Positions 1 through 64,000 of a stretch of DNA of 64,000 nucleotides are shown here, piece after piece. How positions within the stretch are numbered: the stretch's first letter is position 1; every line of letters starts with the position of its first letter. The notes below the pieces were generated by a model. The model did not search any database, was not told the origin of the DNA, and worked only from the letters and a program-made list of their open reading frames with translations. The stretch is from Thermocatellispora tengchongensis (GTDB lineage: Bacteria; Actinomycetota; Actinomycetes; Streptosporangiales; Streptosporangiaceae): NCBI RefSeq assembly GCF_014202315.1, contig NZ_JACHGN010000015.1, forward strand, positions 1 to 64,000, given 5' to 3'. The translations under genes and the position numbers were made by a program.

Positions 1-198
1 CTGGTCGATTCCGGCAGGTCGGTGATCGTGATCGAGCATCACCAGGCGGTGATGGCGCACGCGGACTGGATCATCGATCTGGGTCCGGGTGCGGGTCATG
101 ACGGTGGCCGGATCGTGTTCGAGGGCACCCCGGCCGATCTGGTCGCCGCGCGTTCCACCCTTACCGGGCAGCACCTCGCGGCCTACGTCGGCGCCTGA
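1..198 (+). CDS. UvrA-like ABC ATPase, C-terminal fragment
   Basis: This is the last 65 residues of a gene that begins left of the window. The visible part holds the end of an ATP-binding domain: VIVIEHH (the H-loop histidine region after Walker B), then ADWIIDLGPGAG and VFEGTPADLV, which is how UvrA and UvrA-like proteins end. UvrA scans DNA for lesions in nucleotide excision repair. Many actinobacteria carry a shorter paralogue linked to drug tolerance, and the fragment cannot tell the two apart. A GC hairpin follows the stop codon. Confidence 0.8.
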   Translation: MVDSGRSVIVIEHHQAVMAHADWIIDLGPGAGHDGGRIVFEGTPADLVAARSTLTGQHLAAYVGA

Positions 199-212
199 GA
201 CCGCCTGACCGA

Positions 213-232
213 GGCCCCGCCGGATCGGGGCC
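213..232 (+). terminator. GC hairpin after the UvrA-like gene
   Basis: GGCCCCG (213-219) and CGGGGCC (226-232) form a perfect 7-bp stem with a 6-nt loop, 15 nt after the stop codon. There is no T-run, so it may terminate weakly or only stabilise the 3' end. The rest of 233-418 shows nothing recognisable. Confidence 0.5.
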
Positions 233-418
233 CGCCGGGTCGCGACCTGGCAGGGGCTTGCGGCTCGCATTCGGCGACCAGCGTCACGAACCGGCGCCGT
301 CCGCCCCGGGCACGGGGGAACGAGGACACAGGGGCAAGAGGCACGAGTGCGCGGTGACGACCGGCGCGCACGACCGCGAGAACCGTCCCACCGCCCCCGG
401 ACCAGCGGAACAGGAGCC

Positions 419-727
419 ATGCAGACCACGCTCATCGTCATCTACACCGACCACCTGCGGGAGTGCGCCGCCTTCTACAGCGGCCTCGGGCTCCCTCTCC
501 AGGCGGAGCAGCACGGCAACGGCCCCGAGCACCACGCCGCCGAGCTCGGCACGATGGTCGTCGAACTGTACCCGGCCACCGAGCACCGGCCCGCCACCGG
601 AAGCCTCCGCCTGGGCTTCCGGCTGCCCCACCACGCGGCCCCTCGCGACCTGCCGCCCGGACGGCACCTGCTCACCGACCCGGACGGCCGCACGATCGAC
701 CTGGAGATCACCGAGAACCCGGCCTGA
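419..727 (+). CDS. VOC-family (glyoxalase-like) protein
   Basis: A 102-residue protein with the single betaalphabetabetabeta unit of the vicinal-oxygen-chelate fold. It opens with a beta strand (TTLIVIYTDHLRECAAFYSGLGLPL), has a central E followed by LYPA, and closes with the strand DPDGRTIDLEIT typical of VOC C-termini. Members bind a metal through His/Glu or act as binding/resistance proteins; the substrate cannot be told here. The start at 419 is chosen because GGAACAGGAG lies just upstream and the fold begins at once; a longer in-frame start at 347 would add a low-complexity tail. It ends just before the P450 promoter and is probably transcribed separately. Confidence 0.75.
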   Translation: MQTTLIVIYTDHLRECAAFYSGLGLPLQAEQHGNGPEHHAAELGTMVVELYPATEHRPATGSLRLGFRLPHHAAPRDLPPGRHLLTDPDGRTIDLEITENPA

Positions 728-737
728 ACGACGCGCG

Positions 738-779
738 TTGACATATTGACCTGAGGTCACTAATACTGACCTCAGGTCA
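738..779 (+). promoter_or_regulatory. P450 promoter with tandem operator
   Basis: A consensus -35 box TTGACA (738-743) is followed after 18 bp by AATACT (762-767). Two near-identical 13-bp dyads overlap the spacer and the downstream edge: TGACCTGAGGTCA (747-759) and TGACCTCAGGTCA (767-779). Each is a palindrome around its central base, and their centres are exactly 20 bp apart, so they lie on the same face of the helix. This is the layout of a repressor operator. The likely ligand-responsive repressor is the TetR protein at 2086-2685, encoded just after the P450; that link is inferred. Confidence 0.75.
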
Positions 780-806
780 ATAGTTGTCATGCGAGGGAGA
801 GCGACG

Positions 807-2063
807 ATGCCTGCGGCGACGGACTCCGAGACGGCCGGCCTCCATTTGATCGGCAGGCTGCTCGATCCGGCCTCAAGGGCCGATCCGTACCCGATCTACG
901 CTCAGCTCCGCGGTCTCGGCCCGGTGTGGATCGAGCAGATGCCGGCCGTGGTCGTGACCGGATACCGCGACTGCGAGACGCTGCTGCGCGACCCGCGGCT
1001 CAGCGCCGAGCGCTGGCGGCACGGCGGTTCCGAGCCCGAGGACCCGTATCCTCCGGACGCGCCGCCCTCGGTCCGGCAGCCGTGGTTCCTGTCCCAGGAC
1101 CCTCCGGACCACACGCGGCTGCGGCGCCTGGTCAGCCGCGCCTTCACCGCCCGTGCGGTCGCCCGGATGGAGTCGTCCATCGGCCGACTCGTGGACCACT
1201 TCCTCGATCGCGCGGCCGGCCGGGACACCTTCGATGTGCTGTCCGGCTTCGCCCACCCCCTGCCGGTGACGGTGATCTGCCGGATGCTCGGCGTTCCGCC
1301 GGCCGACGAGCACCTGTTCCGCGAGTGGTCCTCTCAGCTCACCCGGCTGGTGGACGGGTTCTTGACCGCCGCCGCCGGGGCCGGGGAGACGCCGGCGTGG
1401 GTCCCCGGCATGGTGGAGATGCATCGGTACGTCAACGACCTCGTCGCCGACCGGCGCGCGACCCCTCGCCGCGAGGACCTGATCTCCGAGCTGATCGCCG
1501 CCGAGGACGACGGTGACCAGCTCGGTCACGACGAGCTCGTGGCCACCATCGTGCTGCTGCTGGTGGCCGGGCACGAGACCACCGTCAATCTGATCGCCAA
1601 CGGCGTGCTCGCCCTGCTGCGTCACCCCGAGTGGCTGGCCGCCCTGCGCGCCGACCCCGGCCTGGCCCCCGCGGTCGTGGAGGAGATCCTGCGCTACGAC
1701 CCGCCGGTCCACCTCACCGCCCGGATCGCCGATCAGGACATGACGATCGGCGAGGTGCGCGTGCCGGCCCGCAGCCTGGTCATCCTCCTGCTGGCCGCGG
1801 CCCACCGGGACCCGGAGGCGAACCCGGACCCTGACCGGTTCGACCCGAGTCGCGCCCAGGTGCGGCATCTGGGCTTCGGCTTCGGCCCGCACTTCTGCCT
1901 CGGCGCGCCGCTGGCCAGGCTCGAAGGCCGGCTGGCACTCGCCGCGTTCGCGCGACGCGTCCAGGACCCCAGGCTCATCGCCGACCCGCCGCCGTACCGT
2001 GAGCACATCAACCTCCGCGGGGTCGGCGAGCTCCTCATCGCCCACGCCGGGGTGAAGGGGTGA
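807..2063 (+). CDS. cytochrome P450
   Basis: A 418-residue soluble bacterial P450. It has the I-helix oxygen-binding motif AGHET (254-258), the K-helix ExxR (E293-R296), and the haem loop FGFGPHFCLG with the axial thiolate at Cys364. It would use external ferredoxin and ferredoxin reductase, neither of which is encoded nearby. The start at 807 has GAGGGAG 6 nt upstream; ATG 789 in the same frame lacks a ribosome-binding site. It sits under a strong operator-bearing promoter (738-779) and is followed 22 bp later by a TetR gene, which suggests substrate-induced expression. The substrate is unknown; no biosynthetic genes flank it. Confidence 0.93.
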   Translation: MPAATDSETAGLHLIGRLLDPASRADPYPIYAQLRGLGPVWIEQMPAVVVTGYRDCETLLRDPRLSAERWRHGGSEPEDPYPPDAPPSVRQPWFLSQDPPDHTRLRRLVSRAFTARAVARMESSIGRLVDHFLDRAAGRDTFDVLSGFAHPLPVTVICRMLGVPPADEHLFREWSSQLTRLVDGFLTAAAGAGETPAWVPGMVEMHRYVNDLVADRRATPRREDLISELIAAEDDGDQLGHDELVATIVLLLVAGHETTVNLIANGVLALLRHPEWLAALRADPGLAPAVVEEILRYDPPVHLTARIADQDMTIGEVRVPARSLVILLLAAAHRDPEANPDPDRFDPSRAQVRHLGFGFGPHFCLGAPLARLEGRLALAAFARRVQDPRLIADPPPYREHINLRGVGELLIAHAGVKG

Positions 2064-2073
2064 GGCGGTCGGC

Positions 2074-2079
2074 TAACCT
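2074..2079 (+). promoter_or_regulatory. -10 box for leaderless TetR mRNA
   Basis: TAACCT lies 6 nt before GTG 2086, the spacing expected when transcription starts at the start codon. There is no ribosome-binding site in front of this GTG. This gives the regulator its own low-level leaderless transcript besides read-through from the P450 gene. Confidence 0.45.
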
Positions 2080-2085
2080 GGTGCC

Positions 2086-2685
2086 GTGGTCGCTTCCCGG
2101 ACTCGCCGCCGACTCTCCCCCGAGGCCAGGCGCGGCGAACTGATCGAAGCGGCCATCCGGCTCCTGGAGTCCGGGCAACCGGTGACCAACTGGGTCCAGG
2201 CCGTCACCGCCGAAGCGGGCGCCGCCAAAGGAACCTTCTACGTCTACTTCTCCTCGTGGGAAGAGATGCTGGTCGCCATCCGAGACCGGTTCCTGCAGAA
2301 TTACGTGGACCGGTTCCAGAAACTCGCCGAGACCACCGAGCCGATCGACTGGTGGGCCACGCTCGACGCCGAATGCGGCATGGCCATCGACATCATCGCT
2401 CAGCCCGGCGGGCTCCACCACGCGGTCTTCCACTCCAGCGCCGCCCTCGCGCCCGTCGAGGCCGATCGCGACATCACCGCAGCCATCGCCAAGGTGCTGC
2501 AGCGGGGCATGGCCGAGGGCGCGTTCCGCGCCATCGACCCCGAGACCACCGCCTCCCTCCTGTTCACCGTCCTGCACAGCGCCGGCGACGCCATCGCCGC
2601 CGGCGCCGAACCGGAGCGCTGGCGGCAGGCCGTCCGCGACCTCACCCACCACTGGCTCGCACCGTCGTCCCCAGCGCACCCGTGA
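2086..2685 (+). CDS. TetR-family transcriptional regulator
   Basis: A 199-residue repressor-type protein. The N-terminal helix-turn-helix spans about residues 10-60, with the recognition segment AAKGTFYVYFSSWEEML typical of TetR. The C-terminal ligand domain is helical and unspecific. It lies 22 bp after the P450 in the same direction, so it probably controls the P450 through the TGACCT-n-AGGTCA dyads at 747-779. GTG 2086 is chosen because the homologous N-terminus starts here and a -10 box sits 6 nt upstream. Its stop codon lies inside a dyad shared with the converging TraB-family gene. Confidence 0.9.
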   Translation: MVASRTRRRLSPEARRGELIEAAIRLLESGQPVTNWVQAVTAEAGAAKGTFYVYFSSWEEMLVAIRDRFLQNYVDRFQKLAETTEPIDWWATLDAECGMAIDIIAQPGGLHHAVFHSSAALAPVEADRDITAAIAKVLQRGMAEGAFRAIDPETTASLLFTVLHSAGDAIAAGAEPERWRQAVRDLTHHWLAPSSPAHP

Positions 2686-2696
2686 CCTCGGTCACG
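2681..2696. terminator. dyad holding the stops of two converging genes
   Basis: CGTGACC (2681-2687) and GGTCACG (2690-2696) are a perfect 7-bp inverted repeat with a 2-nt centre. The TetR stop TGA (2683-2685) and the stop of the leftward gene (2692-2694) lie in opposite arms. A hairpin would need a few central bases to unpair. It has no T-run. Confidence 0.45.
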
Positions 2697-3426
2697 CTGT
2701 GCCTCGGCCCGGGGGACGCGGTGGGGCTTCGTGGTCGTGGTGCAGGCTGAACACGGTGAGCCAGTGGGCGTCCTGGACGCGGTAGCCCAGAGCCCACAGC
2801 CCCTTGATCAACCCCGGCATGTGGCCGGCGCCCCACACGACGGCGACCACGAGGTCGTCGGCCCCGCGTTCCCGGTGCAGCTCCGTGGCGGCGCGGAGCA
2901 GAACCTCGTCGCGCCGGGTCACGATCAGGTCGTACACCGCGTCCGGGTCTTGCGGCGGCCGGCTCGGGTCGTCGTCGGTCGTCAGAGCACGTGCGATGAG
3001 GCGCCTGCTGCCGAACAGCCGCATTCCCGTCGAGTAGAACAGGAACAGGACGAGAGAGAGGATGCGTGAGACCAGCGGGATCTTCCGCCACAGAGCCGTG
3101 AACTCGCGCCCGGTCATGTCGGCCCTGATGACGGCGGCGTCCAGACCGGCGTAGTCGATGTGCTGCGGCACCAGCGCGAAGCGATCGTTCTTCGTGACGA
3201 GGCGATAGGACGCGATCCGGGCGCGCATGGAGAGCGACAGCCCGTTGACGCCCTCGGCGAGCACGATGTCGCAGCCTCGAAGTTCCTCCTGCACCTGCGC
3301 GTAGAACTCCGGCTCGCCGACGTGGATCATCGGGTACAGGACGAACCGCAGCCGCGCGGCCGGGTGCCGGAAGGTCATGACCGCCGAGCGCACGCCCGCG
3401 AGTTCGGTGACCTCGATGATCTGCAT
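2692..3426 (-). CDS. TraB/PrgY-family protein
   Basis: A 244-residue protein of the TraB/PrgY group, part of the EreA/GumN/TIKI clan of putative metal-dependent enzymes. Signature segments are YPMIHVGEPEFY near residue 31, CDIVLAEGVNGLS, and VVWGAGHMPGLIKGL near 205, where the family carries conserved H, E and GxGHxxG residues. A hydrophobic stretch around ILSLVLFLFYSTGM may be a membrane hairpin. Enterococcal TraB/PrgY limit self-induction by sex pheromone; the role of actinobacterial members is not established. The start has a strong GGAGGTGG site; the longer frame upstream is low-complexity. It stands alone between the TetR gene and an amidase. Confidence 0.75.
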   Translation of the reverse strand: MQIIEVTELAGVRSAVMTFRHPAARLRFVLYPMIHVGEPEFYAQVQEELRGCDIVLAEGVNGLSLSMRARIASYRLVTKNDRFALVPQHIDYAGLDAAVIRADMTGREFTALWRKIPLVSRILSLVLFLFYSTGMRLFGSRRLIARALTTDDDPSRPPQDPDAVYDLIVTRRDEVLLRAATELHRERGADDLVVAVVWGAGHMPGLIKGLWALGYRVQDAHWLTVFSLHHDHEAPPRPPGRGTA

Positions 3427-3655
3427 GCGCCACCTCCAGTGCTGGAGGGCCCGCATCCGGCGGGCGCGCCGCCGGATGGCTTCGTACCGGCAACGCGCCG
3501 CCGCCGGGCCGGGTTCCGCGCAGCGGGAGGCGACCGGCCGGGACGCCGGCGGCGCTAGGCGCTCAGCACCTTGCGGAGCCCGGCCTGGGCCTGTAGGCCG
3601 GCCCCTCGACGCCGCGCGATCCATCACGGCCGTACGCGCGGCCCCCGATGCCGTC

Positions 3656-3681
3656 GCCGCCGGCCCCTCCGGGCCGGCGGC
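3656..3681 (-). terminator. strong hairpin after the amidase gene
   Basis: GCCGCCGGCCC (3656-3666) and GGGCCGGCGGC (3671-3681) make a perfect 11-bp stem with a CTCC loop, 10 nt beyond the amidase stop codon. It has no T-run, as is common in high-GC actinobacteria. Apart from it, 3427-3691 shows no gene. Confidence 0.6.
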
Positions 3682-3691
3682 GCGTGGGGCG

Positions 3692-5107
3692 TCACCGGAA
3701 GAGGGTGTCGGCGTGACGCCTCCATGGGGCGGCCTGCTCCAGCCGGCCGGCGATGCCGAGCAGCAGGTCCTCCCGGCCGTAGGCGGCCACGAGCTGCACC
3801 CCGATGGGCAGCCCGCCGGTGCTGCGGCCGAGCGGGAGGCTGATGGCCGGCTGCCCGGTGACGTTGAACGGCGGCGTGAAGGGCGCGTAGTCGAACATCG
3901 ATCGGACGAACGTCTCCAGGGTGTGGCTCGGATCGTCGTAGCGGATGGTGCCGTGCGGCGCGGGAAGCTGCGCCATGGTCGGGGAGACCAGCAGGTCGTA
4001 GCGGGTGAAGAAGGCGGCGACGGATCGGGTGACCCGGTTCTGGGCGTCGAAGGCGGCCAGCAGGTCCAGGGCGCTCAGCCTCGCGGCCTGTTCCAGCACC
4101 CGCCGGGAGACGCCCTCCAGCAGCGCCGGGTCGGGTGGCCGGGGCGCCCGTTGGAAGATCGCGCCGAGGAAGGCGGTCTGCGTCACCACCAGGGCGTGGA
4201 TGACGGCGTCCCAGTCCACGACGGGGCTCGCCTCCTCGACGTGGTGTCCCTGCTGCTGGAGCAGGCGGGCCGCGTGCTCGGCGGCGGCGGCCACCTCGGG
4301 GTTGACGGGCGCGTCCGACCAGGGCTTGGTCGTGATCGCGACACGCAGCCGCCGGGGTTCGCGGGTCGGTTCCTCGGCGTAGGGACGGGCGGGCGGCGGC
4401 GCGGTGTACTTCTCGCCCACGCCCGGCCCCTGGACGGCGTCCAGCAGGTGGGCGGTGTCGCGGACGGTGCGGGTCAGGGCGAAGGCGTCGGCCATGCCCA
4501 GGGCCGATTCGCCCAGGTCGGGCCCGCAGGGCAGGCGTCCCCTGCTGGGTTTGAGCCCGACCAGCCCGCAGCAGGCGGCCGGGATGCGGATCGAGCCGGC
4601 TCCGTCGCTGGCATGGGCGAGCGGTACGGCGCCGGCCGCCACCAGGGCCGCGGCGCCGCCACTCGACCCGCCGGCGCCGCGGTCGAGGTCCCAGGGGTTG
4701 CGCGCGGGCCCGAACCGTACCGGCTCGGTGGCGAAGCAGAGCCCCAGCTCCGGCATGGTGGTCAGACCGAGGGTGACCAGCCCGGCGGCCCGGAAGCGGC
4801 GCATGAGGTCGCTGTCGTGAGCTGCCGGCACACCGGGGCCGAGGGCGCGGCTGCCCATGAAGAACGGCACGCCGGCGGCCATCGGGCCGATGTCCTTGAT
4901 CAGGAACGGCACGCCGGCGAAGGGGCCGTCCTCGGCGTGGCCGAGGGCCGGCGTGAAGAGGGGCAGCGCCAGCCCGTTCACCCGCTCGTCGGCGGCGGCC
5001 AGCGCCTCGCGGGCGGCGGTCTCGACCTCGGCGGCGGTGACCTCGCCCGACTTGATCAGGTTCCGCAGGCCGACGGCGTCGTACCGGGTGTATTCGTGGA
5101 TGTGCAT
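3692..5107 (-). CDS. amidase-signature hydrolase
   Basis: A 471-residue member of the amidase-signature family, which hydrolyses C-N bonds of amides with a Ser-cisSer-Lys triad. The triad is visible: Lys71 in FLIKDIG, the GGSSGG loop (cis-Ser148), and the nucleophile Ser172 in DGAGSIRIPA, where the usual GGS is AGS. The C-terminal half is the usual family tail ending NVTGQPAISLPLG and IGVQLVA. The length matches the family. The start has GGAAGGA 7 nt upstream. The substrate cannot be assigned; GatA is excluded by the lack of GatB/GatC neighbours. A strong hairpin follows the stop. Confidence 0.9.
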   Translation of the reverse strand: MHIHEYTRYDAVGLRNLIKSGEVTAAEVETAAREALAAADERVNGLALPLFTPALGHAEDGPFAGVPFLIKDIGPMAAGVPFFMGSRALGPGVPAAHDSDLMRRFRAAGLVTLGLTTMPELGLCFATEPVRFGPARNPWDLDRGAGGSSGGAAALVAAGAVPLAHASDGAGSIRIPAACCGLVGLKPSRGRLPCGPDLGESALGMADAFALTRTVRDTAHLLDAVQGPGVGEKYTAPPPARPYAEEPTREPRRLRVAITTKPWSDAPVNPEVAAAAEHAARLLQQQGHHVEEASPVVDWDAVIHALVVTQTAFLGAIFQRAPRPPDPALLEGVSRRVLEQAARLSALDLLAAFDAQNRVTRSVAAFFTRYDLLVSPTMAQLPAPHGTIRYDDPSHTLETFVRSMFDYAPFTPPFNVTGQPAISLPLGRSTGGLPIGVQLVAAYGREDLLLGIAGRLEQAAPWRRHADTLFR

Positions 5108-5385
5108 GGGATGTCCTTCCGGGGCGCGCCGGACGCGCCCCGCACGTCGATCGTTCGCTGATGGCGGGCGGCGTCTGCCGCCGCAAGGGGGAGCAGCCTG
5201 AACGGGGCGACGGTCTCGGGGGACCCTCGCCTGAATCGACGTGTTCCTACGCTCGGTACATCGCCAGCATCATCACGCCCGCCGCCCGCCGCCGTCGAGC
5301 GATTTGCTGGCCGGCGCCCGGTGCGCCACCATGCGCCGTGCGGTACCGTGCATGATCGAATCGATGCCGCGGGGGAAGGCGAGGG

Positions 5386-5919
5386 ATGATCGCGCTGTTA
5401 CGGAGCGGGCAGGTGGCCGCGGCCCTTCTCCTCGCCGTTGTGCCGGGCGTGACCGGGTGCTCGGCCGGGCCGCCGGGGGCGACGTCCGTCTCGGTGACCG
5501 CGAGCGCCCCCCAAACGCCTTCCACTCCGGCGGCCACCGGGCCGGCCGGCGCCGACCACATCGACATCTCCGTCTTCCTCTGCCAGAAGGACGACCCCTT
5601 CGAGTCCTGCGAGGGCAAGCCGGCGACCGCGAGGCAGAAGCGGGAGATCGAGGCTCTGCTGCGGCGCCACCCGGACGTGGTGGAGGCCACCTTCGAGGAC
5701 AAGCGGGCGGCGTACGAGAACTTCCGCGAGCAGTACGGCGAGGACAGCGTGCTGGTCTCCGCGATGAAAGTGGACGACATGCCGGAGTCGTGGAGGGTCT
5801 CACTGCCGCCGGGCACCGACGCCACGGAGCTGGTCGAAACCGTGCGCCGATTGCCTGGGGTATCCGATGTCATCGGACGTGAATGCGTCAGTGGTAAGTG
5901 TCGGCGCGTGGGCGGCTAG
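5386..5919 (+). CDS. lipoprotein with FtsX extracellular-domain fold
   Basis: A 177-residue exported lipoprotein. The signal peptide ends in the lipobox VTGC (Cys25) and is followed by a Thr/Pro/Ala-rich linker. Residues about 58-160 resemble the extracellular domain of the cell-division permease FtsX: RQKREIEALLRRHPDVVEA, FEDKRAAYENFREQYGED, MPESWRVSLPP and a closing VRRLPGVSDV segment. In true FtsX this domain sits between membrane helices and activates a cell-wall hydrolase; here it is free-standing and lipid-anchored, without the permease part. A Cys pair near residues 69 and 77 could form a disulphide. The start has AAGGCGAGGG upstream. Confidence 0.75.
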   Translation: MIALLRSGQVAAALLLAVVPGVTGCSAGPPGATSVSVTASAPQTPSTPAATGPAGADHIDISVFLCQKDDPFESCEGKPATARQKREIEALLRRHPDVVEATFEDKRAAYENFREQYGEDSVLVSAMKVDDMPESWRVSLPPGTDATELVETVRRLPGVSDVIGRECVSGKCRRVGG

Positions 5920-6550
5920 GCGGCGGCTCGCCGAGGGGCTCGCCGAGATGGTGACGGATCTCAACCATCTTCCCGTGGCCGCGCCGCCCTGGCGTGCGTG
6001 CACCCTGAGAGCTTCCGCGCCGACGAGTTACCTCATCCGCCTGCGCTATGGCGATGCCAGGGTGTCATGGATCGGGACGGCGGATGACGCCAACCAGTGC
6101 GTGCCAACCACGAACGGTACATTGCGGACGTGGTCCTATATCGGGGACACGGTCGGCTCGGCCTACCAGGAGGGCCGCTGGCCGTCACTCACCCCGCCGG
6201 ATGAGTGCGAGCCGGGGCCCGGGAGAATCGGGCAGGATCGGCAGCTCGTGCCGGAGGGTTCGATCGGGCTCACCGTGTGCGGGCTGAGCGTCAAGGCGCC
6301 GCAGCGCAAGAGCCACGGCGCGGACACCGCGAAGAAGGTCGCCGCCGAGATCGATTCGCTGCGGGCGGAGAGGTTCGACGGTGCCTGCCGGCCCGGACGA
6401 GGGTCCGCCATACGTCTCGTCTTCCGCTACGCCCAGGGCCCTCCTGCCGCCGTAACGGTCTGGGGCACGGAATGCGGCATGGAGAACACCTTTCTCCGTG
6501 GTGCGCTCTCGGCCGAGTTGATGGACGAGCTGTCCGGCCTTCTTGACTGA
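5867..6550 (+). CDS. secreted-type hypothetical protein, N-terminus doubtful
   Basis: A reading frame of up to 227 residues that starts inside the 3' end of the FtsX-like lipoprotein gene. It has two similar halves: LPVAAPPWRACTLR...YLIRLRYGD...NQCVP, and a second with FDGACRPG...LVFRYAQG...GTEC, each with Cys pairs, as in exported disulphide-bonded domains. Yet no signal peptide is seen. ATG 5948 (reading MVTDLNHLP), with GAGGGG upstream, is an alternative to ATG 5867. The missing leader suggests a truncated or decaying gene, or one whose true start was lost by an upstream frameshift. No function is proposed. Confidence 0.5.
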   Translation: MSSDVNASVVSVGAWAARRRLAEGLAEMVTDLNHLPVAAPPWRACTLRASAPTSYLIRLRYGDARVSWIGTADDANQCVPTTNGTLRTWSYIGDTVGSAYQEGRWPSLTPPDECEPGPGRIGQDRQLVPEGSIGLTVCGLSVKAPQRKSHGADTAKKVAAEIDSLRAERFDGACRPGRGSAIRLVFRYAQGPPAAVTVWGTECGMENTFLRGALSAELMDELSGLLD

Positions 6551-6739
6551 CGGCGCCCGCCCGGGACCGCGATCGCTATTTCCCATAGTGGGCGATATCA
6601 CAACGCGCCGGAGGAATCGGTGAAGGGGGCGTCGCGTTGACCAACGAGGTCGGGAACGCCTGGTGAACCGGCATTTCCCGGTCTGATCCCGGCCGGGCCC
6701 ACATCGGGCCCCGCCTGCGCGCACGGTCAGGGTTTCAGG

Positions 6740-6745
6740 TATAAC
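6740..6745 (+). promoter_or_regulatory. -10 box for leaderless metN mRNA
   Basis: TATAAC ends 6 nt before GTG 6752 and no ribosome-binding site precedes that codon, so metN is probably translated from a leaderless message. A GGGCCC-acatc-GGGCCC dyad sits at 6695-6711. I found no S-box, SAM-IV or cobalamin riboswitch pattern in 6551-6739. Confidence 0.45.
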
Positions 6746-6751
6746 CTACCT

Positions 6752-7714
6752 GTGATCCATGTTTCTGCCTTGCGCAAGGTGTACGACACCGGCGTGGTGG
6801 CGCTCGACGGTGTCGACCTCGACGTACGCGAGGGCGAGATCTTCGGCGTGCTCGGGCAGAGCGGCGCCGGCAAGAGCACGCTGCTGCGCTGCGTCAACCT
6901 GCTGGAACGGCCAACCAGCGGCACGGTCACCGTGGACGGGCAGGATCTGACCGTCCTCGGCGACGCCGAGCTGCGGCGGGCCCGCAGGCGGATCGGGATG
7001 ATCCACCAGCACTTCGCGCTGCTGTCCTCCCGCACGGTCGCCGCGAACGTGGCCTTCCCGCTGGAGGTGGCCAAGGTGCCGCGCGCGGAACGCCGGGCGC
7101 GTGTGGCCGAACTGCTGGAACTCGTCGGCCTGGACGGCAAGGCCAAGTCCTATCCCGCCCAGCTCTCGGGCGGCCAGAAGCAGCGGGTCGGCATCGCCCG
7201 CGCGCTCGCCGCGCGCCCGAAGGTGCTGCTGTCGGACGAGGCGACCAGCGCGCTGGACCCGGGTACCACGCAGTCCATCCTGGCCCTGCTGCGGCGCCTC
7301 AACGCCGAGCTCGGGCTGACGATCCTGCTCATCACGCACGAGATGCACGTGATCAAGAGCATCTGCGACTCCGCCGCCATCATGCGCGAGGGCAGGGTCC
7401 TGGAGTCGGGCCGCGTCCACGATCTCATCGCCCGGCCCGGCTCCCAGCTCACCCGGGAGCTGTTCCCGCTGCCCGAGCCCGCGCCGCCCGGCAGCCTCAC
7501 GGTGACGTTCCCGGCCGGGCAGGCCGAGGAGCCGGTGCTGTCGGGCCTGGTGCGCAAGTTCGGCGTGGACGTCAACATCCTCGGCGGCTCGCTGGAGGAA
7601 CTGCGCGGCGTCTCGGTGGGGCGGCTGCGCATCCGGATGGAAGGCGAGGACACCGCCGCCGCGCTGGCGTACCTGCGCGGACGCGGCCTGCTGGTGGAGG
7701 AGGAGACGCCGTGA
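6752..7714 (+). CDS. metN: methionine ABC importer, ATP-binding protein
   Basis: A 320-residue ABC ATPase of the MetN type. It has Walker A GQSGAGKST, signature LSGGQKQRVGIA, Walker B VLLSDEATSALDP and the H-loop THEMHV. After residue 245 comes the regulatory NIL domain (TVTFPAGQAEEPVLSGL...DVNILGG), which binds methionine and inhibits the transporter when the cell is replete. It energises uptake of D/L-methionine at the cytoplasmic membrane. The gene overlaps metI by four bases (GTGA) and leads the metNIQ operon. Confidence 0.95.
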   Translation: MIHVSALRKVYDTGVVALDGVDLDVREGEIFGVLGQSGAGKSTLLRCVNLLERPTSGTVTVDGQDLTVLGDAELRRARRRIGMIHQHFALLSSRTVAANVAFPLEVAKVPRAERRARVAELLELVGLDGKAKSYPAQLSGGQKQRVGIARALAARPKVLLSDEATSALDPGTTQSILALLRRLNAELGLTILLITHEMHVIKSICDSAAIMREGRVLESGRVHDLIARPGSQLTRELFPLPEPAPPGSLTVTFPAGQAEEPVLSGLVRKFGVDVNILGGSLEELRGVSVGRLRIRMEGEDTAAALAYLRGRGLLVEEETP

Positions 7715-8367
7715 GCCCGGAGGAACTGGTGCCCGTGCTGTGGGAGGCCACGGCCGAGACCGCGCAGATGGTGCTGTGGTCCACGCTGCTGACGGCGGTG
7801 TTCGGGCTGCCGATCGGCGTGCTCCTGGTCACCACCGGCCGCGGCGGCCTCACCCCGCTGCCCGCACTCAACGCCGTGCTGGGCGCGGTGGTCAACATCG
7901 GGCGCTCGCTGCCGTTCATCGTGCTGATGGTGGCCATCCTGCCGTTCACCCGCCTGATCACCGGAACCACGATCGGCACCGTGGCCGCCATCGTCCCGCT
8001 GACGCTCGGGGCGGTGCCGTTCTACGCGCGGCTGGTGGAGTCCGCGGTGCGCGGCGTGAGCCGCGAGGTCGTGGAGGCCGCGCAGGCGATGGGCGCGCGG
8101 CGCGTCACCGTGGTGCTGAAGGTCCTGCTGCCCGAGACGCTGCCGGCGCTGGTCGCGGGGCTGACCGTGACCGTCGTCGCCCTGATCGGCTACTCGGCGA
8201 TGGCGGGCGCCATCGGCGGCGGCGGCCTCGGCGACCTGGCCATCCGGTACGGCTACCAGCGCTTCGACACCACGGTCATGGTCATCACCGTGGTGCTGCT
8301 CATCGTCATCGTCCAGCTTGTCCAGAGCCTCGGCGACCTCCTCGCCCGCAGGCTCTCTCACAGATAG
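7711..8367 (+). CDS. metI: methionine ABC importer, permease
   Basis: A 218-residue membrane protein with five predicted helices, the usual size for MetI. The cytoplasmic coupling loop EAAQAMGARRVTVVLKVLLPETLP matches the EAA motif that docks on MetN, and FDTTVMVITVV near the end is family-typical. It forms the translocation dimer for methionine. Start GTG 7711 overlaps the metN stop, implying translational coupling. metQ follows 11 bp later. Confidence 0.95.
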   Translation: MSPEELVPVLWEATAETAQMVLWSTLLTAVFGLPIGVLLVTTGRGGLTPLPALNAVLGAVVNIGRSLPFIVLMVAILPFTRLITGTTIGTVAAIVPLTLGAVPFYARLVESAVRGVSREVVEAAQAMGARRVTVVLKVLLPETLPALVAGLTVTVVALIGYSAMAGAIGGGGLGDLAIRYGYQRFDTTVMVITVVLLIVIVQLVQSLGDLLARRLSHR

Positions 8368-8378
8368 GAGATATCGGG

Positions 8379-9224
8379 GTGCGTAGATTGTTCGGGCTGG
8401 CCGCTGCCGCGGTGCTGGCGCTCTCGCTGGCCGCGTGCGGCTCCGACGCCACCACGAGCGCCGGCCCGTCGGGGGACGCGACGGCTTCGCAGGCCGCGCC
8501 GCTGAAGGTCGGCGTGAGCCCGGTGCCGCACGCGCAGATCCTCAAGTACGTCGCCGACAACCTGGCCGCCAAGGCCGGCCTGAAGCTGGACATCGTCGAG
8601 TTCTCCGACTACGTGCAGCCCAACGTCCAGCTCCAGGAGGGCCAGCTCGACGCCAACTACTTCCAGCACCAGCCGTACCTGACGGACTTCCTGAAGTCCA
8701 AGGGCGGCGAGGAGCTGACGTTCGTACAGGCCGTGCACCTGGAGCCGCTCGGGCTGTACTCCAAGAAGGTGACGGCGGTGAGCGCGCTGGCCGACGGGGC
8801 GAAGGTCGCGGTGCCCAACGACGCCACCAACCTCGGCCGGGCGCTGAAGCTGCTCCAGGACAACGGCCTGATCACGCTGAAGGAGGGGGTCGGCACCGAC
8901 GCCACCGAGCGCGACGTCGCGCAGAACCCCAAGAACCTGACGTTCGAGCCCCTGGAGGCGGCCCAGCTCCCCCGCTCCCTGGAGGACGTGGACGCCGCGG
9001 TCATCAACGGCAACTACGCGCTGGAGGCCGGCCTGAAGCCCGCCGGCGACGCGCTGGTGCTGGAGAAGGCCGAGGGCAACCCGTACGCCAACGGCCTGGT
9101 CGTGCGCAAGGGCCAGGAGGGCGACGCGCGGCTGAAGAAGCTCGCCGAGCTGCTCGCGGGCCCGGAGGTGAAGAAGTACATCCAGGACACCTACCAGGGT
9201 TCGGTGATCTCCTCCACGCCCTGA
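8379..9224 (+). CDS. metQ: methionine-binding lipoprotein
   Basis: A 281-residue NlpA/MetQ-family solute-binding lipoprotein. The leader ends with the lipobox LAAC. The mature part has KVGVSPVPHAQILKYV, LDIVEFSDYVQPN and EGQLDANYFQHQPYL, the methionine-cradle segments of MetQ. It captures methionine outside the membrane and passes it to MetNI. GTG 8379 is chosen because TAGGAGATATCGG precedes it and the signal peptide starts there; the frame continues upstream within metI only by chance. A hairpin closes the operon. Confidence 0.95.
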   Translation: MRRLFGLAAAAVLALSLAACGSDATTSAGPSGDATASQAAPLKVGVSPVPHAQILKYVADNLAAKAGLKLDIVEFSDYVQPNVQLQEGQLDANYFQHQPYLTDFLKSKGGEELTFVQAVHLEPLGLYSKKVTAVSALADGAKVAVPNDATNLGRALKLLQDNGLITLKEGVGTDATERDVAQNPKNLTFEPLEAAQLPRSLEDVDAAVINGNYALEAGLKPAGDALVLEKAEGNPYANGLVVRKGQEGDARLKKLAELLAGPEVKKYIQDTYQGSVISSTP

Positions 9225-9235
9225 CGGCCGTCCGC

Positions 9236-9265
9236 GCGGGGCCGGGCCGGTGACACCGGCCCCGC
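9236..9265 (+). terminator. hairpin closing metNIQ
   Basis: GCGGGGCCGG (9236-9245) pairs perfectly with CCGGCCCCGC (9256-9265) around a 10-nt loop, 11 nt after the metQ stop. There is no T-run. Confidence 0.6.
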
Positions 9266-9302
9266 GGCCCGCGGGCACCCGCCGCCCATCAGGGGGCGTC
9301 GA

Positions 9303-9752
9303 TCAGGGGGCGTCGGCCTCCACGGCCGCGACGAACGCCGACGCCTCGCCCTCGTTCATGCCGGTCTCGCCGCGTACCAGGAACACGGCCTGCTCGGTCC
9401 GCCCGGCCGCCTTCAGGGCCCGCACCCGCTCGGCGAGGTCGCCCGTCGCGGCCGGCCGGAGCACGGGGCGGCCTATGCGCGGCGGCAACGGCGAGGGGCG
9501 GCCCGCCGCGATGGCGTCCACGGCGTCCTTGGCCTCCTTGAGGCCGATCCCGGGGATCTCCTCGCGGACCAGCTTGATCGCGTGGATCTGACGCCCCCGC
9601 TCGCACAGCCAGCGTACGCGCTCGGTCAGGTCGGCCCCGACGGGCGGCCGCTCCAGCGGGGCCGCGCCGGCGCGCGCCCTGACCATGACGACGGCGGCCA
9701 GGACGAGGATCGCCCCGGCCGCCAGCAGGATGTACAGCACCTCATCGGACAC
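9303..9752 (-). CDS. membrane-anchored protein with two L7/L12-like repeats
   Basis: A 149-residue protein. Residues 5-25 form one N-terminal membrane helix. The soluble part carries two copies of a segment resembling the C-terminal domain of ribosomal protein L7/L12: about 42-84, with HAIKLVREEIPGIGLKEAK (compare VIKxVRExTGLGLKEAK in L12), and a weaker copy at 104-146 (ERVRALKAAGRTEQAVFLV...NEGEA). In L12 this domain recruits translation GTPases. Here it faces the cytoplasm from the membrane, and its partner is unknown. Small proteins of this type occur as hypothetical proteins in actinobacteria. It is transcribed toward metQ. Confidence 0.75.
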   Translation of the reverse strand: MSDEVLYILLAAGAILVLAAVVMVRARAGAAPLERPPVGADLTERVRWLCERGRQIHAIKLVREEIPGIGLKEAKDAVDAIAAGRPSPLPPRIGRPVLRPAATGDLAERVRALKAAGRTEQAVFLVRGETGMNEGEASAFVAAVEADAP

Positions 9753-9828
9753 GCCGCGATCTTACGCCGCCGGCTCAGCCCAGGTCGCCTGGCCCGGCCA
9801 TCCGCATCCGCAACCGCGGGAAGCGGAG

Positions 9829-10497
9829 TCAGGCTCTCGCCAGGGTCGCGACCTCGACCTCGGGGGTCCTGGTCCGCGAGATCTGGACGATCACGTCGCG
9901 CAGGTGCTCGCGCATCGCGGCCTCGGCCGCCTCCGGGTCGCGGGCGACGATCGCATCGACGATCTTCTCGTGCTGGACCAGCGAGACGCCGGAGCGGCCC
10001 GGCTGGAGGGACAGGCGGAACTGGTGGCGTACGAGCTGGCCCTGGAGCCGGACCAGAATGGTGCGGGCGGTGCCCTGGCCGGCGATCTCCTGGATGAGGG
10101 AGTGGAGGGCCGCGTTGAGCTCGGAGTAGGCCAGGGGGTCGCCCGCCTCGACCTTCTCCCGCATCGCGCGCCGGATCTCCAGCAGGCGCTCGGCCTGCTC
10201 GGGGGTCACGCGCTCGGCGGCCTTCGCCGCCAGCAGGCCCTCCAGCGCCATCCGCACTTCGGTGATCTCGACCGCCTCGTCGGTGGAGACCGCGCGGACC
10301 CGGGCTCCCTTGTTGCGCTGCACCTCGACGAGGCCGTCGGCGACGAGCTCGCGCAGCGCCTGGCGCACGGCCGACCTGCTGGCCTGGTACAGCTCGCACA
10401 GCTCGGCCTCGATGAGGCGCTGGCCGGGGGCGAAGCGCCCGTCGAGCACCGCGCGGCGGATCTTCGCGACCAGATCCTGAGTGTCGGGCCCTTCCAT
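9829..10497 (-). CDS. GntR-family (FCD) regulator of the 4,5-cleavage operon
   Basis: A 222-residue regulator. The winged helix at about 8-70 contains LIEAELCELYQASRSAVRQALRELV, and the rest is an all-helical FCD ligand domain with conserved acidic and His residues (SELNAALHSLI, HEKIVDAI, REHL). AGGAGG lies 6 nt before the chosen ATG. The operator-like TTGTCAACAT overlaps its own -10 box (10547-10552), and the same core occurs twice upstream of the catabolic operon whose last gene ends at 10625. It therefore most likely represses itself and that operon until a pathway intermediate binds. The effector is not known. Confidence 0.9.
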   Translation of the reverse strand: MEGPDTQDLVAKIRRAVLDGRFAPGQRLIEAELCELYQASRSAVRQALRELVADGLVEVQRNKGARVRAVSTDEAVEITEVRMALEGLLAAKAAERVTPEQAERLLEIRRAMREKVEAGDPLAYSELNAALHSLIQEIAGQGTARTILVRLQGQLVRHQFRLSLQPGRSGVSLVQHEKIVDAIVARDPEAAEAAMREHLRDVIVQISRTRTPEVEVATLARA

Positions 10498-10537
10498 GAT
10501 CGTCCTCCTGTGTCCGGCGCCGCACGATGCCGTATGA

Positions 10538-10568
10538 TTTGTCAACATTCTAGGTGACGAAATCGTCA
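10538..10568 (-). promoter_or_regulatory. GntR promoter, operator and second dyad
   Basis: For leftward transcription the -10 box TAGAAT is the complement of 10547-10552. Partly overlapping it is TTGTCAACAT (10539-10548), the core also found at 14005-14014 and 14051-14066. A separate dyad, TGACGA (10555-10560) AA TCGTCA (10563-10568), lies just upstream, where an activator or second regulator could bind. Confidence 0.65.
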
Positions 10569-10624
10569 TCCCCGTCCAATGCGGCGGCCACCGGGTGCCC
10601 TCCTGCGAGGCTCGAACGGGGAGA

Positions 10625-11728
10625 TCAGGGCCGGCGCGGCCAGACCACCCCGTCGAAGAGCTTGCGCGCGGTGCGGACCACGCCGGAGCGGCGCACGCGC
10701 AGGCCGGCGCCGGTGCCCGAGACCTCGATCAAGGCGTCGAAGTAGCCGGTGGGGTGCTCGATCCGCAGCGGCCCGCCCGGCGCCGTACGCCCGGCCGCCT
10801 CCGCGGCCACCGAGCCGTCCAGGAGCACGGCGGTGGCGACCGACACGGCGCCCAGCACGCCGATGGAGGTGTGGACCCGGTGCGGGATGAAGGTCCGGGC
10901 CGAGATCGTGCCCCCGTCCCTGGGGGCGGCGACCAGGGCCACTTTCGGCACGGTGGTCGTACGCACGTCGCCCAGCCCCATCAGCGCGCCCGCCCGCAGG
11001 CGTATCTCCTCGACCCTGGCCGTCAGCGCGGCGTCGGCCTCCAGCTCCGTGGGGGACTCGTAGCCGGTCGCGCCCAGCGCCCCGGCCGCGACCACGACCA
11101 CGGGCATGCCGTTGTCCACGCAGGTCGCCGCCACGCCGGCGATCTCGTCGCGCACCGAGCCGGTGGGCAGGAGGCTGCCGCAGGTGGCCCCCTCCGTCCC
11201 CTCGAAGCACAGGGTGACGGGCGCCGCCGGGAACGGCACGCCCGAGATGTACGTGCCGCCCGCGTACCTCACCCGGCCGCCGCGGGTGTCCACGTACGCG
11301 GTGGCCACCCCGTCGCCGTTCAGGATCCGGATGCGCACCCGCGTCTCGTCGCCCTCGGCCGGGACCAGCCCGCGCTCGATGGCGAACGGGGCGACGCCGG
11401 CCAGGATGTTGCCGCACGTCTGACCCGCCGACACCAGGGCCTCGGCCACGTGCACCTGCAAGAACAGGTAGTCGACGTCCGCGCGCGGCTCGGGCGAGCG
11501 GGAGACGACGGCCACCTTGCTCGTCAGCGGGTGACCGCCGCCGATCCCGTCGAGCTGCGCGGTGTCCGGCGAGCCCATCAGCCGCAGCAGCAGGTCGTCG
11601 CGGCGGGCGGGGTCGGCGGGCAGGTCGCCGGCGAGGAAGTAGGCCCCCTTCGAGGTGCCGCCGCGCATCAGCATGCAGGCGACCCCGGCCTCTTCGTCGT
11701 CTTCGTCGAAGGTGTCCACGCCACTCAT
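10625..11728 (-). CDS. galD: PrpF-family 4-oxalomesaconate tautomerase
   Basis: A 367-residue member of the PrpF/GalD family of cofactor-free isomerases. The family mark RGGTSKGAYF is at about residue 22; others are GHPLTSKVAVV and GQTCGNILAGVAPFA, where a conserved Cys acts in proton transfer. GalD converts the keto and enol forms of 4-oxalomesaconate in gallate/protocatechuate 4,5-cleavage; PrpF itself isomerises aconitate in the methylcitrate cycle. The neighbouring hydratase and aldolase genes favour the GalD role. It starts at 11728, overlapping the stop of the upstream dehydrogenase by four bases, and is the last gene of the operon. Confidence 0.82.
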   Translation of the reverse strand: MSGVDTFDEDDEEAGVACMLMRGGTSKGAYFLAGDLPADPARRDDLLLRLMGSPDTAQLDGIGGGHPLTSKVAVVSRSPEPRADVDYLFLQVHVAEALVSAGQTCGNILAGVAPFAIERGLVPAEGDETRVRIRILNGDGVATAYVDTRGGRVRYAGGTYISGVPFPAAPVTLCFEGTEGATCGSLLPTGSVRDEIAGVAATCVDNGMPVVVVAAGALGATGYESPTELEADAALTARVEEIRLRAGALMGLGDVRTTTVPKVALVAAPRDGGTISARTFIPHRVHTSIGVLGAVSVATAVLLDGSVAAEAAGRTAPGGPLRIEHPTGYFDALIEVSGTGAGLRVRRSGVVRTARKLFDGVVWPRRP

Positions 11729-12519
11729 GGTGCCGTGCCGGGGCGGGGGATGCCCCGGCCGGGCACCGACCGCAGGACCTCCGCCGTGGCCCGGGTCATC
11801 AACGGCATCTCGCCGGACGACTCGGCCATCTCGGCGGCGGCCTCCATCTCGGCCACCCGGCGGACGCTGTGGCGTACGGTGCCGTCGAGCAGCCTGCGGA
11901 TCACGTCGCCGTCGAGCTCGGTCAGGGTCTCGACCAGGTGGTCGTGGCACCACCGCCCCAGCCCCTGCGCCTCCGCCACCCGCAGCGACTCGACCATCAG
12001 GGCGGTCAGGCCCTTCACCACGATGCTGCGCAGCAGCTTGCGCGCCGCCGCCTCGCCGACCCTGCCGCCGAGCGGGGTGACGTCCATGCCGCAGGCGGTG
12101 AGCAGACGGGCCGCCCGGACCACCCCGGGGCCCGACATCAGGATCGGGGTGCGCATCCCGAGCCGGAGCACGGGCGCCATCAGCACTCCCTCGGCGAACG
12201 ACAGCCCGTGCGCGGCGGCGGTGGCCGCCAGTTCGCGCTTCAGCTCGGGACTCGCGGTCGCGAGGTCGAGGTAGACGGCGTCGGGCGCGGTGTGCCCGAG
12301 CACCGACGCGAGCGCGGCGGGCGCGTCGGCGGCGGCCGTCAGACCGATCACCAGGTCCGCGCCGGCCACGGCCTCGGCGGGGCCGCCCATGGCGGTGAAG
12401 CCGGCCGGGCGCCCGGTCCAGGCCGGGTCGAAGCCCGTGACGTGCGCGTACGCGCTGAGGTCCGAGGCGATGGCGTAGCCCGCCTCGCCGAGCCCGAGGA
12501 AGGCGACATGGGGTCTCAT
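11725..12519 (-). CDS. NAD(P)-binding dehydrogenase with DUF1932-type C-terminus
   Basis: A 264-residue protein of the beta-hydroxyacid / 6-phosphogluconate dehydrogenase group. The Rossmann motif GLGEAGYAIA begins near residue 8, and DAVYLDLATASP is the substrate-side loop. The helical C-terminal half, with RKLLRSIVVKGLTALMVESL, has the conserved Lys position of the family and resembles DUF1932. Such genes often sit beside the 4-carboxy-4-hydroxy-2-oxoadipate aldolase gene in 4,5-cleavage clusters, but the exact reaction is not settled. ATGA overlaps link it to both neighbours. Confidence 0.8.
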   Translation of the reverse strand: MRPHVAFLGLGEAGYAIASDLSAYAHVTGFDPAWTGRPAGFTAMGGPAEAVAGADLVIGLTAAADAPAALASVLGHTAPDAVYLDLATASPELKRELAATAAAHGLSFAEGVLMAPVLRLGMRTPILMSGPGVVRAARLLTACGMDVTPLGGRVGEAAARKLLRSIVVKGLTALMVESLRVAEAQGLGRWCHDHLVETLTELDGDVIRRLLDGTVRHSVRRVAEMEAAAEMAESSGEMPLMTRATAEVLRSVPGRGIPRPGTAP

Positions 12520-13217
12520 CCCGCGTCCTCCGGCAGGTCGTCCACGTACTGGACGCCCAGCTCGGCCAGCAGGTCGCGCAGGCCGTACATGTCCACGCCG
12601 AGGACGCCGGAGCGCAGGGCCTCGCGCTTGTCCTCCTCGGCCGCGAGCCTGGCCCGCGACCGCTCCAGCACGCCGGCGGCCGAGCGGCGGGGGACGCACA
12701 TCACGCCGTCGTCGTCGGCGATCACGACGTCGCCGGGGCGCACGAGCTGCCCGCCGCACACCACCGGGACGTTGACGGAGCCGGGGCTCGCCTTCACGGT
12801 GCCCTGCGCCGAGACGGCGCGCGCCCAGACCGGGAACCCCATCGCGCGGAGGGTGGCGATGTCGCGCACCCCGGCGTCCGTCACCAGGCCGATCACACCG
12901 CGGGCGGCCAGCGAGGTCGCGAGCAGCTCGCCGAACATGCCGTCCGTGGACGGGGAGGTGACGGTCACGACGAGGACGTCGCCCTCGCGGCACATCTCCA
13001 CCGCCGCGTGGATCATCAGGTTGTCGCCGGGGTGGCACGACACCGTCACCGCGGGCCCGGCGATCACCGCGCCGTCCTGCCGTGGGCGCACCGCGGGGTC
13101 CACCAGCCCGGTCCGCCCGGCCGCCTCGTGGGCGGTGGCGACACCGGCGTCACGCAGCCCCCGTACGACGTCGGGGTCGGGACGCGTCACATTGCGCACG
13201 ACATAGTGCCCGGCCAT
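12516..13217 (-). CDS. 4-carboxy-4-hydroxy-2-oxoadipate aldolase (RraA/LigK family)
   Basis: A 233-residue RraA-like class II aldolase, the family of LigK, GalC and ProA. Marks include GPAVTVSCHPGDNLMIHAA, GLVTDAGVRDIATL (metal- and substrate-site D and R), VSAQGTVKASPGSVNVPV and DDDGVMCVP. It splits 4-carboxy-4-hydroxy-2-oxoadipate to pyruvate and oxaloacetate, the last step of 4,5-cleavage of protocatechuate or gallate. AGGAGG sits 7 nt before the start. The gene follows the hydratase by 10 bp and overlaps the dehydrogenase start by four bases, so the lower pathway is one transcript. Confidence 0.88.
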   Translation of the reverse strand: MAGHYVVRNVTRPDPDVVRGLRDAGVATAHEAAGRTGLVDPAVRPRQDGAVIAGPAVTVSCHPGDNLMIHAAVEMCREGDVLVVTVTSPSTDGMFGELLATSLAARGVIGLVTDAGVRDIATLRAMGFPVWARAVSAQGTVKASPGSVNVPVVCGGQLVRPGDVVIADDDGVMCVPRRSAAGVLERSRARLAAEEDKREALRSGVLGVDMYGLRDLLAELGVQYVDDLPEDAG

Positions 13218-13227
13218 TGCGATCCTC

Positions 13228-13959
13228 CTAGTCGAGCTCGGTCGTGACCTGCGGGTAGATCCGCTGGTAGGCCTCGGCGTACGCGTCCACGGGCAGGCCC
13301 AGGTTCGGCCCGCTGTTGCGCTTGGCCTGCACCCCGCGGCGGCGTCCGAGGTCGGTGTAGTACTCCACCAGGTGACCCTGCGCGCCCAGGCTGTGCATCG
13401 CCGCCAGCTTCCGCTCCCACACCGGCGTGATGTCGAGCAGCACGTCGGGGTGGAAGCCGCACATCTCGGGCTGGTGCGGCTCGAAGCAGAAGACCGGAGG
13501 AGCGCCGATCACCTCCCCCTCCCCCGGCACACCGGGCGCCTGCGCGAGAATCCGCGCCTTCAGGGCGATCTCCCGCGCCGCAGGGTGGTCGATGTTGTAC
13601 GGGTCCTGCGCCGCGTGCGTCAGCACGACCGACGGCTGCAGGCGGCGGTACAGGTCGATCAGCGCCCGCATCAGCTCCGGCGTCTCGGTCAGCGGGTAGT
13701 CGCCGGCGTCGAAGAACACCACCTCCGCCCCGAGCGCGTTCGCCGCCTTCTCCCCCTCTTCCCGCCGGATCGCCTTGACCTCGTCCAGGCTGAGCCCCTT
13801 CCGCCACAGGCTGGCGGACTCACCGCGCTCCCCGAAGCTGAGACAGGCGATCACGGCTCGCCGCCCCCGCTGGGTCGCCAGCGCGATGGCCCCGCCGGCC
13901 CGCCAGACGAAGTCCCCCGGATGCGCGGTGACGACCAGCAGCGGGTCCTCGCTCGGCAT
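13228..13959 (-). CDS. galB: PIG-L-family 4-oxalomesaconate hydratase
   Basis: A 243-residue PIG-L/LmbE-fold zinc protein. The usual AHPDDE is AHPGDFVWRAGG (His13, Asp16), and the third ligand region is NIDH (122-125). The DFVWRAGGA wording is how I remember the GalB hydratases of Pseudomonas gallate pathways, rather than N-deacetylases. GalB hydrates 4-oxalomesaconate, giving the aldolase substrate. The tautomerase and aldolase in the same operon support this. ATG 13959 is chosen because AGGAGGAACAGC precedes it; the upstream in-frame start would use that site as codons. It is the first gene after the operator pair at 14004-14066. Confidence 0.85.
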   Translation of the reverse strand: MPSEDPLLVVTAHPGDFVWRAGGAIALATQRGRRAVIACLSFGERGESASLWRKGLSLDEVKAIRREEGEKAANALGAEVVFFDAGDYPLTETPELMRALIDLYRRLQPSVVLTHAAQDPYNIDHPAAREIALKARILAQAPGVPGEGEVIGAPPVFCFEPHQPEMCGFHPDVLLDITPVWERKLAAMHSLGAQGHLVEYYTDLGRRRGVQAKRNSGPNLGLPVDAYAEAYQRIYPQVTTELD

Positions 13960-14003
13960 GCTGTTCCTCCTCAAGTCCCGGACGGCAGCGCACTGTCGCC
14001 AAG

Positions 14004-14066
14004 ATTGTCAACAAAAGGACGCCCAGAAGAAGCCGCCCTGATTTGCGCCGATATTGTTGACAATAT
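14004..14066 (-). promoter_or_regulatory. two GntR operator candidates before the galB operon
   Basis: ATATTGTTGACAATAT (14051-14066) is a perfect dyad with 7-bp arms and a TG centre. TTGTCAACAA (14005-14014) carries the same core in the other orientation, 49 bp closer to galB. The same core lies on the regulator's promoter at 10539-10548. On the leftward strand each site contains TTGACA or TTGTCA, so bound protein would cover a -35 region. From 14067 to 14238 nothing else is recognisable. Confidence 0.7.
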
Positions 14067-14258
14067 CCTCCTCAACCGCCCGGCCACAACAGGGGGATGG
14101 CCCCGTCTTGGAGCCGACGCCAGGGAAGGCGCGGTTCGCAGGCGGGGACGAACGTGGGCCGGATGAGCGCAGGGCGCGCATCGGCGACGCGCCGCTCGCC
14201 CACGCCGTACCCAGGTGAATCGCGGCCGAGGCCGCGGCTAGTATGGCTGGCGGTTCGA

Positions 14259-14350
14259 GGAGGTGTACGCGTCCTGGTGGGCGCCGCGGTCTTCAAAACC
14301 GACGAGGCCGAGGATCTCGGCCTGGCGGGTTCGATTCCCGTCCACCTCCG
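14259..14350 (+). tRNA. selC: tRNA-Sec (anticodon TCA)
   Basis: A 92-nt selenocysteine tRNA. The anticodon TCA (14293-14295) reads UGA in the loop CTTCAAA. Sec-specific features are present: a 6-bp D stem with a 4-nt loop (14269-14274 with 14279-14284), a long variable arm with an AGGCCGAG/CTCGGCCT stem (14305-14323), and the GGTTCGATTCC T-loop. The acceptor pairs GGAGGTG (14259-14265) with CACCTCC, here read 14343-14349; the eighth position is a U-C mismatch (14266/14342) where 8 bp are usual. The top pair of the anticodon stem is also open. G14350 is the discriminator and CCA is not encoded. A possible -10 (TAGTAT) is at 14239-14244. No selA, selB or selD is in the window. Confidence 0.92.
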
Positions 14351-14458
14351 CGCATATGGGCTCACGACCCGTTTCCGGCATCGGCGAGCGGCCGCCCGTT
14401 CTCCCCGCGGAGCCGGGAAGCGGGGAACGGAGCCCCCGGACCGGCTATGGTCTGGATC

Positions 14459-14920
14459 ATGAAGCGGATGTACCTGCCGCTGTCCGCGCTGGGGCTCGCG
14501 TTCCTCACGCTGTCCGGCATCGCGGTGCTCGCTCCCCTTTGGGCCCAGACGGGCAGGTGCGGCGAGGAGTACGACCGCATCAACCGGGCCCTGGCGGGTT
14601 TCGACATCCTGGCGGTGGCCCCGCCCGGGGCCGTCCCGCGCGGGGAGCGCACGGCCAGTTGCGACACCGACGACTATTTCGCGTCCATCGGCCTCTCCTA
14701 CCGCCCGGACCGGCGCCATGACTCACTGCAGGAAGTGGAGACCTTCTACCGATCCGCCGCCCTCCGGCACGGCTGGAAGATCGTCCCGGCCGAGGACTCC
14801 CCGAACGGCGAGGAATGCGTGATCAAAGAGGTCGCGGGCGACCCGGTCAACCTCTCGGTCTGGTTCCCTCCGGACGCCGCCGGCGACTACGACGTGAGCG
14901 TGTCCACCTGGCCCTGCTGA
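14459..14920 (+). CDS. small exported or membrane-anchored hypothetical protein
   Basis: A 153-residue protein with an N-terminal hydrophobic segment (about 5-28) that is either a signal peptide or an anchor; no lipobox follows. The outer part has Cys at about 34, 68, 121 and 153 and resembles exported actinobacterial proteins of unknown role. The start is set by a -10 box, TATGGT (14446-14451), 7 nt before ATG 14459, which suggests a leaderless mRNA; no ribosome-binding site is visible. It follows the tRNA-Sec gene by about 110 bp but contains no in-frame TGA, so it is not itself a selenoprotein. Confidence 0.7.
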   Translation: MKRMYLPLSALGLAFLTLSGIAVLAPLWAQTGRCGEEYDRINRALAGFDILAVAPPGAVPRGERTASCDTDDYFASIGLSYRPDRRHDSLQEVETFYRSAALRHGWKIVPAEDSPNGEECVIKEVAGDPVNLSVWFPPDAAGDYDVSVSTWPC

Positions 14921-14977
14921 CGGTTCGCAGGCCGTAGAGGGAGCCACACACACCGGCGCAGGGGTGTGCCCGCCGGG

Positions 14978-15541
14978 TCAGGCGGAGACGAGCCGGAGGA
15001 TCGCCGTGCCCTCCGCTCCCGCCACCACCTGCAGCACGACCGCGCCCTTCCGCTCGCGCGGCGGCTTCCCCGCCCTGCCGCACGAACTGCTGCTGCCGCC
15101 GCTGTAGAAGACGACGACGCAGCCGCTGCCGTCGCCGCTCGCCTCGCCGCTGGCCCTGCTGTTCGCCGAGGTCACCTTGTAGCCGACCTCGTTCTCGCCG
15201 ACCTTGGTCAGGGTCAGCTTCGCGGGACCGTCGGGGATCTCGAAGCGGATCGTCACCGGCTCCGACACCGCGATCTCGCAGTTCCCGTCGGTGCACGCCT
15301 CGGGGTCGCTCCCGTCGGCCGCCGTCACCGCCGGGGACGGGGTGGGCGTGGGAGACGGGCTCTGCGAGGCTTGGGAGGGCGAGGGCGAGGGCGAGGGCGC
15401 GGCAGGCCGGGCGCTCTGCGCATTTTGGGCGCTCTGGGCGCCTTCGCCGACGCCACCGCATCCGGCCAGGGCCAGCGCGGTCAGCATGGCCGGCAGAACC
15501 AAGCCGGCCGTACGTCGCGTGCCCGTGGTCGGGTCCGACAT
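14978..15541 (-). CDS. lipoprotein with Ser/Pro-rich linker
   Basis: A 187-residue lipoprotein. The leader ends at LAGC (Cys28), then a Ser/Pro/Gln/Thr-rich linker with repeated SPS units runs to about residue 70 (seen in the DNA as repeated GGGCGA). The compact C-terminal part, with two Cys pairs and VTIRFEIPDGPAKLTL, looks like a beta-sandwich. GGAGGG precedes the start. No function is recognised. It is not obviously linked to either neighbour. Confidence 0.7.
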   Translation of the reverse strand: MSDPTTGTRRTAGLVLPAMLTALALAGCGGVGEGAQSAQNAQSARPAAPSPSPSPSQASQSPSPTPTPSPAVTAADGSDPEACTDGNCEIAVSEPVTIRFEIPDGPAKLTLTKVGENEVGYKVTSANSRASGEASGDGSGCVVVFYSGGSSSSCGRAGKPPRERKGAVVLQVVAGAEGTAILRLVSA

Positions 15542-15719
15542 CAGCCCTCCATACCTCGTCCGGGGTCGAGTGGCGAACCGGCAGCCGGTACCGGCAGCCA
15601 CGAGAGAGCGACGGCATCGTCACTCGCGATCGTCACTCGCGCCGACGACAACATCCTGCCACCGGACGCGGTGCGACACACGCGAGCGGCACCATGAGTA
15701 TCCGGCCGTGTCGAACACG

Positions 15720-16043
15720 TCAGGCGCGGTAGGCGAGCCGGCGCAGCAGGACCTCCGCCGGGCCGCGGTGCCCGCGCCGCCGCATCACCTCGGCGATCAG
15801 GACGGACACCAGCCAGGTCGCCGTGGCCAGGGCGTTCGGGCGCCGGGTGACCGGGATGGCGACCAGCCCGACGATCGCGGCCGTGCCGATGCCGCCGAAG
15901 TAGCCCGTGAGCGGAACAGCGGCGCGTGCGCGAACGCGATGGCCAGCAAGCATGAACCCCCGCGCCAGGTCGGGCGCCGGCACCCGCCCCGCTCCGCCGG
16001 CCGCCTCACCCGGGACCGCCGGCACCGTGCTCGGCACTGTCAT
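15720..16043 (-). pseudogene. remnant of a DUF418 membrane protein
   Basis: The beginning and end of a DUF418-family gene survive with the middle missing. The N-terminal part reads RVPAPDLARGFM, and the continuation LLAIAFAHAPLF is in another frame, so there is a frameshift just after it. The sequence then jumps to TGYFGGIGTAAIVGL and the family's C-terminal end RRGHRGPAEVLLRRLAYRA. Intact members have roughly 350-400 residues with many helices; here only about 108 codons remain. An internal deletion plus frameshift explains this. Confidence 0.7.
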
Positions 16044-16208
16044 CACTCGCCCCCTCGCCACTCGCGTCCCCGACGCCTCCTGCTCCAGGACCGTGATGAG
16101 CGCCCGGCCGGCCCGGAATGCGCCTGGGCACACGATCGGGGTGCACCTGCCCCCACCCGGGCGTGGTTCGATGGGCGGCGGTGGTCCGGTGAAGGAGAGG
16201 CGCGGCGC

Positions 16209-17174
16209 GTGGAGACGGCGGAGTGGTATCGGCGGTTCGCGGAGTCGGAGGTGCGGGGGCACAGCGCGGTGTACGAGGCCGTGGCGCTCGGTGTGGCCGG
16301 GGACGACACGCTGCTCGGGCTGATCGACACCCTGCCTCCGGCGAAACGGCAGCCGAACCTGCTGCTGGCCGCGGTGCGGTTCCTCGGCGGGCCGTACGAC
16401 GACGAGGCGCGGTTCCGGTCCTGGACGGTGCGCAACTGGGACACCGTACGCGCGACCGTGCTGGCCCGCAGGACGCAGACCAACGAGGCCGGGCGGTGCG
16501 CGAGCCTGATGCCGATGCTCGCCGCCCTTCCCGGGCCGCTGGCGCTGATCGAGGTGGGCGCGTCGGCGGGGTTGTGCCTGTACCCGGATCGCTACCGCTA
16601 CCGGTACGACGACCGTCCCGCGGTCGGGCCGGCCGACAGTCCGGTCGTGCTGGACTGCCGGACGAACGGGCGGGTTCCGGTGCCGGATCGGCTGCCGGAG
16701 GTGGTCTGGCGCGCCGGGATCGACCTCGACCCCGTGGACGTGCGCGACGACGAGGCGGTGCGCTGGCTGGAGTCGCTGATCTGGCCCGGCCAGGACGAGC
16801 GGCTGGCGCGCCTACGCAGCGCCGTACGGCCGGCCCGCGAGGACCCGCCACGGATCGTACGCGGGGACGCCGAGGCCGTCCTGCCCGAGCTGGTCCGCTC
16901 GGCCCCGGCCGGCGCCACGGTCGTGGTGTTCCACAGCGCGCTCATGCCCTATCTCGACGAGCCCGCCCGCGACCGCTTCGTCGCCCTGGTACGCGGCCTC
17001 CCGGTGCAGTGGATCTCCAACGAGGGCTCTCCCCGGCTCCCGTCGGTCCTGGCGAAACTGACCGAGCCCCTCCCGGCCGGCCGCCTGACCTTCCTCCCCG
17101 CCCTGAACGGCACGCCCTTCGCGATGGCCGACCCGCACGGCGCGTGGCTGCACTGGCTACAGCGGCTCGGCTGA
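16209..17174 (+). CDS. DUF2332-family protein
   Basis: A 321-residue soluble protein of the DUF2332 family. Typical segments are YRRFAESEVRGHSAVYEA at the start, PNLLLAAVRFLGG, LIEVGASAGLCLYPDRYRY (reminiscent of an AdoMet-binding glycine loop), TVVVFHSALMPYL and ISNEG. A methyltransferase-like fold is plausible but the activity is not established. GTG 16209 has AAGGAGAG 9 nt upstream and marks where family similarity begins. Its 3' end overlaps the converging TetR gene by 18 bp. Confidence 0.85.
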   Translation: METAEWYRRFAESEVRGHSAVYEAVALGVAGDDTLLGLIDTLPPAKRQPNLLLAAVRFLGGPYDDEARFRSWTVRNWDTVRATVLARRTQTNEAGRCASLMPMLAALPGPLALIEVGASAGLCLYPDRYRYRYDDRPAVGPADSPVVLDCRTNGRVPVPDRLPEVVWRAGIDLDPVDVRDDEAVRWLESLIWPGQDERLARLRSAVRPAREDPPRIVRGDAEAVLPELVRSAPAGATVVVFHSALMPYLDEPARDRFVALVRGLPVQWISNEGSPRLPSVLAKLTEPLPAGRLTFLPALNGTPFAMADPHGAWLHWLQRLG

Positions 17175-17798
17175 GCCGCGCCCCTGGCGCCGGGGAGGCG
17201 TGATCTGGTCCTGATCCGCCGGTCCCCCGGCCAGGCTGGTCAGGACCAGGTCGGCGAGGTGCCGGTACGCCTGCGCGGCGTCCAGCCCGGTGGCCGCCTG
17301 GATCGCGCCGCGCTGGATGGAGCCCATCACCTCGGCCACCGCGGCGCCCACGAAGGAGGCGTGCACCGGGCGCAGCACCCCGGCCCGGACTCCCTTGGCC
17401 ACCAGTTCCTGGACCCGCCGCGCCGCGTACTGGGTGTTCTCGCGGTACACCTCGCCGGCCGGGGCGAAGCCGGCCACGTCCGCGAAGAACGCGGCCGAAG
17501 CCGCCTGGAGCTCCGCCGCCACGGCCTCCAGGTAGATCGCGAGTTGCCGCGCCGGATCGTCGGCGGCCGCGACCCGGGCCTCGATGCGCTCGGCCGCGGA
17601 CTTGAAGAACGAGCGTACGGCCGCCACCACGATCTGCTCCTTGCTGGGCGCCACGGAATACAGCGTGGTCCTGGAGCACCGCAGGCGTTCGGCCAGGTCG
17701 CCGATCCCGAACGACGCGAACCCCTCGGCCAGGAACAACTCACGGAGCTGAACCAGCATCTCCTCGCGGCGGGCGCGCGACCTGTCAGGCGACGGCAT
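17157..17798 (-). CDS. TetR-family regulator of the acyl-CoA module
   Basis: A 213-residue TetR protein. The HTH is near residues 12-58 (GIGDLAERLRCSRTTLYSVAPSKEQIV), with a helical ligand domain behind. It diverges from the acyl-CoA dehydrogenase gene, with 80 bp between them filled by AGTACT half-sites. The same GAGTACTC palindrome occurs again before icmF, so it probably controls both genes in response to an acyl-CoA. Its -10 box TAGAGT (complement of 17806-17811) is 7 nt from ATG 17798, suggesting a leaderless mRNA. The ligand is unknown. Confidence 0.9.
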   Translation of the reverse strand: MPSPDRSRARREEMLVQLRELFLAEGFASFGIGDLAERLRCSRTTLYSVAPSKEQIVVAAVRSFFKSAAERIEARVAAADDPARQLAIYLEAVAAELQAASAAFFADVAGFAPAGEVYRENTQYAARRVQELVAKGVRAGVLRPVHASFVGAAVAEVMGSIQRGAIQAATGLDAAQAYRHLADLVLTSLAGGPADQDQITPPRRQGRGSAEPL

Positions 17799-17805
17799 GG
17801 CACCG

Positions 17806-17866
17806 ACTCTAGGCGGACGGCCGCGCGAGTACTAGATTCCATACCAAAGTACTCTGCCTAGTACTC
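17806..17866. promoter_or_regulatory. divergent promoter with AGTACT operators
   Basis: GAGTACT (17827-17833) and AGTACTC (17848-17854) form a 7-bp inverted repeat with a 14-bp spacer. A third copy, TAGTACTC, is at 17859-17866 and doubles as a possible -10 for the rightward dehydrogenase gene. The leftward TetR -10 is at 17806-17811. A palindromic GAGTACTC recurs at 19140-19147 before icmF. Confidence 0.65.
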
Positions 17867-17878
17867 AGAGGATCTTCG

Positions 17879-19060
17879 ATGCCCGCATCACGCGTCATGC
17901 CCACCCGCGAGAGCGCCGACCTGATCGAGGTCGTCCGGGACCTCGCCGCCAGGGAGCTGGCCCCCCGCGTCGCCAAGGCCGAGGAGGACGAGGACTTCCC
18001 GCGCGACGTGTTCACCACTCTCGGCGCGATGGGCGTCCTCGGCCTGCCCTACCCCGAGGAGTACGGCGGCGGGGGCCAGCCCTACGAGGTGTACCTTCAG
18101 GTGCTGGAGGAGATCGCCCGGGTCTGGTCCAGCGTCGCCGTGGGCACGAGCGTGCACGTCCTGTCCTGCTTCGGGCTGGTCGGCTTCGGCACCGAGGAGC
18201 AGCGGCGGGCCTGGCTGCCGGACATGCTCGGCGGCGGCCTCCTCGGCGCCTACTGCCTCAGCGAGCCGCACGCGGGGTCCGATCCGGCCGCCATGACGAC
18301 GCGCGCCGTCCGCGAGGGCGACGAGTACGTCCTCAACGGCGCGAAGGCGTGGACCACGCACGGCGGACGCGCCGACTTCTACCAGGTGATGGCGCGCACC
18401 TCCGACGAGCGCACGGGCATCTCCTGCTTCCTCGTCCCGGCCGGCGCCGAGGGCCTGAGCGCCGACCCGCCCGAGCGCAAGATGGGGCTCACCGGATCGC
18501 CGACCGCCACGATGCGCCTGGACAACGTGCGGATTCCGGCGGACCGCAGAATCGGCGAGGAGGGCGGCGGCCTGAGGATCGCACTGGCCGCCCTCGACTC
18601 CGGCCGGCTCGGAATCGCCGCCGCCGCCACGGGCCTGGCCCAGGGGGCGCTCGACGTGGCCGTGGACTACGCCAGGCAGCGCACCACGTTCGGAAGACCG
18701 ATCATCGAGCACCAGGGCCTGGCGTTCCTGCTCGCCGACATGGAGGCGGCCGTCCAGAGCGCCCGCGCGATGACGCTGCACGCCGCACGCCTGAAGGACC
18801 TGGGCCGGCCGTTCGGCCGTGAGGCGTCCATCGCCAAGATGGTCGCCACCGACAACGCGATGAAGGTCACCACCGACGCCGTGCAGGTCCTCGGCGGCTA
18901 CGGCTACACCCGCGACTTCCCGGTCGAGCGCCACATGCGCGAGGCGAAGGTCATGCAGATCTTCGAGGGCACCAACCAGATCCAGCGGCTGGTCATCAGC
19001 CGCGCGCTCGCGAGGGACGCCGGGGCGCCGATCGGCGTCGCCGGCGCCGGGCAGGACTGA
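17879..19060 (+). CDS. acyl-CoA dehydrogenase
   Basis: A 393-residue flavoprotein of the acyl-CoA dehydrogenase family. It has the FAD/substrate segments CLSEPHAGSDPAAMTT and KAWTTHGG, and ends with YTRDFPVERHMREAKVMQIFEGTNQIQRLVISR, in which the Glu of FEGTNQ is the catalytic base of short-chain members. It makes the alpha-beta double bond in acyl-CoA, passing electrons to ETF. Next to the isobutyryl/butyryl-CoA mutase gene and a TetR gene, a short or branched acyl-CoA is the likely substrate. AGAGGA lies 8 nt before ATG 17879; ATG 17897 is an alternative. Confidence 0.93.
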   Translation: MPASRVMPTRESADLIEVVRDLAARELAPRVAKAEEDEDFPRDVFTTLGAMGVLGLPYPEEYGGGGQPYEVYLQVLEEIARVWSSVAVGTSVHVLSCFGLVGFGTEEQRRAWLPDMLGGGLLGAYCLSEPHAGSDPAAMTTRAVREGDEYVLNGAKAWTTHGGRADFYQVMARTSDERTGISCFLVPAGAEGLSADPPERKMGLTGSPTATMRLDNVRIPADRRIGEEGGGLRIALAALDSGRLGIAAAATGLAQGALDVAVDYARQRTTFGRPIIEHQGLAFLLADMEAAVQSARAMTLHAARLKDLGRPFGREASIAKMVATDNAMKVTTDAVQVLGGYGYTRDFPVERHMREAKVMQIFEGTNQIQRLVISRALARDAGAPIGVAGAGQD

Positions 19061-19111
19061 CGCGGGTCGCCGGTCGCGCTCTTGCCCGCCCCCGGCGTGA
19101 CCAAGATACTT

Positions 19112-19147
19112 GGACGTCCTACTATTTACTGGGACGTCCGAGTACTC
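19112..19147 (+). promoter_or_regulatory. icmF operator region
   Basis: Two identical palindromes GGACGTCC (19112-19119 and 19132-19139) are exactly 20 bp apart, followed at once by the palindrome GAGTACTC (19140-19147) shared with the TetR/dehydrogenase intergenic DNA. Two kinds of site suggest two regulators. The ribosome-binding site AGGAGG of icmF is at 19173-19178. Confidence 0.6.
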
Positions 19148-19185
19148 CCCCCGGTGCATCATCCGCCCTCTCAGGAGGAACCCCC

Positions 19186-22100
19186 ATGCACGTTCCCCTC
19201 CACCCCGTCCGCGTGGTCACGGCGGCGGCGCTGTTCGACGGCCATGACGCGGCGATCAACATCATGCGGCGCATCCTGCAGTCACAGGGCGCCGAGGTCA
19301 TCCACCTGGGGCACAACCGCTCGGTGGAGGAGATCGTCACCGCGGCCGTCCAGGAGGACGTGCAGGGGGTGGCGATCAGCTCCTACCAGGGCGGGCACGT
19401 CGAGTTCTTCACCTACCTGGTGGACCTGCTGCGCGAGCGCGGCGCCGGGCACATCAAGGTGTACGGCGGAGGCGGCGGGGTCATCATCCCCGAGGAGATC
19501 GAACGCCTGCACGCCCACGGCGTCGCCGGCATCTTCTCCCCCGAGGACGGCCAGCGGCTGGGCCTGGCCGGAATGATCAACACGATCGTCGAAGCGTGTG
19601 ACGTGCCCCTGGCCGAAGGAGAGCCGCCGTCCGTCGAGGCGGTGGCCGCCGGCGACCAGCGGGCGCTGGCGCGGGCGATCACGTTCGTGGAGTCCGGCGC
19701 CGCGGACGCGGCGTGGCTGGAGAAGCTGCGCGGCACGGCGGCGGCCCGCCGGGTCCCGGTGCTGGGCATCACCGGGACGGGCGGATCGGGCAAGTCCTCC
19801 CTCACCGACGAGCTGCTGCGCCGGATCAGGATCGACTACGAGGACAAGCTGCGCGTCGCCGTGGTGGCGGTGGACCCGACCCGGCGCCGGGGCGGAGGAG
19901 CGCTGCTGGGCGACCGGATCAGGATGAACAGCCTCTCGGGTGGCGGCATCTACTTCCGCTCCCTGGCCACCAGGGGCGCCCAGGAGCTGCCCGCGCACCT
20001 GGACGACGTGCTCGCCGCCTGCCGCGCGGCCGGGTACGACCTGGTGATCGTGGAGACACCGGGCATCGGTCAGGGCGATGCCGCGATCGTCCCGTACGCC
20101 GACGTGTCGCTGTATGTGATGACCCCGGAGTTCGGCGCGGCCTCGCAGTTGGAGAAGATCGACATGCTCGACTTCGCCGACGTGGTGGCGATCAACAAGT
20201 TCGAACGCCGCGGCGCGGAGGACGCGCTGCGCGACGTGCGCCGCCAGCTCGTGCGCAACCGCGAGGCGTTCGGGGTCCCGCCGGAGGAGATGCCGGTGTT
20301 CGGCACGATCGCCTCGCGGTTCAACGACGAGGGCGTGACCGCCCTCTACCAGCACCTGCGCGACCTGCTCGGCGAGCACGGGCTGCCCGCCGGGCCCCGG
20401 CTGCTGCCGGAGGTGGCGGGGACCGTCTCGCGGGCCTCGGCGGGCATCGTGCCGCCGTCCCGGACCCGCTACCTGGCCGAGATCGCCGAGGTGGTCCGCG
20501 ACTACCACGCGCACACCGACACCCAGGCCGAGGCGGTGCGCCGCCGCCGGCACCTCGCCGCCGTCCGCGAGATGATGACGGCGCAGGGCCTGGACACCAC
20601 CGACGTGGACCGGCTCCTCGTCCAGGCCGAGGCCGCCGTAGACGCCACCACCCGGGCGCTGCTGGAGGGCTGGGCCGCCACCAGAGAGGCGTACGAGGCC
20701 GACGAGCTGGTGGTCAAGGTCCGCGACCGGGAGCTGCGCACGCCGCTGTGGCGGCAGACGCTGTCGGGCAACCGGATCCCCCGCATCGCCCTGCCCCGCT
20801 ACACCGACCACGGCGACCTGCTGCGGTTCCTGCGCAACGAGAACCTGCCGGGCCACTTCCCGTTCACGGCCGGGGTCTTCCCGTTCAAGCGGGACGATGA
20901 GGAGCCCACCCGGATGTTCGCCGGAGAGGGCGACCCGTTCCGCACCAACCGGCGCTTCAAGCTGCTGTCGCAGGGCAGCCCGGCGACCCGCCTGTCCACG
21001 GCGTTCGACTCGGTGACGCTGTACGGCCACGACCCGGACGAGCGTCCCGACATCTACGGCAAGGTCGGCACCTCGGGCGTGTCGATCGCCACCCTGGAGG
21101 ACATGAAGGCCCTCTACGACGGTTTCGACCTCTCGGCGCCGAACACCTCGGTGTCCATGACCATCAACGGCCCCGCCCCCACCATCCTGGCCTTCTTCCT
21201 CAACACCGCCATCGACCAGGCGCTGGACCGCTTCTACGACGAGCACGGCCGCGACCCCTCCCCCGAGGAGGCCGCCGAGCTGCGCGCACGCACCCTGGCC
21301 ACCGTACGGGGGACCGTCCAGGCCGACATCCTCAAGGAGGACCAGGGCCAGAACACCTGCATCTTCTCCACCGAGTTCTCGCTGCGGATGATGGCCGACA
21401 TCCAGGAGTGGTTCATCGCCAACGGGGTGCGCAACTTCTACTCGGTGTCGATCTCGGGCTACCACATCGCCGAGGCGGGCGCGAACCCGATCAGCCAGCT
21501 CGCCTTCACCCTCGCCAACGGCTTCACCTACGTGGAGGCGTACCTGGCCCGCGGCATGAAGGTGGACGACTTCGCGCCGAACCTGTCGTTCTTCTTCTCC
21601 AACGGCATGGACCCCGAGTACAGCGTGCTCGGCCGGGTCGCCCGCCGCATCTGGGCCGTCGCGATGCGCGAGCGCTACGGCGCCAACGAGCGCAGCCAGA
21701 AGCTGAAGTACCACATCCAGACCTCGGGCCGGTCGCTGCACGCGCAGGAGATGGACTTCAACGACATCCGCACCACGCTCCAGGCGCTGATCGCGATCTA
21801 CGACAACTGCAACAGCCTGCACACCAACGCCTACGACGAGGCCGTCACCACGCCCTCGGCCGAGTCGGTGCGGCGGGCCATGGCGATCCAGCTCATCATC
21901 AACCGCGAGTGGGGCCTGGCCAGGAACGAGAACCCGCTGCAGGGGTCGTTCATCATCGAGGAGCTGACCGACCTGGTGGAGGAGGCGGTGCTGGCCGAGT
22001 TCGAGCGCATCTCCGACCGGGGCGGCGTGCTGGGCGCGATGGAGACCGGCTACCAGCGCGGCAAGATCCAGGACGAGTCGATGCTGTACGAGCAGCGCAA

Positions 22101-22407
22101 GCACGACGGCAGCCTGCCGATCATCGGGGTCAACACCTTCCGCAACCCCAGCGGGGAGGCCGGCCACGGCCCGCTGGAGCTGGCCCGCGGCACCGAGGAG
22201 GAGAAGCGCTCGCAACTGGAGCGGCTGCGCGCCTTCCACCGGGCCCACGCCGAGGAGGCCCCGGCGGCCCTGGCCCGCCTCCGCCGGGCGGCCATGTCGC
22301 AGGAGAACGCGTTCGCGGCGCTGATGGACGCCGCCCGCGTCTGCTCGCTCGGCCAGATCACCAACGCCCTGTTCGAGATCGGCGGCCAGTACCGCCGCAA
22401 CGTCTGA
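19186..22407 (+). CDS. icmF: fused isobutyryl-CoA mutase
   Basis: A 1073-residue coenzyme-B12 enzyme in the IcmF order. Residues 1-140 are the cobalamin domain (LFDGHDAAINIMRRI, where the His is the lower axial ligand). Next is the MeaI-type G-protein chaperone, about 185-430, with Walker A GTGGSGKSS at 197-205 and NKFE for guanine. The TIM-barrel mutase fills the C-terminal half. By my alignment Phe565 (in GVFPFKR) and Gln722 (in QGQNTCIF) occupy the positions that distinguish isobutyryl-CoA mutase from methylmalonyl-CoA mutase (Tyr/Arg). It interconverts isobutyryl- and n-butyryl-CoA. Its G-domain guards cofactor loading. The operators upstream link it to the TetR/dehydrogenase pair. Confidence 0.95.
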   Translation: MHVPLHPVRVVTAAALFDGHDAAINIMRRILQSQGAEVIHLGHNRSVEEIVTAAVQEDVQGVAISSYQGGHVEFFTYLVDLLRERGAGHIKVYGGGGGVIIPEEIERLHAHGVAGIFSPEDGQRLGLAGMINTIVEACDVPLAEGEPPSVEAVAAGDQRALARAITFVESGAADAAWLEKLRGTAAARRVPVLGITGTGGSGKSSLTDELLRRIRIDYEDKLRVAVVAVDPTRRRGGGALLGDRIRMNSLSGGGIYFRSLATRGAQELPAHLDDVLAACRAAGYDLVIVETPGIGQGDAAIVPYADVSLYVMTPEFGAASQLEKIDMLDFADVVAINKFERRGAEDALRDVRRQLVRNREAFGVPPEEMPVFGTIASRFNDEGVTALYQHLRDLLGEHGLPAGPRLLPEVAGTVSRASAGIVPPSRTRYLAEIAEVVRDYHAHTDTQAEAVRRRRHLAAVREMMTAQGLDTTDVDRLLVQAEAAVDATTRALLEGWAATREAYEADELVVKVRDRELRTPLWRQTLSGNRIPRIALPRYTDHGDLLRFLRNENLPGHFPFTAGVFPFKRDDEEPTRMFAGEGDPFRTNRRFKLLSQGSPATRLSTAFDSVTLYGHDPDERPDIYGKVGTSGVSIATLEDMKALYDGFDLSAPNTSVSMTINGPAPTILAFFLNTAIDQALDRFYDEHGRDPSPEEAAELRARTLATVRGTVQADILKEDQGQNTCIFSTEFSLRMMADIQEWFIANGVRNFYSVSISGYHIAEAGANPISQLAFTLANGFTYVEAYLARGMKVDDFAPNLSFFFSNGMDPEYSVLGRVARRIWAVAMRERYGANERSQKLKYHIQTSGRSLHAQEMDFNDIRTTLQALIAIYDNCNSLHTNAYDEAVTTPSAESVRRAMAIQLIINREWGLARNENPLQGSFIIEELTDLVEEAVLAEFERISDRGGVLGAMETGYQRGKIQDESMLYEQRKHDGSLPIIGVNTFRNPSGEAGHGPLELARGTEEEKRSQLERLRAFHRAHAEEAPAALARLRRAAMSQENAFAALMDAARVCSLGQITNALFEIGGQYRRNV

Positions 22408-22422
22408 CGAGGACGGCCCGGC

Positions 22423-23199
22423 ATGACGGACGCTCCGGTGGAACGCGACGACCTCGGCCGGCTCGTCGCCGTCCCCGCGCGGGTGCGCCGCGTGGTCTCC
22501 CTCGTCCCGTCCCTGACCGAGGCCGTCGCGGCGACCCGGCGCGAGATCCTCGCCGGCGCCACCGACTGGTGCGCCCATCCGGCCGATCTCGCCGTGACGA
22601 GGGTGCGCGGCACCAAGAACCCCGACCTCGACGCGATCGGATCGCTGCGGCCCGATGTGGTGCTGGCCAACTTCGAGGAGAACCGCGAGGTCGACCTGGA
22701 GACGCTCCGCGCCGCGGGCGTCCCGGTCTGGACGACGGTCGTCCGCACCGTGGAGGAGGCGCTGACCTCCCTGGACCGCATGCTCACCCGCGCGTGCCGG
22801 CTGCCCCGCCCGGCCTGGCTGGACGAGGCGGCCCGCGCGTGGCGGCTGCCCGCGCCCGTACGCCGGCGCCGCGCGGTCATCCCCGTGTGGCGCCGCCCGT
22901 GGATGGTCGTCGGCCGCGACACCTTCACCGGCGACGTGCTGGCCCGGTTAGGAGTGGACAACGTCTACGCCGGCCATCCCGAGCGCTACCCCAGGCTCCC
23001 CCTGGACCAGATCCTGGCCGCCCGGCCCGACCTCGTGGTGCTGCCCGACGAGCCCTACCGCTTCAGCGCCGGCGACGGGCCGGAGAGCTTCCCCGGCATC
23101 GAGGCGGCACTGGTCAACGGGCGCTACCTGACCTGGTACGGCCCCTCACTGGTCGAGGCGCCCCGGGTCCTGGCCGCCCAGCTGGGATCACCGCGGTGA
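22423..23199 (+). CDS. BtuF-like helical-backbone cobalamin/metal-binding protein
   Basis: A 258-residue protein with the two-lobed TroA/BtuF fold: VVSLVPSLTEAVA, TRVRGTKNPDLDAIGSLRPDVVLAN, then a linking helix and the second lobe RPWMVVGRDTFTGDVLARLGVDNVY and LDQILAARPDLVVLPDEPYRF. It has no signal peptide or lipobox, so unlike importer-associated BtuF it should stay in the cytoplasm. It begins 15 bp after icmF in the same direction, which suggests a role in handling cobalamin for the mutase; this is inference. Its 3' end overlaps the converging histidine kinase gene by 76 bp. Confidence 0.8.
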   Translation: MTDAPVERDDLGRLVAVPARVRRVVSLVPSLTEAVAATRREILAGATDWCAHPADLAVTRVRGTKNPDLDAIGSLRPDVVLANFEENREVDLETLRAAGVPVWTTVVRTVEEALTSLDRMLTRACRLPRPAWLDEAARAWRLPAPVRRRRAVIPVWRRPWMVVGRDTFTGDVLARLGVDNVYAGHPERYPRLPLDQILAARPDLVVLPDEPYRFSAGDGPESFPGIEAALVNGRYLTWYGPSLVEAPRVLAAQLGSPR

Positions 23200-24428
23200 G
23201 GACGGCTCACGGCGGGGCCGGGGAGGAAGATCGTGACAGTCAGCCCGCCCTCGGGGCGGGGCACCGCGGCGGCGGTGCCGCCGTGGGCGCCGGCGATCGC
23301 GCGGACGATCGACAGGCCCAGCCCGCTCCCGCCGTCGCCCGACAGCCGCTGCCCGTTGCCCCGGTGGAAGGGCACGAACAGGCGGGCCGCCTGCTCCTCA
23401 GGCACCACGGGCCCGGTGTTGGTCACCACGATCTCGGCGCCGCCGGCGGCTGGGCGGGCGGTGACCTCGGCCGTGCCGCCGGGCACGTTGTAGCGCACGG
23501 CGTTGTCCAGCACGTTGCGGACCAGATGCTCCAGCAGCACCGGGTCGCCCTCCACGACGGCGGGGCGCAACTCCAGGCGCACCTCCAGGTCCTCGCGGCC
23601 GTCCGCGGCGACCGTACGGGCGGCACGGCGCGCCACCCGGGCGAGGTCAACCGGCTGTTTCTCCACCGGCCCGCGCTCCCCTGAGGCGAGCAGCAGCAGC
23701 CCGTCGATCAGGCGCTCGCTGCGGCGGCACGCGTCCAGGACCCGCCGCATCGCGGGGACCAGGTGGGCGGGCACCCGGCCGGTCGCGAGCGGCACCTCCA
23801 CCGCGGCCCGCTGGATGGCCAGCGGGGTGCGCAGCTCGTGGGAGGCGTTGGCGGCGAAGCGGCGCTGGCTGTCGAAGGCGGCCTGGAGGCGGGCCAGCAT
23901 GCCGTCGAAGGTGTCGCCCAGCTCCTTCAGCTCGTCCTGCGGGCCCTCCAGGGCCAGGCGCCGGTTGAGGTCGCGCTCGGACAGCTCGCGGGCGGTCTCG
24001 GTGATGCGGTGCAGCCGCGCCAGCGTACGCCCGGCGATCATCCGCCCGGCGAGCGCCGCGACGCCGATCGCGCCCACCAGGACGGCCGAGCAGCGCAGCA
24101 GCAGGTCCGACAGCACGCCGGCGCGGTAGTCGTCGAGCACGCTCTGCGGGGCGAAGTAGGCGATGGTCCCGTTCCTGTGGGCCACGGCGGTGGGGCCGGG
24201 GGCCGAGGGGGCGGGTGTCGCGCTCGTCCCTCCGGCCTCCGCGGCCGGCGTCGTCGAGCCGGCGCCCACCGGGCCGGGCCCGGCCGTCACGGCCGCGGGC
24301 CGCGTGCTGCGGGTGATCAGGCTGTCGGCCACGATGGCGTAGTTCAGGCCGAGTAGCAGCAGCCCTCCCGCCGCGAACACGGCGGCGTACACCAGGGTGA
24401 GCCGGCCCCGTACGGTGAGCCTGGGCAT
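23124..24428 (-). CDS. sensor histidine kinase
   Basis: A 434-residue kinase. Membrane helices at about 9-31 and 108-128 flank an outer region rich in Ala/Pro/Gly. A HAMP segment (about 130-185) leads to the phosphoacceptor FAANASHELRTPLAIQ with His197, then N, G1 and G2 boxes (LDNAVRYN, GLGLSIVRAIAGAHGG). It should phosphorylate the response regulator encoded 17 bp upstream. The last 30 or so residues beyond the ATPase domain run into the neighbouring gene and look unstructured. ATG 24428 is chosen because the membrane helix starts right after it. Confidence 0.92.
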   Translation of the reverse strand: MPRLTVRGRLTLVYAAVFAAGGLLLLGLNYAIVADSLITRSTRPAAVTAGPGPVGAGSTTPAAEAGGTSATPAPSAPGPTAVAHRNGTIAYFAPQSVLDDYRAGVLSDLLLRCSAVLVGAIGVAALAGRMIAGRTLARLHRITETARELSERDLNRRLALEGPQDELKELGDTFDGMLARLQAAFDSQRRFAANASHELRTPLAIQRAAVEVPLATGRVPAHLVPAMRRVLDACRRSERLIDGLLLLASGERGPVEKQPVDLARVARRAARTVAADGREDLEVRLELRPAVVEGDPVLLEHLVRNVLDNAVRYNVPGGTAEVTARPAAGGAEIVVTNTGPVVPEEQAARLFVPFHRGNGQRLSGDGGSGLGLSIVRAIAGAHGGTAAAVPRPEGGLTVTIFLPGPAVSRPHRGDPSWAARTRGASTSEGPYQVR

Positions 24429-24445
24429 CTCGGATCCAGGCCGGG

Positions 24446-25102
24446 TCAGATGCGGTACCCGAACTTGGGCACCGTCTCGATGAGGGGCGGGTCGCCGAGC
24501 TTGCGGCGCAGGCCGTGCACGACGACCTTGAGCACCCCGCTGAACGGGTCGAGCCGGGCGTCCCACACCTTCTCCAGCAGGTGGACGGTGGACACCGGCG
24601 CGCCCCCGGCGCGTACCAGCTCCTCCAGGACCCCCAGCTCCTTGGGGGTCAGCGCCAGCTCCCGCCCGTCGCGGGTCGCGGTGCGGCGCCGCACATCGAC
24701 GACCACGCCGTTGCGGGCCAGCACCGGCGGCGCGGCGGGCCGGGCGCGCCGGGCCAGGGCGTGCACCCGGGCCAGCAGCTCGGGGTAGGAGAACGGCTTG
24801 GACAGGTAGTCGTCGGCGCCGAGCGCCAGGCCGCCGACCAGGTCCTCCAGCGATCCGGCCGCGGTGAGCATCAGGACGCGTGCGGCGATGTCCTCCCGGG
24901 CGGCCAGGGCGCGGCAGATGTCGTCGCCGTGCACGCCCGGCAGGTCGCGATCCAGGATGATCACGTCGTAGTCGTGCACGGTGGCCATCTCCAGGCCGCG
25001 GTCACCGTCGCCGGCGAGATCCACGGCCATGCCCTCGGCCCGCAGCCCCTCGGCGAGGATGTCGGCGAGCTCGGGCTCGTCCTCGATGATCAGCAACCGC
25101 AA
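24446..25102 (-). CDS. OmpR-family response regulator
   Basis: A 218-residue regulator. The receiver domain has acidic Glu7-Asp8, phosphoacceptor Asp51 (VIILDRDLPG), Thr in LMLTAA, and Lys in YLSKPFSY. The C-terminal winged helix (about 125-218) ends PPLIETVPKFGYRI, typical of OmpR/PhoB DNA binding. It is the first gene of a leftward pair with the kinase and faces a divergent export operon. The paired 11-bp direct repeats at 25158-25222 are its likely binding sites. Confidence 0.93.
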   Translation of the reverse strand: MRLLIIEDEPELADILAEGLRAEGMAVDLAGDGDRGLEMATVHDYDVIILDRDLPGVHGDDICRALAAREDIAARVLMLTAAGSLEDLVGGLALGADDYLSKPFSYPELLARVHALARRARPAAPPVLARNGVVVDVRRRTATRDGRELALTPKELGVLEELVRAGGAPVSTVHLLEKVWDARLDPFSGVLKVVVHGLRRKLGDPPLIETVPKFGYRI

Positions 25103-25157
25103 CGGGTCTCCTTCTGTCTCACGGCCGTCCGGCGCGACCCCATTAAGCCAGGGAACG

Positions 25158-25222
25158 GGTTAGGCCGCGGTTAAATCCGCCCTTCGCGGTCCCGGCCGGA
25201 GGCGCCTAACCGGCGCATAACC
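25158..25222. promoter_or_regulatory. paired direct repeats between two-component and export operons
   Basis: On the top strand GGTTA occurs at 25158 and 25169; TAACC occurs at 25207 and 25218. Each pair is spaced 11 bp, and the two pairs are inverted relative to each other. OmpR-family regulators bind as head-to-tail dimers to repeats with this spacing. The layout would let phosphorylated regulator act on both divergent promoters. Confidence 0.65.
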
Positions 25223-25276
25223 GCGGTGCTGCTGTCCTACTGGCCGTCCGGACGGATCGATCCCATGGAGGACGCG

Positions 25277-25747
25277 ATGAGACGTGCCCTGTTCCTGATT
25301 CCGGCGGCCGCGCTGCTGGTGCTCACGGCGTGCGGCCAGGGAGGGGAGGACAGGACCGCGGGCACCGCGGTGCCCGCGGAAGGGGCGGACGGCGGTTCCC
25401 GGCAGGGGGACGCCGCCTTCCAGGAGGGCCTGCTGAAGTACGCCAGGTGCATGCGCGAGAACGGCGTGGACATGCCCGACCCGCAGGGCGGCGTGGCCCA
25501 GATGCCCAAGGCTCCGGCCGACGTGCTGGAGAAGGCGCAGAAGGCGTGCGAGAAGCTGCGGCCGGTCGCCCCGGGGGCGCCCGATGCGGAAGCCCGGCAC
25601 CAGCGGAACGTGGCCCTGGCCAGGTGCCTGCGCGAGAAGGGCATCGACGTCCCCGACCCCCGGCCGGGCGAGGGGTTCCCGGTCCCCCAGGGCGGGGAGA
25701 AGGTGCTCCAGGCCATGCGCGAGTGCTCGGCCAAGGTCCGGCCGTGA
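25277..25747 (+). CDS. lipoprotein with two RCxRExGxDxPDP repeats
   Basis: A 156-residue lipoprotein with leader ending LTAC. The mature part has two matching units: [15 protein letters not shown] then KACEKL, and [15 protein letters not shown] then ECSAKV. Each unit has two Cys, probably one disulphide each, so this is an internal duplication. Such proteins occur next to MacAB-like systems in actinobacteria; their role is unknown. ATG 25277 is chosen because GGAGG in the earlier ATG codon's region lies 5 nt upstream. The stop overlaps the next start (GTGA). Confidence 0.78.
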
Positions 25748-26820
25748 CCGGATCGCGCCGAGGCGGCCGCCCGCTCGTCTGGGCGGCGGCCGTCCTGGCC
25801 GGATGCGGCGGGGTCGCCGCCGCCGTGCTCGTCACCGGGGCGGGCCCGGAGCCCGAGGCGCCGCGGCCGGCGCCGCCCGGTCCCGCGCGTGCGACCGTGG
25901 AGCGTACGACCCTGACGGAGCGCAAGACGGTGCGGGGCACCCTGGGCTACGCCGGGCGCGCGGAGGTCACCGCCGCGGCGCCCGGCCGCCTCACCTGGCG
26001 GCCCCGCGCGGGGCGGGTCGTCCGGCAGGGGCAGCGCCTCTACCAGGTGGACGGCAGGGACGTCCTGCTGCTGTACGGCGAGCAGCCGGCGTACCGGCGG
26101 CTGAAGGCGGGCGACGAGGGCCGCGACGTCCGTCAGTTCGAGAAGGCCCTGGCCGCGCTGGGATACACCGGCTTCACCGTGGACGACGACTACACCGCGG
26201 CCACGGCCGCCGCCGTACGCCGCTGGCAGGAGGACCGCGGCCTGAAGGAGACGGGCGAGGTCGATCCGGCCACCGTGTGGTACGCCCCGGGGCCCGTGCG
26301 CGTGGACGCGCGCAAGGCCGCCCTGGGGCAGACGCTGGCGCCGGGGGCGCCGGTGCTCACCCTCACCTCGCCCCGGCGCGTGGTCACCGTGCCGATCAGC
26401 ATCGGCGACCACCGGCTCGTGCGGGTGGGAGGCGCGGTCACGGTGACCCTGCCCGGCGGCAAGACGGTCAGGGGCACGGTGGCGTCCATCGGCTCGGAGG
26501 TCAAGAAGCGCGAGGGGACGGGGGGCGTGCCCGAGGACACCATCGACGTCACCGTGGACATCCCGGCCTCCCGCGCCGCGCTGCGGTTCGACCGCGCGCC
26601 GGTGGAGGTCTCGCTGGTCGGCTCCCGCAGGCGGGACGTGCTGGTGGTGCCGGTGTCGGCGCTCATCGCGCTGCCCGGCGGCGGCTACGGGGTCACCCTG
26701 CTCGGTCCCGGCGGCGCGGCGCGCGACATCGAGGTGAAGACCGGCATGTTCGCCGACGGCAAGGTCGAGGTGAGCGCCCCCGGCCTGACGGCCGGAGCCC
26801 AGGTGGAGGTGGCCCGGTGA
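25744..26820 (+). CDS. membrane-fusion adaptor with peptidoglycan-binding domain
   Basis: A 358-residue periplasm-side adaptor (HlyD/MacA type). One N-terminal membrane helix is followed by a beta-barrel/lipoyl half ([24 protein letters not shown]) and, inserted in it, a PG_binding_1 domain (about 115-165: [35 protein letters not shown]). The C-terminal strands [27 protein letters not shown] complete the adaptor. It would couple the ABC transporter to the cell wall. GTG 25744 overlaps the lipoprotein stop; the next gene overlaps its own stop. Confidence 0.85.
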
Positions 26821-27563
26821 GCATTCGGCGCGACACCGCGCTCAGCCCTCCGCCGCTCGGGGCCGGGCCGCGGACGCCCGCGGCCGAGCTGGTCGGCGTC
26901 TCCAAGGTCTACCCGGGCGGGGTCGCCGCGCTGCGCGAGGTCACCTTCTCCATCGAGCGGGGCGAGTTCGTCGCCATCGTGGGCCCCTCGGGGTCGGGCA
27001 AGTCCACCATGCTCAACCTCCTCGGCACGCTGGACGTGCCGACCAGCGGCACCGTGCGCGTGGACGGCCACGACGCCGGCGGGCTCGGCGACCGGCGCAC
27101 CTCCGAACTGCGGGCCCGCGCGATCGGGTTCGTCTTCCAGCGCTTCCACCTCTCCCAGGGGGTCAGCGCGCTGGACAACGTCGCCGACGGCCTGCTGTAC
27201 GCCGGGGTGCCGCTGCGGGAGCGGCGGCGCAGGGCGGAGGAGGCCCTGGCCAGGGTGGGCCTGGCCGACCGGGCGCACCACCGGCCGCACGAGCTGTCCG
27301 GCGGGCAGATGCAGCGGGTTGCCATCGCAAGGGCGGTGGTCGGCGAGCCGGTGCTGCTGCTGGCGGACGAGCCCACGGGCGCGCTCGACTCGGCCTCGGG
27401 CGAGGCGGTGCTCGGGCTGCTGCGCGAGCTGAACGCGGCCGGCTCGACGGTGGTCGTGATCACCCACCACCACGAGGTCGCCGCCGCGCCGCCACGCCGT
27501 ATCGAGGTGCGCGACGGCCGGGTGGTGGCCGACGTACGGCAGGACGGGAGGGCACGGCCGTGA
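26817..27563 (+). CDS. MacB/LolD-type ABC ATPase
   Basis: A 248-residue ATPase with Walker [10 protein letters not shown], the Q-loop VFQRFHL, signature [12 protein letters not shown], Walker [13 protein letters not shown] and the H-loop THHHEV. The sequence type is that of mechanotransmission transporters (MacB, LolD, FtsE-like), which drive export or shape changes outside the membrane rather than import. It pairs with the permease that overlaps it by four bases. Confidence 0.93.
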
Positions 27564-28783
27564 CCGGAGCACCGCGCGAGAGGACGGCGGCCGGGAGGCG
27601 GGCGCGGCTCTCGCCCGCGGACCTGCTGCGGGTCGGCGCGAGCGGCCTTCGGGCCCGGCCGGCCCGGGTGTTCCTGTCGGCGCTGGGCATCGCGATCGGG
27701 ATCGCCGCCATGGTCTCGGTCGTCGGCATCTCCGCCTCCAGCAGGGCGGACCTCGACGCGCAGATCGGGCGCCTGGGCACCAACCTGCTGACCGTCGGCC
27801 CCGGGGACACGTTCCTGGGCGGCAGGGCCGAGCTCCCGCCCGAGGCGACCGCGATGATCCGCAGGGTGGACGGCGTGCTGGCGGCCACGTCCACGGCCCG
27901 GATCGAGCACCTGCGCGCCTACCGCAACGACCGCATTCCCAAGGGCGAGAGCGGCGGCATCAGCGTGCACGCCGCCGACCTGGAGCTGCCCGCCGTGCTC
28001 CGGGCCCGGATGGCGGTGGGCACCTGGCTGAACGCGGCCACCGCCAGATACCCGGTCGTCGTCCTCGGCCACACGGCCGCGGCGCGGCTGGGCGTCACCA
28101 GGGCGGGCCCCGGCGTACAGGTGCTGGTCGGCGAGGTCTACCACACGGTGGCCGGCATCCTCGCCCCGGTGGAGCTCGCCCCCGAGATCGACACCGCCGC
28201 GCTGGTCGGCGGGCCGTCGGCACGGCGGCTGTGGGACCACCCGGGCCATCCCACCCGGGTCTACGTGCGGGCCGACGAGGAGCGGATCGAGAAGGTCCGC
28301 GACCTGCTCGCCCCCACCGCGTACCCGCAGAGCCCCGCCGACGTGGAGGTCTCGCGCCCCTCGGACGCGCTGGCCGCCAAACGCCTGGCCGAGCAGGCGT
28401 TCACCGGGCTGCTGCTGGGCCTGGGCGCCGTCGCCCTGCTGGTCGGCGGTGTGGGCGTGGCCAACACGATGGTGATCTCGGTGCTGGAGCGGCGGGGCGA
28501 GATCGGGCTGCGCCGGGCCCTGGGCGCGAGCCGGGGACAGATCCTGGCCCAGTTCCTGGTGGAGGCGGTGGTGCTGTCCGCGCTGGGCGGCCTGGCCGGG
28601 GCGGTGCTCGGGACCCTGCTCACCGCGGCGTACGCGGTGGTGCAGGGGTGGGCGATCGTCGTCCCCGCCGCCGCGCTGGGAGGCGGCGTGGCCGCCACCG
28701 CCGCGATCGGCGCCGCGGCCGGGCTGTGGCCCGCCGTACGCGCCGCCCGCCTGTCACCGACCGAGGCACTGGCCACCCCCTGA
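27560..28783 (+). CDS. MacB-type ABC permease
   Basis: A 407-residue permease with the four-helix MacB/FtsX topology: one helix near the N-terminus ([21 protein letters not shown]), a large extracytoplasmic domain (about 65-270), and three helices at the end within the FtsX signature ([36 protein letters not shown]). It completes a lipoprotein/adaptor/ATPase/permease operon under the adjacent two-component system, as seen with envelope-stress or antibiotic efflux modules. The exported substrate is unknown. Confidence 0.92.
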
Positions 28784-28840
28784 CCCGCCGGTCACAGCAG
28801 CTCAGGGCCGCGCCGGAACGGTGGCATTGACGGCGGAACG

Positions 28841-28865
28841 AACTGCAACTAGCCTCGTTGCAGTT
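28841..28865 (+). promoter_or_regulatory. Rrf2 autoregulatory operator
   Basis: AACTGCAAC (28841-28849) and GTTGCAGTT (28857-28865) are a perfect 9-bp inverted repeat with a 7-bp spacer, 35 bp before the Rrf2 start. A second copy is before the MFS gene at 29392-29416. Confidence 0.75.
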
Positions 28866-28900
28866 TCGTCGGCGTCACGGCGGCACACGGAGGGGGCACG

Positions 28901-29347
28901 GTGAGTCTCAGCAGCAGGACCGCGGTCGCGATCCACGCGCTCACGATGCTGGCACGCCGCGACGACCACTCGCTGACGTCGGCGGAGATCGCGGACAGCC
29001 TGTCGAGCAACCCGGTTCTGGTGCGGCGCATCCTCGGCAGCCTGCGTGACGCCGGTCTGGTGTGGTCGGCCGAGGGGCGCGGCGGCGGCTGGTCCCTCGC
29101 CCGCGACCCGCGCGAGATCACACTCCACGACGCGTACGCCGCCGTCGAGGCGGGGCCGATCCTGTCGCGGCATCCCCATCCCCCCAGCCGCGACTGCGAG
29201 GTCGGGCGGCACATCCAGTCGCTGCTGGAGGTGGAGTTCCAGGAGGCGGAACGGGCCATGGAAGAACGGCTCGGCCGCACGACCATCGCCCACCTGCGCC
29301 GGCAGGTGGTGGAACGGGAGCGGGATCTCGGGCTGACGAATCGCTAG
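28901..29347 (+). CDS. Rrf2-family regulator
   Basis: A 148-residue winged-helix protein: LTSAEIADSLSSNPVLVRRILGSLRDAGLV is the HTH and GRGGGWSLARDP the wing. The three-Cys cluster motif that binds Fe-S in IscR and NsrR is missing; only one Cys (about residue 97) remains, so it resembles YwnA-like members that sense something else. GAGGGGG precedes GTG 28901. The perfect dyad upstream, and its copy before the next gene, indicate that it represses itself and the MFS exporter. Confidence 0.88.
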   Translation: MSLSSRTAVAIHALTMLARRDDHSLTSAEIADSLSSNPVLVRRILGSLRDAGLVWSAEGRGGGWSLARDPREITLHDAYAAVEAGPILSRHPHPPSRDCEVGRHIQSLLEVEFQEAERAMEERLGRTTIAHLRRQVVERERDLGLTNR

Positions 29348-29354
29348 CCGAGCG

Positions 29355-29385
29355 ACGGCGGAGGCGGGTCCTCCGCCGTTCTTTT
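29355..29385 (+). terminator. intrinsic terminator after Rrf2 gene
   Basis: ACGGCGGAG (29355-29363) and CTCCGCCGT (29371-29379) form a perfect 9-bp stem with a 7-nt loop, then TCTTTT. This is one of the few hairpins here with a T-run, so it should work as a true Rho-independent terminator between the regulator and the exporter. Confidence 0.85.
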
Positions 29386-29391
29386 CGCCCT

Positions 29392-29416
29392 AACTGCAAC
29401 CCAAATGGTGGCAGTA
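29392..29416 (+). promoter_or_regulatory. Rrf2 operator before the MFS gene
   Basis: AACTGCAAC (29392-29400), a 7-bp spacer and GTGGCAGTA (29408-29416) repeat the dyad found at 28841-28865; the left arm is identical and the right arm differs at two of nine positions. Identical spacing supports one protein binding both. Confidence 0.7.
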
Positions 29417-29442
29417 AAGACTGCGCACGAAGGGGTCTTCGT

Positions 29443-30891
29443 ATGACATCCACGGCGGCCACGACCGGACGAGCCCGTTCAGGGCCGGCCCTGCTGGCGG
29501 TGCTGCTGCCGGCGATGCTCGCCACGGTCATCGCCAGCGACATGGTCAATCTCGTGCTCCCGGCGATCGGGGCGGAGTTCGGGGCCACCGAGGCGGAACT
29601 CGCGTGGGTCGTCACCGGCTTCCTGCTGATGTTCTCCATCGGCATCCCCTTCTACGGCCGCGTCTCCGACCGGGTGAGCCTGCGGCGGCTGTTCGCCCTC
29701 GCCCTGCTGGCCTACGCCGCCGGGAGCCTCATCTGCGCGCTCGCCCCGGATCTTCTCGTGCTCGTACTCGGGCGGATCGTGATGGGGGCGGGCGCGGCCG
29801 CGATACCGGTGCTCTCGATCATCGCCGTCACCAGGCTGATGCCGGAGGACAGGCGAGGGATGGGCATCGGCGTCCTGTCCGCGGCCACGGGCGTCGGCAC
29901 CGCCGCCGGACCGGCCGTCGGCGGCGGGATCGGCCAGTTCCTCGGCTGGCCCGCGCTGTTCTGGATCATGCTCGTGGTCGCGCTGGCACTGCTTCCCGCG
30001 GCGTGGCGCGTGCTGCCGGGCGAGCCCCCGGCGAGTACGGGCCGGTTCGACCTTCCCGGCGGCATCCTCCTGGGCCTGGGCGCCGGGCTGGTGCTGTTCG
30101 GCATCACCCAGGCGCAGGTGGCCGGCTTCGCCGCACCCGCGTCCTGGGTCAGCCTCGTCGTGGCGGCCGTGGCCATCGCGCTGTTCGCGTGGCGCACCGC
30201 CCGCGTCGCGCAGCCGTTCGTCCCGCCCGCGCTGTTCACCAACCGGGTCTACCGGGCCGCGGTCATCGTCGCGTTCCTGGCCATGATCGTCAATCTCGGC
30301 GGCCTGGTGCTCGTCCCCCTGCTGGTGATCGACGTCAACGGCCTCGAACCGGGGGCGGGCGCCCTGGTCATGATCCCGGCCGGGGTCGCCGTCGCCGCCC
30401 TCTCACCGTTGATCGGCCGCCTCGCCGACCGCGTCGGCACCCGGCCCCTGGTGCTGGCCGGCCTCGCGGCCATGGGACTGTTCGCCCTGTTCCTGTCGGC
30501 CTTCACGGGAGGCACGTCGGTGGTCCCCGCGGGGGTCGGGATGTTCGGGCTCAGCGTCGGCTTCATCCTCGTGATAACCCCGATCATCGGCGCCGCGGCG
30601 AGCGCGTTGCCGTCCGCTCAGGTCGGCGTCGGCCTCGGGATCCTCCAGGGAGCCCAGTTCCTCGGCGCCGGCACCGGCCCGGCCCTGTTCGGCGTGCTGG
30701 TGACCGCACGGCAGGAAGGCGGCGCCGGCGCCGTCAACCCGCTGTATCCCGGCCACGAGGGCGCCGCCTTCTCCGACGCCTTCCTGGCCATGGCCGTGGT
30801 CGTCGTCCTCGCGCTGGCCGTGGCGTTCCGGATGCGTCCCGCGCCGGCCCCGGTGGGACCGTCCCGGGATGTCCGGGAGAGGGAGGCCGCG

Positions 30892-30897
<6 letters not shown>
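29443..30897 (+). CDS. MFS drug exporter (DHA2-like)
   Basis: A 484-residue transporter with about 14 hydrophobic helices. The A-loop motif is seen as GRVSDRVSLRRLF after helix 2, and motif C-like GVGTAAGPAVGGGIGQFLGW in helix 5, both marks of proton-driven drug antiporters. ATG 29443 has AAGGGG upstream. It is controlled, by inference, by the Rrf2 protein through the operator at 29392-29416. The exported compound is unknown. Its stop codon lies in a 13-bp tandem repeat. Confidence 0.92.
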
Positions 30898-35175
<4,278 letters not shown>

Positions 35176-35285
35176 CACTCCCCTCGCTACCGAAAGGGGG
35201 GAGGACATCACGCGAATGCTACCAACTTTGGGGAAGATGTTCGAATCCTTGGCATCTGCCGTATTTCAGGAGGCCGTGGTCCGCG

Positions 35286-35906
35286 TCAGCGGCCTTCCGG
35301 CGGCGGCGCGGGCCAGGCCGCGAGGGCGAGCTCGGCCACCGGACGCAGCTCGGCGGCGCTCACGCCGTCGGCCGCCCGCTGTGAGAAGCCCTGGATGACG
35401 GTCGCCAGGTACTGGGCCAGGGCCCGGGTGTCGGTCGAGCCGGGCAGTTCGCCGGCGCGGACGGCCTCGTCGAGACGGGCGGCGAAGGCATCGACGTTGG
35501 CGTTGCGGATGTCGCGGAGGAACGCCTCGACGCCGGCGTCCTTCGGGCTGACGTTGACGGCCGAGCGGATGATCAGGCAGCCCGCCGGATGGGACGGGTC
35601 GGTGTAGATCTCGGCGGCCTCGCGCAGAATGCGGGCGAAGGCGCCGTAGGCGGTCGGCTCCTCGCGCAGGGCGGAGCGGGCGAAGCCCGCGGGCTCCGAC
35701 TCCTGGTAGGCGGCGACGACCTCCTTGAACAGGGCCTCCTTGTCACCGAAGGCCGCGTACAGGCTCGCGGGCCGGATGCCCATCGCCGCCGTCAGGTCGC
35801 CGACGGAGGTGGCCTCGTAGCCGCGCTCCCAGAACAGGCGGACGGCCGTGGCGAGCGCCCGGTCGCGGTCGAAGGTGCGAGGACGGCCACGGCGGCTCTC
35901 GGTCAT
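35286..35906 (-). CDS. TetR-family regulator
   Basis: A 206-residue regulator with HTH ATSVGDLTAAMGIRPASLYAAFGDKEALF and a C-terminal domain of the kind that pairs with an SDR reductase gene (TESRRGRPRTFDRD N-terminus; GCLIIRSAVN). The gene diverges from the SDR gene at 35991, its probable target. ATG 35906 is chosen because a perfect TATAAT (complement of 35914-35919) ends 7 nt before it, so the mRNA would be leaderless; an in-frame start nine codons upstream would run over that box. Confidence 0.9.
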   Translation of the reverse strand: MTESRRGRPRTFDRDRALATAVRLFWERGYEATSVGDLTAAMGIRPASLYAAFGDKEALFKEVVAAYQESEPAGFARSALREEPTAYGAFARILREAAEIYTDPSHPAGCLIIRSAVNVSPKDAGVEAFLRDIRNANVDAFAARLDEAVRAGELPGSTDTRALAQYLATVIQGFSQRAADGVSAAELRPVAELALAAWPAPPPEGR

Positions 35907-35913
35907 ACGCCGA

Positions 35914-35970
35914 ATTATAGAACCTTCACTCAAGAATCCGTGCTACCGTATTTCTTGAACGATCACTCAA
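35914..35970. promoter_or_regulatory. TetR/SDR divergent promoter and operator
   Basis: TATAAT for the leftward TetR gene is the complement of 35914-35919. TTGAACGATCACTCAA (35955-35970) is an imperfect 16-bp palindrome matching at 6 of 8 arm positions, and half of it recurs as TTCACTCAAG at 35925-35934. These are the expected TetR sites. Confidence 0.6.
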
Positions 35971-35990
35971 CAAATGAGCGGAGCGTCGTC

Positions 35991-36746
35991 ATGGGACGTC
36001 TTGCGGGCAGGATCGCGCTGGTCACCGGGGGCAGCCGGGGCATCGGACGGGCCATCGCGCGGCGGCTGGCGGCCGACGGGGCCACCGTCGCGCTGACCTA
36101 CGCGCGCGAATCGGCGGCGGCGGACGAGGTCGTCCGGAGCATCGCGAAGGACGGCGGGCGGGCGTTCGCCCTGCACGCCGAGCTGGGCCGGCACGGTGAC
36201 GCGACGGCCCTGTGGGAGGCGTTCGACGCGGCGACCGGGAACGCCCGGGTCGACATCGTGGTCAACAACGCCGGCATCGGCCGCAGCTCCGACCTCGCCG
36301 GGCTGACAGAGGCGGAGTTCGACAAGGTGTTCGCGGTGAACGTCCGCGCGCCGTTCTTCATCGTCCGGCACGCGCTGGCCCGCCTCAACGACGGCGGACG
36401 GATCATCAACATCTCCAGCGGCGTGTCGCGGGTGGCGATGCCCGAGATCATCGCCTACGGCTCGACCAAGGGCGCCCTGGACACCTTCACCCTCAACCTC
36501 GCCAAAGCGCTCGGCCCGCGCGGGATCACGGTCAACTCGGTCGCGCCGGGGATCATCGACACCGACCTCAACGCCGGCTGGCTGCGCGCCGACCCCCAGG
36601 CGTGGGAGCAGGCGTCGGCCATCTCGGCGCTCGGCCGGGTCGGCACGCCCGAGGACGTCGCGGACGTCGTGGCCTTCCTCGCCTCCGACGACGCCCGCTG
36701 GGTGACCGGGCGGGTCGTGGACGCCACGGGCGGCTCGGCCCTGTGA
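35991..36746 (+). CDS. SDR-family oxidoreductase
   Basis: A 251-residue classical short-chain dehydrogenase/reductase. The NADPH motif TGGSRGIG is near residue 12, NNAG near 90, and the active site has Ser (INISSGVS) and YGSTK. The end WVTGRVVDATGGSAL is usual for the family. The substrate is unknown; pairing with a divergent TetR gene suggests induction by an aldehyde, ketone or quinone-like compound. The start lies shortly after GAGCGGAGCG. Confidence 0.92.
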   Translation: MGRLAGRIALVTGGSRGIGRAIARRLAADGATVALTYARESAAADEVVRSIAKDGGRAFALHAELGRHGDATALWEAFDAATGNARVDIVVNNAGIGRSSDLAGLTEAEFDKVFAVNVRAPFFIVRHALARLNDGGRIINISSGVSRVAMPEIIAYGSTKGALDTFTLNLAKALGPRGITVNSVAPGIIDTDLNAGWLRADPQAWEQASAISALGRVGTPEDVADVVAFLASDDARWVTGRVVDATGGSAL

Positions 36747-36815
36747 ACGACAGGCGGTCCCGGCCGCCGCGCCCCGCCCTGCGCGCCGCCCCCTGCACAG
36801 GCGGTTCGGCGCGGG

Positions 36816-38318
36816 TCAGGGCAAGGGCTGCCGGCGGTCTCCGTGTGCGGCGAGGGGCGGCACCGCGGTCGCGGTGAGCCGGCCGTCGTCCAGGGTGAGG
36901 ACGTCGTCGGCCAGGTGGGCGACGACCTGCGGGCTGTGCGTGATGACGACGAGGGCGAGGTCGTGTTCGGTGCGCAGCGCGGCGAGCAGGTCCAGGACGG
37001 CGGCCCGGGTGACGGTGTCCAGGGCGGCGGTGATCTCGTCGCAGACCAGGACGCGGGGCCGGGCCGCCAGGGCGCGGGCGAGGGCGACGCGCTGGCGCTG
37101 GCCGCCCGACAGCTCGCCGGGCAGCCGCCGGGCGTACTCGGCGGGCAGCCGGACGGCGTCGAGGAGCCGGGCGACCTCGGCGTCCACGGCGCCGCGCTCG
37201 CGCAGCCCGTGGAACAGGCGCAACGGCCGGGCCAGCGCGGTGCGCACGTCCTGCCGGGGGTGCAGCGCGCCGGCCGGGTCCTGCGCCACGAACTGGACGG
37301 CGGCGCGCTGCTCGCGGGTCCTGGCGCGTACGCCGGGCGCGAGCGGGACGCCGTCGAGCCGCACGGTCCCGGCGGCCGGCGGGTGCAGCCCCGCCAGGCA
37401 CCTGGCGAGGGTGCTCTTACCGGCGCCGGAGACGCCCAGCACGGCCAGGCACCGGCCCGCGTACGCCTCCAGCGACACGCCGTCGAGCACGGCCGGCCTG
37501 CCGGGATACCCCGCCACGAGGTCCCGCGCGGTGAGGACGGCCTCCCGCCGCGGAACCGTCCTCGGGGGCGCCTGTCCCGGCTCCGCCGCACCCACGAGCG
37601 CGCGGCCGGCGGGCGAGGCGGGGGCCGAGACGAACCGCCGATAGGGCGCGTCCTCGGCAAGGCCGCCCGCGTCGAGCACCAGCACCCGGTCCACGGCGTC
37701 CCGTACGGCGTGCACGTCATGGGTGATCCACAGCAGCGACACCCCCTGCCTGCGGACGGCCACCAGCTCGCGGCGGACCTCCTGCGCCGAGACCACGTCC
37801 AGGGCGCTGGCCGGCTCGTCCAGGATGAGCAGGCGCGGGCGGCGGGCCAGCGCGACGGCCAGCGCCACCCGCTGCTGCTGTCCTCCGGAGAGCTGGTGCG
37901 GGTAGCGGGCCGCCAGGTCCGGCGTCAGGCCCACCCGGGCGAGGAGCGCGGCGACGGCTCCGGCGCGCCCGGCCCGGGGCGTCCTCCCGAGCGCGGTCAG
38001 GAGCAGCGAGGACACCCGCTGGTAGGGGTTGAGGGTGGCGCCGGGGTCCTGGCCCAGGTAGGCCGCGGCTCCCCCGCGCAGGCCCGGCGCCGGCCCCGGC
38101 AGGGCGCCGAGCCCGGCGACGCGTACGGTGCCGCCGGTGTGGCGGACGCCGTCGCGCAGGTGACCGAGCAGGGCCAGCGCGGTGGTGGTCTTGCCCGAGC
38201 CCGACGGGCCCACCATCGCGACGCACTCGCCCGGGTCGATGGTGAACCGCAGGCCGTCCACCACGGCGGTGGCACCGGCGCTGAGCCGCAGCCCGTCCAC
38301 CTCCACCAGCGGGCTCAC
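36816..38318 (-). CDS. fused double ABC ATPase of a peptide/nickel-type importer
   Basis: A 500-residue protein joining two nucleotide-binding domains that are usually separate (DppD and DppF, or NikD and NikE). Domain 1 has GPSGSGKTT, LSGGQQQRVALA and LLILDEPASALD; domain 2 (from about 265) has GVSGAGKST, LSGGQRQRVALA and VLVCDEITAALD. Both look catalytically complete. It powers uptake through the two permeases upstream. GTG 38318 overlaps the permease stop by four bases. It is the last gene of an operon beginning near the iron-box-like dyad at 41711-41735. Confidence 0.92.
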   Translation of the reverse strand: MSPLVEVDGLRLSAGATAVVDGLRFTIDPGECVAMVGPSGSGKTTTALALLGHLRDGVRHTGGTVRVAGLGALPGPAPGLRGGAAAYLGQDPGATLNPYQRVSSLLLTALGRTPRAGRAGAVAALLARVGLTPDLAARYPHQLSGGQQQRVALAVALARRPRLLILDEPASALDVVSAQEVRRELVAVRRQGVSLLWITHDVHAVRDAVDRVLVLDAGGLAEDAPYRRFVSAPASPAGRALVGAAEPGQAPPRTVPRREAVLTARDLVAGYPGRPAVLDGVSLEAYAGRCLAVLGVSGAGKSTLARCLAGLHPPAAGTVRLDGVPLAPGVRARTREQRAAVQFVAQDPAGALHPRQDVRTALARPLRLFHGLRERGAVDAEVARLLDAVRLPAEYARRLPGELSGGQRQRVALARALAARPRVLVCDEITAALDTVTRAAVLDLLAALRTEHDLALVVITHSPQVVAHLADDVLTLDDGRLTATAVPPLAAHGDRRQPLP

Positions 38319-39136
38319 GCGAGCACCGCCCGGCCGCGCCGCAGCATCTCATCGGCCAGCACGTTGACGCTCACGCCCAGCGCGGCCACCAGCAGCACGG
38401 GCGCGGCCAGCGCCGCCGGCTGCAGCCCGGCGCCCGGCAACGCCTCGGCGATCAGCACGCCCCAGTCGGTGCCGCCGGTCCCCATCCCGAGGAACCCGGC
38501 CGCGGTGACCAGGTAGACGGCCATGACGAAGCGCAGGCCGGCGTCGGCCAGCACCGGGCCGGCGACGAGGGGAAGCAGCTCGCGTCCCAGCAGCCAGCCC
38601 AGGCTCTCGCCGCGGGCCACGGCCGCCTCGACATGGCCGCGGCTCACCATCGGCGCCGCCGCGGCGCGGATCACCCGGGCCGACAGCGGCGCGCCGGCGA
38701 CCGCGACCGCCAGGACGATCCCGGCCCGTCCCGGCAACGCGGTCAGCGCGAGCAGCAGGACGACCAGCGGCGGCAGCGCGGCGACGGCGTCGAGCGGGCG
38801 CAGCAGCGCGCCTTCCGCCCAGGCCCGGCGGGCGCCGAGCAGGGCCGCGCCCAGGCCCGCCGTGACGCCCAGCGCCGAACCCGCGAGCGCGCCGGCGGCA
38901 CTGGTCGCGAGCACCGGCAGCCCGCCGAGGAGCACCCGGGACAGCACGTCCCGTCCCAGGTGATCGGTGCCGAGCAGCCCGGCGGCGCCCGGCGGCGCGT
39001 ACGGGAGGCCGACCGGCCGGGTCGCGGTGTGCGGCGCGAGCAGCGGTCCCAGCAGGGCGGCCGCGGCCACGGCGAGCAGGACCGCCGCCGCGGCGAACGC
39101 GGGCCAGGAGCCGGCGGGGAAGCGCGACGACCTCAT
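38315..39136 (-). CDS. ABC permease (DppC/NikC type)
   Basis: A 273-residue membrane protein. LLGTDHLGRDVLSRVLLGG is the marker of DppC/NikC permeases, and the EAA-type coupling segment reads GHVEAAVARGESLGWLLGRELLP. About six helices. ATG 39136 overlaps the stop of the upstream DppB-type permease by four bases. The cargo would be a short peptide, nickel or a metal-chelator complex; the iron box upstream favours a chelator. Confidence 0.92.
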   Translation of the reverse strand: MRSSRFPAGSWPAFAAAAVLLAVAAAALLGPLLAPHTATRPVGLPYAPPGAAGLLGTDHLGRDVLSRVLLGGLPVLATSAAGALAGSALGVTAGLGAALLGARRAWAEGALLRPLDAVAALPPLVVLLLALTALPGRAGIVLAVAVAGAPLSARVIRAAAAPMVSRGHVEAAVARGESLGWLLGRELLPLVAGPVLADAGLRFVMAVYLVTAAGFLGMGTGGTDWGVLIAEALPGAGLQPAALAAPVLLVAALGVSVNVLADEMLRRGRAVLA

Positions 39137-40104
39137 CGGGGCGCCGTCCGCAGGGACGGGACCATCGCCCGGGTGCCCAGGTCGGCGAGCAGCAGCGCGA
39201 CCAGCATCGCGGCGCCGAGGATCATGGCCAGGGCCTGCACCACGGGCAGGTCGCCGGTCTGCACCGCCGTGATGAGCACCTCGCCGATCCCCGGGTAGGC
39301 GAAGACCTTCTCCACCAGGACGGCGCCGCCGACCAGGCCGACGGCGGTGGTCAGCCACACCTGGAACGCCACCGGCAGGACCGCCGGCAGGACGGCGCGG
39401 GCCAGGACCGCGCGCGGAGGGATGCCGTTGAGCCGGAGGAACTCCACATGCGGTGCGCGCAGGGCCGCAGCGGTCGCGGCCCTGATGATCCGCCCGGCGT
39501 ACCCGAGGGCGAGCAGCAGCAGGGCGGTCACGGGCAGGACCAGCACGGCCGGGGTGTCCAGCGGGTTCCCGCCGGCCGGGACCAGCGACACGGCGGGCAG
39601 CCACCTCAGGCCGGCCGCGAAGACCAGCACCAGCCCTCCGGCCAGCACGAACTCCGGGACGGACACCACCAGCAGCAGCGCCGTGGACAGGATGCGGTCG
39701 GCCGGGCGCCCCCGGAACAGCCCGGCGGTGACGCCGAGCGCCAGCGACGACGGGACCATCAGGACGACGGTGATGGCCGCCGGCAGCATCGAGTTGCCCA
39801 GGCGGGCCGACAGCATCTCGGCGACCGGCCGCCCCGTCGCCGAGGTGCCCAGGTCGCCGCGCAGGAGGCCGGCGGCCCAGTCCAGGTAGCGCGTGGCGAG
39901 CGGCCGGTCCAGGCCGAGGCCGGCGCGGACCTCGGCGACGCGCGCCGGCCCGGCCTGCCCCAGCCGCGCGGTCACCGGGTCTCCGGGCAGCAGGTCCACG
40001 CCCACGTACACGACCAGGGACAGCAGCACGAGCAGGAAGACGGCGACGATCAGCCGGTTGGCGAGCGCGCGGACCTGCCGGGCCGTGGGCGCCGGTCGTC
40101 TCAT
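39133..40104 (-). CDS. ABC permease (DppB/NikB type)
   Basis: A 323-residue permease with the DppB/NikB layout: N-terminal helix LIVAVFLLVLLSLVVYVGVDLLPGDPV, the long outer loop with GLDRPLATRYLDWAAGLLRGDLG, and VEKVFAYPGIGEVLITAV near the end. It forms the translocation pore with the DppC-type partner. The start at 40104 overlaps the solute-binding gene stop (ATGA). Confidence 0.92.
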   Translation of the reverse strand: MRRPAPTARQVRALANRLIVAVFLLVLLSLVVYVGVDLLPGDPVTARLGQAGPARVAEVRAGLGLDRPLATRYLDWAAGLLRGDLGTSATGRPVAEMLSARLGNSMLPAAITVVLMVPSSLALGVTAGLFRGRPADRILSTALLLVVSVPEFVLAGGLVLVFAAGLRWLPAVSLVPAGGNPLDTPAVLVLPVTALLLLALGYAGRIIRAATAAALRAPHVEFLRLNGIPPRAVLARAVLPAVLPVAFQVWLTTAVGLVGGAVLVEKVFAYPGIGEVLITAVQTGDLPVVQALAMILGAAMLVALLLADLGTRAMVPSLRTAPR

Positions 40105-41678
40105 GCCGCGAAGCCCGCCTTGCCGAGGTAGGGGTACTTCGCCGAGTCGCGGGCCTCGATGCCGGTGACGTCCGCGCGGGTCAGGCTCAGCGTGTCGCCG
40201 AGCCCCCACACGATCCAGTTGCCCCGTTCGGTCATGACGCGCTGGGCGGCCCGCCACGCCTGCTCGCGCCGCCGCGGGTCGGTGGTGGACACCGCGGTCG
40301 CCGTCTGCCGCTCCAACTCCGGGTCGGCGAACGCGAGCGAGGGGTAGGCGGCCGAGCGGGTGAAGATCACGCTCAGCGGGTGCGGGCCGAGCGGGAGGAC
40401 GACCGCGTCGGCCCCGGCCAGTCCGTCGGGGTCGAAGTACGCGGCCGGCGGGACGATCTGCGGCCGGGCGTCCAGCCCGAGCGCGCGCAGTTGCTCGGCG
40501 AACAGCTCGGTGGAGGCGTTGAGCCCGGTCTCGTAGTCGGCGCTGCGGATGGTGACGCGGGCCCCTTCGGCGCCGGCCGCCTTGATCAGCTCGCGGGCCC
40601 TGGCGACGTCGCGGGTGAGGACGGGGACGTCGGAGGCGAAGTACTGGGCCCCGTGGCCGTACAGGTCGTTGGCGGGGCCGCCGTACCCGAGGAACACCGC
40701 GTCGACCAGGGCTTGCCGGTCCACGGCCAGCCGCAGCGCCATGCGCACGCCGGGGTCGGACATCGGCGCGCGGGTGGTGTTGAGCACGAAGCCGTAGCCG
40801 GTACGGCGGCGCTCCCCGGCGGAGCGGATCTCCAGTCCGGCCGCGCCCGCCCCGGCCTTGGCGAGCGCGTACGGGATGTCGGAGGCGTAGTCGGCCTGCC
40901 CGTCGCGTACAGCGTTCACTCTGGCCTGCGGGTCGTCGATGCTGAGCACCACCAGTTCGTCGGCGGGCGGGGCGCCGCCCCAGTGCCGCTCGTAGCGGGT
41001 CAGCCGGGCCTCCCGGCCCGCCTCGAACGCGGTGACCCTGAAGGCGCCGGTGCCGGCCAACTCACCGGGACGGAACGACTTCGTGCCCTCCTTGATCACC
41101 GGCAGCCCGGCGCCCGCGAGCAGCGTGGCGGGGTCGCCGACCGGCCGCAGCGTGGGCACCCGCAGCGTCCGCTCGCCGGTCACCGACACCTTCGCGACGT
41201 CCAGATAGGCGGTCAGCTCGGCGGCGGCGCCGCTGGTGGGCGCGGTCAGCGCCGCCAGGGTGTAGGCGACGTCCGCCGCCCGCAACGGCGAGCCGTCGTG
41301 CCAGGTCACCCCTTCCCTCAGCGTCAGGACGAACGAGCGGGCGTCGGCGGCCGGCTCCGCGCCGACGGCCAGCGCGGGCGCCGCCGCGCCGTCGGTGACG
41401 GTGAACAGCCGGTCGAACACCACCATGGAGCGGACGAGGTCGGCCGGGCTGTAGGCGGCCAGCGGATCGAGGGTCTCGCTCGCGCCGCCTCCGGCGAAGG
41501 CCAGGCGCAGCGTCCCGCCGCGCCGCGCCGGAGCCGTGCCGCCACCGCGAACCGGGCCGGGCGACGCGCCCGCCGGCCCGCCGGGCGGCGAGCCGCACGC
41601 CGCCAGCAGGCAACCCCCGGCCGACAGCCCGGCGGTGATCCCGGCCAGACGCAACAGCTCGCGCCGCGAGACGGACAT
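40101..41678 (-). CDS. ABC solute-binding lipoprotein (SBP_bac_5 family)
   Basis: A 525-residue binding protein of the DppA/NikA/OppA family. The leader has SRRELLR, which fits a twin-arginine motif, and ends at the lipobox LAAC (Cys28), so it may be a Tat-exported lipoprotein. Family segments include YTLAALTAPTSG, GTGAFRVTAFEAGREARLTRYERHWGG and ARELIKAAGAEGARVTIRS. It is the first gene of the import operon and lies just beside an iron-box-like dyad, so metal-chelator uptake is more likely than plain peptide uptake, though this is inference. Confidence 0.9.
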   Translation of the reverse strand: MSVSRRELLRLAGITAGLSAGGCLLAACGSPPGGPAGASPGPVRGGGTAPARRGGTLRLAFAGGGASETLDPLAAYSPADLVRSMVVFDRLFTVTDGAAAPALAVGAEPAADARSFVLTLREGVTWHDGSPLRAADVAYTLAALTAPTSGAAAELTAYLDVAKVSVTGERTLRVPTLRPVGDPATLLAGAGLPVIKEGTKSFRPGELAGTGAFRVTAFEAGREARLTRYERHWGGAPPADELVVLSIDDPQARVNAVRDGQADYASDIPYALAKAGAGAAGLEIRSAGERRRTGYGFVLNTTRAPMSDPGVRMALRLAVDRQALVDAVFLGYGGPANDLYGHGAQYFASDVPVLTRDVARARELIKAAGAEGARVTIRSADYETGLNASTELFAEQLRALGLDARPQIVPPAAYFDPDGLAGADAVVLPLGPHPLSVIFTRSAAYPSLAFADPELERQTATAVSTTDPRRREQAWRAAQRVMTERGNWIVWGLGDTLSLTRADVTGIEARDSAKYPYLGKAGFAA

Positions 41679-41710
41679 CGGCCGCCCCTTCCCTTGTTAA
41701 CGCTGTACGC

Positions 41711-41735
41711 ATAGTATTAGGGTCCCCTAAGCTAG
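41711..41735. promoter_or_regulatory. iron-box-like dyad between two transporter operons
   Basis: TTAGGG TC CCCTAA (41717-41730) is a perfect 6-bp inverted repeat; extended to 41735 it matches 13 of 19 positions of the DtxR/IdeR/DmdR consensus that begins TTAGGTTAG. A leftward -10, TACTAT (complement of 41711-41716), abuts it. A metal-loaded repressor here could silence both the importer operon and the divergent ABC pair. Confidence 0.6.
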
Positions 41736-41820
41736 GCGAAAAGGATAATCGTCGTCAACTCGGGGCGATGCGTACGCCAGTTCGCCGCATCCCCCGGCAC
41801 GGCCGGACAAGGAGTCAGTG

Positions 41821-43686
41821 ATGTCGGCCACGATCTCGTCAACCTCCACCGCGGAGAAGCGGGAGCCCGCCCCACCCGAAGGACCGCCGGTCACCGGCCC
41901 GAGCCCCGGACGGGCGCTGATCGGCGTGATGGAGCCGGTCCACGGCCGGCTGCTCACCTCGATCGCGGTCGCGGCCACGGCCGCGGTCCTGGGCGTCGCC
42001 GGGTTCGCACTGGTCGCGCTGGCGCTGCGGGAGCTGCTGGAGCCCGTCCCGGACCCGGCCACGGTCTTCCGGCTGCTGGGCGGGGCCCTGGCCGGGCTGC
42101 TGGCCAGGTTCGGGCTGCGGGCGCTGTCGTTCCACCTGTCCCACCTGGCCTCCTTCGAGCTGGAGGTGGAGCTGCGCACCCGGCTGGCCGAGCATCTGGC
42201 CCGCATCCCGCTCGGCGAGGCGCAGCGGCTCGGCTCGGGAGCCGTCAAGAAGGTGGTCCAGGACGATGTGCGCGCGCTGCACATCGCCGTCGCCGACTCG
42301 GTGCCGCTGGCCGGGTTCACCCTCGCCCAACCGGTGGCCGCGCTGGTCGCCCTCGGGCTGCTGGACTGGCGGCTGCTGCTCGCCGTGCTGGCCCTCGGGC
42401 CGATCGTGATGATCGGCATGCGGCTGGCGACGCGGGACTACGCCGACACCCGCCGCGCCTACGACGAGGCCAACGAGGCGATCAACGCGGCGGTGGTGGA
42501 GTTCGTGCAGGGCATGCCGGTGGTGCGCACCTTCGACGACGGCACGTCCTCATTCCGCCGGTTCGCCACCCGGGTGCACGCCTTCACCAGGGCGACCGCC
42601 GCATGGCAGGAGAGCAGCCGGTCCTCGATGATCTTCTCCCGGGCGATGATGGCCCCGCTGCCCGCCCTGGTGATCATCCTGGCGGCCGGCGTCTGGCTGA
42701 CCGCGTCCGGCTCGATGTCGCCGGCGACGCTCGTCGTGGCGCTGGTCATCGGCACCCTGCCGATCGAGTCGATCATGCCGTTGATGTGGCTGGCCCATCA
42801 CATCAACGAGTCCAAGGCGGGGGCCGCCCGGATCTCCGCGCTGCTGGCCATCCCGCCCCTGCCCGAGCCCGAGCGGCCCGAGCAGCCCGCCGACGGGTCG
42901 ATCCGGTTCCGCGACGTCCGCTTCTCCTACGGCCCCGACGGAGCGGGCCGCCCGGCGCTGGACGGCGTGGACCTGGACATCCCCTCCGGAACGGTGTGCG
43001 CGCTGGTCGGGCCGTCCGGGTCGGGCAAGTCCACCGTGGCGCGGCTGATCCCCCGATTCTGGGACGTCACCGGCGGGGAGATCCTGGTCGGCGGCGTGGA
43101 CGTGCGGCGGATCCCCGCCGAGGTGCTGCTGCGGCACGTCTCGATGGTCTTCCAGGACCCGTTCCTGCTGGAGGACACCATCGCCGCCAACATCCGGCTC
43201 GCCCGCCCCGAGGCGAGCGACGCCGAGGTGGAGGCGGCCGCTCGGGCGGCGCAGGCGCACGACTTCATCGTCTCGGAACTGCCGCACGGCTACCAGACGC
43301 GCGTGGGCGAGCGCGGCGCCCGGCTGTCGGGAGGGCAGCGCCAGCGGATCACCATCGCCCGCGCCATGCTCGCCGAGGCGCCGATCGTCATCCTGGACGA
43401 GGCGACCGCGTTCGCCGACCCGGAGAACGAGGCCGCCATCCAGGACGCCATCGCCGAGCTCACCCGGGGCCGCACCGTGGTGGTGATCGCGCACCGGCTG
43501 TCCACCGTGGCAGACGCCGACCAGATCGTCGTCCTGGACTCCGGCCGCGTGGCCGAACGCGGCACCCACCGGCAGTTGCTCGACGCCGGCGGCAGGTACG
43601 CGCGGCTGTGGGCGCACCATCAGCGCGCCCGGACCTGGGCGCTGGGCTCGGCCGCCCGCGCGGAAGACCCGGCGGTGACGCGATGA
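41821..43686 (+). CDS. ABC transporter, fused membrane and ATPase domains (IrtA/YbtP-like)
   Basis: A 621-residue half-transporter. Six helices fill about 40-330, followed by an ATPase domain with Walker A at 397-405, LSGGQRQRITIA and VILDEATAFADPENE. The last wording is typical of siderophore transporters of the IrtAB/YbtPQ group, which have an exporter fold but import ferric siderophores. The siderophore-interaction (FAD) domain of mycobacterial IrtA is absent. ATG 41821 has AAGGAG 6 nt upstream. The stop overlaps the partner gene (ATGA), and the iron-box-like dyad lies upstream. Confidence 0.88.
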   Translation: MSATISSTSTAEKREPAPPEGPPVTGPSPGRALIGVMEPVHGRLLTSIAVAATAAVLGVAGFALVALALRELLEPVPDPATVFRLLGGALAGLLARFGLRALSFHLSHLASFELEVELRTRLAEHLARIPLGEAQRLGSGAVKKVVQDDVRALHIAVADSVPLAGFTLAQPVAALVALGLLDWRLLLAVLALGPIVMIGMRLATRDYADTRRAYDEANEAINAAVVEFVQGMPVVRTFDDGTSSFRRFATRVHAFTRATAAWQESSRSSMIFSRAMMAPLPALVIILAAGVWLTASGSMSPATLVVALVIGTLPIESIMPLMWLAHHINESKAGAARISALLAIPPLPEPERPEQPADGSIRFRDVRFSYGPDGAGRPALDGVDLDIPSGTVCALVGPSGSGKSTVARLIPRFWDVTGGEILVGGVDVRRIPAEVLLRHVSMVFQDPFLLEDTIAANIRLARPEASDAEVEAAARAAQAHDFIVSELPHGYQTRVGERGARLSGGQRQRITIARAMLAEAPIVILDEATAFADPENEAAIQDAIAELTRGRTVVVIAHRLSTVADADQIVVLDSGRVAERGTHRQLLDAGGRYARLWAHHQRARTWALGSAARAEDPAVTR

Positions 43687-45428
43687 GAAGAATCCTGCGC
43701 CTGATGATGCTCGCCGCGGGGAGTTACCGCCGCGAATACGTGCGGTGCCTGCAGTCCTCGCTGGCGGCCTCGGTCGTCCAGGCCGCCGCGTACGCGACGC
43801 TGATCCCGCTGCTGTACGAGCTGACCCGCCCCCAGGTGGACGAGGCGGCGGCATGGGGCTGGTTCGGCGCGTTCGCGGCCTGCTACGTGGCCGAGACCGT
43901 GCTGCGCCTGTACGAGCTGCGCTTCCAGTACTCCAAGTGGGCCGACGTGCTCGCCGAGGCCCGGCTGCGGCTCGGAGAGAAGCTGCGCACCATGCCGCAG
44001 CCCGAGCTGGAACGGCGTGCCGCCGGAGACCTGAGCACCGTGGTGGGGGGCAACGTCGCCAACGCCACGACGGGCGTGTCCACCCTCGGCCTGCTGTTCA
44101 CGCAACTGGTCACGGTGCCCGCCGTGCTCGGCGTGATCATCGCGGTGGTGGACTGGCGGCTCGGGCTGGTCCTGGCCGTGTCCGTCCCGTTCGCGGTGTT
44201 CTTCGTCCGCCGGATCCAGCGCCTTTCCGGCAGCGGCTTCCGCGGGATCGACGCCGCCGACGCCCGCGCCGCGGACCGCATCGTGGAGTACGTCCAGGGG
44301 CTGCCGCTGCTGAAGGCCACCGGCCAGGTGGGCCGGCAGTCGCGCCGGCTGGCCGACGCGCTGCACGCGCAGGGCGAGGCGATGACCTCGATGCAGAAGC
44401 GGGTGACCTGGCCGGGGCTGCTGGCCTCCAGCGTGGTGCAACTGTGCCTGGTGGCCATGGTGGCGGTGGGCGCGGCGCTGGTGCTCGGCCTCGACCTGTC
44501 CCCGGCCCTGCTGCTGGCGGTCGCGGCGGGGGCGGTGCGCTTCGCCGAGCCGCTGGCCACCGCCTCGGCGATGTCGCAGGTGTTCGAGTTGACCGACGCG
44601 GCGCTGGAACGCGTGGGCGACGTGCTCGCCTGCCGCCCGCTGCCCGTCGGCGCGCCCGAGGCCCGGATCGGCCGTTTCGACCTGGCCTTCGAGGAGGTCT
44701 CCTTCTCCTACGACGAGACGCCCGTGCTGCGCGGGGTGTCGTTCACCGCGCCCGAGCGCAGCCTGACCGCTCTGGTCGGCCCGTCCGGATCGGGCAAGAC
44801 CACGATCACCCGGCTCCTCACCCGCTACGCCGACCCCGCCTCGGGGACCGTCCGGATCGGCGGGCTGGACCTGCGCGACCTGGACCCCGCCGAGATCTAC
44901 CGGCACGTCTCGGTGGTGTTCCAGGACGTCTACCTGTTCGACGACACCATTCGCGCCAACATCGCCATGGCCCGTCCGGACGCGACCGACGAGGAGGTGG
45001 AGGCGGCGGCGCGCGCGGCCAACGTCCACGAGTTCGTCTCGCGCCTGCCGGACGGCTACGACACCCGGGTCGGCGAGATCGGCGGAGCGCTGTCCGGCGG
45101 CGAGCGCCAGCGCATCTCCATCGCCCGCGCGATCCTCAAGGACGCCCCCATCGTGCTGCTGGACGAGCCGACCGCGGCCCTGGACACCGAGAGCGAGGTC
45201 GCCGTCCAGAACGCCATCGACGCGCTGGTCGCGGACAAGACCGTGCTGGTCATCGCGCATCGCCTGACCACGGTGGCCGGCGCGGACCAGATCCTGGTCC
45301 TGGAGGACGGCCGGATCACCGAACGCGGCACGCACGCGGAGCTGATCGCGGCGGGCGGCCGGTACGCCACGATGTGGGCCGCCCAGACCCGCGCGCGGCA
45401 CTGGCGCGTCCCGTCCACCGCCACCTGA
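43683..45428 (+). CDS. ABC transporter, fused membrane and ATPase domains (IrtB/YbtQ-like)
   Basis: A 581-residue partner of the previous protein. Six helices (about 20-300) precede an ATPase with Walker A near residue 366, LSGGERQRISIARA and VLLDEPTAALDTES. The pair would form a heterodimer. With an iron-box-like dyad upstream and a solute-binding system divergent, a role in metallophore traffic is likely; direction (import or export) cannot be decided from sequence alone. Confidence 0.88.
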   Translation: MRRILRLMMLAAGSYRREYVRCLQSSLAASVVQAAAYATLIPLLYELTRPQVDEAAAWGWFGAFAACYVAETVLRLYELRFQYSKWADVLAEARLRLGEKLRTMPQPELERRAAGDLSTVVGGNVANATTGVSTLGLLFTQLVTVPAVLGVIIAVVDWRLGLVLAVSVPFAVFFVRRIQRLSGSGFRGIDAADARAADRIVEYVQGLPLLKATGQVGRQSRRLADALHAQGEAMTSMQKRVTWPGLLASSVVQLCLVAMVAVGAALVLGLDLSPALLLAVAAGAVRFAEPLATASAMSQVFELTDAALERVGDVLACRPLPVGAPEARIGRFDLAFEEVSFSYDETPVLRGVSFTAPERSLTALVGPSGSGKTTITRLLTRYADPASGTVRIGGLDLRDLDPAEIYRHVSVVFQDVYLFDDTIRANIAMARPDATDEEVEAAARAANVHEFVSRLPDGYDTRVGEIGGALSGGERQRISIARAILKDAPIVLLDEPTAALDTESEVAVQNAIDALVADKTVLVIAHRLTTVAGADQILVLEDGRITERGTHAELIAAGGRYATMWAAQTRARHWRVPSTAT

Positions 45429-45468
45429 CAGGACCGATAGGGTCGCCGGAGGAGGAGCAACACCGGCC

Positions 45469-46155
45469 ATGAAGGACCCCGCCATCGTCACCCGCCGACC
45501 GCGCCGCCGGCTCACCGCGCGAATGATCGTCGAGCACGCCATGCGGCTGGTGCGCGACGACGGCCTCCAGGCGGTGACGATGCGGCGCCTGGCGGACGAG
45601 CTCGGCACCGCGCCGATGTCGCTGTACCGCCACATCCCCGACCGCCAGGCGCTGATGGTGGCCATGCTGGACCAGGTCGCCCGCGACATCCGGTTCCCAC
45701 CGCCCGCGGGCGACCCGAGGGCCGAGATCACCGCCGTGCTCACCGCCATCCACGACGCCCTGCGCCGCGACTCCTGGGCGATCGGCCTGATCGTCACCGA
45801 CAAGCTCGCCGGTCCCTCGATCATCCCCGCCCTGGAGCGGCTGTTCGCCGCGTTGCGCCGTGCCGGCCTCACCCTGCGCGACACCCGCGTCGCGTTCGCG
45901 CTGCTGTGGCACTACACCGTCGGCGAGCTGCTGGACACCCACCTCGACATCCCCGACGACACCTACGCCCGCCGGATGGTCCACGACGTGGACCCCGAGA
46001 GCTACCCCACCCTCGCCGCCATCGCGCAGGCCGCGCCCGGCGGCCCGCCCGGCGACTGGTTCGCCGAGAACCTCCAGCGCCTCCTCGACGGGCTGCTGCC
46101 GCGGTCCCCCGCCGCCGATCGCCCGGCGGCCCCGGGCGAGGTGACGGCTCGGTGA
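45469..46155 (+). CDS. TetR-family regulator with TetR_C-type domain
   Basis: A 228-residue regulator with HTH LQAVTMRRLADELGTAPMSLYRHIPDRQALM, the wording of the TetR(B)-like subgroup, followed by a ligand domain containing LLWHYTVGELLD. It starts 40 bp after the ABC pair and may be co-transcribed. Its target is not evident; the same operon or a distant gene are both possible. Its stop lies in the left arm of a dyad shared with the converging TPP-enzyme gene. Confidence 0.88.
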   Translation: MKDPAIVTRRPRRRLTARMIVEHAMRLVRDDGLQAVTMRRLADELGTAPMSLYRHIPDRQALMVAMLDQVARDIRFPPPAGDPRAEITAVLTAIHDALRRDSWAIGLIVTDKLAGPSIIPALERLFAALRRAGLTLRDTRVAFALLWHYTVGELLDTHLDIPDDTYARRMVHDVDPESYPTLAAIAQAAPGGPPGDWFAENLQRLLDGLLPRSPAADRPAAPGEVTAR

Positions 46156-46170
46156 CGGCCGGCGGTCACC
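46151..46170. terminator. shared 3' dyad of converging genes
   Basis: GGTGAC (46151-46156) and GTCACC (46165-46170) form a 6-bp inverted repeat with an 8-nt loop. The TetR stop (46153-46155) and the TPP-enzyme stop (46166-46168) lie in opposite arms, as in the dyad at 2681-2696. Confidence 0.45.
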
Positions 46171-47803
46171 GGGTGATGGGCGACAGGGCCGACATGTCGA
46201 TCTCCAGCAGGGTGGGCCCGCCCCGCCGCACGGCGGCGGCGAACTCCGGCTCGAAGGCCGCGGCGGAGGTCACGCGGCTCGACGGCACGCCGAAGGCGGC
46301 CGCCAGGGCGGCGAAGTCCGGCGTCGCCAGGTCCACGTCATGGGCGGGACCCCCGTAGGAGTCGCGGATGATCTCGCGCAGCACGCCGTACCCTCCGTCG
46401 TTGAACAGGCACACGATCACGTGCGCGCCCTCCTGGACGGCGGCGGCCAGCTCGCCGGCGCTGAGCATGAAGCCGCCGTCGCCCTGGATCAGCACGGCCG
46501 GGCGGCCGGCGCCCACGGCGGCGCCGATCGCGAGCGGCAGGCCGGGGCCGATGCCGGCCGCGGCGGGGCGCATCGAGGTGCGCGGGGCGAGGATCGGCAG
46601 CACCCGGTCGCCCCAGACGTAGGCGGGCACGGTCGCGTCGCGCACCACGACGCCGTCGCGCGGGAGGTGGCGGCGGATGGCGGCGCAGATCGCCTCGTGG
46701 TCCGGCCCCATCTCGGCGCCGACCGCCGCCCGTGCCTCCGCCAGGGCCGCGCGGCCCTCCGCCAGGTACGCGGCCCGGTGCGCCGGCTCCGGGGCGCCGG
46801 CCGGGAGGTGGGCCCGGATCTGGGTCAGGCCGAGCGCGGCGTCCCCGACCAGAGGGAGGCTCGCCGGGTAGCTGCGGCCGATCACCGACGGGTCGGCGTC
46901 CAGGTGGATCAGGTTCTCCGGCAGGCGCAGCCGCCAGGAGTCGGTCGGATACATCTGGAACCGGGTGCCGACGGCCAGCAGCAGGTCCGCCGACTCCACG
47001 TAGTCCCGCAACGGGGCCACGGCCGGGTAGCAGCCCAGGCACAGCGGATGGTCCTCCGGCAGGGCGCCGCGGCCCTCGCGGGAGGTCACGACGGGCACGC
47101 GGGCGGTCTCGGCCAGCGCGGCCAGCGCCGGGGCCGCGCCCGACGAGGGCACGCCTCCCCCGGCCCAGATCAGGGGCCGGCGGGCCTCGGCGAGCAGCCG
47201 GGCCGCCTCGGCCGCGCCCTTCTCGTCCACGGGGTCGCGCGGCACGGACGGGGCCACGGGGTGTACGGCCGGGGCGGGCGCGCGCTGCAGGTCGATGGGG
47301 ATCTCCAGCGCCGCGGGCGCCGGACGGCCGGTGAGCACCTCCCTGGCCAGCCTGAGCACGTCCTCCGCCAGGTCGCCCGCGCGGCGTGCGGTGATCACGG
47401 CCCGGCAGGCCGTGCGCAGCATGTCGTGCTGGCGCTCGGCCTCGTGGATGTAGCCCCGGCCCCGGCCGAGGTACGCGGTCTCCACCTGCCCGGTGATCAA
47501 CAGCACCCGGGAGGATGCGAACGCGGCCTCGTACAGCCCGCCCATGGCGTTGGCGGTGCCGGGCCCGGTGCTGACCAGGGCGACGCCCAGCTCGCCGGTG
47601 GCGCGGGCGTAGCCGTCGGCGGCGTGCACCGCGGCCTGCTCGTGCCGCATGCCGACGATGCGGACGGCTCCCCCGGCGCGCAGCGCGCGCAGGATCGGCA
47701 GGTTGTGGATGCTGGCGATGGCGAACACGTGCCGTACGCCGAGGGCCGCCAGGGCCGCGGCGACCTGGCCGGCCCCGGTCGCGGCGGGACTGTCCGGCGT
47801 CAT
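46166..47803 (-). CDS. thiamine-diphosphate-dependent decarboxylase-like enzyme
   Basis: A 545-residue enzyme of the acetolactate synthase/benzoylformate decarboxylase superfamily. The N-terminal domain has the cofactor-activating Glu (MRHEQAAVHAADGYARATG); the C-terminal domain has the ThDP/Mg motif from GDGGFMLSAGEL to NDGGYG. The start IASIHNLPILRAL is typical of family members that are not true acetolactate synthases. It would decarboxylate a 2-oxo acid to an aldehyde (or ligate it). The aldehyde dehydrogenase gene just upstream (ATGA overlap) fits removal of that aldehyde. It is the last gene of a nine-gene operon. Confidence 0.88.
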   Translation of the reverse strand: MTPDSPAATGAGQVAAALAALGVRHVFAIASIHNLPILRALRAGGAVRIVGMRHEQAAVHAADGYARATGELGVALVSTGPGTANAMGGLYEAAFASSRVLLITGQVETAYLGRGRGYIHEAERQHDMLRTACRAVITARRAGDLAEDVLRLAREVLTGRPAPAALEIPIDLQRAPAPAVHPVAPSVPRDPVDEKGAAEAARLLAEARRPLIWAGGGVPSSGAAPALAALAETARVPVVTSREGRGALPEDHPLCLGCYPAVAPLRDYVESADLLLAVGTRFQMYPTDSWRLRLPENLIHLDADPSVIGRSYPASLPLVGDAALGLTQIRAHLPAGAPEPAHRAAYLAEGRAALAEARAAVGAEMGPDHEAICAAIRRHLPRDGVVVRDATVPAYVWGDRVLPILAPRTSMRPAAAGIGPGLPLAIGAAVGAGRPAVLIQGDGGFMLSAGELAAAVQEGAHVIVCLFNDGGYGVLREIIRDSYGGPAHDVDLATPDFAALAAAFGVPSSRVTSAAAFEPEFAAAVRRGGPTLLEIDMSALSPITR

Positions 47804-49185
47804 GAGCCGCCTCCGGTCAGGGGGAGCTGGATCGCCTTGTACTCGGTGAACTCCTCGATCCCGTAGCGGCCCTTCTCGCGTCCGGTGCCGGAGTGCTTGA
47901 CCCCGCCGAACGGCGCGAGCGGGTTGAACGGCCCGCCGTTCACGCTCACCTGCCCGGTGCGCAGCCGCCGCGCCACCGCCAGCGCCCGCTCCGGGTCCGC
48001 CGACCACACCGCGCCCGACAGCCCGTACGGCGTGTCGTCGGCGATCCGCACCGCCTCCTCCTCGCCCTCGTACGGGATCACGCACAGCACCGGCCCGAAG
48101 ATCTCCTCCCGCGCTATCGCCATGCCCGGATCGACGCCGCCGAAGACGGTCGGGCGCACGTAGAAGCCCCGGTCGAGGCCGGGCGGCGCATCGGGGCCGC
48201 CGGTCAGCAGCCGGGCCCCGGCGGCGGCGCCGCGGCGGATGTGGCCGGTGACCCGCTCGCGCTGCCGCGCGCTGATCACCGGGCCGAGGTCGGCGCCGGG
48301 GTCGTCGCGGTGACCGGGCCGGGCCGCGCCGACCAGGGCGGCGGCGCACTCCTCGGCCTCGGCCAGCCGGGACCGCGGCACCAGCAGCCGGGTCAGCGCG
48401 GTGCAGGTCTGCCCGCTGTTGCCGACCACCGTGCGGGCGCAGTGCGCGACCGCGGCGGGCACGTCGGCGTCGTCGAGCAGGATCGAGGCGGACTTGCCGC
48501 CGAGTTCGAGCAGCGACCTGGCGACGTTCCCGGCGGCCAGGGCCGCGACCCGCCGCCCGACGGCGGTCGAGCCGGTGAAGGAGACCACGTCCACGGCGGG
48601 GTGGCCGGCCAGGGCCTCGCCGGCCTCCGGCCCGGTGCCCGCGACCACCTGGAGCACGCCGCCGGGCAGTCCGGCGGCGGCCAGGGCGTCGGCCAGGACG
48701 AAGGAGTCGAGCGGGGTCAGCTCGCTGGGCTTGAGCACGACCGCGCAGCCCGCCGCCAGCGCCGGGGCGACCTTGTTCACGCTCTGCATCAGCGGGTAGT
48801 TCCACGGCGCGATGGCGGCGGCCACGCCGGCGGGCTCCCGGCGTACCAGGGAGTTGCCCACGCGTTCCTCCCAGGCCAGCTCCTCGGCGGCGTCGGCCGT
48901 GGTGCGCAGCGTGGTCAGCGCCGAGGCGATCTGCGTCGCCCGCACCAGGTGGCGGGGCAGGCCGAGCGGCATGGTGATCGCCTCGGCCAGCTCCGCGGTG
49001 CGCGCCTCCAGCTCGTCGGCGGCGCGGCGGAGCACCGCCGCGCGCTCGGCGACCGGCACCATGCTCCACGACTCGCGGGCCCGGCAGGCGCCGGCGACGG
49101 CGTCCTCCACCTCGGCCGCCGTCGCGGCGGGCACCTCGGCGAAGGGCTCGCCGGTGCACGGGTCGATCAGGGTCAGCCCTTCCAC
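47800..49185 (-). CDS. NAD(P)-dependent aldehyde dehydrogenase
   Basis: A 461-residue aldehyde dehydrogenase. PWNYPL and the loop FTGSTAVGRRV bind the cofactor; Glu in LLELGGKSA and Cys in GNSGQTCTALTR are catalytic; REEIFGPVLCVIPY and NPLAPFGGVKHSG complete the family pattern. It oxidises an aldehyde to the acid. Being between the importer gene and the TPP-enzyme gene in one transcript, it most likely acts on the aldehyde released by the latter. Its start lies within the last codons of the solute-binding gene. Confidence 0.92.
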   Translation of the reverse strand: MEGLTLIDPCTGEPFAEVPAATAAEVEDAVAGACRARESWSMVPVAERAAVLRRAADELEARTAELAEAITMPLGLPRHLVRATQIASALTTLRTTADAAEELAWEERVGNSLVRREPAGVAAAIAPWNYPLMQSVNKVAPALAAGCAVVLKPSELTPLDSFVLADALAAAGLPGGVLQVVAGTGPEAGEALAGHPAVDVVSFTGSTAVGRRVAALAAGNVARSLLELGGKSASILLDDADVPAAVAHCARTVVGNSGQTCTALTRLLVPRSRLAEAEECAAALVGAARPGHRDDPGADLGPVISARQRERVTGHIRRGAAAGARLLTGGPDAPPGLDRGFYVRPTVFGGVDPGMAIAREEIFGPVLCVIPYEGEEEAVRIADDTPYGLSGAVWSADPERALAVARRLRTGQVSVNGGPFNPLAPFGGVKHSGTGREKGRYGIEEFTEYKAIQLPLTGGGS

Positions 49186-50285
49186 TGGCGCGCTTCCTGC
49201 TCCACGGCCTTCTCGTCGAAGGCGTTGTACTTGCCGGCGAGGGAGTAGTCGAACAGGCCGCTGGACTTCACGTCGATCGCGGCGGGGATCATGCCGTGCT
49301 CGGCGAAGGCCGCGATGGTCTTCTGCACCGCGGCGTCGTCGATCACGCCGTACCGGCCGGAGGTGCCCTTGCCACCGGTGATGTCCAGCCGCAGCTTCAA
49401 GATCCGCACCGCCTGGGCGAGTGCGGTCTCCTCGGGCACGTCGGAGGCCGGGCGGGACTGCGGGAACTGCTTCCAGTGCAGCTTGATCGCGGCCTCCGGA
49501 TTGGTCTGGGAGAACACCATCGCCTTGTAGAACGCGCGCACCATGCCGGCCACCCGCTCCGGCTCCTGCTTGATCGACTCCTTGCGCACCACCAGGGCCG
49601 AGGTGCCGGTCATGTCGTTCAGCGGGGTCGGGATGTCGCGCATGGTGGTGCCGAGCAGGTCGCCGATGACCACGTTGGGCCCGTCCCAGCCGGCGTACGC
49701 GGCGATCTGCTTCTTGCGCAGCGCGTCGGCGGCCTGCGCGCCGAGACCGACGGGCAGGTACTGGGCGTCCTTGTCCGGGTCCAGGCCCGCCTCCTTCAGC
49801 ACCCCCTTGGCGAACAGGGTGGACACCCCGGCCAGCGAGTTGGACCCGATCGTGGCGCCCTTCAGGTCGGCCGCGGTCGTGATCGGGCTGTCCTGCGGGA
49901 CCACGACCCGGAAGATGCTGCCGTTGGTGAGCCCGACGACCGCGATGCCCGGGTCCTTCTGGTAGGCGGCGATGGCCGCGTTGAGCGAGGCGTACGTCAT
50001 GAACGCCTGTCCCGTGGCCACCGACTGGATGGCCGTCGGCGCGCTGTCCACCGGCTGGATCGTGACGTCGAGCTTCTCGGCCGAGAAGTAGCCGAGCTGC
50101 AGGGGCACGGAGGTGTACGACGCGGTGGTCGCGGTCAGCGCCTTGTCGGGCGCGGTGAAGACCACGGGCTCGGCGCCCGGGGTGGCGCTGTCGGCGCCGC
50201 CACCGCAGGCGGTGAGGGCCGCGCCGAGGGCGGTCAGGAGGGCGACGGCCGCGAGCCGCCGTGTGCCGAAGGAGAACGTGCTCAT
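49173..50285 (-). CDS. TauA/SsuA-type solute-binding lipoprotein
   Basis: A 370-residue lipoprotein (leader ends LTAC, Cys27) of the NMT1/TauA/SsuA fold: TTASYTSVPLQLGYFSAEKLDVTI, VATGQAFMTYASLNAA, DLKGATIGSNSLAGVSTLFAKGVL. These bind sulfonates, nitrate, pyrimidine precursors or aromatic acids outside the membrane. GGGAG precedes ATG 50285. With the permease and ATPase genes it makes a complete importer for the operon's substrate. Confidence 0.9.
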   Translation of the reverse strand: MSTFSFGTRRLAAVALLTALGAALTACGGGADSATPGAEPVVFTAPDKALTATTASYTSVPLQLGYFSAEKLDVTIQPVDSAPTAIQSVATGQAFMTYASLNAAIAAYQKDPGIAVVGLTNGSIFRVVVPQDSPITTAADLKGATIGSNSLAGVSTLFAKGVLKEAGLDPDKDAQYLPVGLGAQAADALRKKQIAAYAGWDGPNVVIGDLLGTTMRDIPTPLNDMTGTSALVVRKESIKQEPERVAGMVRAFYKAMVFSQTNPEAAIKLHWKQFPQSRPASDVPEETALAQAVRILKLRLDITGGKGTSGRYGVIDDAAVQKTIAAFAEHGMIPAAIDVKSSGLFDYSLAGKYNAFDEKAVEQEARQWKG

Positions 50286-50304
50286 GAAATCTCCCGGTGG
50301 GGGG

Positions 50305-51156
50305 TTACTGCGCCCGGCGTACCAGGCGTTCTGCGAGGGACAGGACGCCGTAGACGGCCAGTCCGAAGATCGACAGTGCGATGAGCATCGCGTACGTCGC
50401 CGCGACCTCACCGGTCACGGTGTACTGCGCGATCGCGTAGCCCACGCCCTCGCGCGCGGCCACGAACTCGCCGACGATCGCGCCGATGAGCGCGAGCACG
50501 GCGGCGCTGTTCAGCGCGGGGAAGATGAACGCCAGCGCGTTCGGGATGCGCAGGTAGCGCAGTTCCTGCCAGCGGCTGGCCCGCAGGGCGCGGAACAGGT
50601 TGACCTCGTCCTCGCTCACCTCGGTGAGGCCCGCGATCGTGTTGGTCAGCACGGGGAAGAAGGCCAGCAGCGCGGCCAGCGTCACCTTGGGCGCCAGGCC
50701 GTACCCCATGGCGGCCACGATGAGCGGCGCGATGGCGACCTTGGGGAAGGTCTGCGAGGCCAGGATGTAGGGGTAGACGGCGTTGCGCAGGATCGGCGAG
50801 AACGCGAACACCGAGCCGAGCACCACCGCCGCGGCCACCGCCAGCGCGAAGCCGAGCAGGGTCTCCTGCACGGTGGCCAGCAGGTTGGGCCACAGCGTGC
50901 CGTCGATGACCGCGAGCCGGACCAGCACCTCGATCACCTCACCGGGCGGGGCCAGGATCAGCGGCGAGACCAGCTCCGCGCTCGCCGCGCCCTGCCAGGC
51001 GGCGACGAGCACCACGAAGATCAGCACGGCGAGCACGGCGGACTTCAGCCCCGGTCCCTCCGCGCGCCGGCGCGGCGCCGCGCCGCCCTGGTCCAGCGCG
51101 CCGAGCGAGGCCAGGTCCGCCCGTGTCCCGCCGGACGGTGCGGTTCTCGTCTTCAT
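50305..51156 (-). CDS. TauC/SsuC-type ABC permease
   Basis: A 283-residue permease with six predicted helices. The coupling loop reads LFRALRASRWQELRYLRIPNALAFIFPAL, the EAA-type motif of SsuC/TauC, and WQGAASAELVSPLILAPPGEV is the usual outer loop. ATG 51156 is chosen because AGGAGG lies 6 nt upstream; ATG 51162 would leave no spacing. It forms the channel with the ATPase encoded 34 bp upstream. Confidence 0.92.
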   Translation of the reverse strand: MKTRTAPSGGTRADLASLGALDQGGAAPRRRAEGPGLKSAVLAVLIFVVLVAAWQGAASAELVSPLILAPPGEVIEVLVRLAVIDGTLWPNLLATVQETLLGFALAVAAAVVLGSVFAFSPILRNAVYPYILASQTFPKVAIAPLIVAAMGYGLAPKVTLAALLAFFPVLTNTIAGLTEVSEDEVNLFRALRASRWQELRYLRIPNALAFIFPALNSAAVLALIGAIVGEFVAAREGVGYAIAQYTVTGEVAATYAMLIALSIFGLAVYGVLSLAERLVRRAQ

Positions 51157-51190
51157 CGCCATCCTCCTTCCGGCGGGCCCGGCCGCCCGG

Positions 51191-52009
51191 TCACCGCCCG
51201 GCTCCCTTGGCCTCGTCGAGCACCGCGCGCACGTCCCGGATCGCCTCGTAGAACGCGGGGTCGTCGCGCAGCTCCCGCCCGCGCGGGCGCGGCAGCGGCA
51301 CGGGCAGGCTCGCGTGGATGCGGCCGGGCCTGGCGCTCATCACCACGATCCGGTCGGACAGGAACACCGCCTCGGAGATGCTGTGCGTGACGAACACCAC
51401 GGTCTTGGGCTCGCGCTGCCACACGCCGAGCAGCTCGTCGTTGAGGTCCTCGCGGGTGAACTCGTCCAGCGCGCCGAAGGGCTCGTCCATCAGCAGCAGC
51501 GAGGGCCGGTTGACCAGCGAGCGCGCGATGGCCACCCGCTGCTCCATGCCGCCGGACATCTCACGCGGGTAGTGCTTCTCGAAGCCGGCCAGCCCCATCA
51601 TCTCCAGCAGCCGCCTGGCGTGCTCGCGGCTCTCCGGACGCCGGTCGCCGTCGATGACCAGGGGCAGGCACACGTTGTCCAGCACGGTGCGCCAGCGCAG
51701 CAGGGTGGGCTTCTGGAACGCCACGCCCACCTGCGGCAGCGGTCCGGTGACGGGGGCGCCGTCCACGGTCACCGTGCCGGCGCTCGGCTCCAGCAGGCCC
51801 GCGATCAGCTTGAGCAGGGTGGACTTGCCGCAGCCGCTGGGGCCGATGAGCGAGACGAACTCGCCCGGCGCGATGTCCAGCGAGGCGTGCTCCAGCGCGC
51901 GCACCGTGGCGCCGCGCCGGGTGAAGACCTTGGACACGTCCCTGATCCCGATGGCCGCCGGGCGCGGCGGCGCCTGCGCGGCGGCGCGGTCGCCGGTCGT
52001 GATCGCCAT
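51191..52009 (-). CDS. TauB/SsuB-type ABC ATPase
   Basis: A 272-residue ATPase: Walker A GPSGCGKST, Q-loop VGVAFQKPTLL, signature MSGGMEQRVAIA (LSGGQ variant usual in this subfamily), Walker B LLLMDEPFGALDE and H-loop THSISEA. The wording is that of nitrate/sulfonate/taurine importers. AGGAG sits 6 nt before ATG 52009. It is preceded by the M19-like gene with only 3 bp between them. Confidence 0.93.
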   Translation of the reverse strand: MAITTGDRAAAQAPPRPAAIGIRDVSKVFTRRGATVRALEHASLDIAPGEFVSLIGPSGCGKSTLLKLIAGLLEPSAGTVTVDGAPVTGPLPQVGVAFQKPTLLRWRTVLDNVCLPLVIDGDRRPESREHARRLLEMMGLAGFEKHYPREMSGGMEQRVAIARSLVNRPSLLLMDEPFGALDEFTREDLNDELLGVWQREPKTVVFVTHSISEAVFLSDRIVVMSARPGRIHASLPVPLPRPRGRELRDDPAFYEAIRDVRAVLDEAKGAGR

Positions 52010-52012
52010 GTC

Positions 52013-53002
52013 TCACTCCTCGCCTGCCGGCCGGCCCGCGGGCAGGACCTCGTGGTAGAACCGCATCCAGTTGCCGCCCATGACTGCCGCCACCTCGCCG
52101 GGCGCGAAGCCGCGCCCGGCCAGCGCCTCGGCCAGGTCGGGGAAGGAGCGGGTGTCGGGGAACCAGGGCAGCGGCGGCTGCTTGCCGGGGTTGGCCGCCG
52201 AGCCCGCGCCGTACTGGACGGTCCGGGTCCAGCGGCCCTGTCGCATCCACCGCAGGTCCGCCTCGCCGATCTTGCGGCCCAGGTCTGAGCCGATGCCGAC
52301 GTGCTCGACGCCGATCAGGTCGGCGGTGCGCGCGACCAGCTCGGCCCAGGTGGCGGCGGTCGCGGCGTACTCGCCGCTGATGTTGCGGTAGCCCGACACC
52401 CCCAGGACGCCGCCGCGCGCCGCCAGGGCCTTGAGCAGGTCGTCGGACTTGTTGCGGGCGTGCGGCACCAGGGAGGCCGGGTTGGCGTGGGTGACCGCGA
52501 CCGGCACCGCGGAGTGCTCGATCGCCTCCATGCTCGTACGCTCGCCGACGTGCGACAGGTCGATCGCCATGCCGCACCGGTTCATCTCGGCCACGACCTC
52601 GCGGCCGAAGCGGGTCAGCCCGCCGTCCACCGGGTCGTAGCAGCTCGCGCCCACGTCGTTCTGGATGTTGTAGGTGAGCTGGGCCACGCGGACGCCGAGG
52701 TCGGCGAAGACCTCCACGTAGCCGATCCGGCCGGACAGGAACGAGCTGTTCTGGAAGCCCAGCAGCAGCGCCGTGCGCCCCTGGGCGTGGATCGCCTCGA
52801 TCTCGGCCGCCGTCGTCGCGACGCCGACCAGGTCGGCGTTGGCCCGCACCAGGTCGCGCCAGCGCACCAGCGCGTCCAGCGACTCGGTCGTGTCCTCCCA
52901 GAAGCCGCAGGTCACGGTCACGCAGCCGAGCCCGCCGCCGCGCAGCTCCTCGAAGACCTCGCGGTCGAACGCGCTGCACTCCAGGCCGTCAACGAAGATC
53001 AC
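52013..53002 (-). CDS. M19 dipeptidase-family protein with altered metal site
   Basis: A 329-residue TIM-barrel protein of the renal-dipeptidase (M19) family. DLSH (His151), VTHANP (His172) and IGSDLG (Asp240) are in place. The first ligand pair HxD, normally in DGHND, reads DGLEC (residues 5-9), and the bridging Glu reads Gln84 in LLGFQNSSFL. So the two-zinc site seems changed or reduced to one metal; I recall other M19-like proteins with the GFQN wording. It may hydrolyse an amide other than a dipeptide, or do another reaction. GTG 53002 overlaps the upstream stop by four bases; a longer frame upstream is not protein-like. Confidence 0.8.
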   Translation of the reverse strand: MIFVDGLECSAFDREVFEELRGGGLGCVTVTCGFWEDTTESLDALVRWRDLVRANADLVGVATTAAEIEAIHAQGRTALLLGFQNSSFLSGRIGYVEVFADLGVRVAQLTYNIQNDVGASCYDPVDGGLTRFGREVVAEMNRCGMAIDLSHVGERTSMEAIEHSAVPVAVTHANPASLVPHARNKSDDLLKALAARGGVLGVSGYRNISGEYAATAATWAELVARTADLIGVEHVGIGSDLGRKIGEADLRWMRQGRWTRTVQYGAGSAANPGKQPPLPWFPDTRSFPDLAEALAGRGFAPGEVAAVMGGNWMRFYHEVLPAGRPAGEE

Positions 53003-53679
53003 AGCGTCACCGCCAGGTAGTCGAGGTCGGTATCGGGGTCGGCGGCGTCCGGGTCGAGCGTGGCGCCCGCGTGCCGCCGCGAGAGCGGGGTGTCCTCGGT
53101 GAGCGCGCCGGTCGAGCGGTGGTACAGCCGCCACCACAGCGACGCCTCAACCTCCAGGCCCTCGTGCACCGTGCGCTCGATGTGCGGGCAGGCGGGCGGG
53201 CCGTGCCGCTCGGCGACCTCGATCCGGGGCGCGCCCGTGCCGAGGGTGACCGTGACGGCGCCGCCGTACGGCTGCGCGGCGTACGGGAGCGCGAGCAGCA
53301 GGTGCGGGACGGCGACGTCGCGCACCTCGATCCGCGCGCCGCCGCGCTCGCGCAGCAACGCCATGCCCAGGTCGAGCAGCGCCGGCGCGACGTACGGCGC
53401 GGGGACGCCGTGCGCCTCCACCACCACCGGCGAGGACGCCTCGTCCAGGGCCGGTGGCCGCCATCCGGGCAGGTCGCGGGCCGCGTCCAGGAACGCCAGG
53501 CCGCCCAGCCCGAGCGCCTCGGCCTCCACCACCAGGTCCCGCACCGCGGGGACCGCCCCCTTGGGCACCCCCAGCAGCAGCAGGTTCCGCTCGGCCAGCA
53601 CGCGGGTCTCCCGCAGGCTCACGGTGAGCCGGGGCGCCGCGGCGGCGTCCGTCGCCTGAGTGGTACTCGGCGGGGTCAC
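52999..53679 (-). CDS. uncharacterised protein, possibly DUF3726-like
   Basis: A 226-residue protein I cannot assign. The N-terminal part LTVSLRETRVLAERNLLLLGVPKGAV followed by DLVVEAEALGLGGLAFL resembles the start of DUF3726 proteins, but this is from memory and weak. Then come VEAHGVPAPYVAPALLDLGMALL and a beta-rich tail. It has no membrane helix or signal. GTG 53679 has GGGAGG upstream and overlaps the IclR stop; the next gene overlaps its own stop. Tight coupling says it acts with the M19-like protein and importer. Confidence 0.7.
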   Translation of the reverse strand: MTPPSTTQATDAAAAPRLTVSLRETRVLAERNLLLLGVPKGAVPAVRDLVVEAEALGLGGLAFLDAARDLPGWRPPALDEASSPVVVEAHGVPAPYVAPALLDLGMALLRERGGARIEVRDVAVPHLLLALPYAAQPYGGAVTVTLGTGAPRIEVAERHGPPACPHIERTVHEGLEVEASLWWRLYHRSTGALTEDTPLSRRHAGATLDPDAADPDTDLDYLAVTL

Positions 53680-54434
53680 TGTCGCCTCCCTTCCGTCGCG
53701 GGGTGCCCGGAGAGCACCCGGTTGATCTCCCGCACCGCGTCCAGCAGCGCGTGGATGCCCTTGTCCCGGTCGAAGCGGCCGCTCGGCCCGGCGACACTGA
53801 GCGCGCCGACGCACCTGCCCTGCAGGTCGAACACCGGGGCCGCGATGCCGAGCACCCCTTCCAGCCACCGGCCGTGCGAGGTCGCGTAGCCCAGCTCGCG
53901 CACCTGCGCCAGCTCCTCCTCCGGCGGCGTGTCCACGCCCAGCTCGCGCAGCTCGGCGAGCTGGCGCGGGCTCGCGTACGCCATCAGCACCCGGCCCGAG
54001 GCACTGCGGCTGAGGGGCATCTGGGCCTCGGCCCGCAGGTCCACCTGGAGCGGGCGGCCCGGCTCGATGCGCTGGATGATCGTGGCGGTGCCGCGTTCGA
54101 GTATCGCCAGCGACACGGCCTCCCTGATCTCGTCCACCAGCCGCTCCATCATGGGCAGCACCCGCTCGCCGAGCCCGGCCTGACGCAGCGCCGACTGGCC
54201 GATGCGGGCCGGGCGCAGCGTCAGCCGGTAGGAGCCGTCGCCGGTCTGCTCCATCCATCCGGCCGCCACCAGCGTGACGAGCTGCTGGTGCACGGCCGCA
54301 CGCGGGATGCCCAGGCTGCGCGACAGCTCCGAGATCCGCACCGAGCTCTCGGCCTCGGCGACGACCTCCAGCATCTTCAGGCACTTGATCGCGGTGCTGA
54401 GCGGCTGGGTCCGCGGTCCCGCCTGCTCGCTCAC
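53676..54434 (-). CDS. IclR-family regulator
   Basis: A 252-residue regulator. The winged HTH is about 13-75 (VRISELSRSLGIPRAAVHQQLVTLVAAGWM), and the GAF-like effector domain ends with FDLQGRCVGALSVAGPSGRF. IclR proteins sense small acids or aromatic metabolites of the pathway they control. It is the second gene of the nine-gene operon (GTGA overlap with the first), so it likely regulates itself; the dyad at 56163-56186 is the candidate operator. Confidence 0.9.
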   Translation of the reverse strand: MSEQAGPRTQPLSTAIKCLKMLEVVAEAESSVRISELSRSLGIPRAAVHQQLVTLVAAGWMEQTGDGSYRLTLRPARIGQSALRQAGLGERVLPMMERLVDEIREAVSLAILERGTATIIQRIEPGRPLQVDLRAEAQMPLSRSASGRVLMAYASPRQLAELRELGVDTPPEEELAQVRELGYATSHGRWLEGVLGIAAPVFDLQGRCVGALSVAGPSGRFDRDKGIHALLDAVREINRVLSGHPATEGRRQ

Positions 54435-56146
54435 TTCTCGCTCCCGGACAGGGCCGGCTCGGCCGGGTGCCACCAGCCGCGCGGGTCGGCGCCGGCCAGC
54501 TCCTCGCGCGAGGGCGCGCCCTGGAAGATCAGGCCGCGCAGGGTGCGGTTCAGGAAGTCCTTGGTACGGTCCAGCCCGTAGAAGGCGGCGTTGGCCAGCC
54601 TGATGATGTGCACCGGGACGAAGTCGAGGTCCAGCATGTCCATCCGCGGCAGCGCGTACGGCTGCTCGCGCAGCGCCTGGAGGCGCTCCACCGCGGCCCG
54701 CTCCTCCGGATGGTCGAACAGGACCCGGCCGACCCGCGTGCCCGGAGGGTAGCCGGCCAGCAGCCGGGTGAGCCGCCGTACGTCGCCGGGGATGTCGCAG
54801 GACAGGTCGAACCCGCCCGGGAACTGCTCGCGGGGCCCCGAGCGGGGCTCCTCGGCCGCGCGCGACTTGTACCAGACGCGGGTGCGCCTGGACCGGTCGG
54901 CGAGCGGCATGTCGTGCGCCCAGGCGTAGGTGCCGCGCAGCAGCGCCGACAGCTCCCCGGTGGTCATGCCCGGGTCGCCGACCAGCCGCTCGTCCACGAT
55001 CAGGCGCTCCAGCGCGTCCTCGGCGCCGTCGGGCAGCAGCTCCAGCAGCAGCGAGCCGAGGGTCTCCTCCGTCTCCGGCGTCACCGTGCCGGCGACCGCG
55101 GTGCGCAGCTCCTCGAACGGCGTCGCGGACGCCCGGCCGCGCACGGTGCCCCGGTCGCGCAGCTCGGCGGCGAGGTCGCGCACCTCGCGCAGCTCGGCGG
55201 CCACCCGGCGGCCGTCGGGGAAGACGTTGTAGCGCATGGGGTCCTGCTCGCGGTAGACGATCTCCCGCTCCAGCAGGTCCACCAGCGTGCCGTACGCCGG
55301 GTCGCCGGGCGCGGGCGCGAGGCGGCGGGCCTCGGCCAGCGCGTCCTCACGCAGGCGCAGCCACTGGTGCACCATGCGCGGATGGTTGGCGATGAACAGC
55401 ACCAGCCCGAGCGCCGACCCGTTGCCCAGCCCGAGGTGCCTGCGGATCGCCGGGTCCAGCCGGGCGGCTCGCGGCGACGCGGCCCGCGCCAGGTGCTCGC
55501 ACAGGTCCGCGGCGAACTCCCGCATCAGGTACGCCGTGAGCATCTGCGCGTGATAGGGCGCGGCCAGCGGGTGCGCGGACCCATAGGAGAGGAAGGTGCG
55601 GGTGCCGAACGTGCCGTTGGCGTCCAGCCCGGTGTTGCGCATGAGGTAGCCCGCCTGGCGCAGCACGCCCAGGTCGGGGGCGCGCCCCGCGGCCAGCGCC
55701 TCGACGGTGTGGCCGAAGGCCCGCAGGCTCCGGTTGGACCGGCACCACACCAGCGTGCCCGGGGCCGCGCGGCCGGCGTACAGCTTGGGCAGCTCGGCGC
55801 CGGTCAGCTCGACGCGCGCGGCGTCCGCCTCGCCCTCCAGCAGCGCGCCGACCATGTCCCAGCTCTGGCCGATGATCCGCGGCGTGCGCTCGACGAAGCG
55901 CGGCTCGGAGCTGTAGGCCACGAACGAGAGCGTGCCGGCGTGCGTCGCGACCCGGTAGACCGCGACGCCGTTGCCGCGCTCGTCCAGGTCGAACCGCTCC
56001 CGGGTGATCGTCCACCGGTTCCGTACCATGTGCCGGACCAGCGACCGGCTCGCGCTGAACCGCGAGGGCTGCAACGCCGCCAGGCGCTCCGGCCTCATCA
56101 GGAAATCAGGATCACGGGGACCTATCGTCTGCGGATCGCCACTCAT
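54431..56146 (-). CDS. uncharacterised 571-residue protein leading a catabolic operon
   Basis: A large soluble protein with no domain I recognise. No signal peptide or membrane helix is visible. Distinct segments are RHMVRNRWTITRERFDLDERGNGVAVYRV, GTLSFVAYSSEPR, TRTFLSYGSAHPLAAPYHAQMLTAYLMREF, VLFIANHPRMVHQWL and MDMLDLDFVPVHIIRLANAAFYGLDRTKDFLNRTL. The conserved-looking His, Arg and Tyr clusters suggest an enzyme. ATG 56146 has AAGGGTG upstream, and the sequence before it is not protein-like. It overlaps the IclR start by four bases and is the promoter-proximal gene of nine, so it is likely central to the pathway. Confidence 0.8.
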   Translation of the reverse strand: MSGDPQTIGPRDPDFLMRPERLAALQPSRFSASRSLVRHMVRNRWTITRERFDLDERGNGVAVYRVATHAGTLSFVAYSSEPRFVERTPRIIGQSWDMVGALLEGEADAARVELTGAELPKLYAGRAAPGTLVWCRSNRSLRAFGHTVEALAAGRAPDLGVLRQAGYLMRNTGLDANGTFGTRTFLSYGSAHPLAAPYHAQMLTAYLMREFAADLCEHLARAASPRAARLDPAIRRHLGLGNGSALGLVLFIANHPRMVHQWLRLREDALAEARRLAPAPGDPAYGTLVDLLEREIVYREQDPMRYNVFPDGRRVAAELREVRDLAAELRDRGTVRGRASATPFEELRTAVAGTVTPETEETLGSLLLELLPDGAEDALERLIVDERLVGDPGMTTGELSALLRGTYAWAHDMPLADRSRRTRVWYKSRAAEEPRSGPREQFPGGFDLSCDIPGDVRRLTRLLAGYPPGTRVGRVLFDHPEERAAVERLQALREQPYALPRMDMLDLDFVPVHIIRLANAAFYGLDRTKDFLNRTLRGLIFQGAPSREELAGADPRGWWHPAEPALSGSEK

Positions 56147-56162
56147 AGCACCCTTGTCTTGA

Positions 56163-56186
56163 TATTTCAGACAACGTTCTGATATA
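56163..56186 (-). promoter_or_regulatory. candidate IclR operator
   Basis: TATTTCAGA (56163-56171) and TCTGATATA (56178-56186) are an inverted repeat matching at 8 of 9 positions with a 6-bp spacer, 17 bp before the start of the 571-residue gene. The AT-rich patch stands out from its GC-rich surroundings. TTGTCA, the complement of 56189-56194, could be the -35. Confidence 0.6.
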
Positions 56187-56483
56187 CATGACAATAGGAG
56201 ACCGCTAGGCGCCCGCACAAGGGGTGACCGCCGATCGACTCTTCGCGCCCGCTCGGCCACGGCGACGAGACGTACCGGGAGGTGTGCCGGAATCCCGGCG
56301 GCGGGCCGCTCCCCGGCAGCCCGGGTTCTCCGCCCCGTCGGGCCACCCGGATCGCACGGCGGCCCGCACGCACGCGGCCGGCGCCGGATGCGTACCGGCA
56401 GCGACAGGTCCGCGGCGCACGGCCGCGGACCCGCATGAATCACGCCGAGACGGGCCGCTCGGGTGGCGGCCCGTGACCGGCGC
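56187..56483. other. intergenic DNA without a recognisable gene
   Basis: GC-rich sequence between the nine-gene operon's promoter and the end of the CBS gene. Both flanking genes run leftward, so it holds the 3' region of the CBS transcript. I see no credible coding frame and no strong terminator here. Confidence 0.5.
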
Positions 56484-56918
56484 TCAGGCCGGTGCGTAGA
56501 CCCGGTGGACGAACTCGGCGAGCTTGTCGTCGGGCAGTTCCTTGGCCAGGTCGGCTTCGCTGACCATGCCGACGATCCGATGATTGTCGATCACGGGCAG
56601 GCGCTTGATCTGGTGCTGCTCCATCTTCTGCAGCGCCTCCTCGACACTGCTGTGGGCGTCCACCCACACCAGTCCCTTGGCCAGTTCGCCGGCCGTGGTC
56701 CGATCGAGATCCTTGCCCTCGGCGCAGCACTTGATCACGATGTCCCGGTCGGTGATGATGCCCTTGAGCCGGTCGTCGTCTCCGCAGATCGGCAGCGCGC
56801 CGACCGACAGGTCGCGCATCATCTGCGACGCCAGGCGCAGGGTGTCATGCTCGCCGATGCACACCGCCCCCTGGTGCATCACGTCCTGAACCGCCTTGCC
56901 GATTCCCGATGTGTCCAT
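56484..56918 (-). CDS. tandem CBS-domain protein
   Basis: A 144-residue protein made of two CBS motifs: about 8-65 (DVMHQGAVCIGEHDTLRLASQMM...GIITDRDIVIKC) and 75-133 (GLVWVDAHSSVEEALQKMEQHQIKRLPVID...GMVSEADLAKEL). Together they form a Bateman module that binds adenine nucleotides and senses energy state. Stand-alone CBS proteins of this size are common in actinobacteria. The partner is unknown. Confidence 0.93.
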   Translation of the reverse strand: MDTSGIGKAVQDVMHQGAVCIGEHDTLRLASQMMRDLSVGALPICGDDDRLKGIITDRDIVIKCCAEGKDLDRTTAGELAKGLVWVDAHSSVEEALQKMEQHQIKRLPVIDNHRIVGMVSEADLAKELPDDKLAEFVHRVYAPA

Positions 56919-57224
56919 GATCGGCCTCCCCCGGCATCGATGAACGGTGTCTCACTGCCGCCCCTACCCAACGGACGCCGGATCAGCGGGGCACGGCCAT
57001 TCGGACATCAACGCAGGTCGAATCAGGCGAATGAGCCCGGCACGGCCGTGACCGGGAACGCCGGGGAGAGCCGCGCTTCCCTCGGCTATCCGTCCGGCCG
57101 CCCGTGGGCAATACCCGGCCGGTCTTTCCTATCGCCGGATTCGACCTTTCGATGCGCCCGGCCGAGCCCGCGAATCCCGGATATAACAAACGAGGCAAGT
57201 CGGGCCGAGGAGAGGACCTTGGAC
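56919..57224. other. divergent intergenic region between CBS and P450 genes
   Basis: No gene is visible in these 306 bases. TATAAC at 57183-57188 is a possible -10 for the rightward P450 pair, with AGGAGAGG at 57208-57215 as its ribosome-binding site. No convincing dyad was found. Confidence 0.4.
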
Positions 57225-58436
57225 GTGTCGGCTGAACCACAGGTCGTGTTCGACGCCTTCCACCCCGCTCACCGATCCAATCCCTACCCCCGTTACGCGG
57301 CCGTCCGCGAATACACCGCGCTGTATCCGCTGAAACCCGGTATCCACCTGGCCACGCGGTACGCCGAGGTCTCCGCCGTGCTCGCGGACCCGGAGTGGGG
57401 ACATGGCTACGAGGACGGAATCAACCCGTTCCGGCCCGGAGTGGCCGCCGACGACGTGCCGGGCGGGATCGTGCGGATGGACCCGCCCCAGCACACGCGG
57501 GTGCGCGCCCTGGTCAACCGGCCCTTCACCCCGCGCAACACCGAAAAGCTCCGCTCCCGGGTCGAACGCCGGGTCAACGAGCTGCTGGACCAGGCCCTGG
57601 AGGCCGGTGAGGTCGACCTGATGGAGGCGTTCGCCCGGCCGGTCCCGTTCACCATCATCGCCGAGATGCTCGGCATTCCGCCCGAGGACTACCGCCAGGT
57701 CATGAAATGGTCGCTGGCGCTCGTTCACGGCACCGATCCCGACATTCTCCAGACGCCGGAACAACTGGCGCAGCGCGACAAGGCCAATGCCGAATTCGAG
57801 GCGTATTTCGCGGACCAGATCGAGCGGCGGCGGGAAACGCGGCGGGACGACATGTTCAGCGATATGGCCGAGGCGCTGGAATCCGGTGCCGCGACCGGGG
57901 CCGAGCTGCGCGGGCTCTGCGTCGCGCTGCTGATCGGAGGGTACGAGACCGCCGCCGACCTGATCGGCAAAGGCGTCGTGGCGCTGCTCCGCGACCCGGC
58001 CCAGATGACGCTGTGGCGGGAACGCCCGGAACTGGCCCCGTCCGGCACCGAGGAACTGCTCCGCTACGAGCCGCCCATCCAGCTCACGCACCGCGTGGCG
58101 CTCAGGGACAAGGAGCTGGCCGGGCACACCTTCGCCCGCGGCGACGGCGTGGTGATCGTCATGGCCGCCGCCAACCGCGACCCGGCCGTGTACGCCGACC
58201 CCGACCGCCTCGACATCACCCGGTTCGCCGGGACCGCGCCCCCGCCGCGCCCGCTCTCGTTCGGCGGCGGCGTCCACTTCTGCCTCGGCGCCCACCTCGG
58301 CAAGCTCGAAGTGCGACTGGCGGTGGACGCGCTGCTGCGCCGCGCACCGGCGCTGGCCCTGGCCGGCGAACCCGTCTGGCGCGACACCGTCGCCATCCAC
58401 AGCCTCGACACCCTCCCGGTCCGCCTGCGGGCGTGA
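57225..58436 (+). CDS. cytochrome P450
   Basis: A 403-residue P450 with GGYET (238-242) at the I-helix, where the usual first residue Ala is Gly and His is Tyr; ExxR at Glu277-Arg280; and haem loop FGGGVHFCLG with Cys353. Its start, FDAFHPAHRSNPYPRYAA, is very like the P450 half of the next protein, so the two look like tandem paralogues. GTG 57225 (9 nt after AGGAGAGG) is preferred to TTG 57219. It precedes the fusion gene by 44 bp and is probably co-transcribed. No ferredoxin gene is adjacent. Confidence 0.92.
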   Translation: MSAEPQVVFDAFHPAHRSNPYPRYAAVREYTALYPLKPGIHLATRYAEVSAVLADPEWGHGYEDGINPFRPGVAADDVPGGIVRMDPPQHTRVRALVNRPFTPRNTEKLRSRVERRVNELLDQALEAGEVDLMEAFARPVPFTIIAEMLGIPPEDYRQVMKWSLALVHGTDPDILQTPEQLAQRDKANAEFEAYFADQIERRRETRRDDMFSDMAEALESGAATGAELRGLCVALLIGGYETAADLIGKGVVALLRDPAQMTLWRERPELAPSGTEELLRYEPPIQLTHRVALRDKELAGHTFARGDGVVIVMAAANRDPAVYADPDRLDITRFAGTAPPPRPLSFGGGVHFCLGAHLGKLEVRLAVDALLRRAPALALAGEPVWRDTVAIHSLDTLPVRLRA

Positions 58437-58480
58437 GCGGACCTCCCTGCGATCAGCCTTGCGACGAGAGTGAGGACGCG

Positions 58481-60169
58481 ATGAGCGTGGACCAGACCGA
58501 GACGTCACGGCAGCGCCGGCTGCGCGAGCTGAGGTCCCTCGTGGAGCACGGGATCGACGCGGGCATCGGCGTCGGCCACTCGCTGGGCGTCCTGCTCGAC
58601 ACCCTGGAGGAGGGCCGCACCGTCTGGACGCTCACGCCCTCCCCGGCGGCGGCGGGCACGCCACGCACCGTGCACGGCGGAGTGATCGCCACGCTCCTGG
58701 ACACCGCGATGGGCAGCGCCGTGTACACGGCGATCCCGGACGGGGCGCTCTACACGACGCTGGAGCTGAAGGTGAACTTCTTCCGCCCGGTCCCGCTCGA
58801 CGGCGGCCCGCTCACCTGTGCCGCCACGGTCGTCCACCAGGGCGAGCGCACCGCGACCGCGGAAGGGCGCGTCACCGACGCCGGTGGTGAGCTCATCGCG
58901 CACGGCACGACGACCTGCATGGTGTTCCCGCCCACCGGTACGCCCGGCGCGGAGCCCGCCGCTCCGCCCAACCCGGGCGTCGCCCTCGACGCGTTCGACC
59001 CCGCGCACTGGCCGGACCCGTACCCCCGGTACGCCGCGGCGCGCGAGGCGGCGCCGCTGATCGCGACCCCGCTGGGCGTCCACCTGGTGACCCGCTACGA
59101 CGACTGCGCGGCGATCTTGCAGGACAACGACTGGAGCCACGCCCACGAGGCCGAGCTGTTCCACCCCGGCGTCGAGCACGCCGACCTGCCGACCTCGTTC
59201 CTGTGGATGGACCCGCCCGACCACACCCGCCTGCGGGGGCTGGTCAGCAAGGCGTTCACCCCCCGTACGGTGGCCGCCCTGCGGCCCCGCATCGAGCAGC
59301 TCGTCAAGGAGCTGTTCGACGCGATCGTCGAGGCGGGCGAGGTCGATGTGATCACCGCGCTGGCCTACCCGCTGCCGCTGACCGTCATCGCCGAACTGCT
59401 CGGCGCGCCCGCCGAGGACCACCCCGACCTCCAGCGCTGGTCCCGGGCGCTGGCCCGCGGGTTCGACCCCGACCCGCTGCTGCTGCCGCGGGAGCGGGAC
59501 GAGCGCACCCAGGCCGCGCGGGAGTTCGTGTCCTACTTCCGGGACCTGATCGCGAAGCGGCGGGCGCGGCCGGCCGGCGACCTGATCAGCGCGCTGGCCG
59601 CGGTCGAGGAGCGGGGCGACGTGCTTACCGAGGACGAGATGCTCGCCACCTGCGTCACGCTGCTGGTCGCCGGGCACGAGACCAGCGTCAACCTCGTCGC
59701 GAACGGCATCCTGGCGCTGATCCGCAACCCCGGCCAGTACGCGCTGCTGCTCGACGACCCGCGGCTCGCCGCCCCCGCCGTGGAGGAGATGCTGCGGTAC
59801 GACTCGCCGGTGCACATGACCACCCGGCTGGCCCACAAGGAGACGCGGATCGCCGGCCACACCTTCCGGCCGGGCGACGGCGTGGTGCTGCTGTTCGGCT
59901 CGGCCAACCGCGACCCGGCGGCGTTCCCCGACCCCGACCGGTTCGACATCACCCGGTACGCCGGCTCCGCCCCCGTGAAGCGCCACCTCAGCTTCAGCCT
60001 GGGCATCCACTACTGCCTCGGGGCGCCCCTGGCCCGGCTCGAAATGGAGATCGTGCTGCAGGAGCTGATCCGGCGCCGGCTCACCATGACGATGACCACC
60101 GAGAACCTGCCCTACCGCCGCAACCTCGTCCTGCGCGGCATCGACACCTTCCCCGTGCGCTTCGCGTAG
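58481..60169 (+). CDS. hotdog thioesterase-cytochrome P450 fusion
   Basis: One 562-residue frame with two enzymes. Residues about 25-148 are a PaaI-type hotdog thioesterase: HGGVIATLLDTAMG (65-78), LELKVNFFRPVP, and GELIAHGTTTCMVF. A Pro/Ala-rich linker (about 150-165) leads to a complete P450: DAFDPAHWPDPYPRYAA, AGHETS (397-402), ExxR at Glu436-Arg439, and FSLGIHYCLG with haem Cys512. No stop or frameshift interrupts the join. A plausible job is oxidation of an acyl-thioester substrate followed or preceded by its release. ATG 58481 has GTGAGGA upstream. Confidence 0.93.
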   Translation: MSVDQTETSRQRRLRELRSLVEHGIDAGIGVGHSLGVLLDTLEEGRTVWTLTPSPAAAGTPRTVHGGVIATLLDTAMGSAVYTAIPDGALYTTLELKVNFFRPVPLDGGPLTCAATVVHQGERTATAEGRVTDAGGELIAHGTTTCMVFPPTGTPGAEPAAPPNPGVALDAFDPAHWPDPYPRYAAAREAAPLIATPLGVHLVTRYDDCAAILQDNDWSHAHEAELFHPGVEHADLPTSFLWMDPPDHTRLRGLVSKAFTPRTVAALRPRIEQLVKELFDAIVEAGEVDVITALAYPLPLTVIAELLGAPAEDHPDLQRWSRALARGFDPDPLLLPRERDERTQAAREFVSYFRDLIAKRRARPAGDLISALAAVEERGDVLTEDEMLATCVTLLVAGHETSVNLVANGILALIRNPGQYALLLDDPRLAAPAVEEMLRYDSPVHMTTRLAHKETRIAGHTFRPGDGVVLLFGSANRDPAAFPDPDRFDITRYAGSAPVKRHLSFSLGIHYCLGAPLARLEMEIVLQELIRRRLTMTMTTENLPYRRNLVLRGIDTFPVRFA

Positions 60170-60180
60170 CCCCGGGCTCG

Positions 60181-60223
60181 GGCGCGGCCGCGACGGCTTC
60201 CCGCCGGCGCGGCCGCGCCGTTT
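60181..60223 (+). terminator. hairpin after the fusion gene
   Basis: GGCGCGGCCGCG (60181-60192) pairs perfectly with CGCGGCCGCGCC (60208-60219), a 12-bp stem with a 15-nt loop, followed by GTTTC. It lies 11 nt after the P450-fusion stop. Confidence 0.7.
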
Positions 60224-60284
60224 CGCGCGCCAGTCCTCCCGCCGCATTGACGCCTCGTGACTTCCTGGGTACCGTCATACCTAC

Positions 60285-60311
60285 TTTTAATAAACCTTCC
60301 TAATAATTAGG
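60285..60311 (+). promoter_or_regulatory. chitinase upstream AT-rich dyad
   Basis: CCTAAT-A-ATTAGG (60299-60311) is a perfect 6-bp inverted repeat in an AT-rich island that begins at TTTTAATAAA. On the other strand it reads TTAGGAAGGTTTATTAA, a style of box seen before secreted glycoside hydrolases in actinobacteria (from memory). No DasR box was found. From 60312 to 60494 nothing else stands out. Confidence 0.5.
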
Positions 60312-60494
60312 TGTCAACGCCCAGGTGGGAAGGGGTGAGTCCATGCCGCGCGCACCACCGACGGCGGTGGATGACGTGCCGTTGGGGGGCCATGAGTGAG
60401 CGGGGACCGCGCGGGCCCGGCTCACCACCACATCACCGATGTCCACACGTAACAGCCCATCTCGCATCGGCATATGGGACGTGGAGCAGCACAC

Positions 60495-62213
<1,719 letters not shown>

Positions 62214-62223
62214 CCGGTGACCC

Positions 62224-62267
62224 GGCCGGGTTCCCCCGTCCCCGCGTGGGTACCGGGGAACCCGGCC
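62224..62267 (+). terminator. long hairpin after the chitinase
   Basis: GGCCGGGTTCCCC (62224-62236) and GGGGAACCCGGCC (62255-62267) form a perfect 13-bp stem with an 18-nt loop, 10 nt after the stop. There is no T-run. The remaining bases to 62446 show no gene. Confidence 0.65.
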
Positions 62268-62446
62268 CCCACGCACGAGATCGCGGAGAGGCGCGCGGTA
62301 CTGGCGGATTCGGCACGCCCCGGTTACGGTGCTCCCATGCCGGGTTGACGCTAGAGGATCGGCGGCCCCACGTGGCCGCGCGCTCCGCCTTCCGCCGTTT
62401 CGGAACACCCGACCAGGAATCCGCAACGGAACGGAAGGCGACGCAC

Positions 62447-62902
62447 ATGGAGATCAGACGGATTCACGAGCACGAGGGCGAGACGGTCGGCGGTCTGTGG
62501 GACCGCATGTGCCGCGAGATCGAGGACGGCGGACCGCTTTCGGAGCAGGGGCTGAGGAACCTCTCGCGCCTGCTCGCCATGTCCGCATGGCACCGCGACG
62601 CGTTCTGCCTGGTGGCCGTGGACGACGACGAGATCATCGGGTTCGTCAACGGCTGCACCACCGCCGAGAACGGGCTGCTGCCCGGCCTCGGCGGCCAGAT
62701 CGACTCCCTGTACGTCGTGCCCGGCAGGCGCGGCGGCGGGGTGAGCCGCGCCCTGGCGCGGGCCGCCGTCGCGTGGCTGCGGGAGCACGGGGCAGGCACG
62801 ATCCGCTACCTGTCGTGCGCCGGCGCCCACGACGACCACCGGTTCTGGCAGGGCCTGGGCTTCGAGCCCGACATGGTGTGCCTGTCGCTGTACCGGGACT
62901 GA
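62447..62902 (+). CDS. GNAT-family N-acetyltransferase
   Basis: A 151-residue GNAT protein. Strand/loop segments are FCLVAVDDDEIIGFVNGC, then QIDSLYVVPGRRGGGVSRALARAAVAWL, which carries the acetyl-CoA loop (R/QxxGxG/A reads RRGGGVS), and DDHRFWQGLGFEPDMVCLSL at the end. The acceptor is unknown. GGAAGGCG lies just upstream of ATG 62447. It stands alone. Confidence 0.85.
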   Translation: MEIRRIHEHEGETVGGLWDRMCREIEDGGPLSEQGLRNLSRLLAMSAWHRDAFCLVAVDDDEIIGFVNGCTTAENGLLPGLGGQIDSLYVVPGRRGGGVSRALARAAVAWLREHGAGTIRYLSCAGAHDDHRFWQGLGFEPDMVCLSLYRD

Positions 62903-62915
62903 CGACCGGGGACCC

Positions 62916-62947
62916 GGGTCAGCGGGTCAGCAGGTCAGCGGGTCAGC
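62916..62947 (-). repeat. 8-bp tandem repeat encoding the end of the fusion gene
   Basis: Four units of (G/A)GGTCAGC run from 62916 to 62947. On the minus strand each has TGA; the 8-bp period puts these in all three frames. The stop of the SDR/hydrolase gene is in the second unit (62927-62929), and its last residues (PLTC) are coded by the repeat. Confidence 0.85.
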
Positions 62948-64000
62948 GGCGGCAGGTGCCCGGCCGAGGACCCGCGCCACCTGGGCCGGATGGGTGAGCT
63001 GCGGATAGTGCCCGGCACCGGCGATCTCGGTGACGGGGTGCGCGACGCCGAGGGTGAGCGGGTCGGCCGATCCCACGACGATCTCGACCGGCACGCTCAC
63101 CCGGTCCAGCAGCGCCCGTGACCGCTCGCGCCCGGCGAGATCCGCGCGCAGCGCCGTGACCACCCGCCGTGCCACACCGGGACGGCGCAGGTCCGCCGCG
63201 GCGCCGGCCACCTCCGGCGTCTCCGGAAGGCCGAGCGTCGCGGCCAGGCGGGCCGCGGACATGCGGCGCAGCATCGGCACGGCCAGGCCGGAGCGGGCGA
63301 GCCGCGAGGCGGGGCGCTGCAGGAACGACGGCGAGATGAGCACCAGCCCGCTGACGCGCTCCGGATGCGCGGCGGCGAAGCGGAGCGCGGGCCCGCAGGC
63401 CAGCGAGTGCGCGACGAGCACGGGCCGGGTCCGCACCGGGCTCAGCAGGCCGGCCAGCCACACGTCCACCGGCCGGGCGGACGGGGCCGAACGTCCCAGG
63501 CCGGGCAGGTCGGGGGCCAGGACCGGGCCGGGGAGGCGGGCGGCGAGCGGTGTCCAGAGGCCGGCGTTCATCGGCAGCCCGTGCAGCAGCACATGCGCGG
63601 GCGTGCGCGCCTCACCGGTCACCCAGGTACGGCTGCCCGCCACGTCGCGGAAGCCGTACGGGGTCGGCCCCGGCGACGCGGCGCCGAAGCGGGTGGCCAC
63701 CAGGTGGTCGGCCCACGCGCGCAGGGCGTCGGCGGCAGGGGGCATCTCCAGCCCGGCGGCCGCGGCGAGGGCGCGGGCGGAGGCCGTCGGGTACCTGTCG
63801 GCCGAGAGGAACGACAATGTCTCGGGCTCGGCGCCGGTGATCGCGCGCGGCAGCCGGCGCAGGAGGGCGGCGGGCACGGTACGGCGCGGCGCCCGCACGC
63901 CCATGTGCTCCGCGACCGTCCTGATCAGCTCGGGCAGGAGAGGGGTGTCGTCGTCGAGCACCCAGTGGTGCTCGCCCGGGGGCGCTGCGGGGATCTCCGC
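62927..64000 (-). CDS. SDR epimerase-alpha/beta hydrolase fusion, 5' part beyond window
   Basis: The last 357 residues of a larger protein; the frame is open at the right edge. The first part (EHHWVLDDDTPLLPELI...GLEMPPAADALRAWADHL) is the C-terminal region of an extended SDR, as in NAD-dependent epimerases. An alpha/beta-hydrolase domain follows: HVLLHGLPMNAGLW (oxyanion loop), nucleophile elbow VAHSLACGP (Ser, with the flanking Gly residues replaced by Ala), Asp in VGSADPLT and His in GAGHYPQLTHP. Both halves look intact. The function is unknown; SDR plus hydrolase fusion suggests processing of a lipid or polyketide-like ester. Confidence 0.82.
   Translation of the reverse strand, partial: AEIPAAPPGEHHWVLDDDTPLLPELIRTVAEHMGVRAPRRTVPAALLRRLPRAITGAEPETLSFLSADRYPTASARALAAAAGLEMPPAADALRAWADHLVATRFGAASPGPTPYGFRDVAGSRTWVTGEARTPAHVLLHGLPMNAGLWTPLAARLPGPVLAPDLPGLGRSAPSARPVDVWLAGLLSPVRTRPVLVAHSLACGPALRFAAAHPERVSGLVLISPSFLQRPASRLARSGLAVPMLRRMSAARLAATLGLPETPEVAGAAADLRRPGVARRVVTALRADLAGRERSRALLDRVSVPVEIVVGSADPLTLGVAHPVTEIAGAGHYPQLTHPAQVARVLGRAPAAADPLTC

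Follow-up and report, generated by a model that had tools for sequence, protein, structure and literature searches.

A hotdog thioesterase fused in frame to a cytochrome P450 in Thermocatellispora tengchongensis, a candidate tailoring-and-release enzyme of an actinobacterial lipid pathway

The window, which here means the whole stretch of 64,000 nucleotides of Thermocatellispora tengchongensis that was analysed, carries two adjacent genes on the plus strand, one for a cytochrome P450 and, directly downstream of it, one in which a hotdog thioesterase (TE) is joined through a linker to a second P450. The features of this pair are as follows.

57225 to 58436, plus strand: upstream partner P450, termed P1, of B type, with a GTG start chosen by homology; it matches PF00067 and has orthologues in five other fusion loci.
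58437 to 58480, plus strand: gap of 44 nt between P1 and the fusion gene, with GAGTGAGGA (58468 to 58476) as the likely ribosome-binding site, read by eye in the sequence.
58481 to 60169, plus strand: fusion gene for hotdog thioesterase, linker and cytochrome P450, 562 aa, as given by the translation, the profile matches and five fusions elsewhere.
58481 to 58933, plus strand: TE domain, residues 1-151, with H65-G66-G67 and D74 as the putative catalytic Asp (TIGR00369, PF03061 and residue conservation).
58934 to 58978, plus strand: Pro/Ala-rich linker of 15 residues (152-166), placed by its variability in six fusions and by a pLDDT below 50 at 154-158.
58979 to 60166, plus strand: P450 domain, residues 167-562, with AGHET at 397-401, E436xxR439 and haem Cys512 (PF00067, PDB matches and VIA).

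Elsewhere in the window a selenocysteine tRNA is predicted at 14259-14351, and a protein of about 555 aa at 54431-56098 (longest frame 670, which was scanned) had no Pfam match at E up to 0.001. The next gene downstream of the fusion, at 60474-62213, looks chitinase-like by eye from its DGIDIDWEYP motif.

The initial annotation had claimed that a TE and a P450 are encoded in one frame at this place, and this was borne out, as 58481-60169 translates to 562 residues with zero internal stops and both domain profiles score over their cut-offs; HGGV at 65-68, AGHET at 397-401, E436xxR439 and Cys512 also lie at the residues that it had given. The G+C content at third codon positions is 0.92-1.00 in each 50-codon block of the gene, the junction block included. 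An internal start at the junction yielding a free P450 was rejected because codons 150-172 hold no ATG, GTG or TTG, and no stop lies among them either. Neither a stop nor a frameshift was found at the junction, and relatives do not have separate genes only, since the fusion recurs in five other genomes, in proteins that share 79-82% identity with that of the window. The frame runs intact through the junction in these five genomes and therefore no stop or frameshift was missed; an assembly error or hidden frameshift was likewise rejected on the five further fusions and the even codon composition. The six fusion proteins align without gaps in the linker, and their pairwise identity is 76-99% in the TE, 80-94% in the P450 and 41-94% in the linker, with 98 of 140 positions invariant in the TE (residues 12-151), 289 of 396 in the P450 (167-562) and 4 of 15 in the linker. 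Over all 15 pairs Ka/Ks is 0.01-0.33 for the TE and 0.09-0.27 for the P450, and by these ratios both domains are under purifying selection. This selection on both domains, together with the conservation in six genomes, indicates that the fusion is selected and not an artefact.

In the genus of Amycolatopsis sp. GM8 the fusion was found in 2 of 19 genomes (GM8 and G356; E limit 1e-120), in the genus of Nocardia sp. alder85J in 3 of 150 (alder85J, G386 and G466; E limit 1e-130) and in the window's family in 1 of 341, the window's own (E limit 1e-90), and among 394 genomes drawn from the class the window's own was the only fusion at E up to 1e-145. In the family, Nocardia-genus and class searches 3 to 9 candidates, the best in each genome, were scored, and with limits this strict more diverged fusions may be missed; the family and class genome sets overlap. 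Thus the idea that the fusion is confined to one genome holds inside the window's family (1 of 341 at the limits used) and fails outside it. When the best 80 of 566 relatives of the TE were scanned on their genome contigs with the TE alignment, the TE frame entered a P450 in two (GM8 and alder85J), and in the other 78 the TE was unfused, its frame stopping within 18 codons past the TE match. A plasmid-borne fusion was rejected, as among 72,556 plasmid records no single place covers 80% of the protein, and P450 matches that align into the TE half of the query were rejected as further fusions, since a sample of 14 such or neighbouring loci (L203-L209 and L230-L236) had no TE at E up to 1.

The TE domain matches the hotdog thioesterase model TIGR00369 over residues 34-148 with 75.6 bits against a cut-off of 36.6, and 4HBT PF03061 over residues 63-139 with 62.5 bits against a cut-off of 20.6. 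None of H65, G66, G67 and D74 varies among the six fusions, nor in an alignment of 15 sequences, and D74 was equated by eye, on the motif, with Asp61 of E. coli PaaI, which is proposed as catalytic in the portion of PMC516016 available. Among the proteins of solved structure that are related to the TE in sequence are BH2602, PaaI and THEM-like acyl-CoA thioesterases. The fold assignment rests on the sequence profiles, the structure model and one match in a viral-library structure search, where a PaaI HGG thioesterase stood at rank 18; no TE fold was among the 50 matches listed in each of the two PDB fold searches (Foldseek and VIA), both of which are filled by P450s. On profiles and residues the domain is judged to be an intact PaaI-like hotdog thioesterase. 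It was rejected as the PaaI of phenylacetate breakdown, since it scores 30.3 bits on the PaaI model TIGR02286 (hydroxyphenylacetyl-CoA thioesterase), under the equivalog cut-off of 118.9. Hotdog proteins are generally oligomeric, and the domain might instead be a non-catalytic scaffold, serving to bring the P450 into oligomers or to dock it on an acyl carrier protein (ACP). FapR, given as a non-catalytic member of the hotdog superfamily in the same portion of PMC516016, offers an example, but such a role is very improbable considering that HGG and D74 are identical in 6 of 6 fusions and invariant in the 15 aligned sequences, that Ka/Ks of the TE does not exceed 0.33, and that in four genomes, drafts among them, the fused TE is the sole copy of its family found.

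The P450 domain scores 109.6 bits on PF00067 against a cut-off of 22.8, and E400, T401, E436, R439 and C512 are shared by all six fusions, so that by profile and motifs it is an intact P450. Among the NCBIfam P450 models matched at E of 0.01 or below none reaches its cut-off (PentlenlactSyn, for example, with 194 against 700). All 60 PDB sequence matches listed are P450s and start at residue 151 or beyond, and the nearest by sequence among them is CYP164A2 of Mycobacterium smegmatis. CYP164A2, CYP107P2, CYP107A1 (EryF) and PksS, which are 45, 42, 41 and 40% identical to the fused P450 in the fold alignment, rank near the top of the solved P450s by score in the sequence matches listed, and their solved chains are P450 alone. 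At the window start, at about 858-2063, there is another P450 which is 45% identical to the fused one. The structure model, made from a 68-row alignment with 2 rows misplaced, has a mean pLDDT of 91.7, and the sole segment below 50 is residues 154-158; it suggests two folded domains joined by a flexible tether. In the VIA fold search the complexes of P450BioI with acyl-ACP (PDB 3ejb, 3ejd and 3eje) took the top three rows, with a best Z of 50.4 and an rmsd of 1.8 over 379 residues at 38% identity, and CYP109Q5, CYP109A2 and CYP142 came within 1.4 Z units of them. Foldseek, ordered by E-value, placed CYP107P2, vdh and DmlH first and the P450BioI entries at ranks 4 and 5. P450BioI is the acyl-ACP P450 of biotin synthesis and was solved with acyl-ACP bound, but unlike the window fusion it is stand-alone and has no thioesterase. 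It performs C-C cleavage, and such chemistry is not implied for the fusion.

Each of the other five fusion loci has an orthologue of P1 (74-81% by blastp), which stands directly upstream of the fusion in alder85J, G386 and G466 and one P450 further up in GM8 and G356. In GM8, G356 and alder85J the nearest gene of a ligase/diiron/ACP cassette lies within 5 kb of the fusion, and this first cassette consists of an AMP-ligase, FerA, HotdogB, an ACP, a CMAS-like methyltransferase and FerB, the FerB of GM8 lying beyond the stretch fetched. A second cassette, which begins within 5 kb of the fusion in alder85J, G386 and G466, holds a membrane-type desaturase, a second ACP, a second CMAS-like methyltransferase, a P450 and another AMP-ligase. 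In the window genome the P1-fusion pair is on contig C15, and no cassette genes were recognised around it in the window (44000-63900); the cassette is on contig C28, next to a TE that shares 60% identity with the fused one and a P450 pair with 56-57 and 49% identity.

G000:C28:20000-39900 (L029:7984-16324): cassette of the window genome with TE and P450 pair, comprising AMP-ligase, FerA, HotdogB, ACP, CMAS-like methyltransferase and FerB.
L029:12401-13189: FerA, 262 aa, with 70-87% identity to its counterparts in six other genomes.
L195:3196-8353, L198:15795-19901 and L199:12800-18338: second cassette in the Nocardia fusion loci, by BLAST naming and family searches.

The neighbour genes were called by a codon-composition script and took their names from BLAST hits in a single reference set, and their starts are therefore approximate. 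Family searches, with a single representative per gene, placed the CMAS-like methyltransferase in PF02353 and FerB in PF03405 (FA_desaturase_2), and the cassette ligases in PF00501, with the nearest FAAL/FadD and acyl-CoA-ligase models all under cut-off. HotdogB fell just under the PF03061 cut-off, and given these below-cut-off matches the 'FAAL'-type ligase and HotdogB names are working labels. FerA is ferritin-like, with weak rubrerythrin/ferritin matches only and no Pfam or NCBIfam cut-off reached. Besides HotdogB, an alpha/beta thioesterase in one locus (L169) is a candidate thioesterase of the cassettes.

Among the best 80 of the 566 TE relatives, at least two of five cassette genes lay in the flank beside the TE in 49 loci, at identity floors of 42% for the ligase and 45% for CMAS, and short flanks lower this count; GM8 was scored as being without a cassette though one is seen near its fusion. 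The cassette genes stood beside the TE in all 36 Nocardia loci of these 80, and also in Frankia, Protofrankia, Amycolatopsis and Actinokineospora. The remaining 31 loci include 17 of Actinomadura, one of Spirillospora and one of another actinomycete, and the 12 of these 19 cassette-less TEs that were included in the TE tree form a clade of their own at 100/100. In Actinomadura loci such as L114 and L123 the TE is 56-62% identical to the fused TE, and the examined flank has neither cassette nor P450. FerA, taken as the marker of the cassette, is present in 9 of 9 genomes with the fused P450 or a close unfused orthologue and in just 3 of 341 genomes of the window's family, and a TE of the fusion's family is likewise present in 9 of 9 genomes with this type of P450 (E limit 1e-25). 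In four of the six fusion genomes (GM8, G356, alder85J and G466) the fused TE is the only one found, several of these genomes being drafts, the window genome and G386 have a fused and a separate TE, and G607, G750 and G826, whose P450 is unfused, have a separate TE only. The unfused P450s of these three are 78-84% identical and have a short or low-complexity N-terminal tail with no TE domain; the G750 locus matches Frankia sp. CiP1 (100% over 3423 nt), and the G607 and G826 loci are nearest to Frankia nepalensis, at about 85%. Such co-occurrence of TE, P450 and cassette is what one would expect of two activities at work in a single pathway, and within Nocardia it says little because the cassette is common there anyway.

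In a quick tree of 59 rows, which gave long-branch warnings, the fused P450s and the P1 orthologues are two separate clades, each at 100. The fused P450s and three Frankia-like unfused orthologues make a clade of nine at 100/99, and with unfused orthologues added the six fused P450s fall on one side of a branch with 64/99 support; the fused TEs group at 93/52 in a TE tree of 53 rows, 10 each of them from Nocardia and Actinomadura. A single fusion event is likely on these trees, whose supports of 93/52 and 64/99 are compatible with one gain of the TE as well as with a loss in Frankia. The P1-fusion pair of the window has 78.5% DNA identity to that of alder85J over 2982 nt, and the spread of the pair over distant genera suggests that it moved by transfer. 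The unfused genes come in three arrangements: three loci of Amycolatopsis and Streptomyces himastatinicus have P450(A)-P450(B)-TE, Parafrankia has TE-P450(A), and three Frankia-like genomes, which are the nearest to the fused P450s, have P450(B)-P450(A) and no TE. In all three Parafrankia loci the stop codon of the TE overlaps by 4 nt what may be the start of the A-type P450, and from operon coupling of this kind it may be only a short way to fusion. It could be that the fusion serves co-expression only, the two activities sharing a pathway and acting uncoupled on different molecules or at different steps, with the TE clearing mis-loaded ACP, for example, or freeing a substrate ahead of the P450. 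Such an arrangement would fit with the Parafrankia overlap, with unfused relatives having the same gene set, with a linker that is variable and weakly predicted, and with the three close P450 orthologues that have no TE attached, but the frame and the position of the linker are kept across three genera and four of the six genomes yielded no TE of this family besides the fused one, and we regard co-expression alone as rather unlikely.

The reading that we prefer, and hold with middling confidence, is that the fusion would be an enzyme with two functions, tailoring and release, in an AMP-ligase/ACP lipid pathway of the dissociated type, its P450 acting on acyl-ACP and its TE releasing the product. 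In such a pathway the ligase would load a fatty acid onto the small ACP, and the desaturase-like diiron proteins, the CMAS-like methyltransferase and the P450s would modify the carrier-bound chain. The fused P450, if it is of the acyl-ACP type like P450BioI, would then oxidise the chain with electrons from redox partners presumably encoded elsewhere, and the N-terminal hotdog TE would hydrolyse the oxidised acyl-ACP, so that oxidation would be coupled to release; the P450 may be carried on a hotdog oligomer, with several P450s per oligomer. More tentatively, and as a narrower claim that we think somewhat less probable than its alternatives taken together, the protein may represent a new enzyme architecture, a 'self-releasing' P450 in which a single polypeptide, borne on the hotdog oligomer, couples oxidation and thioester cleavage of an ACP-bound fatty chain and so closes an actinobacterial lipid pathway of ligase, ACP, diiron, CMAS and P450-pair genes. 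What the sequences show directly is that the two domains share one frame, that this frame is conserved and under selection with its motifs intact, which genes accompany it, and that it co-occurs with cassette and TE. Beyond that we infer the substrate, ACP as the carrier, oxidation as the first reaction, the electron supply, the oligomer, channelling and the need for the covalent link.

The initial annotation had suggested that one chain both oxidises an acyl-thioester and releases it. The motifs, the purifying selection, the TE relatives beside ligase/ACP cassettes and the fold matches to P450BioI with acyl-ACP are in favour of this, but the covalent link is dispensable to the P450, since three close orthologues lack a TE, and to that extent the suggestion is weakened. 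Against the preferred reading stand the location of the window's P1-fusion pair on another contig than the cassette, the separate TE and second P450 pair which the window genome has beside its C28 cassette, the other candidate thioesterases of the cassettes, the identity of only 38% to P450BioI, which is nearly tied with other P450s, and the kinship of the TE to acyl-CoA thioesterases. It is by gene neighbourhood only that ACP appears favoured over CoA as the carrier. An acyl-CoA route, in which the fusion would act in breakdown or lipid remodelling on acyl-CoA with the TE as a PaaI/THEM-like acyl-CoA hydrolase, could draw on the PaaI and THEM-like acyl-CoA thioesterases among the solved relatives of the TE, on a FadD-like acyl ligase near some cassettes, and on the cassette ligases matching FAAL and acyl-CoA-ligase models alike, all under cut-off. 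We nevertheless consider this route improbable, because the recurrent neighbours of the fusion among the flanking genes classified are an AMP-ligase, an ACP, a desaturase and a methyltransferase, and because the score on TIGR02286 is 30.3 against 118.9 bits.

Known P450 fusions are mostly with redox partners, CYP102 and CYP116B being self-sufficient examples. In these the P450 is likewise part of a longer natural fusion, whereas in the window fusion it is joined to a hydrolase and would take its electrons from outside. A literature search of titles and abstract openings found no P450-thioesterase (P450-hotdog) fusion, a coverage that does not establish its absence in print. The closest precedent in the sources as available is PgnH, a desaturase-thioesterase didomain of polyyne synthesis that corresponds to two separate proteins, CayE and CayF, and the product is lost when pgnH is removed, as it is on removal of cayE or cayF (PMC8406139, in the part available). 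Like the window fusion, PgnH unites an enzyme that oxidises a fatty chain with a thioesterase in a ligase/ACP/desaturase pathway, and its parts are separate in the sister cluster. It differs in that its partner is a desaturase, and the window fusion has no desaturase domain of the PgnH kind, its partner being a P450; the likeness is to a thioesterase and does not imply a hotdog fold, and the PgnH pathway as described in that part has no CMAS-like methyltransferase and no P450 pair. The same part of PMC8406139 gives 10 actinobacterial genomes (Streptomyces, Micromonospora and Amycolatopsis) in which a P450 gene seems to have taken the place of those for the thioesterase and the rubredoxin in the polyyne cluster. 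Hotdog 'Rosetta' fusions, namely LpxC-FabZ, HAD-hotdog and hotdog-3HCDH, are described in the available text of PMC516016, in which the words 'P450' and 'cytochrome' are absent and none of the hotdog fusions is with a P450; like the window fusion, they join a hotdog to an enzyme that elsewhere is an operon neighbour.

If the preferred reading is true, the fusion would tie a P450 to an acyl-carrier pathway and would provide a one-chain tool that both oxidises and frees a carrier-bound lipid. Read in the manner of the 'Rosetta' fusions, it leads one to expect cooperation between the TE and P450 genes that stand apart in many clusters of Nocardia, Frankia and Amycolatopsis, and it points to a conserved actinobacterial lipid gene cluster.
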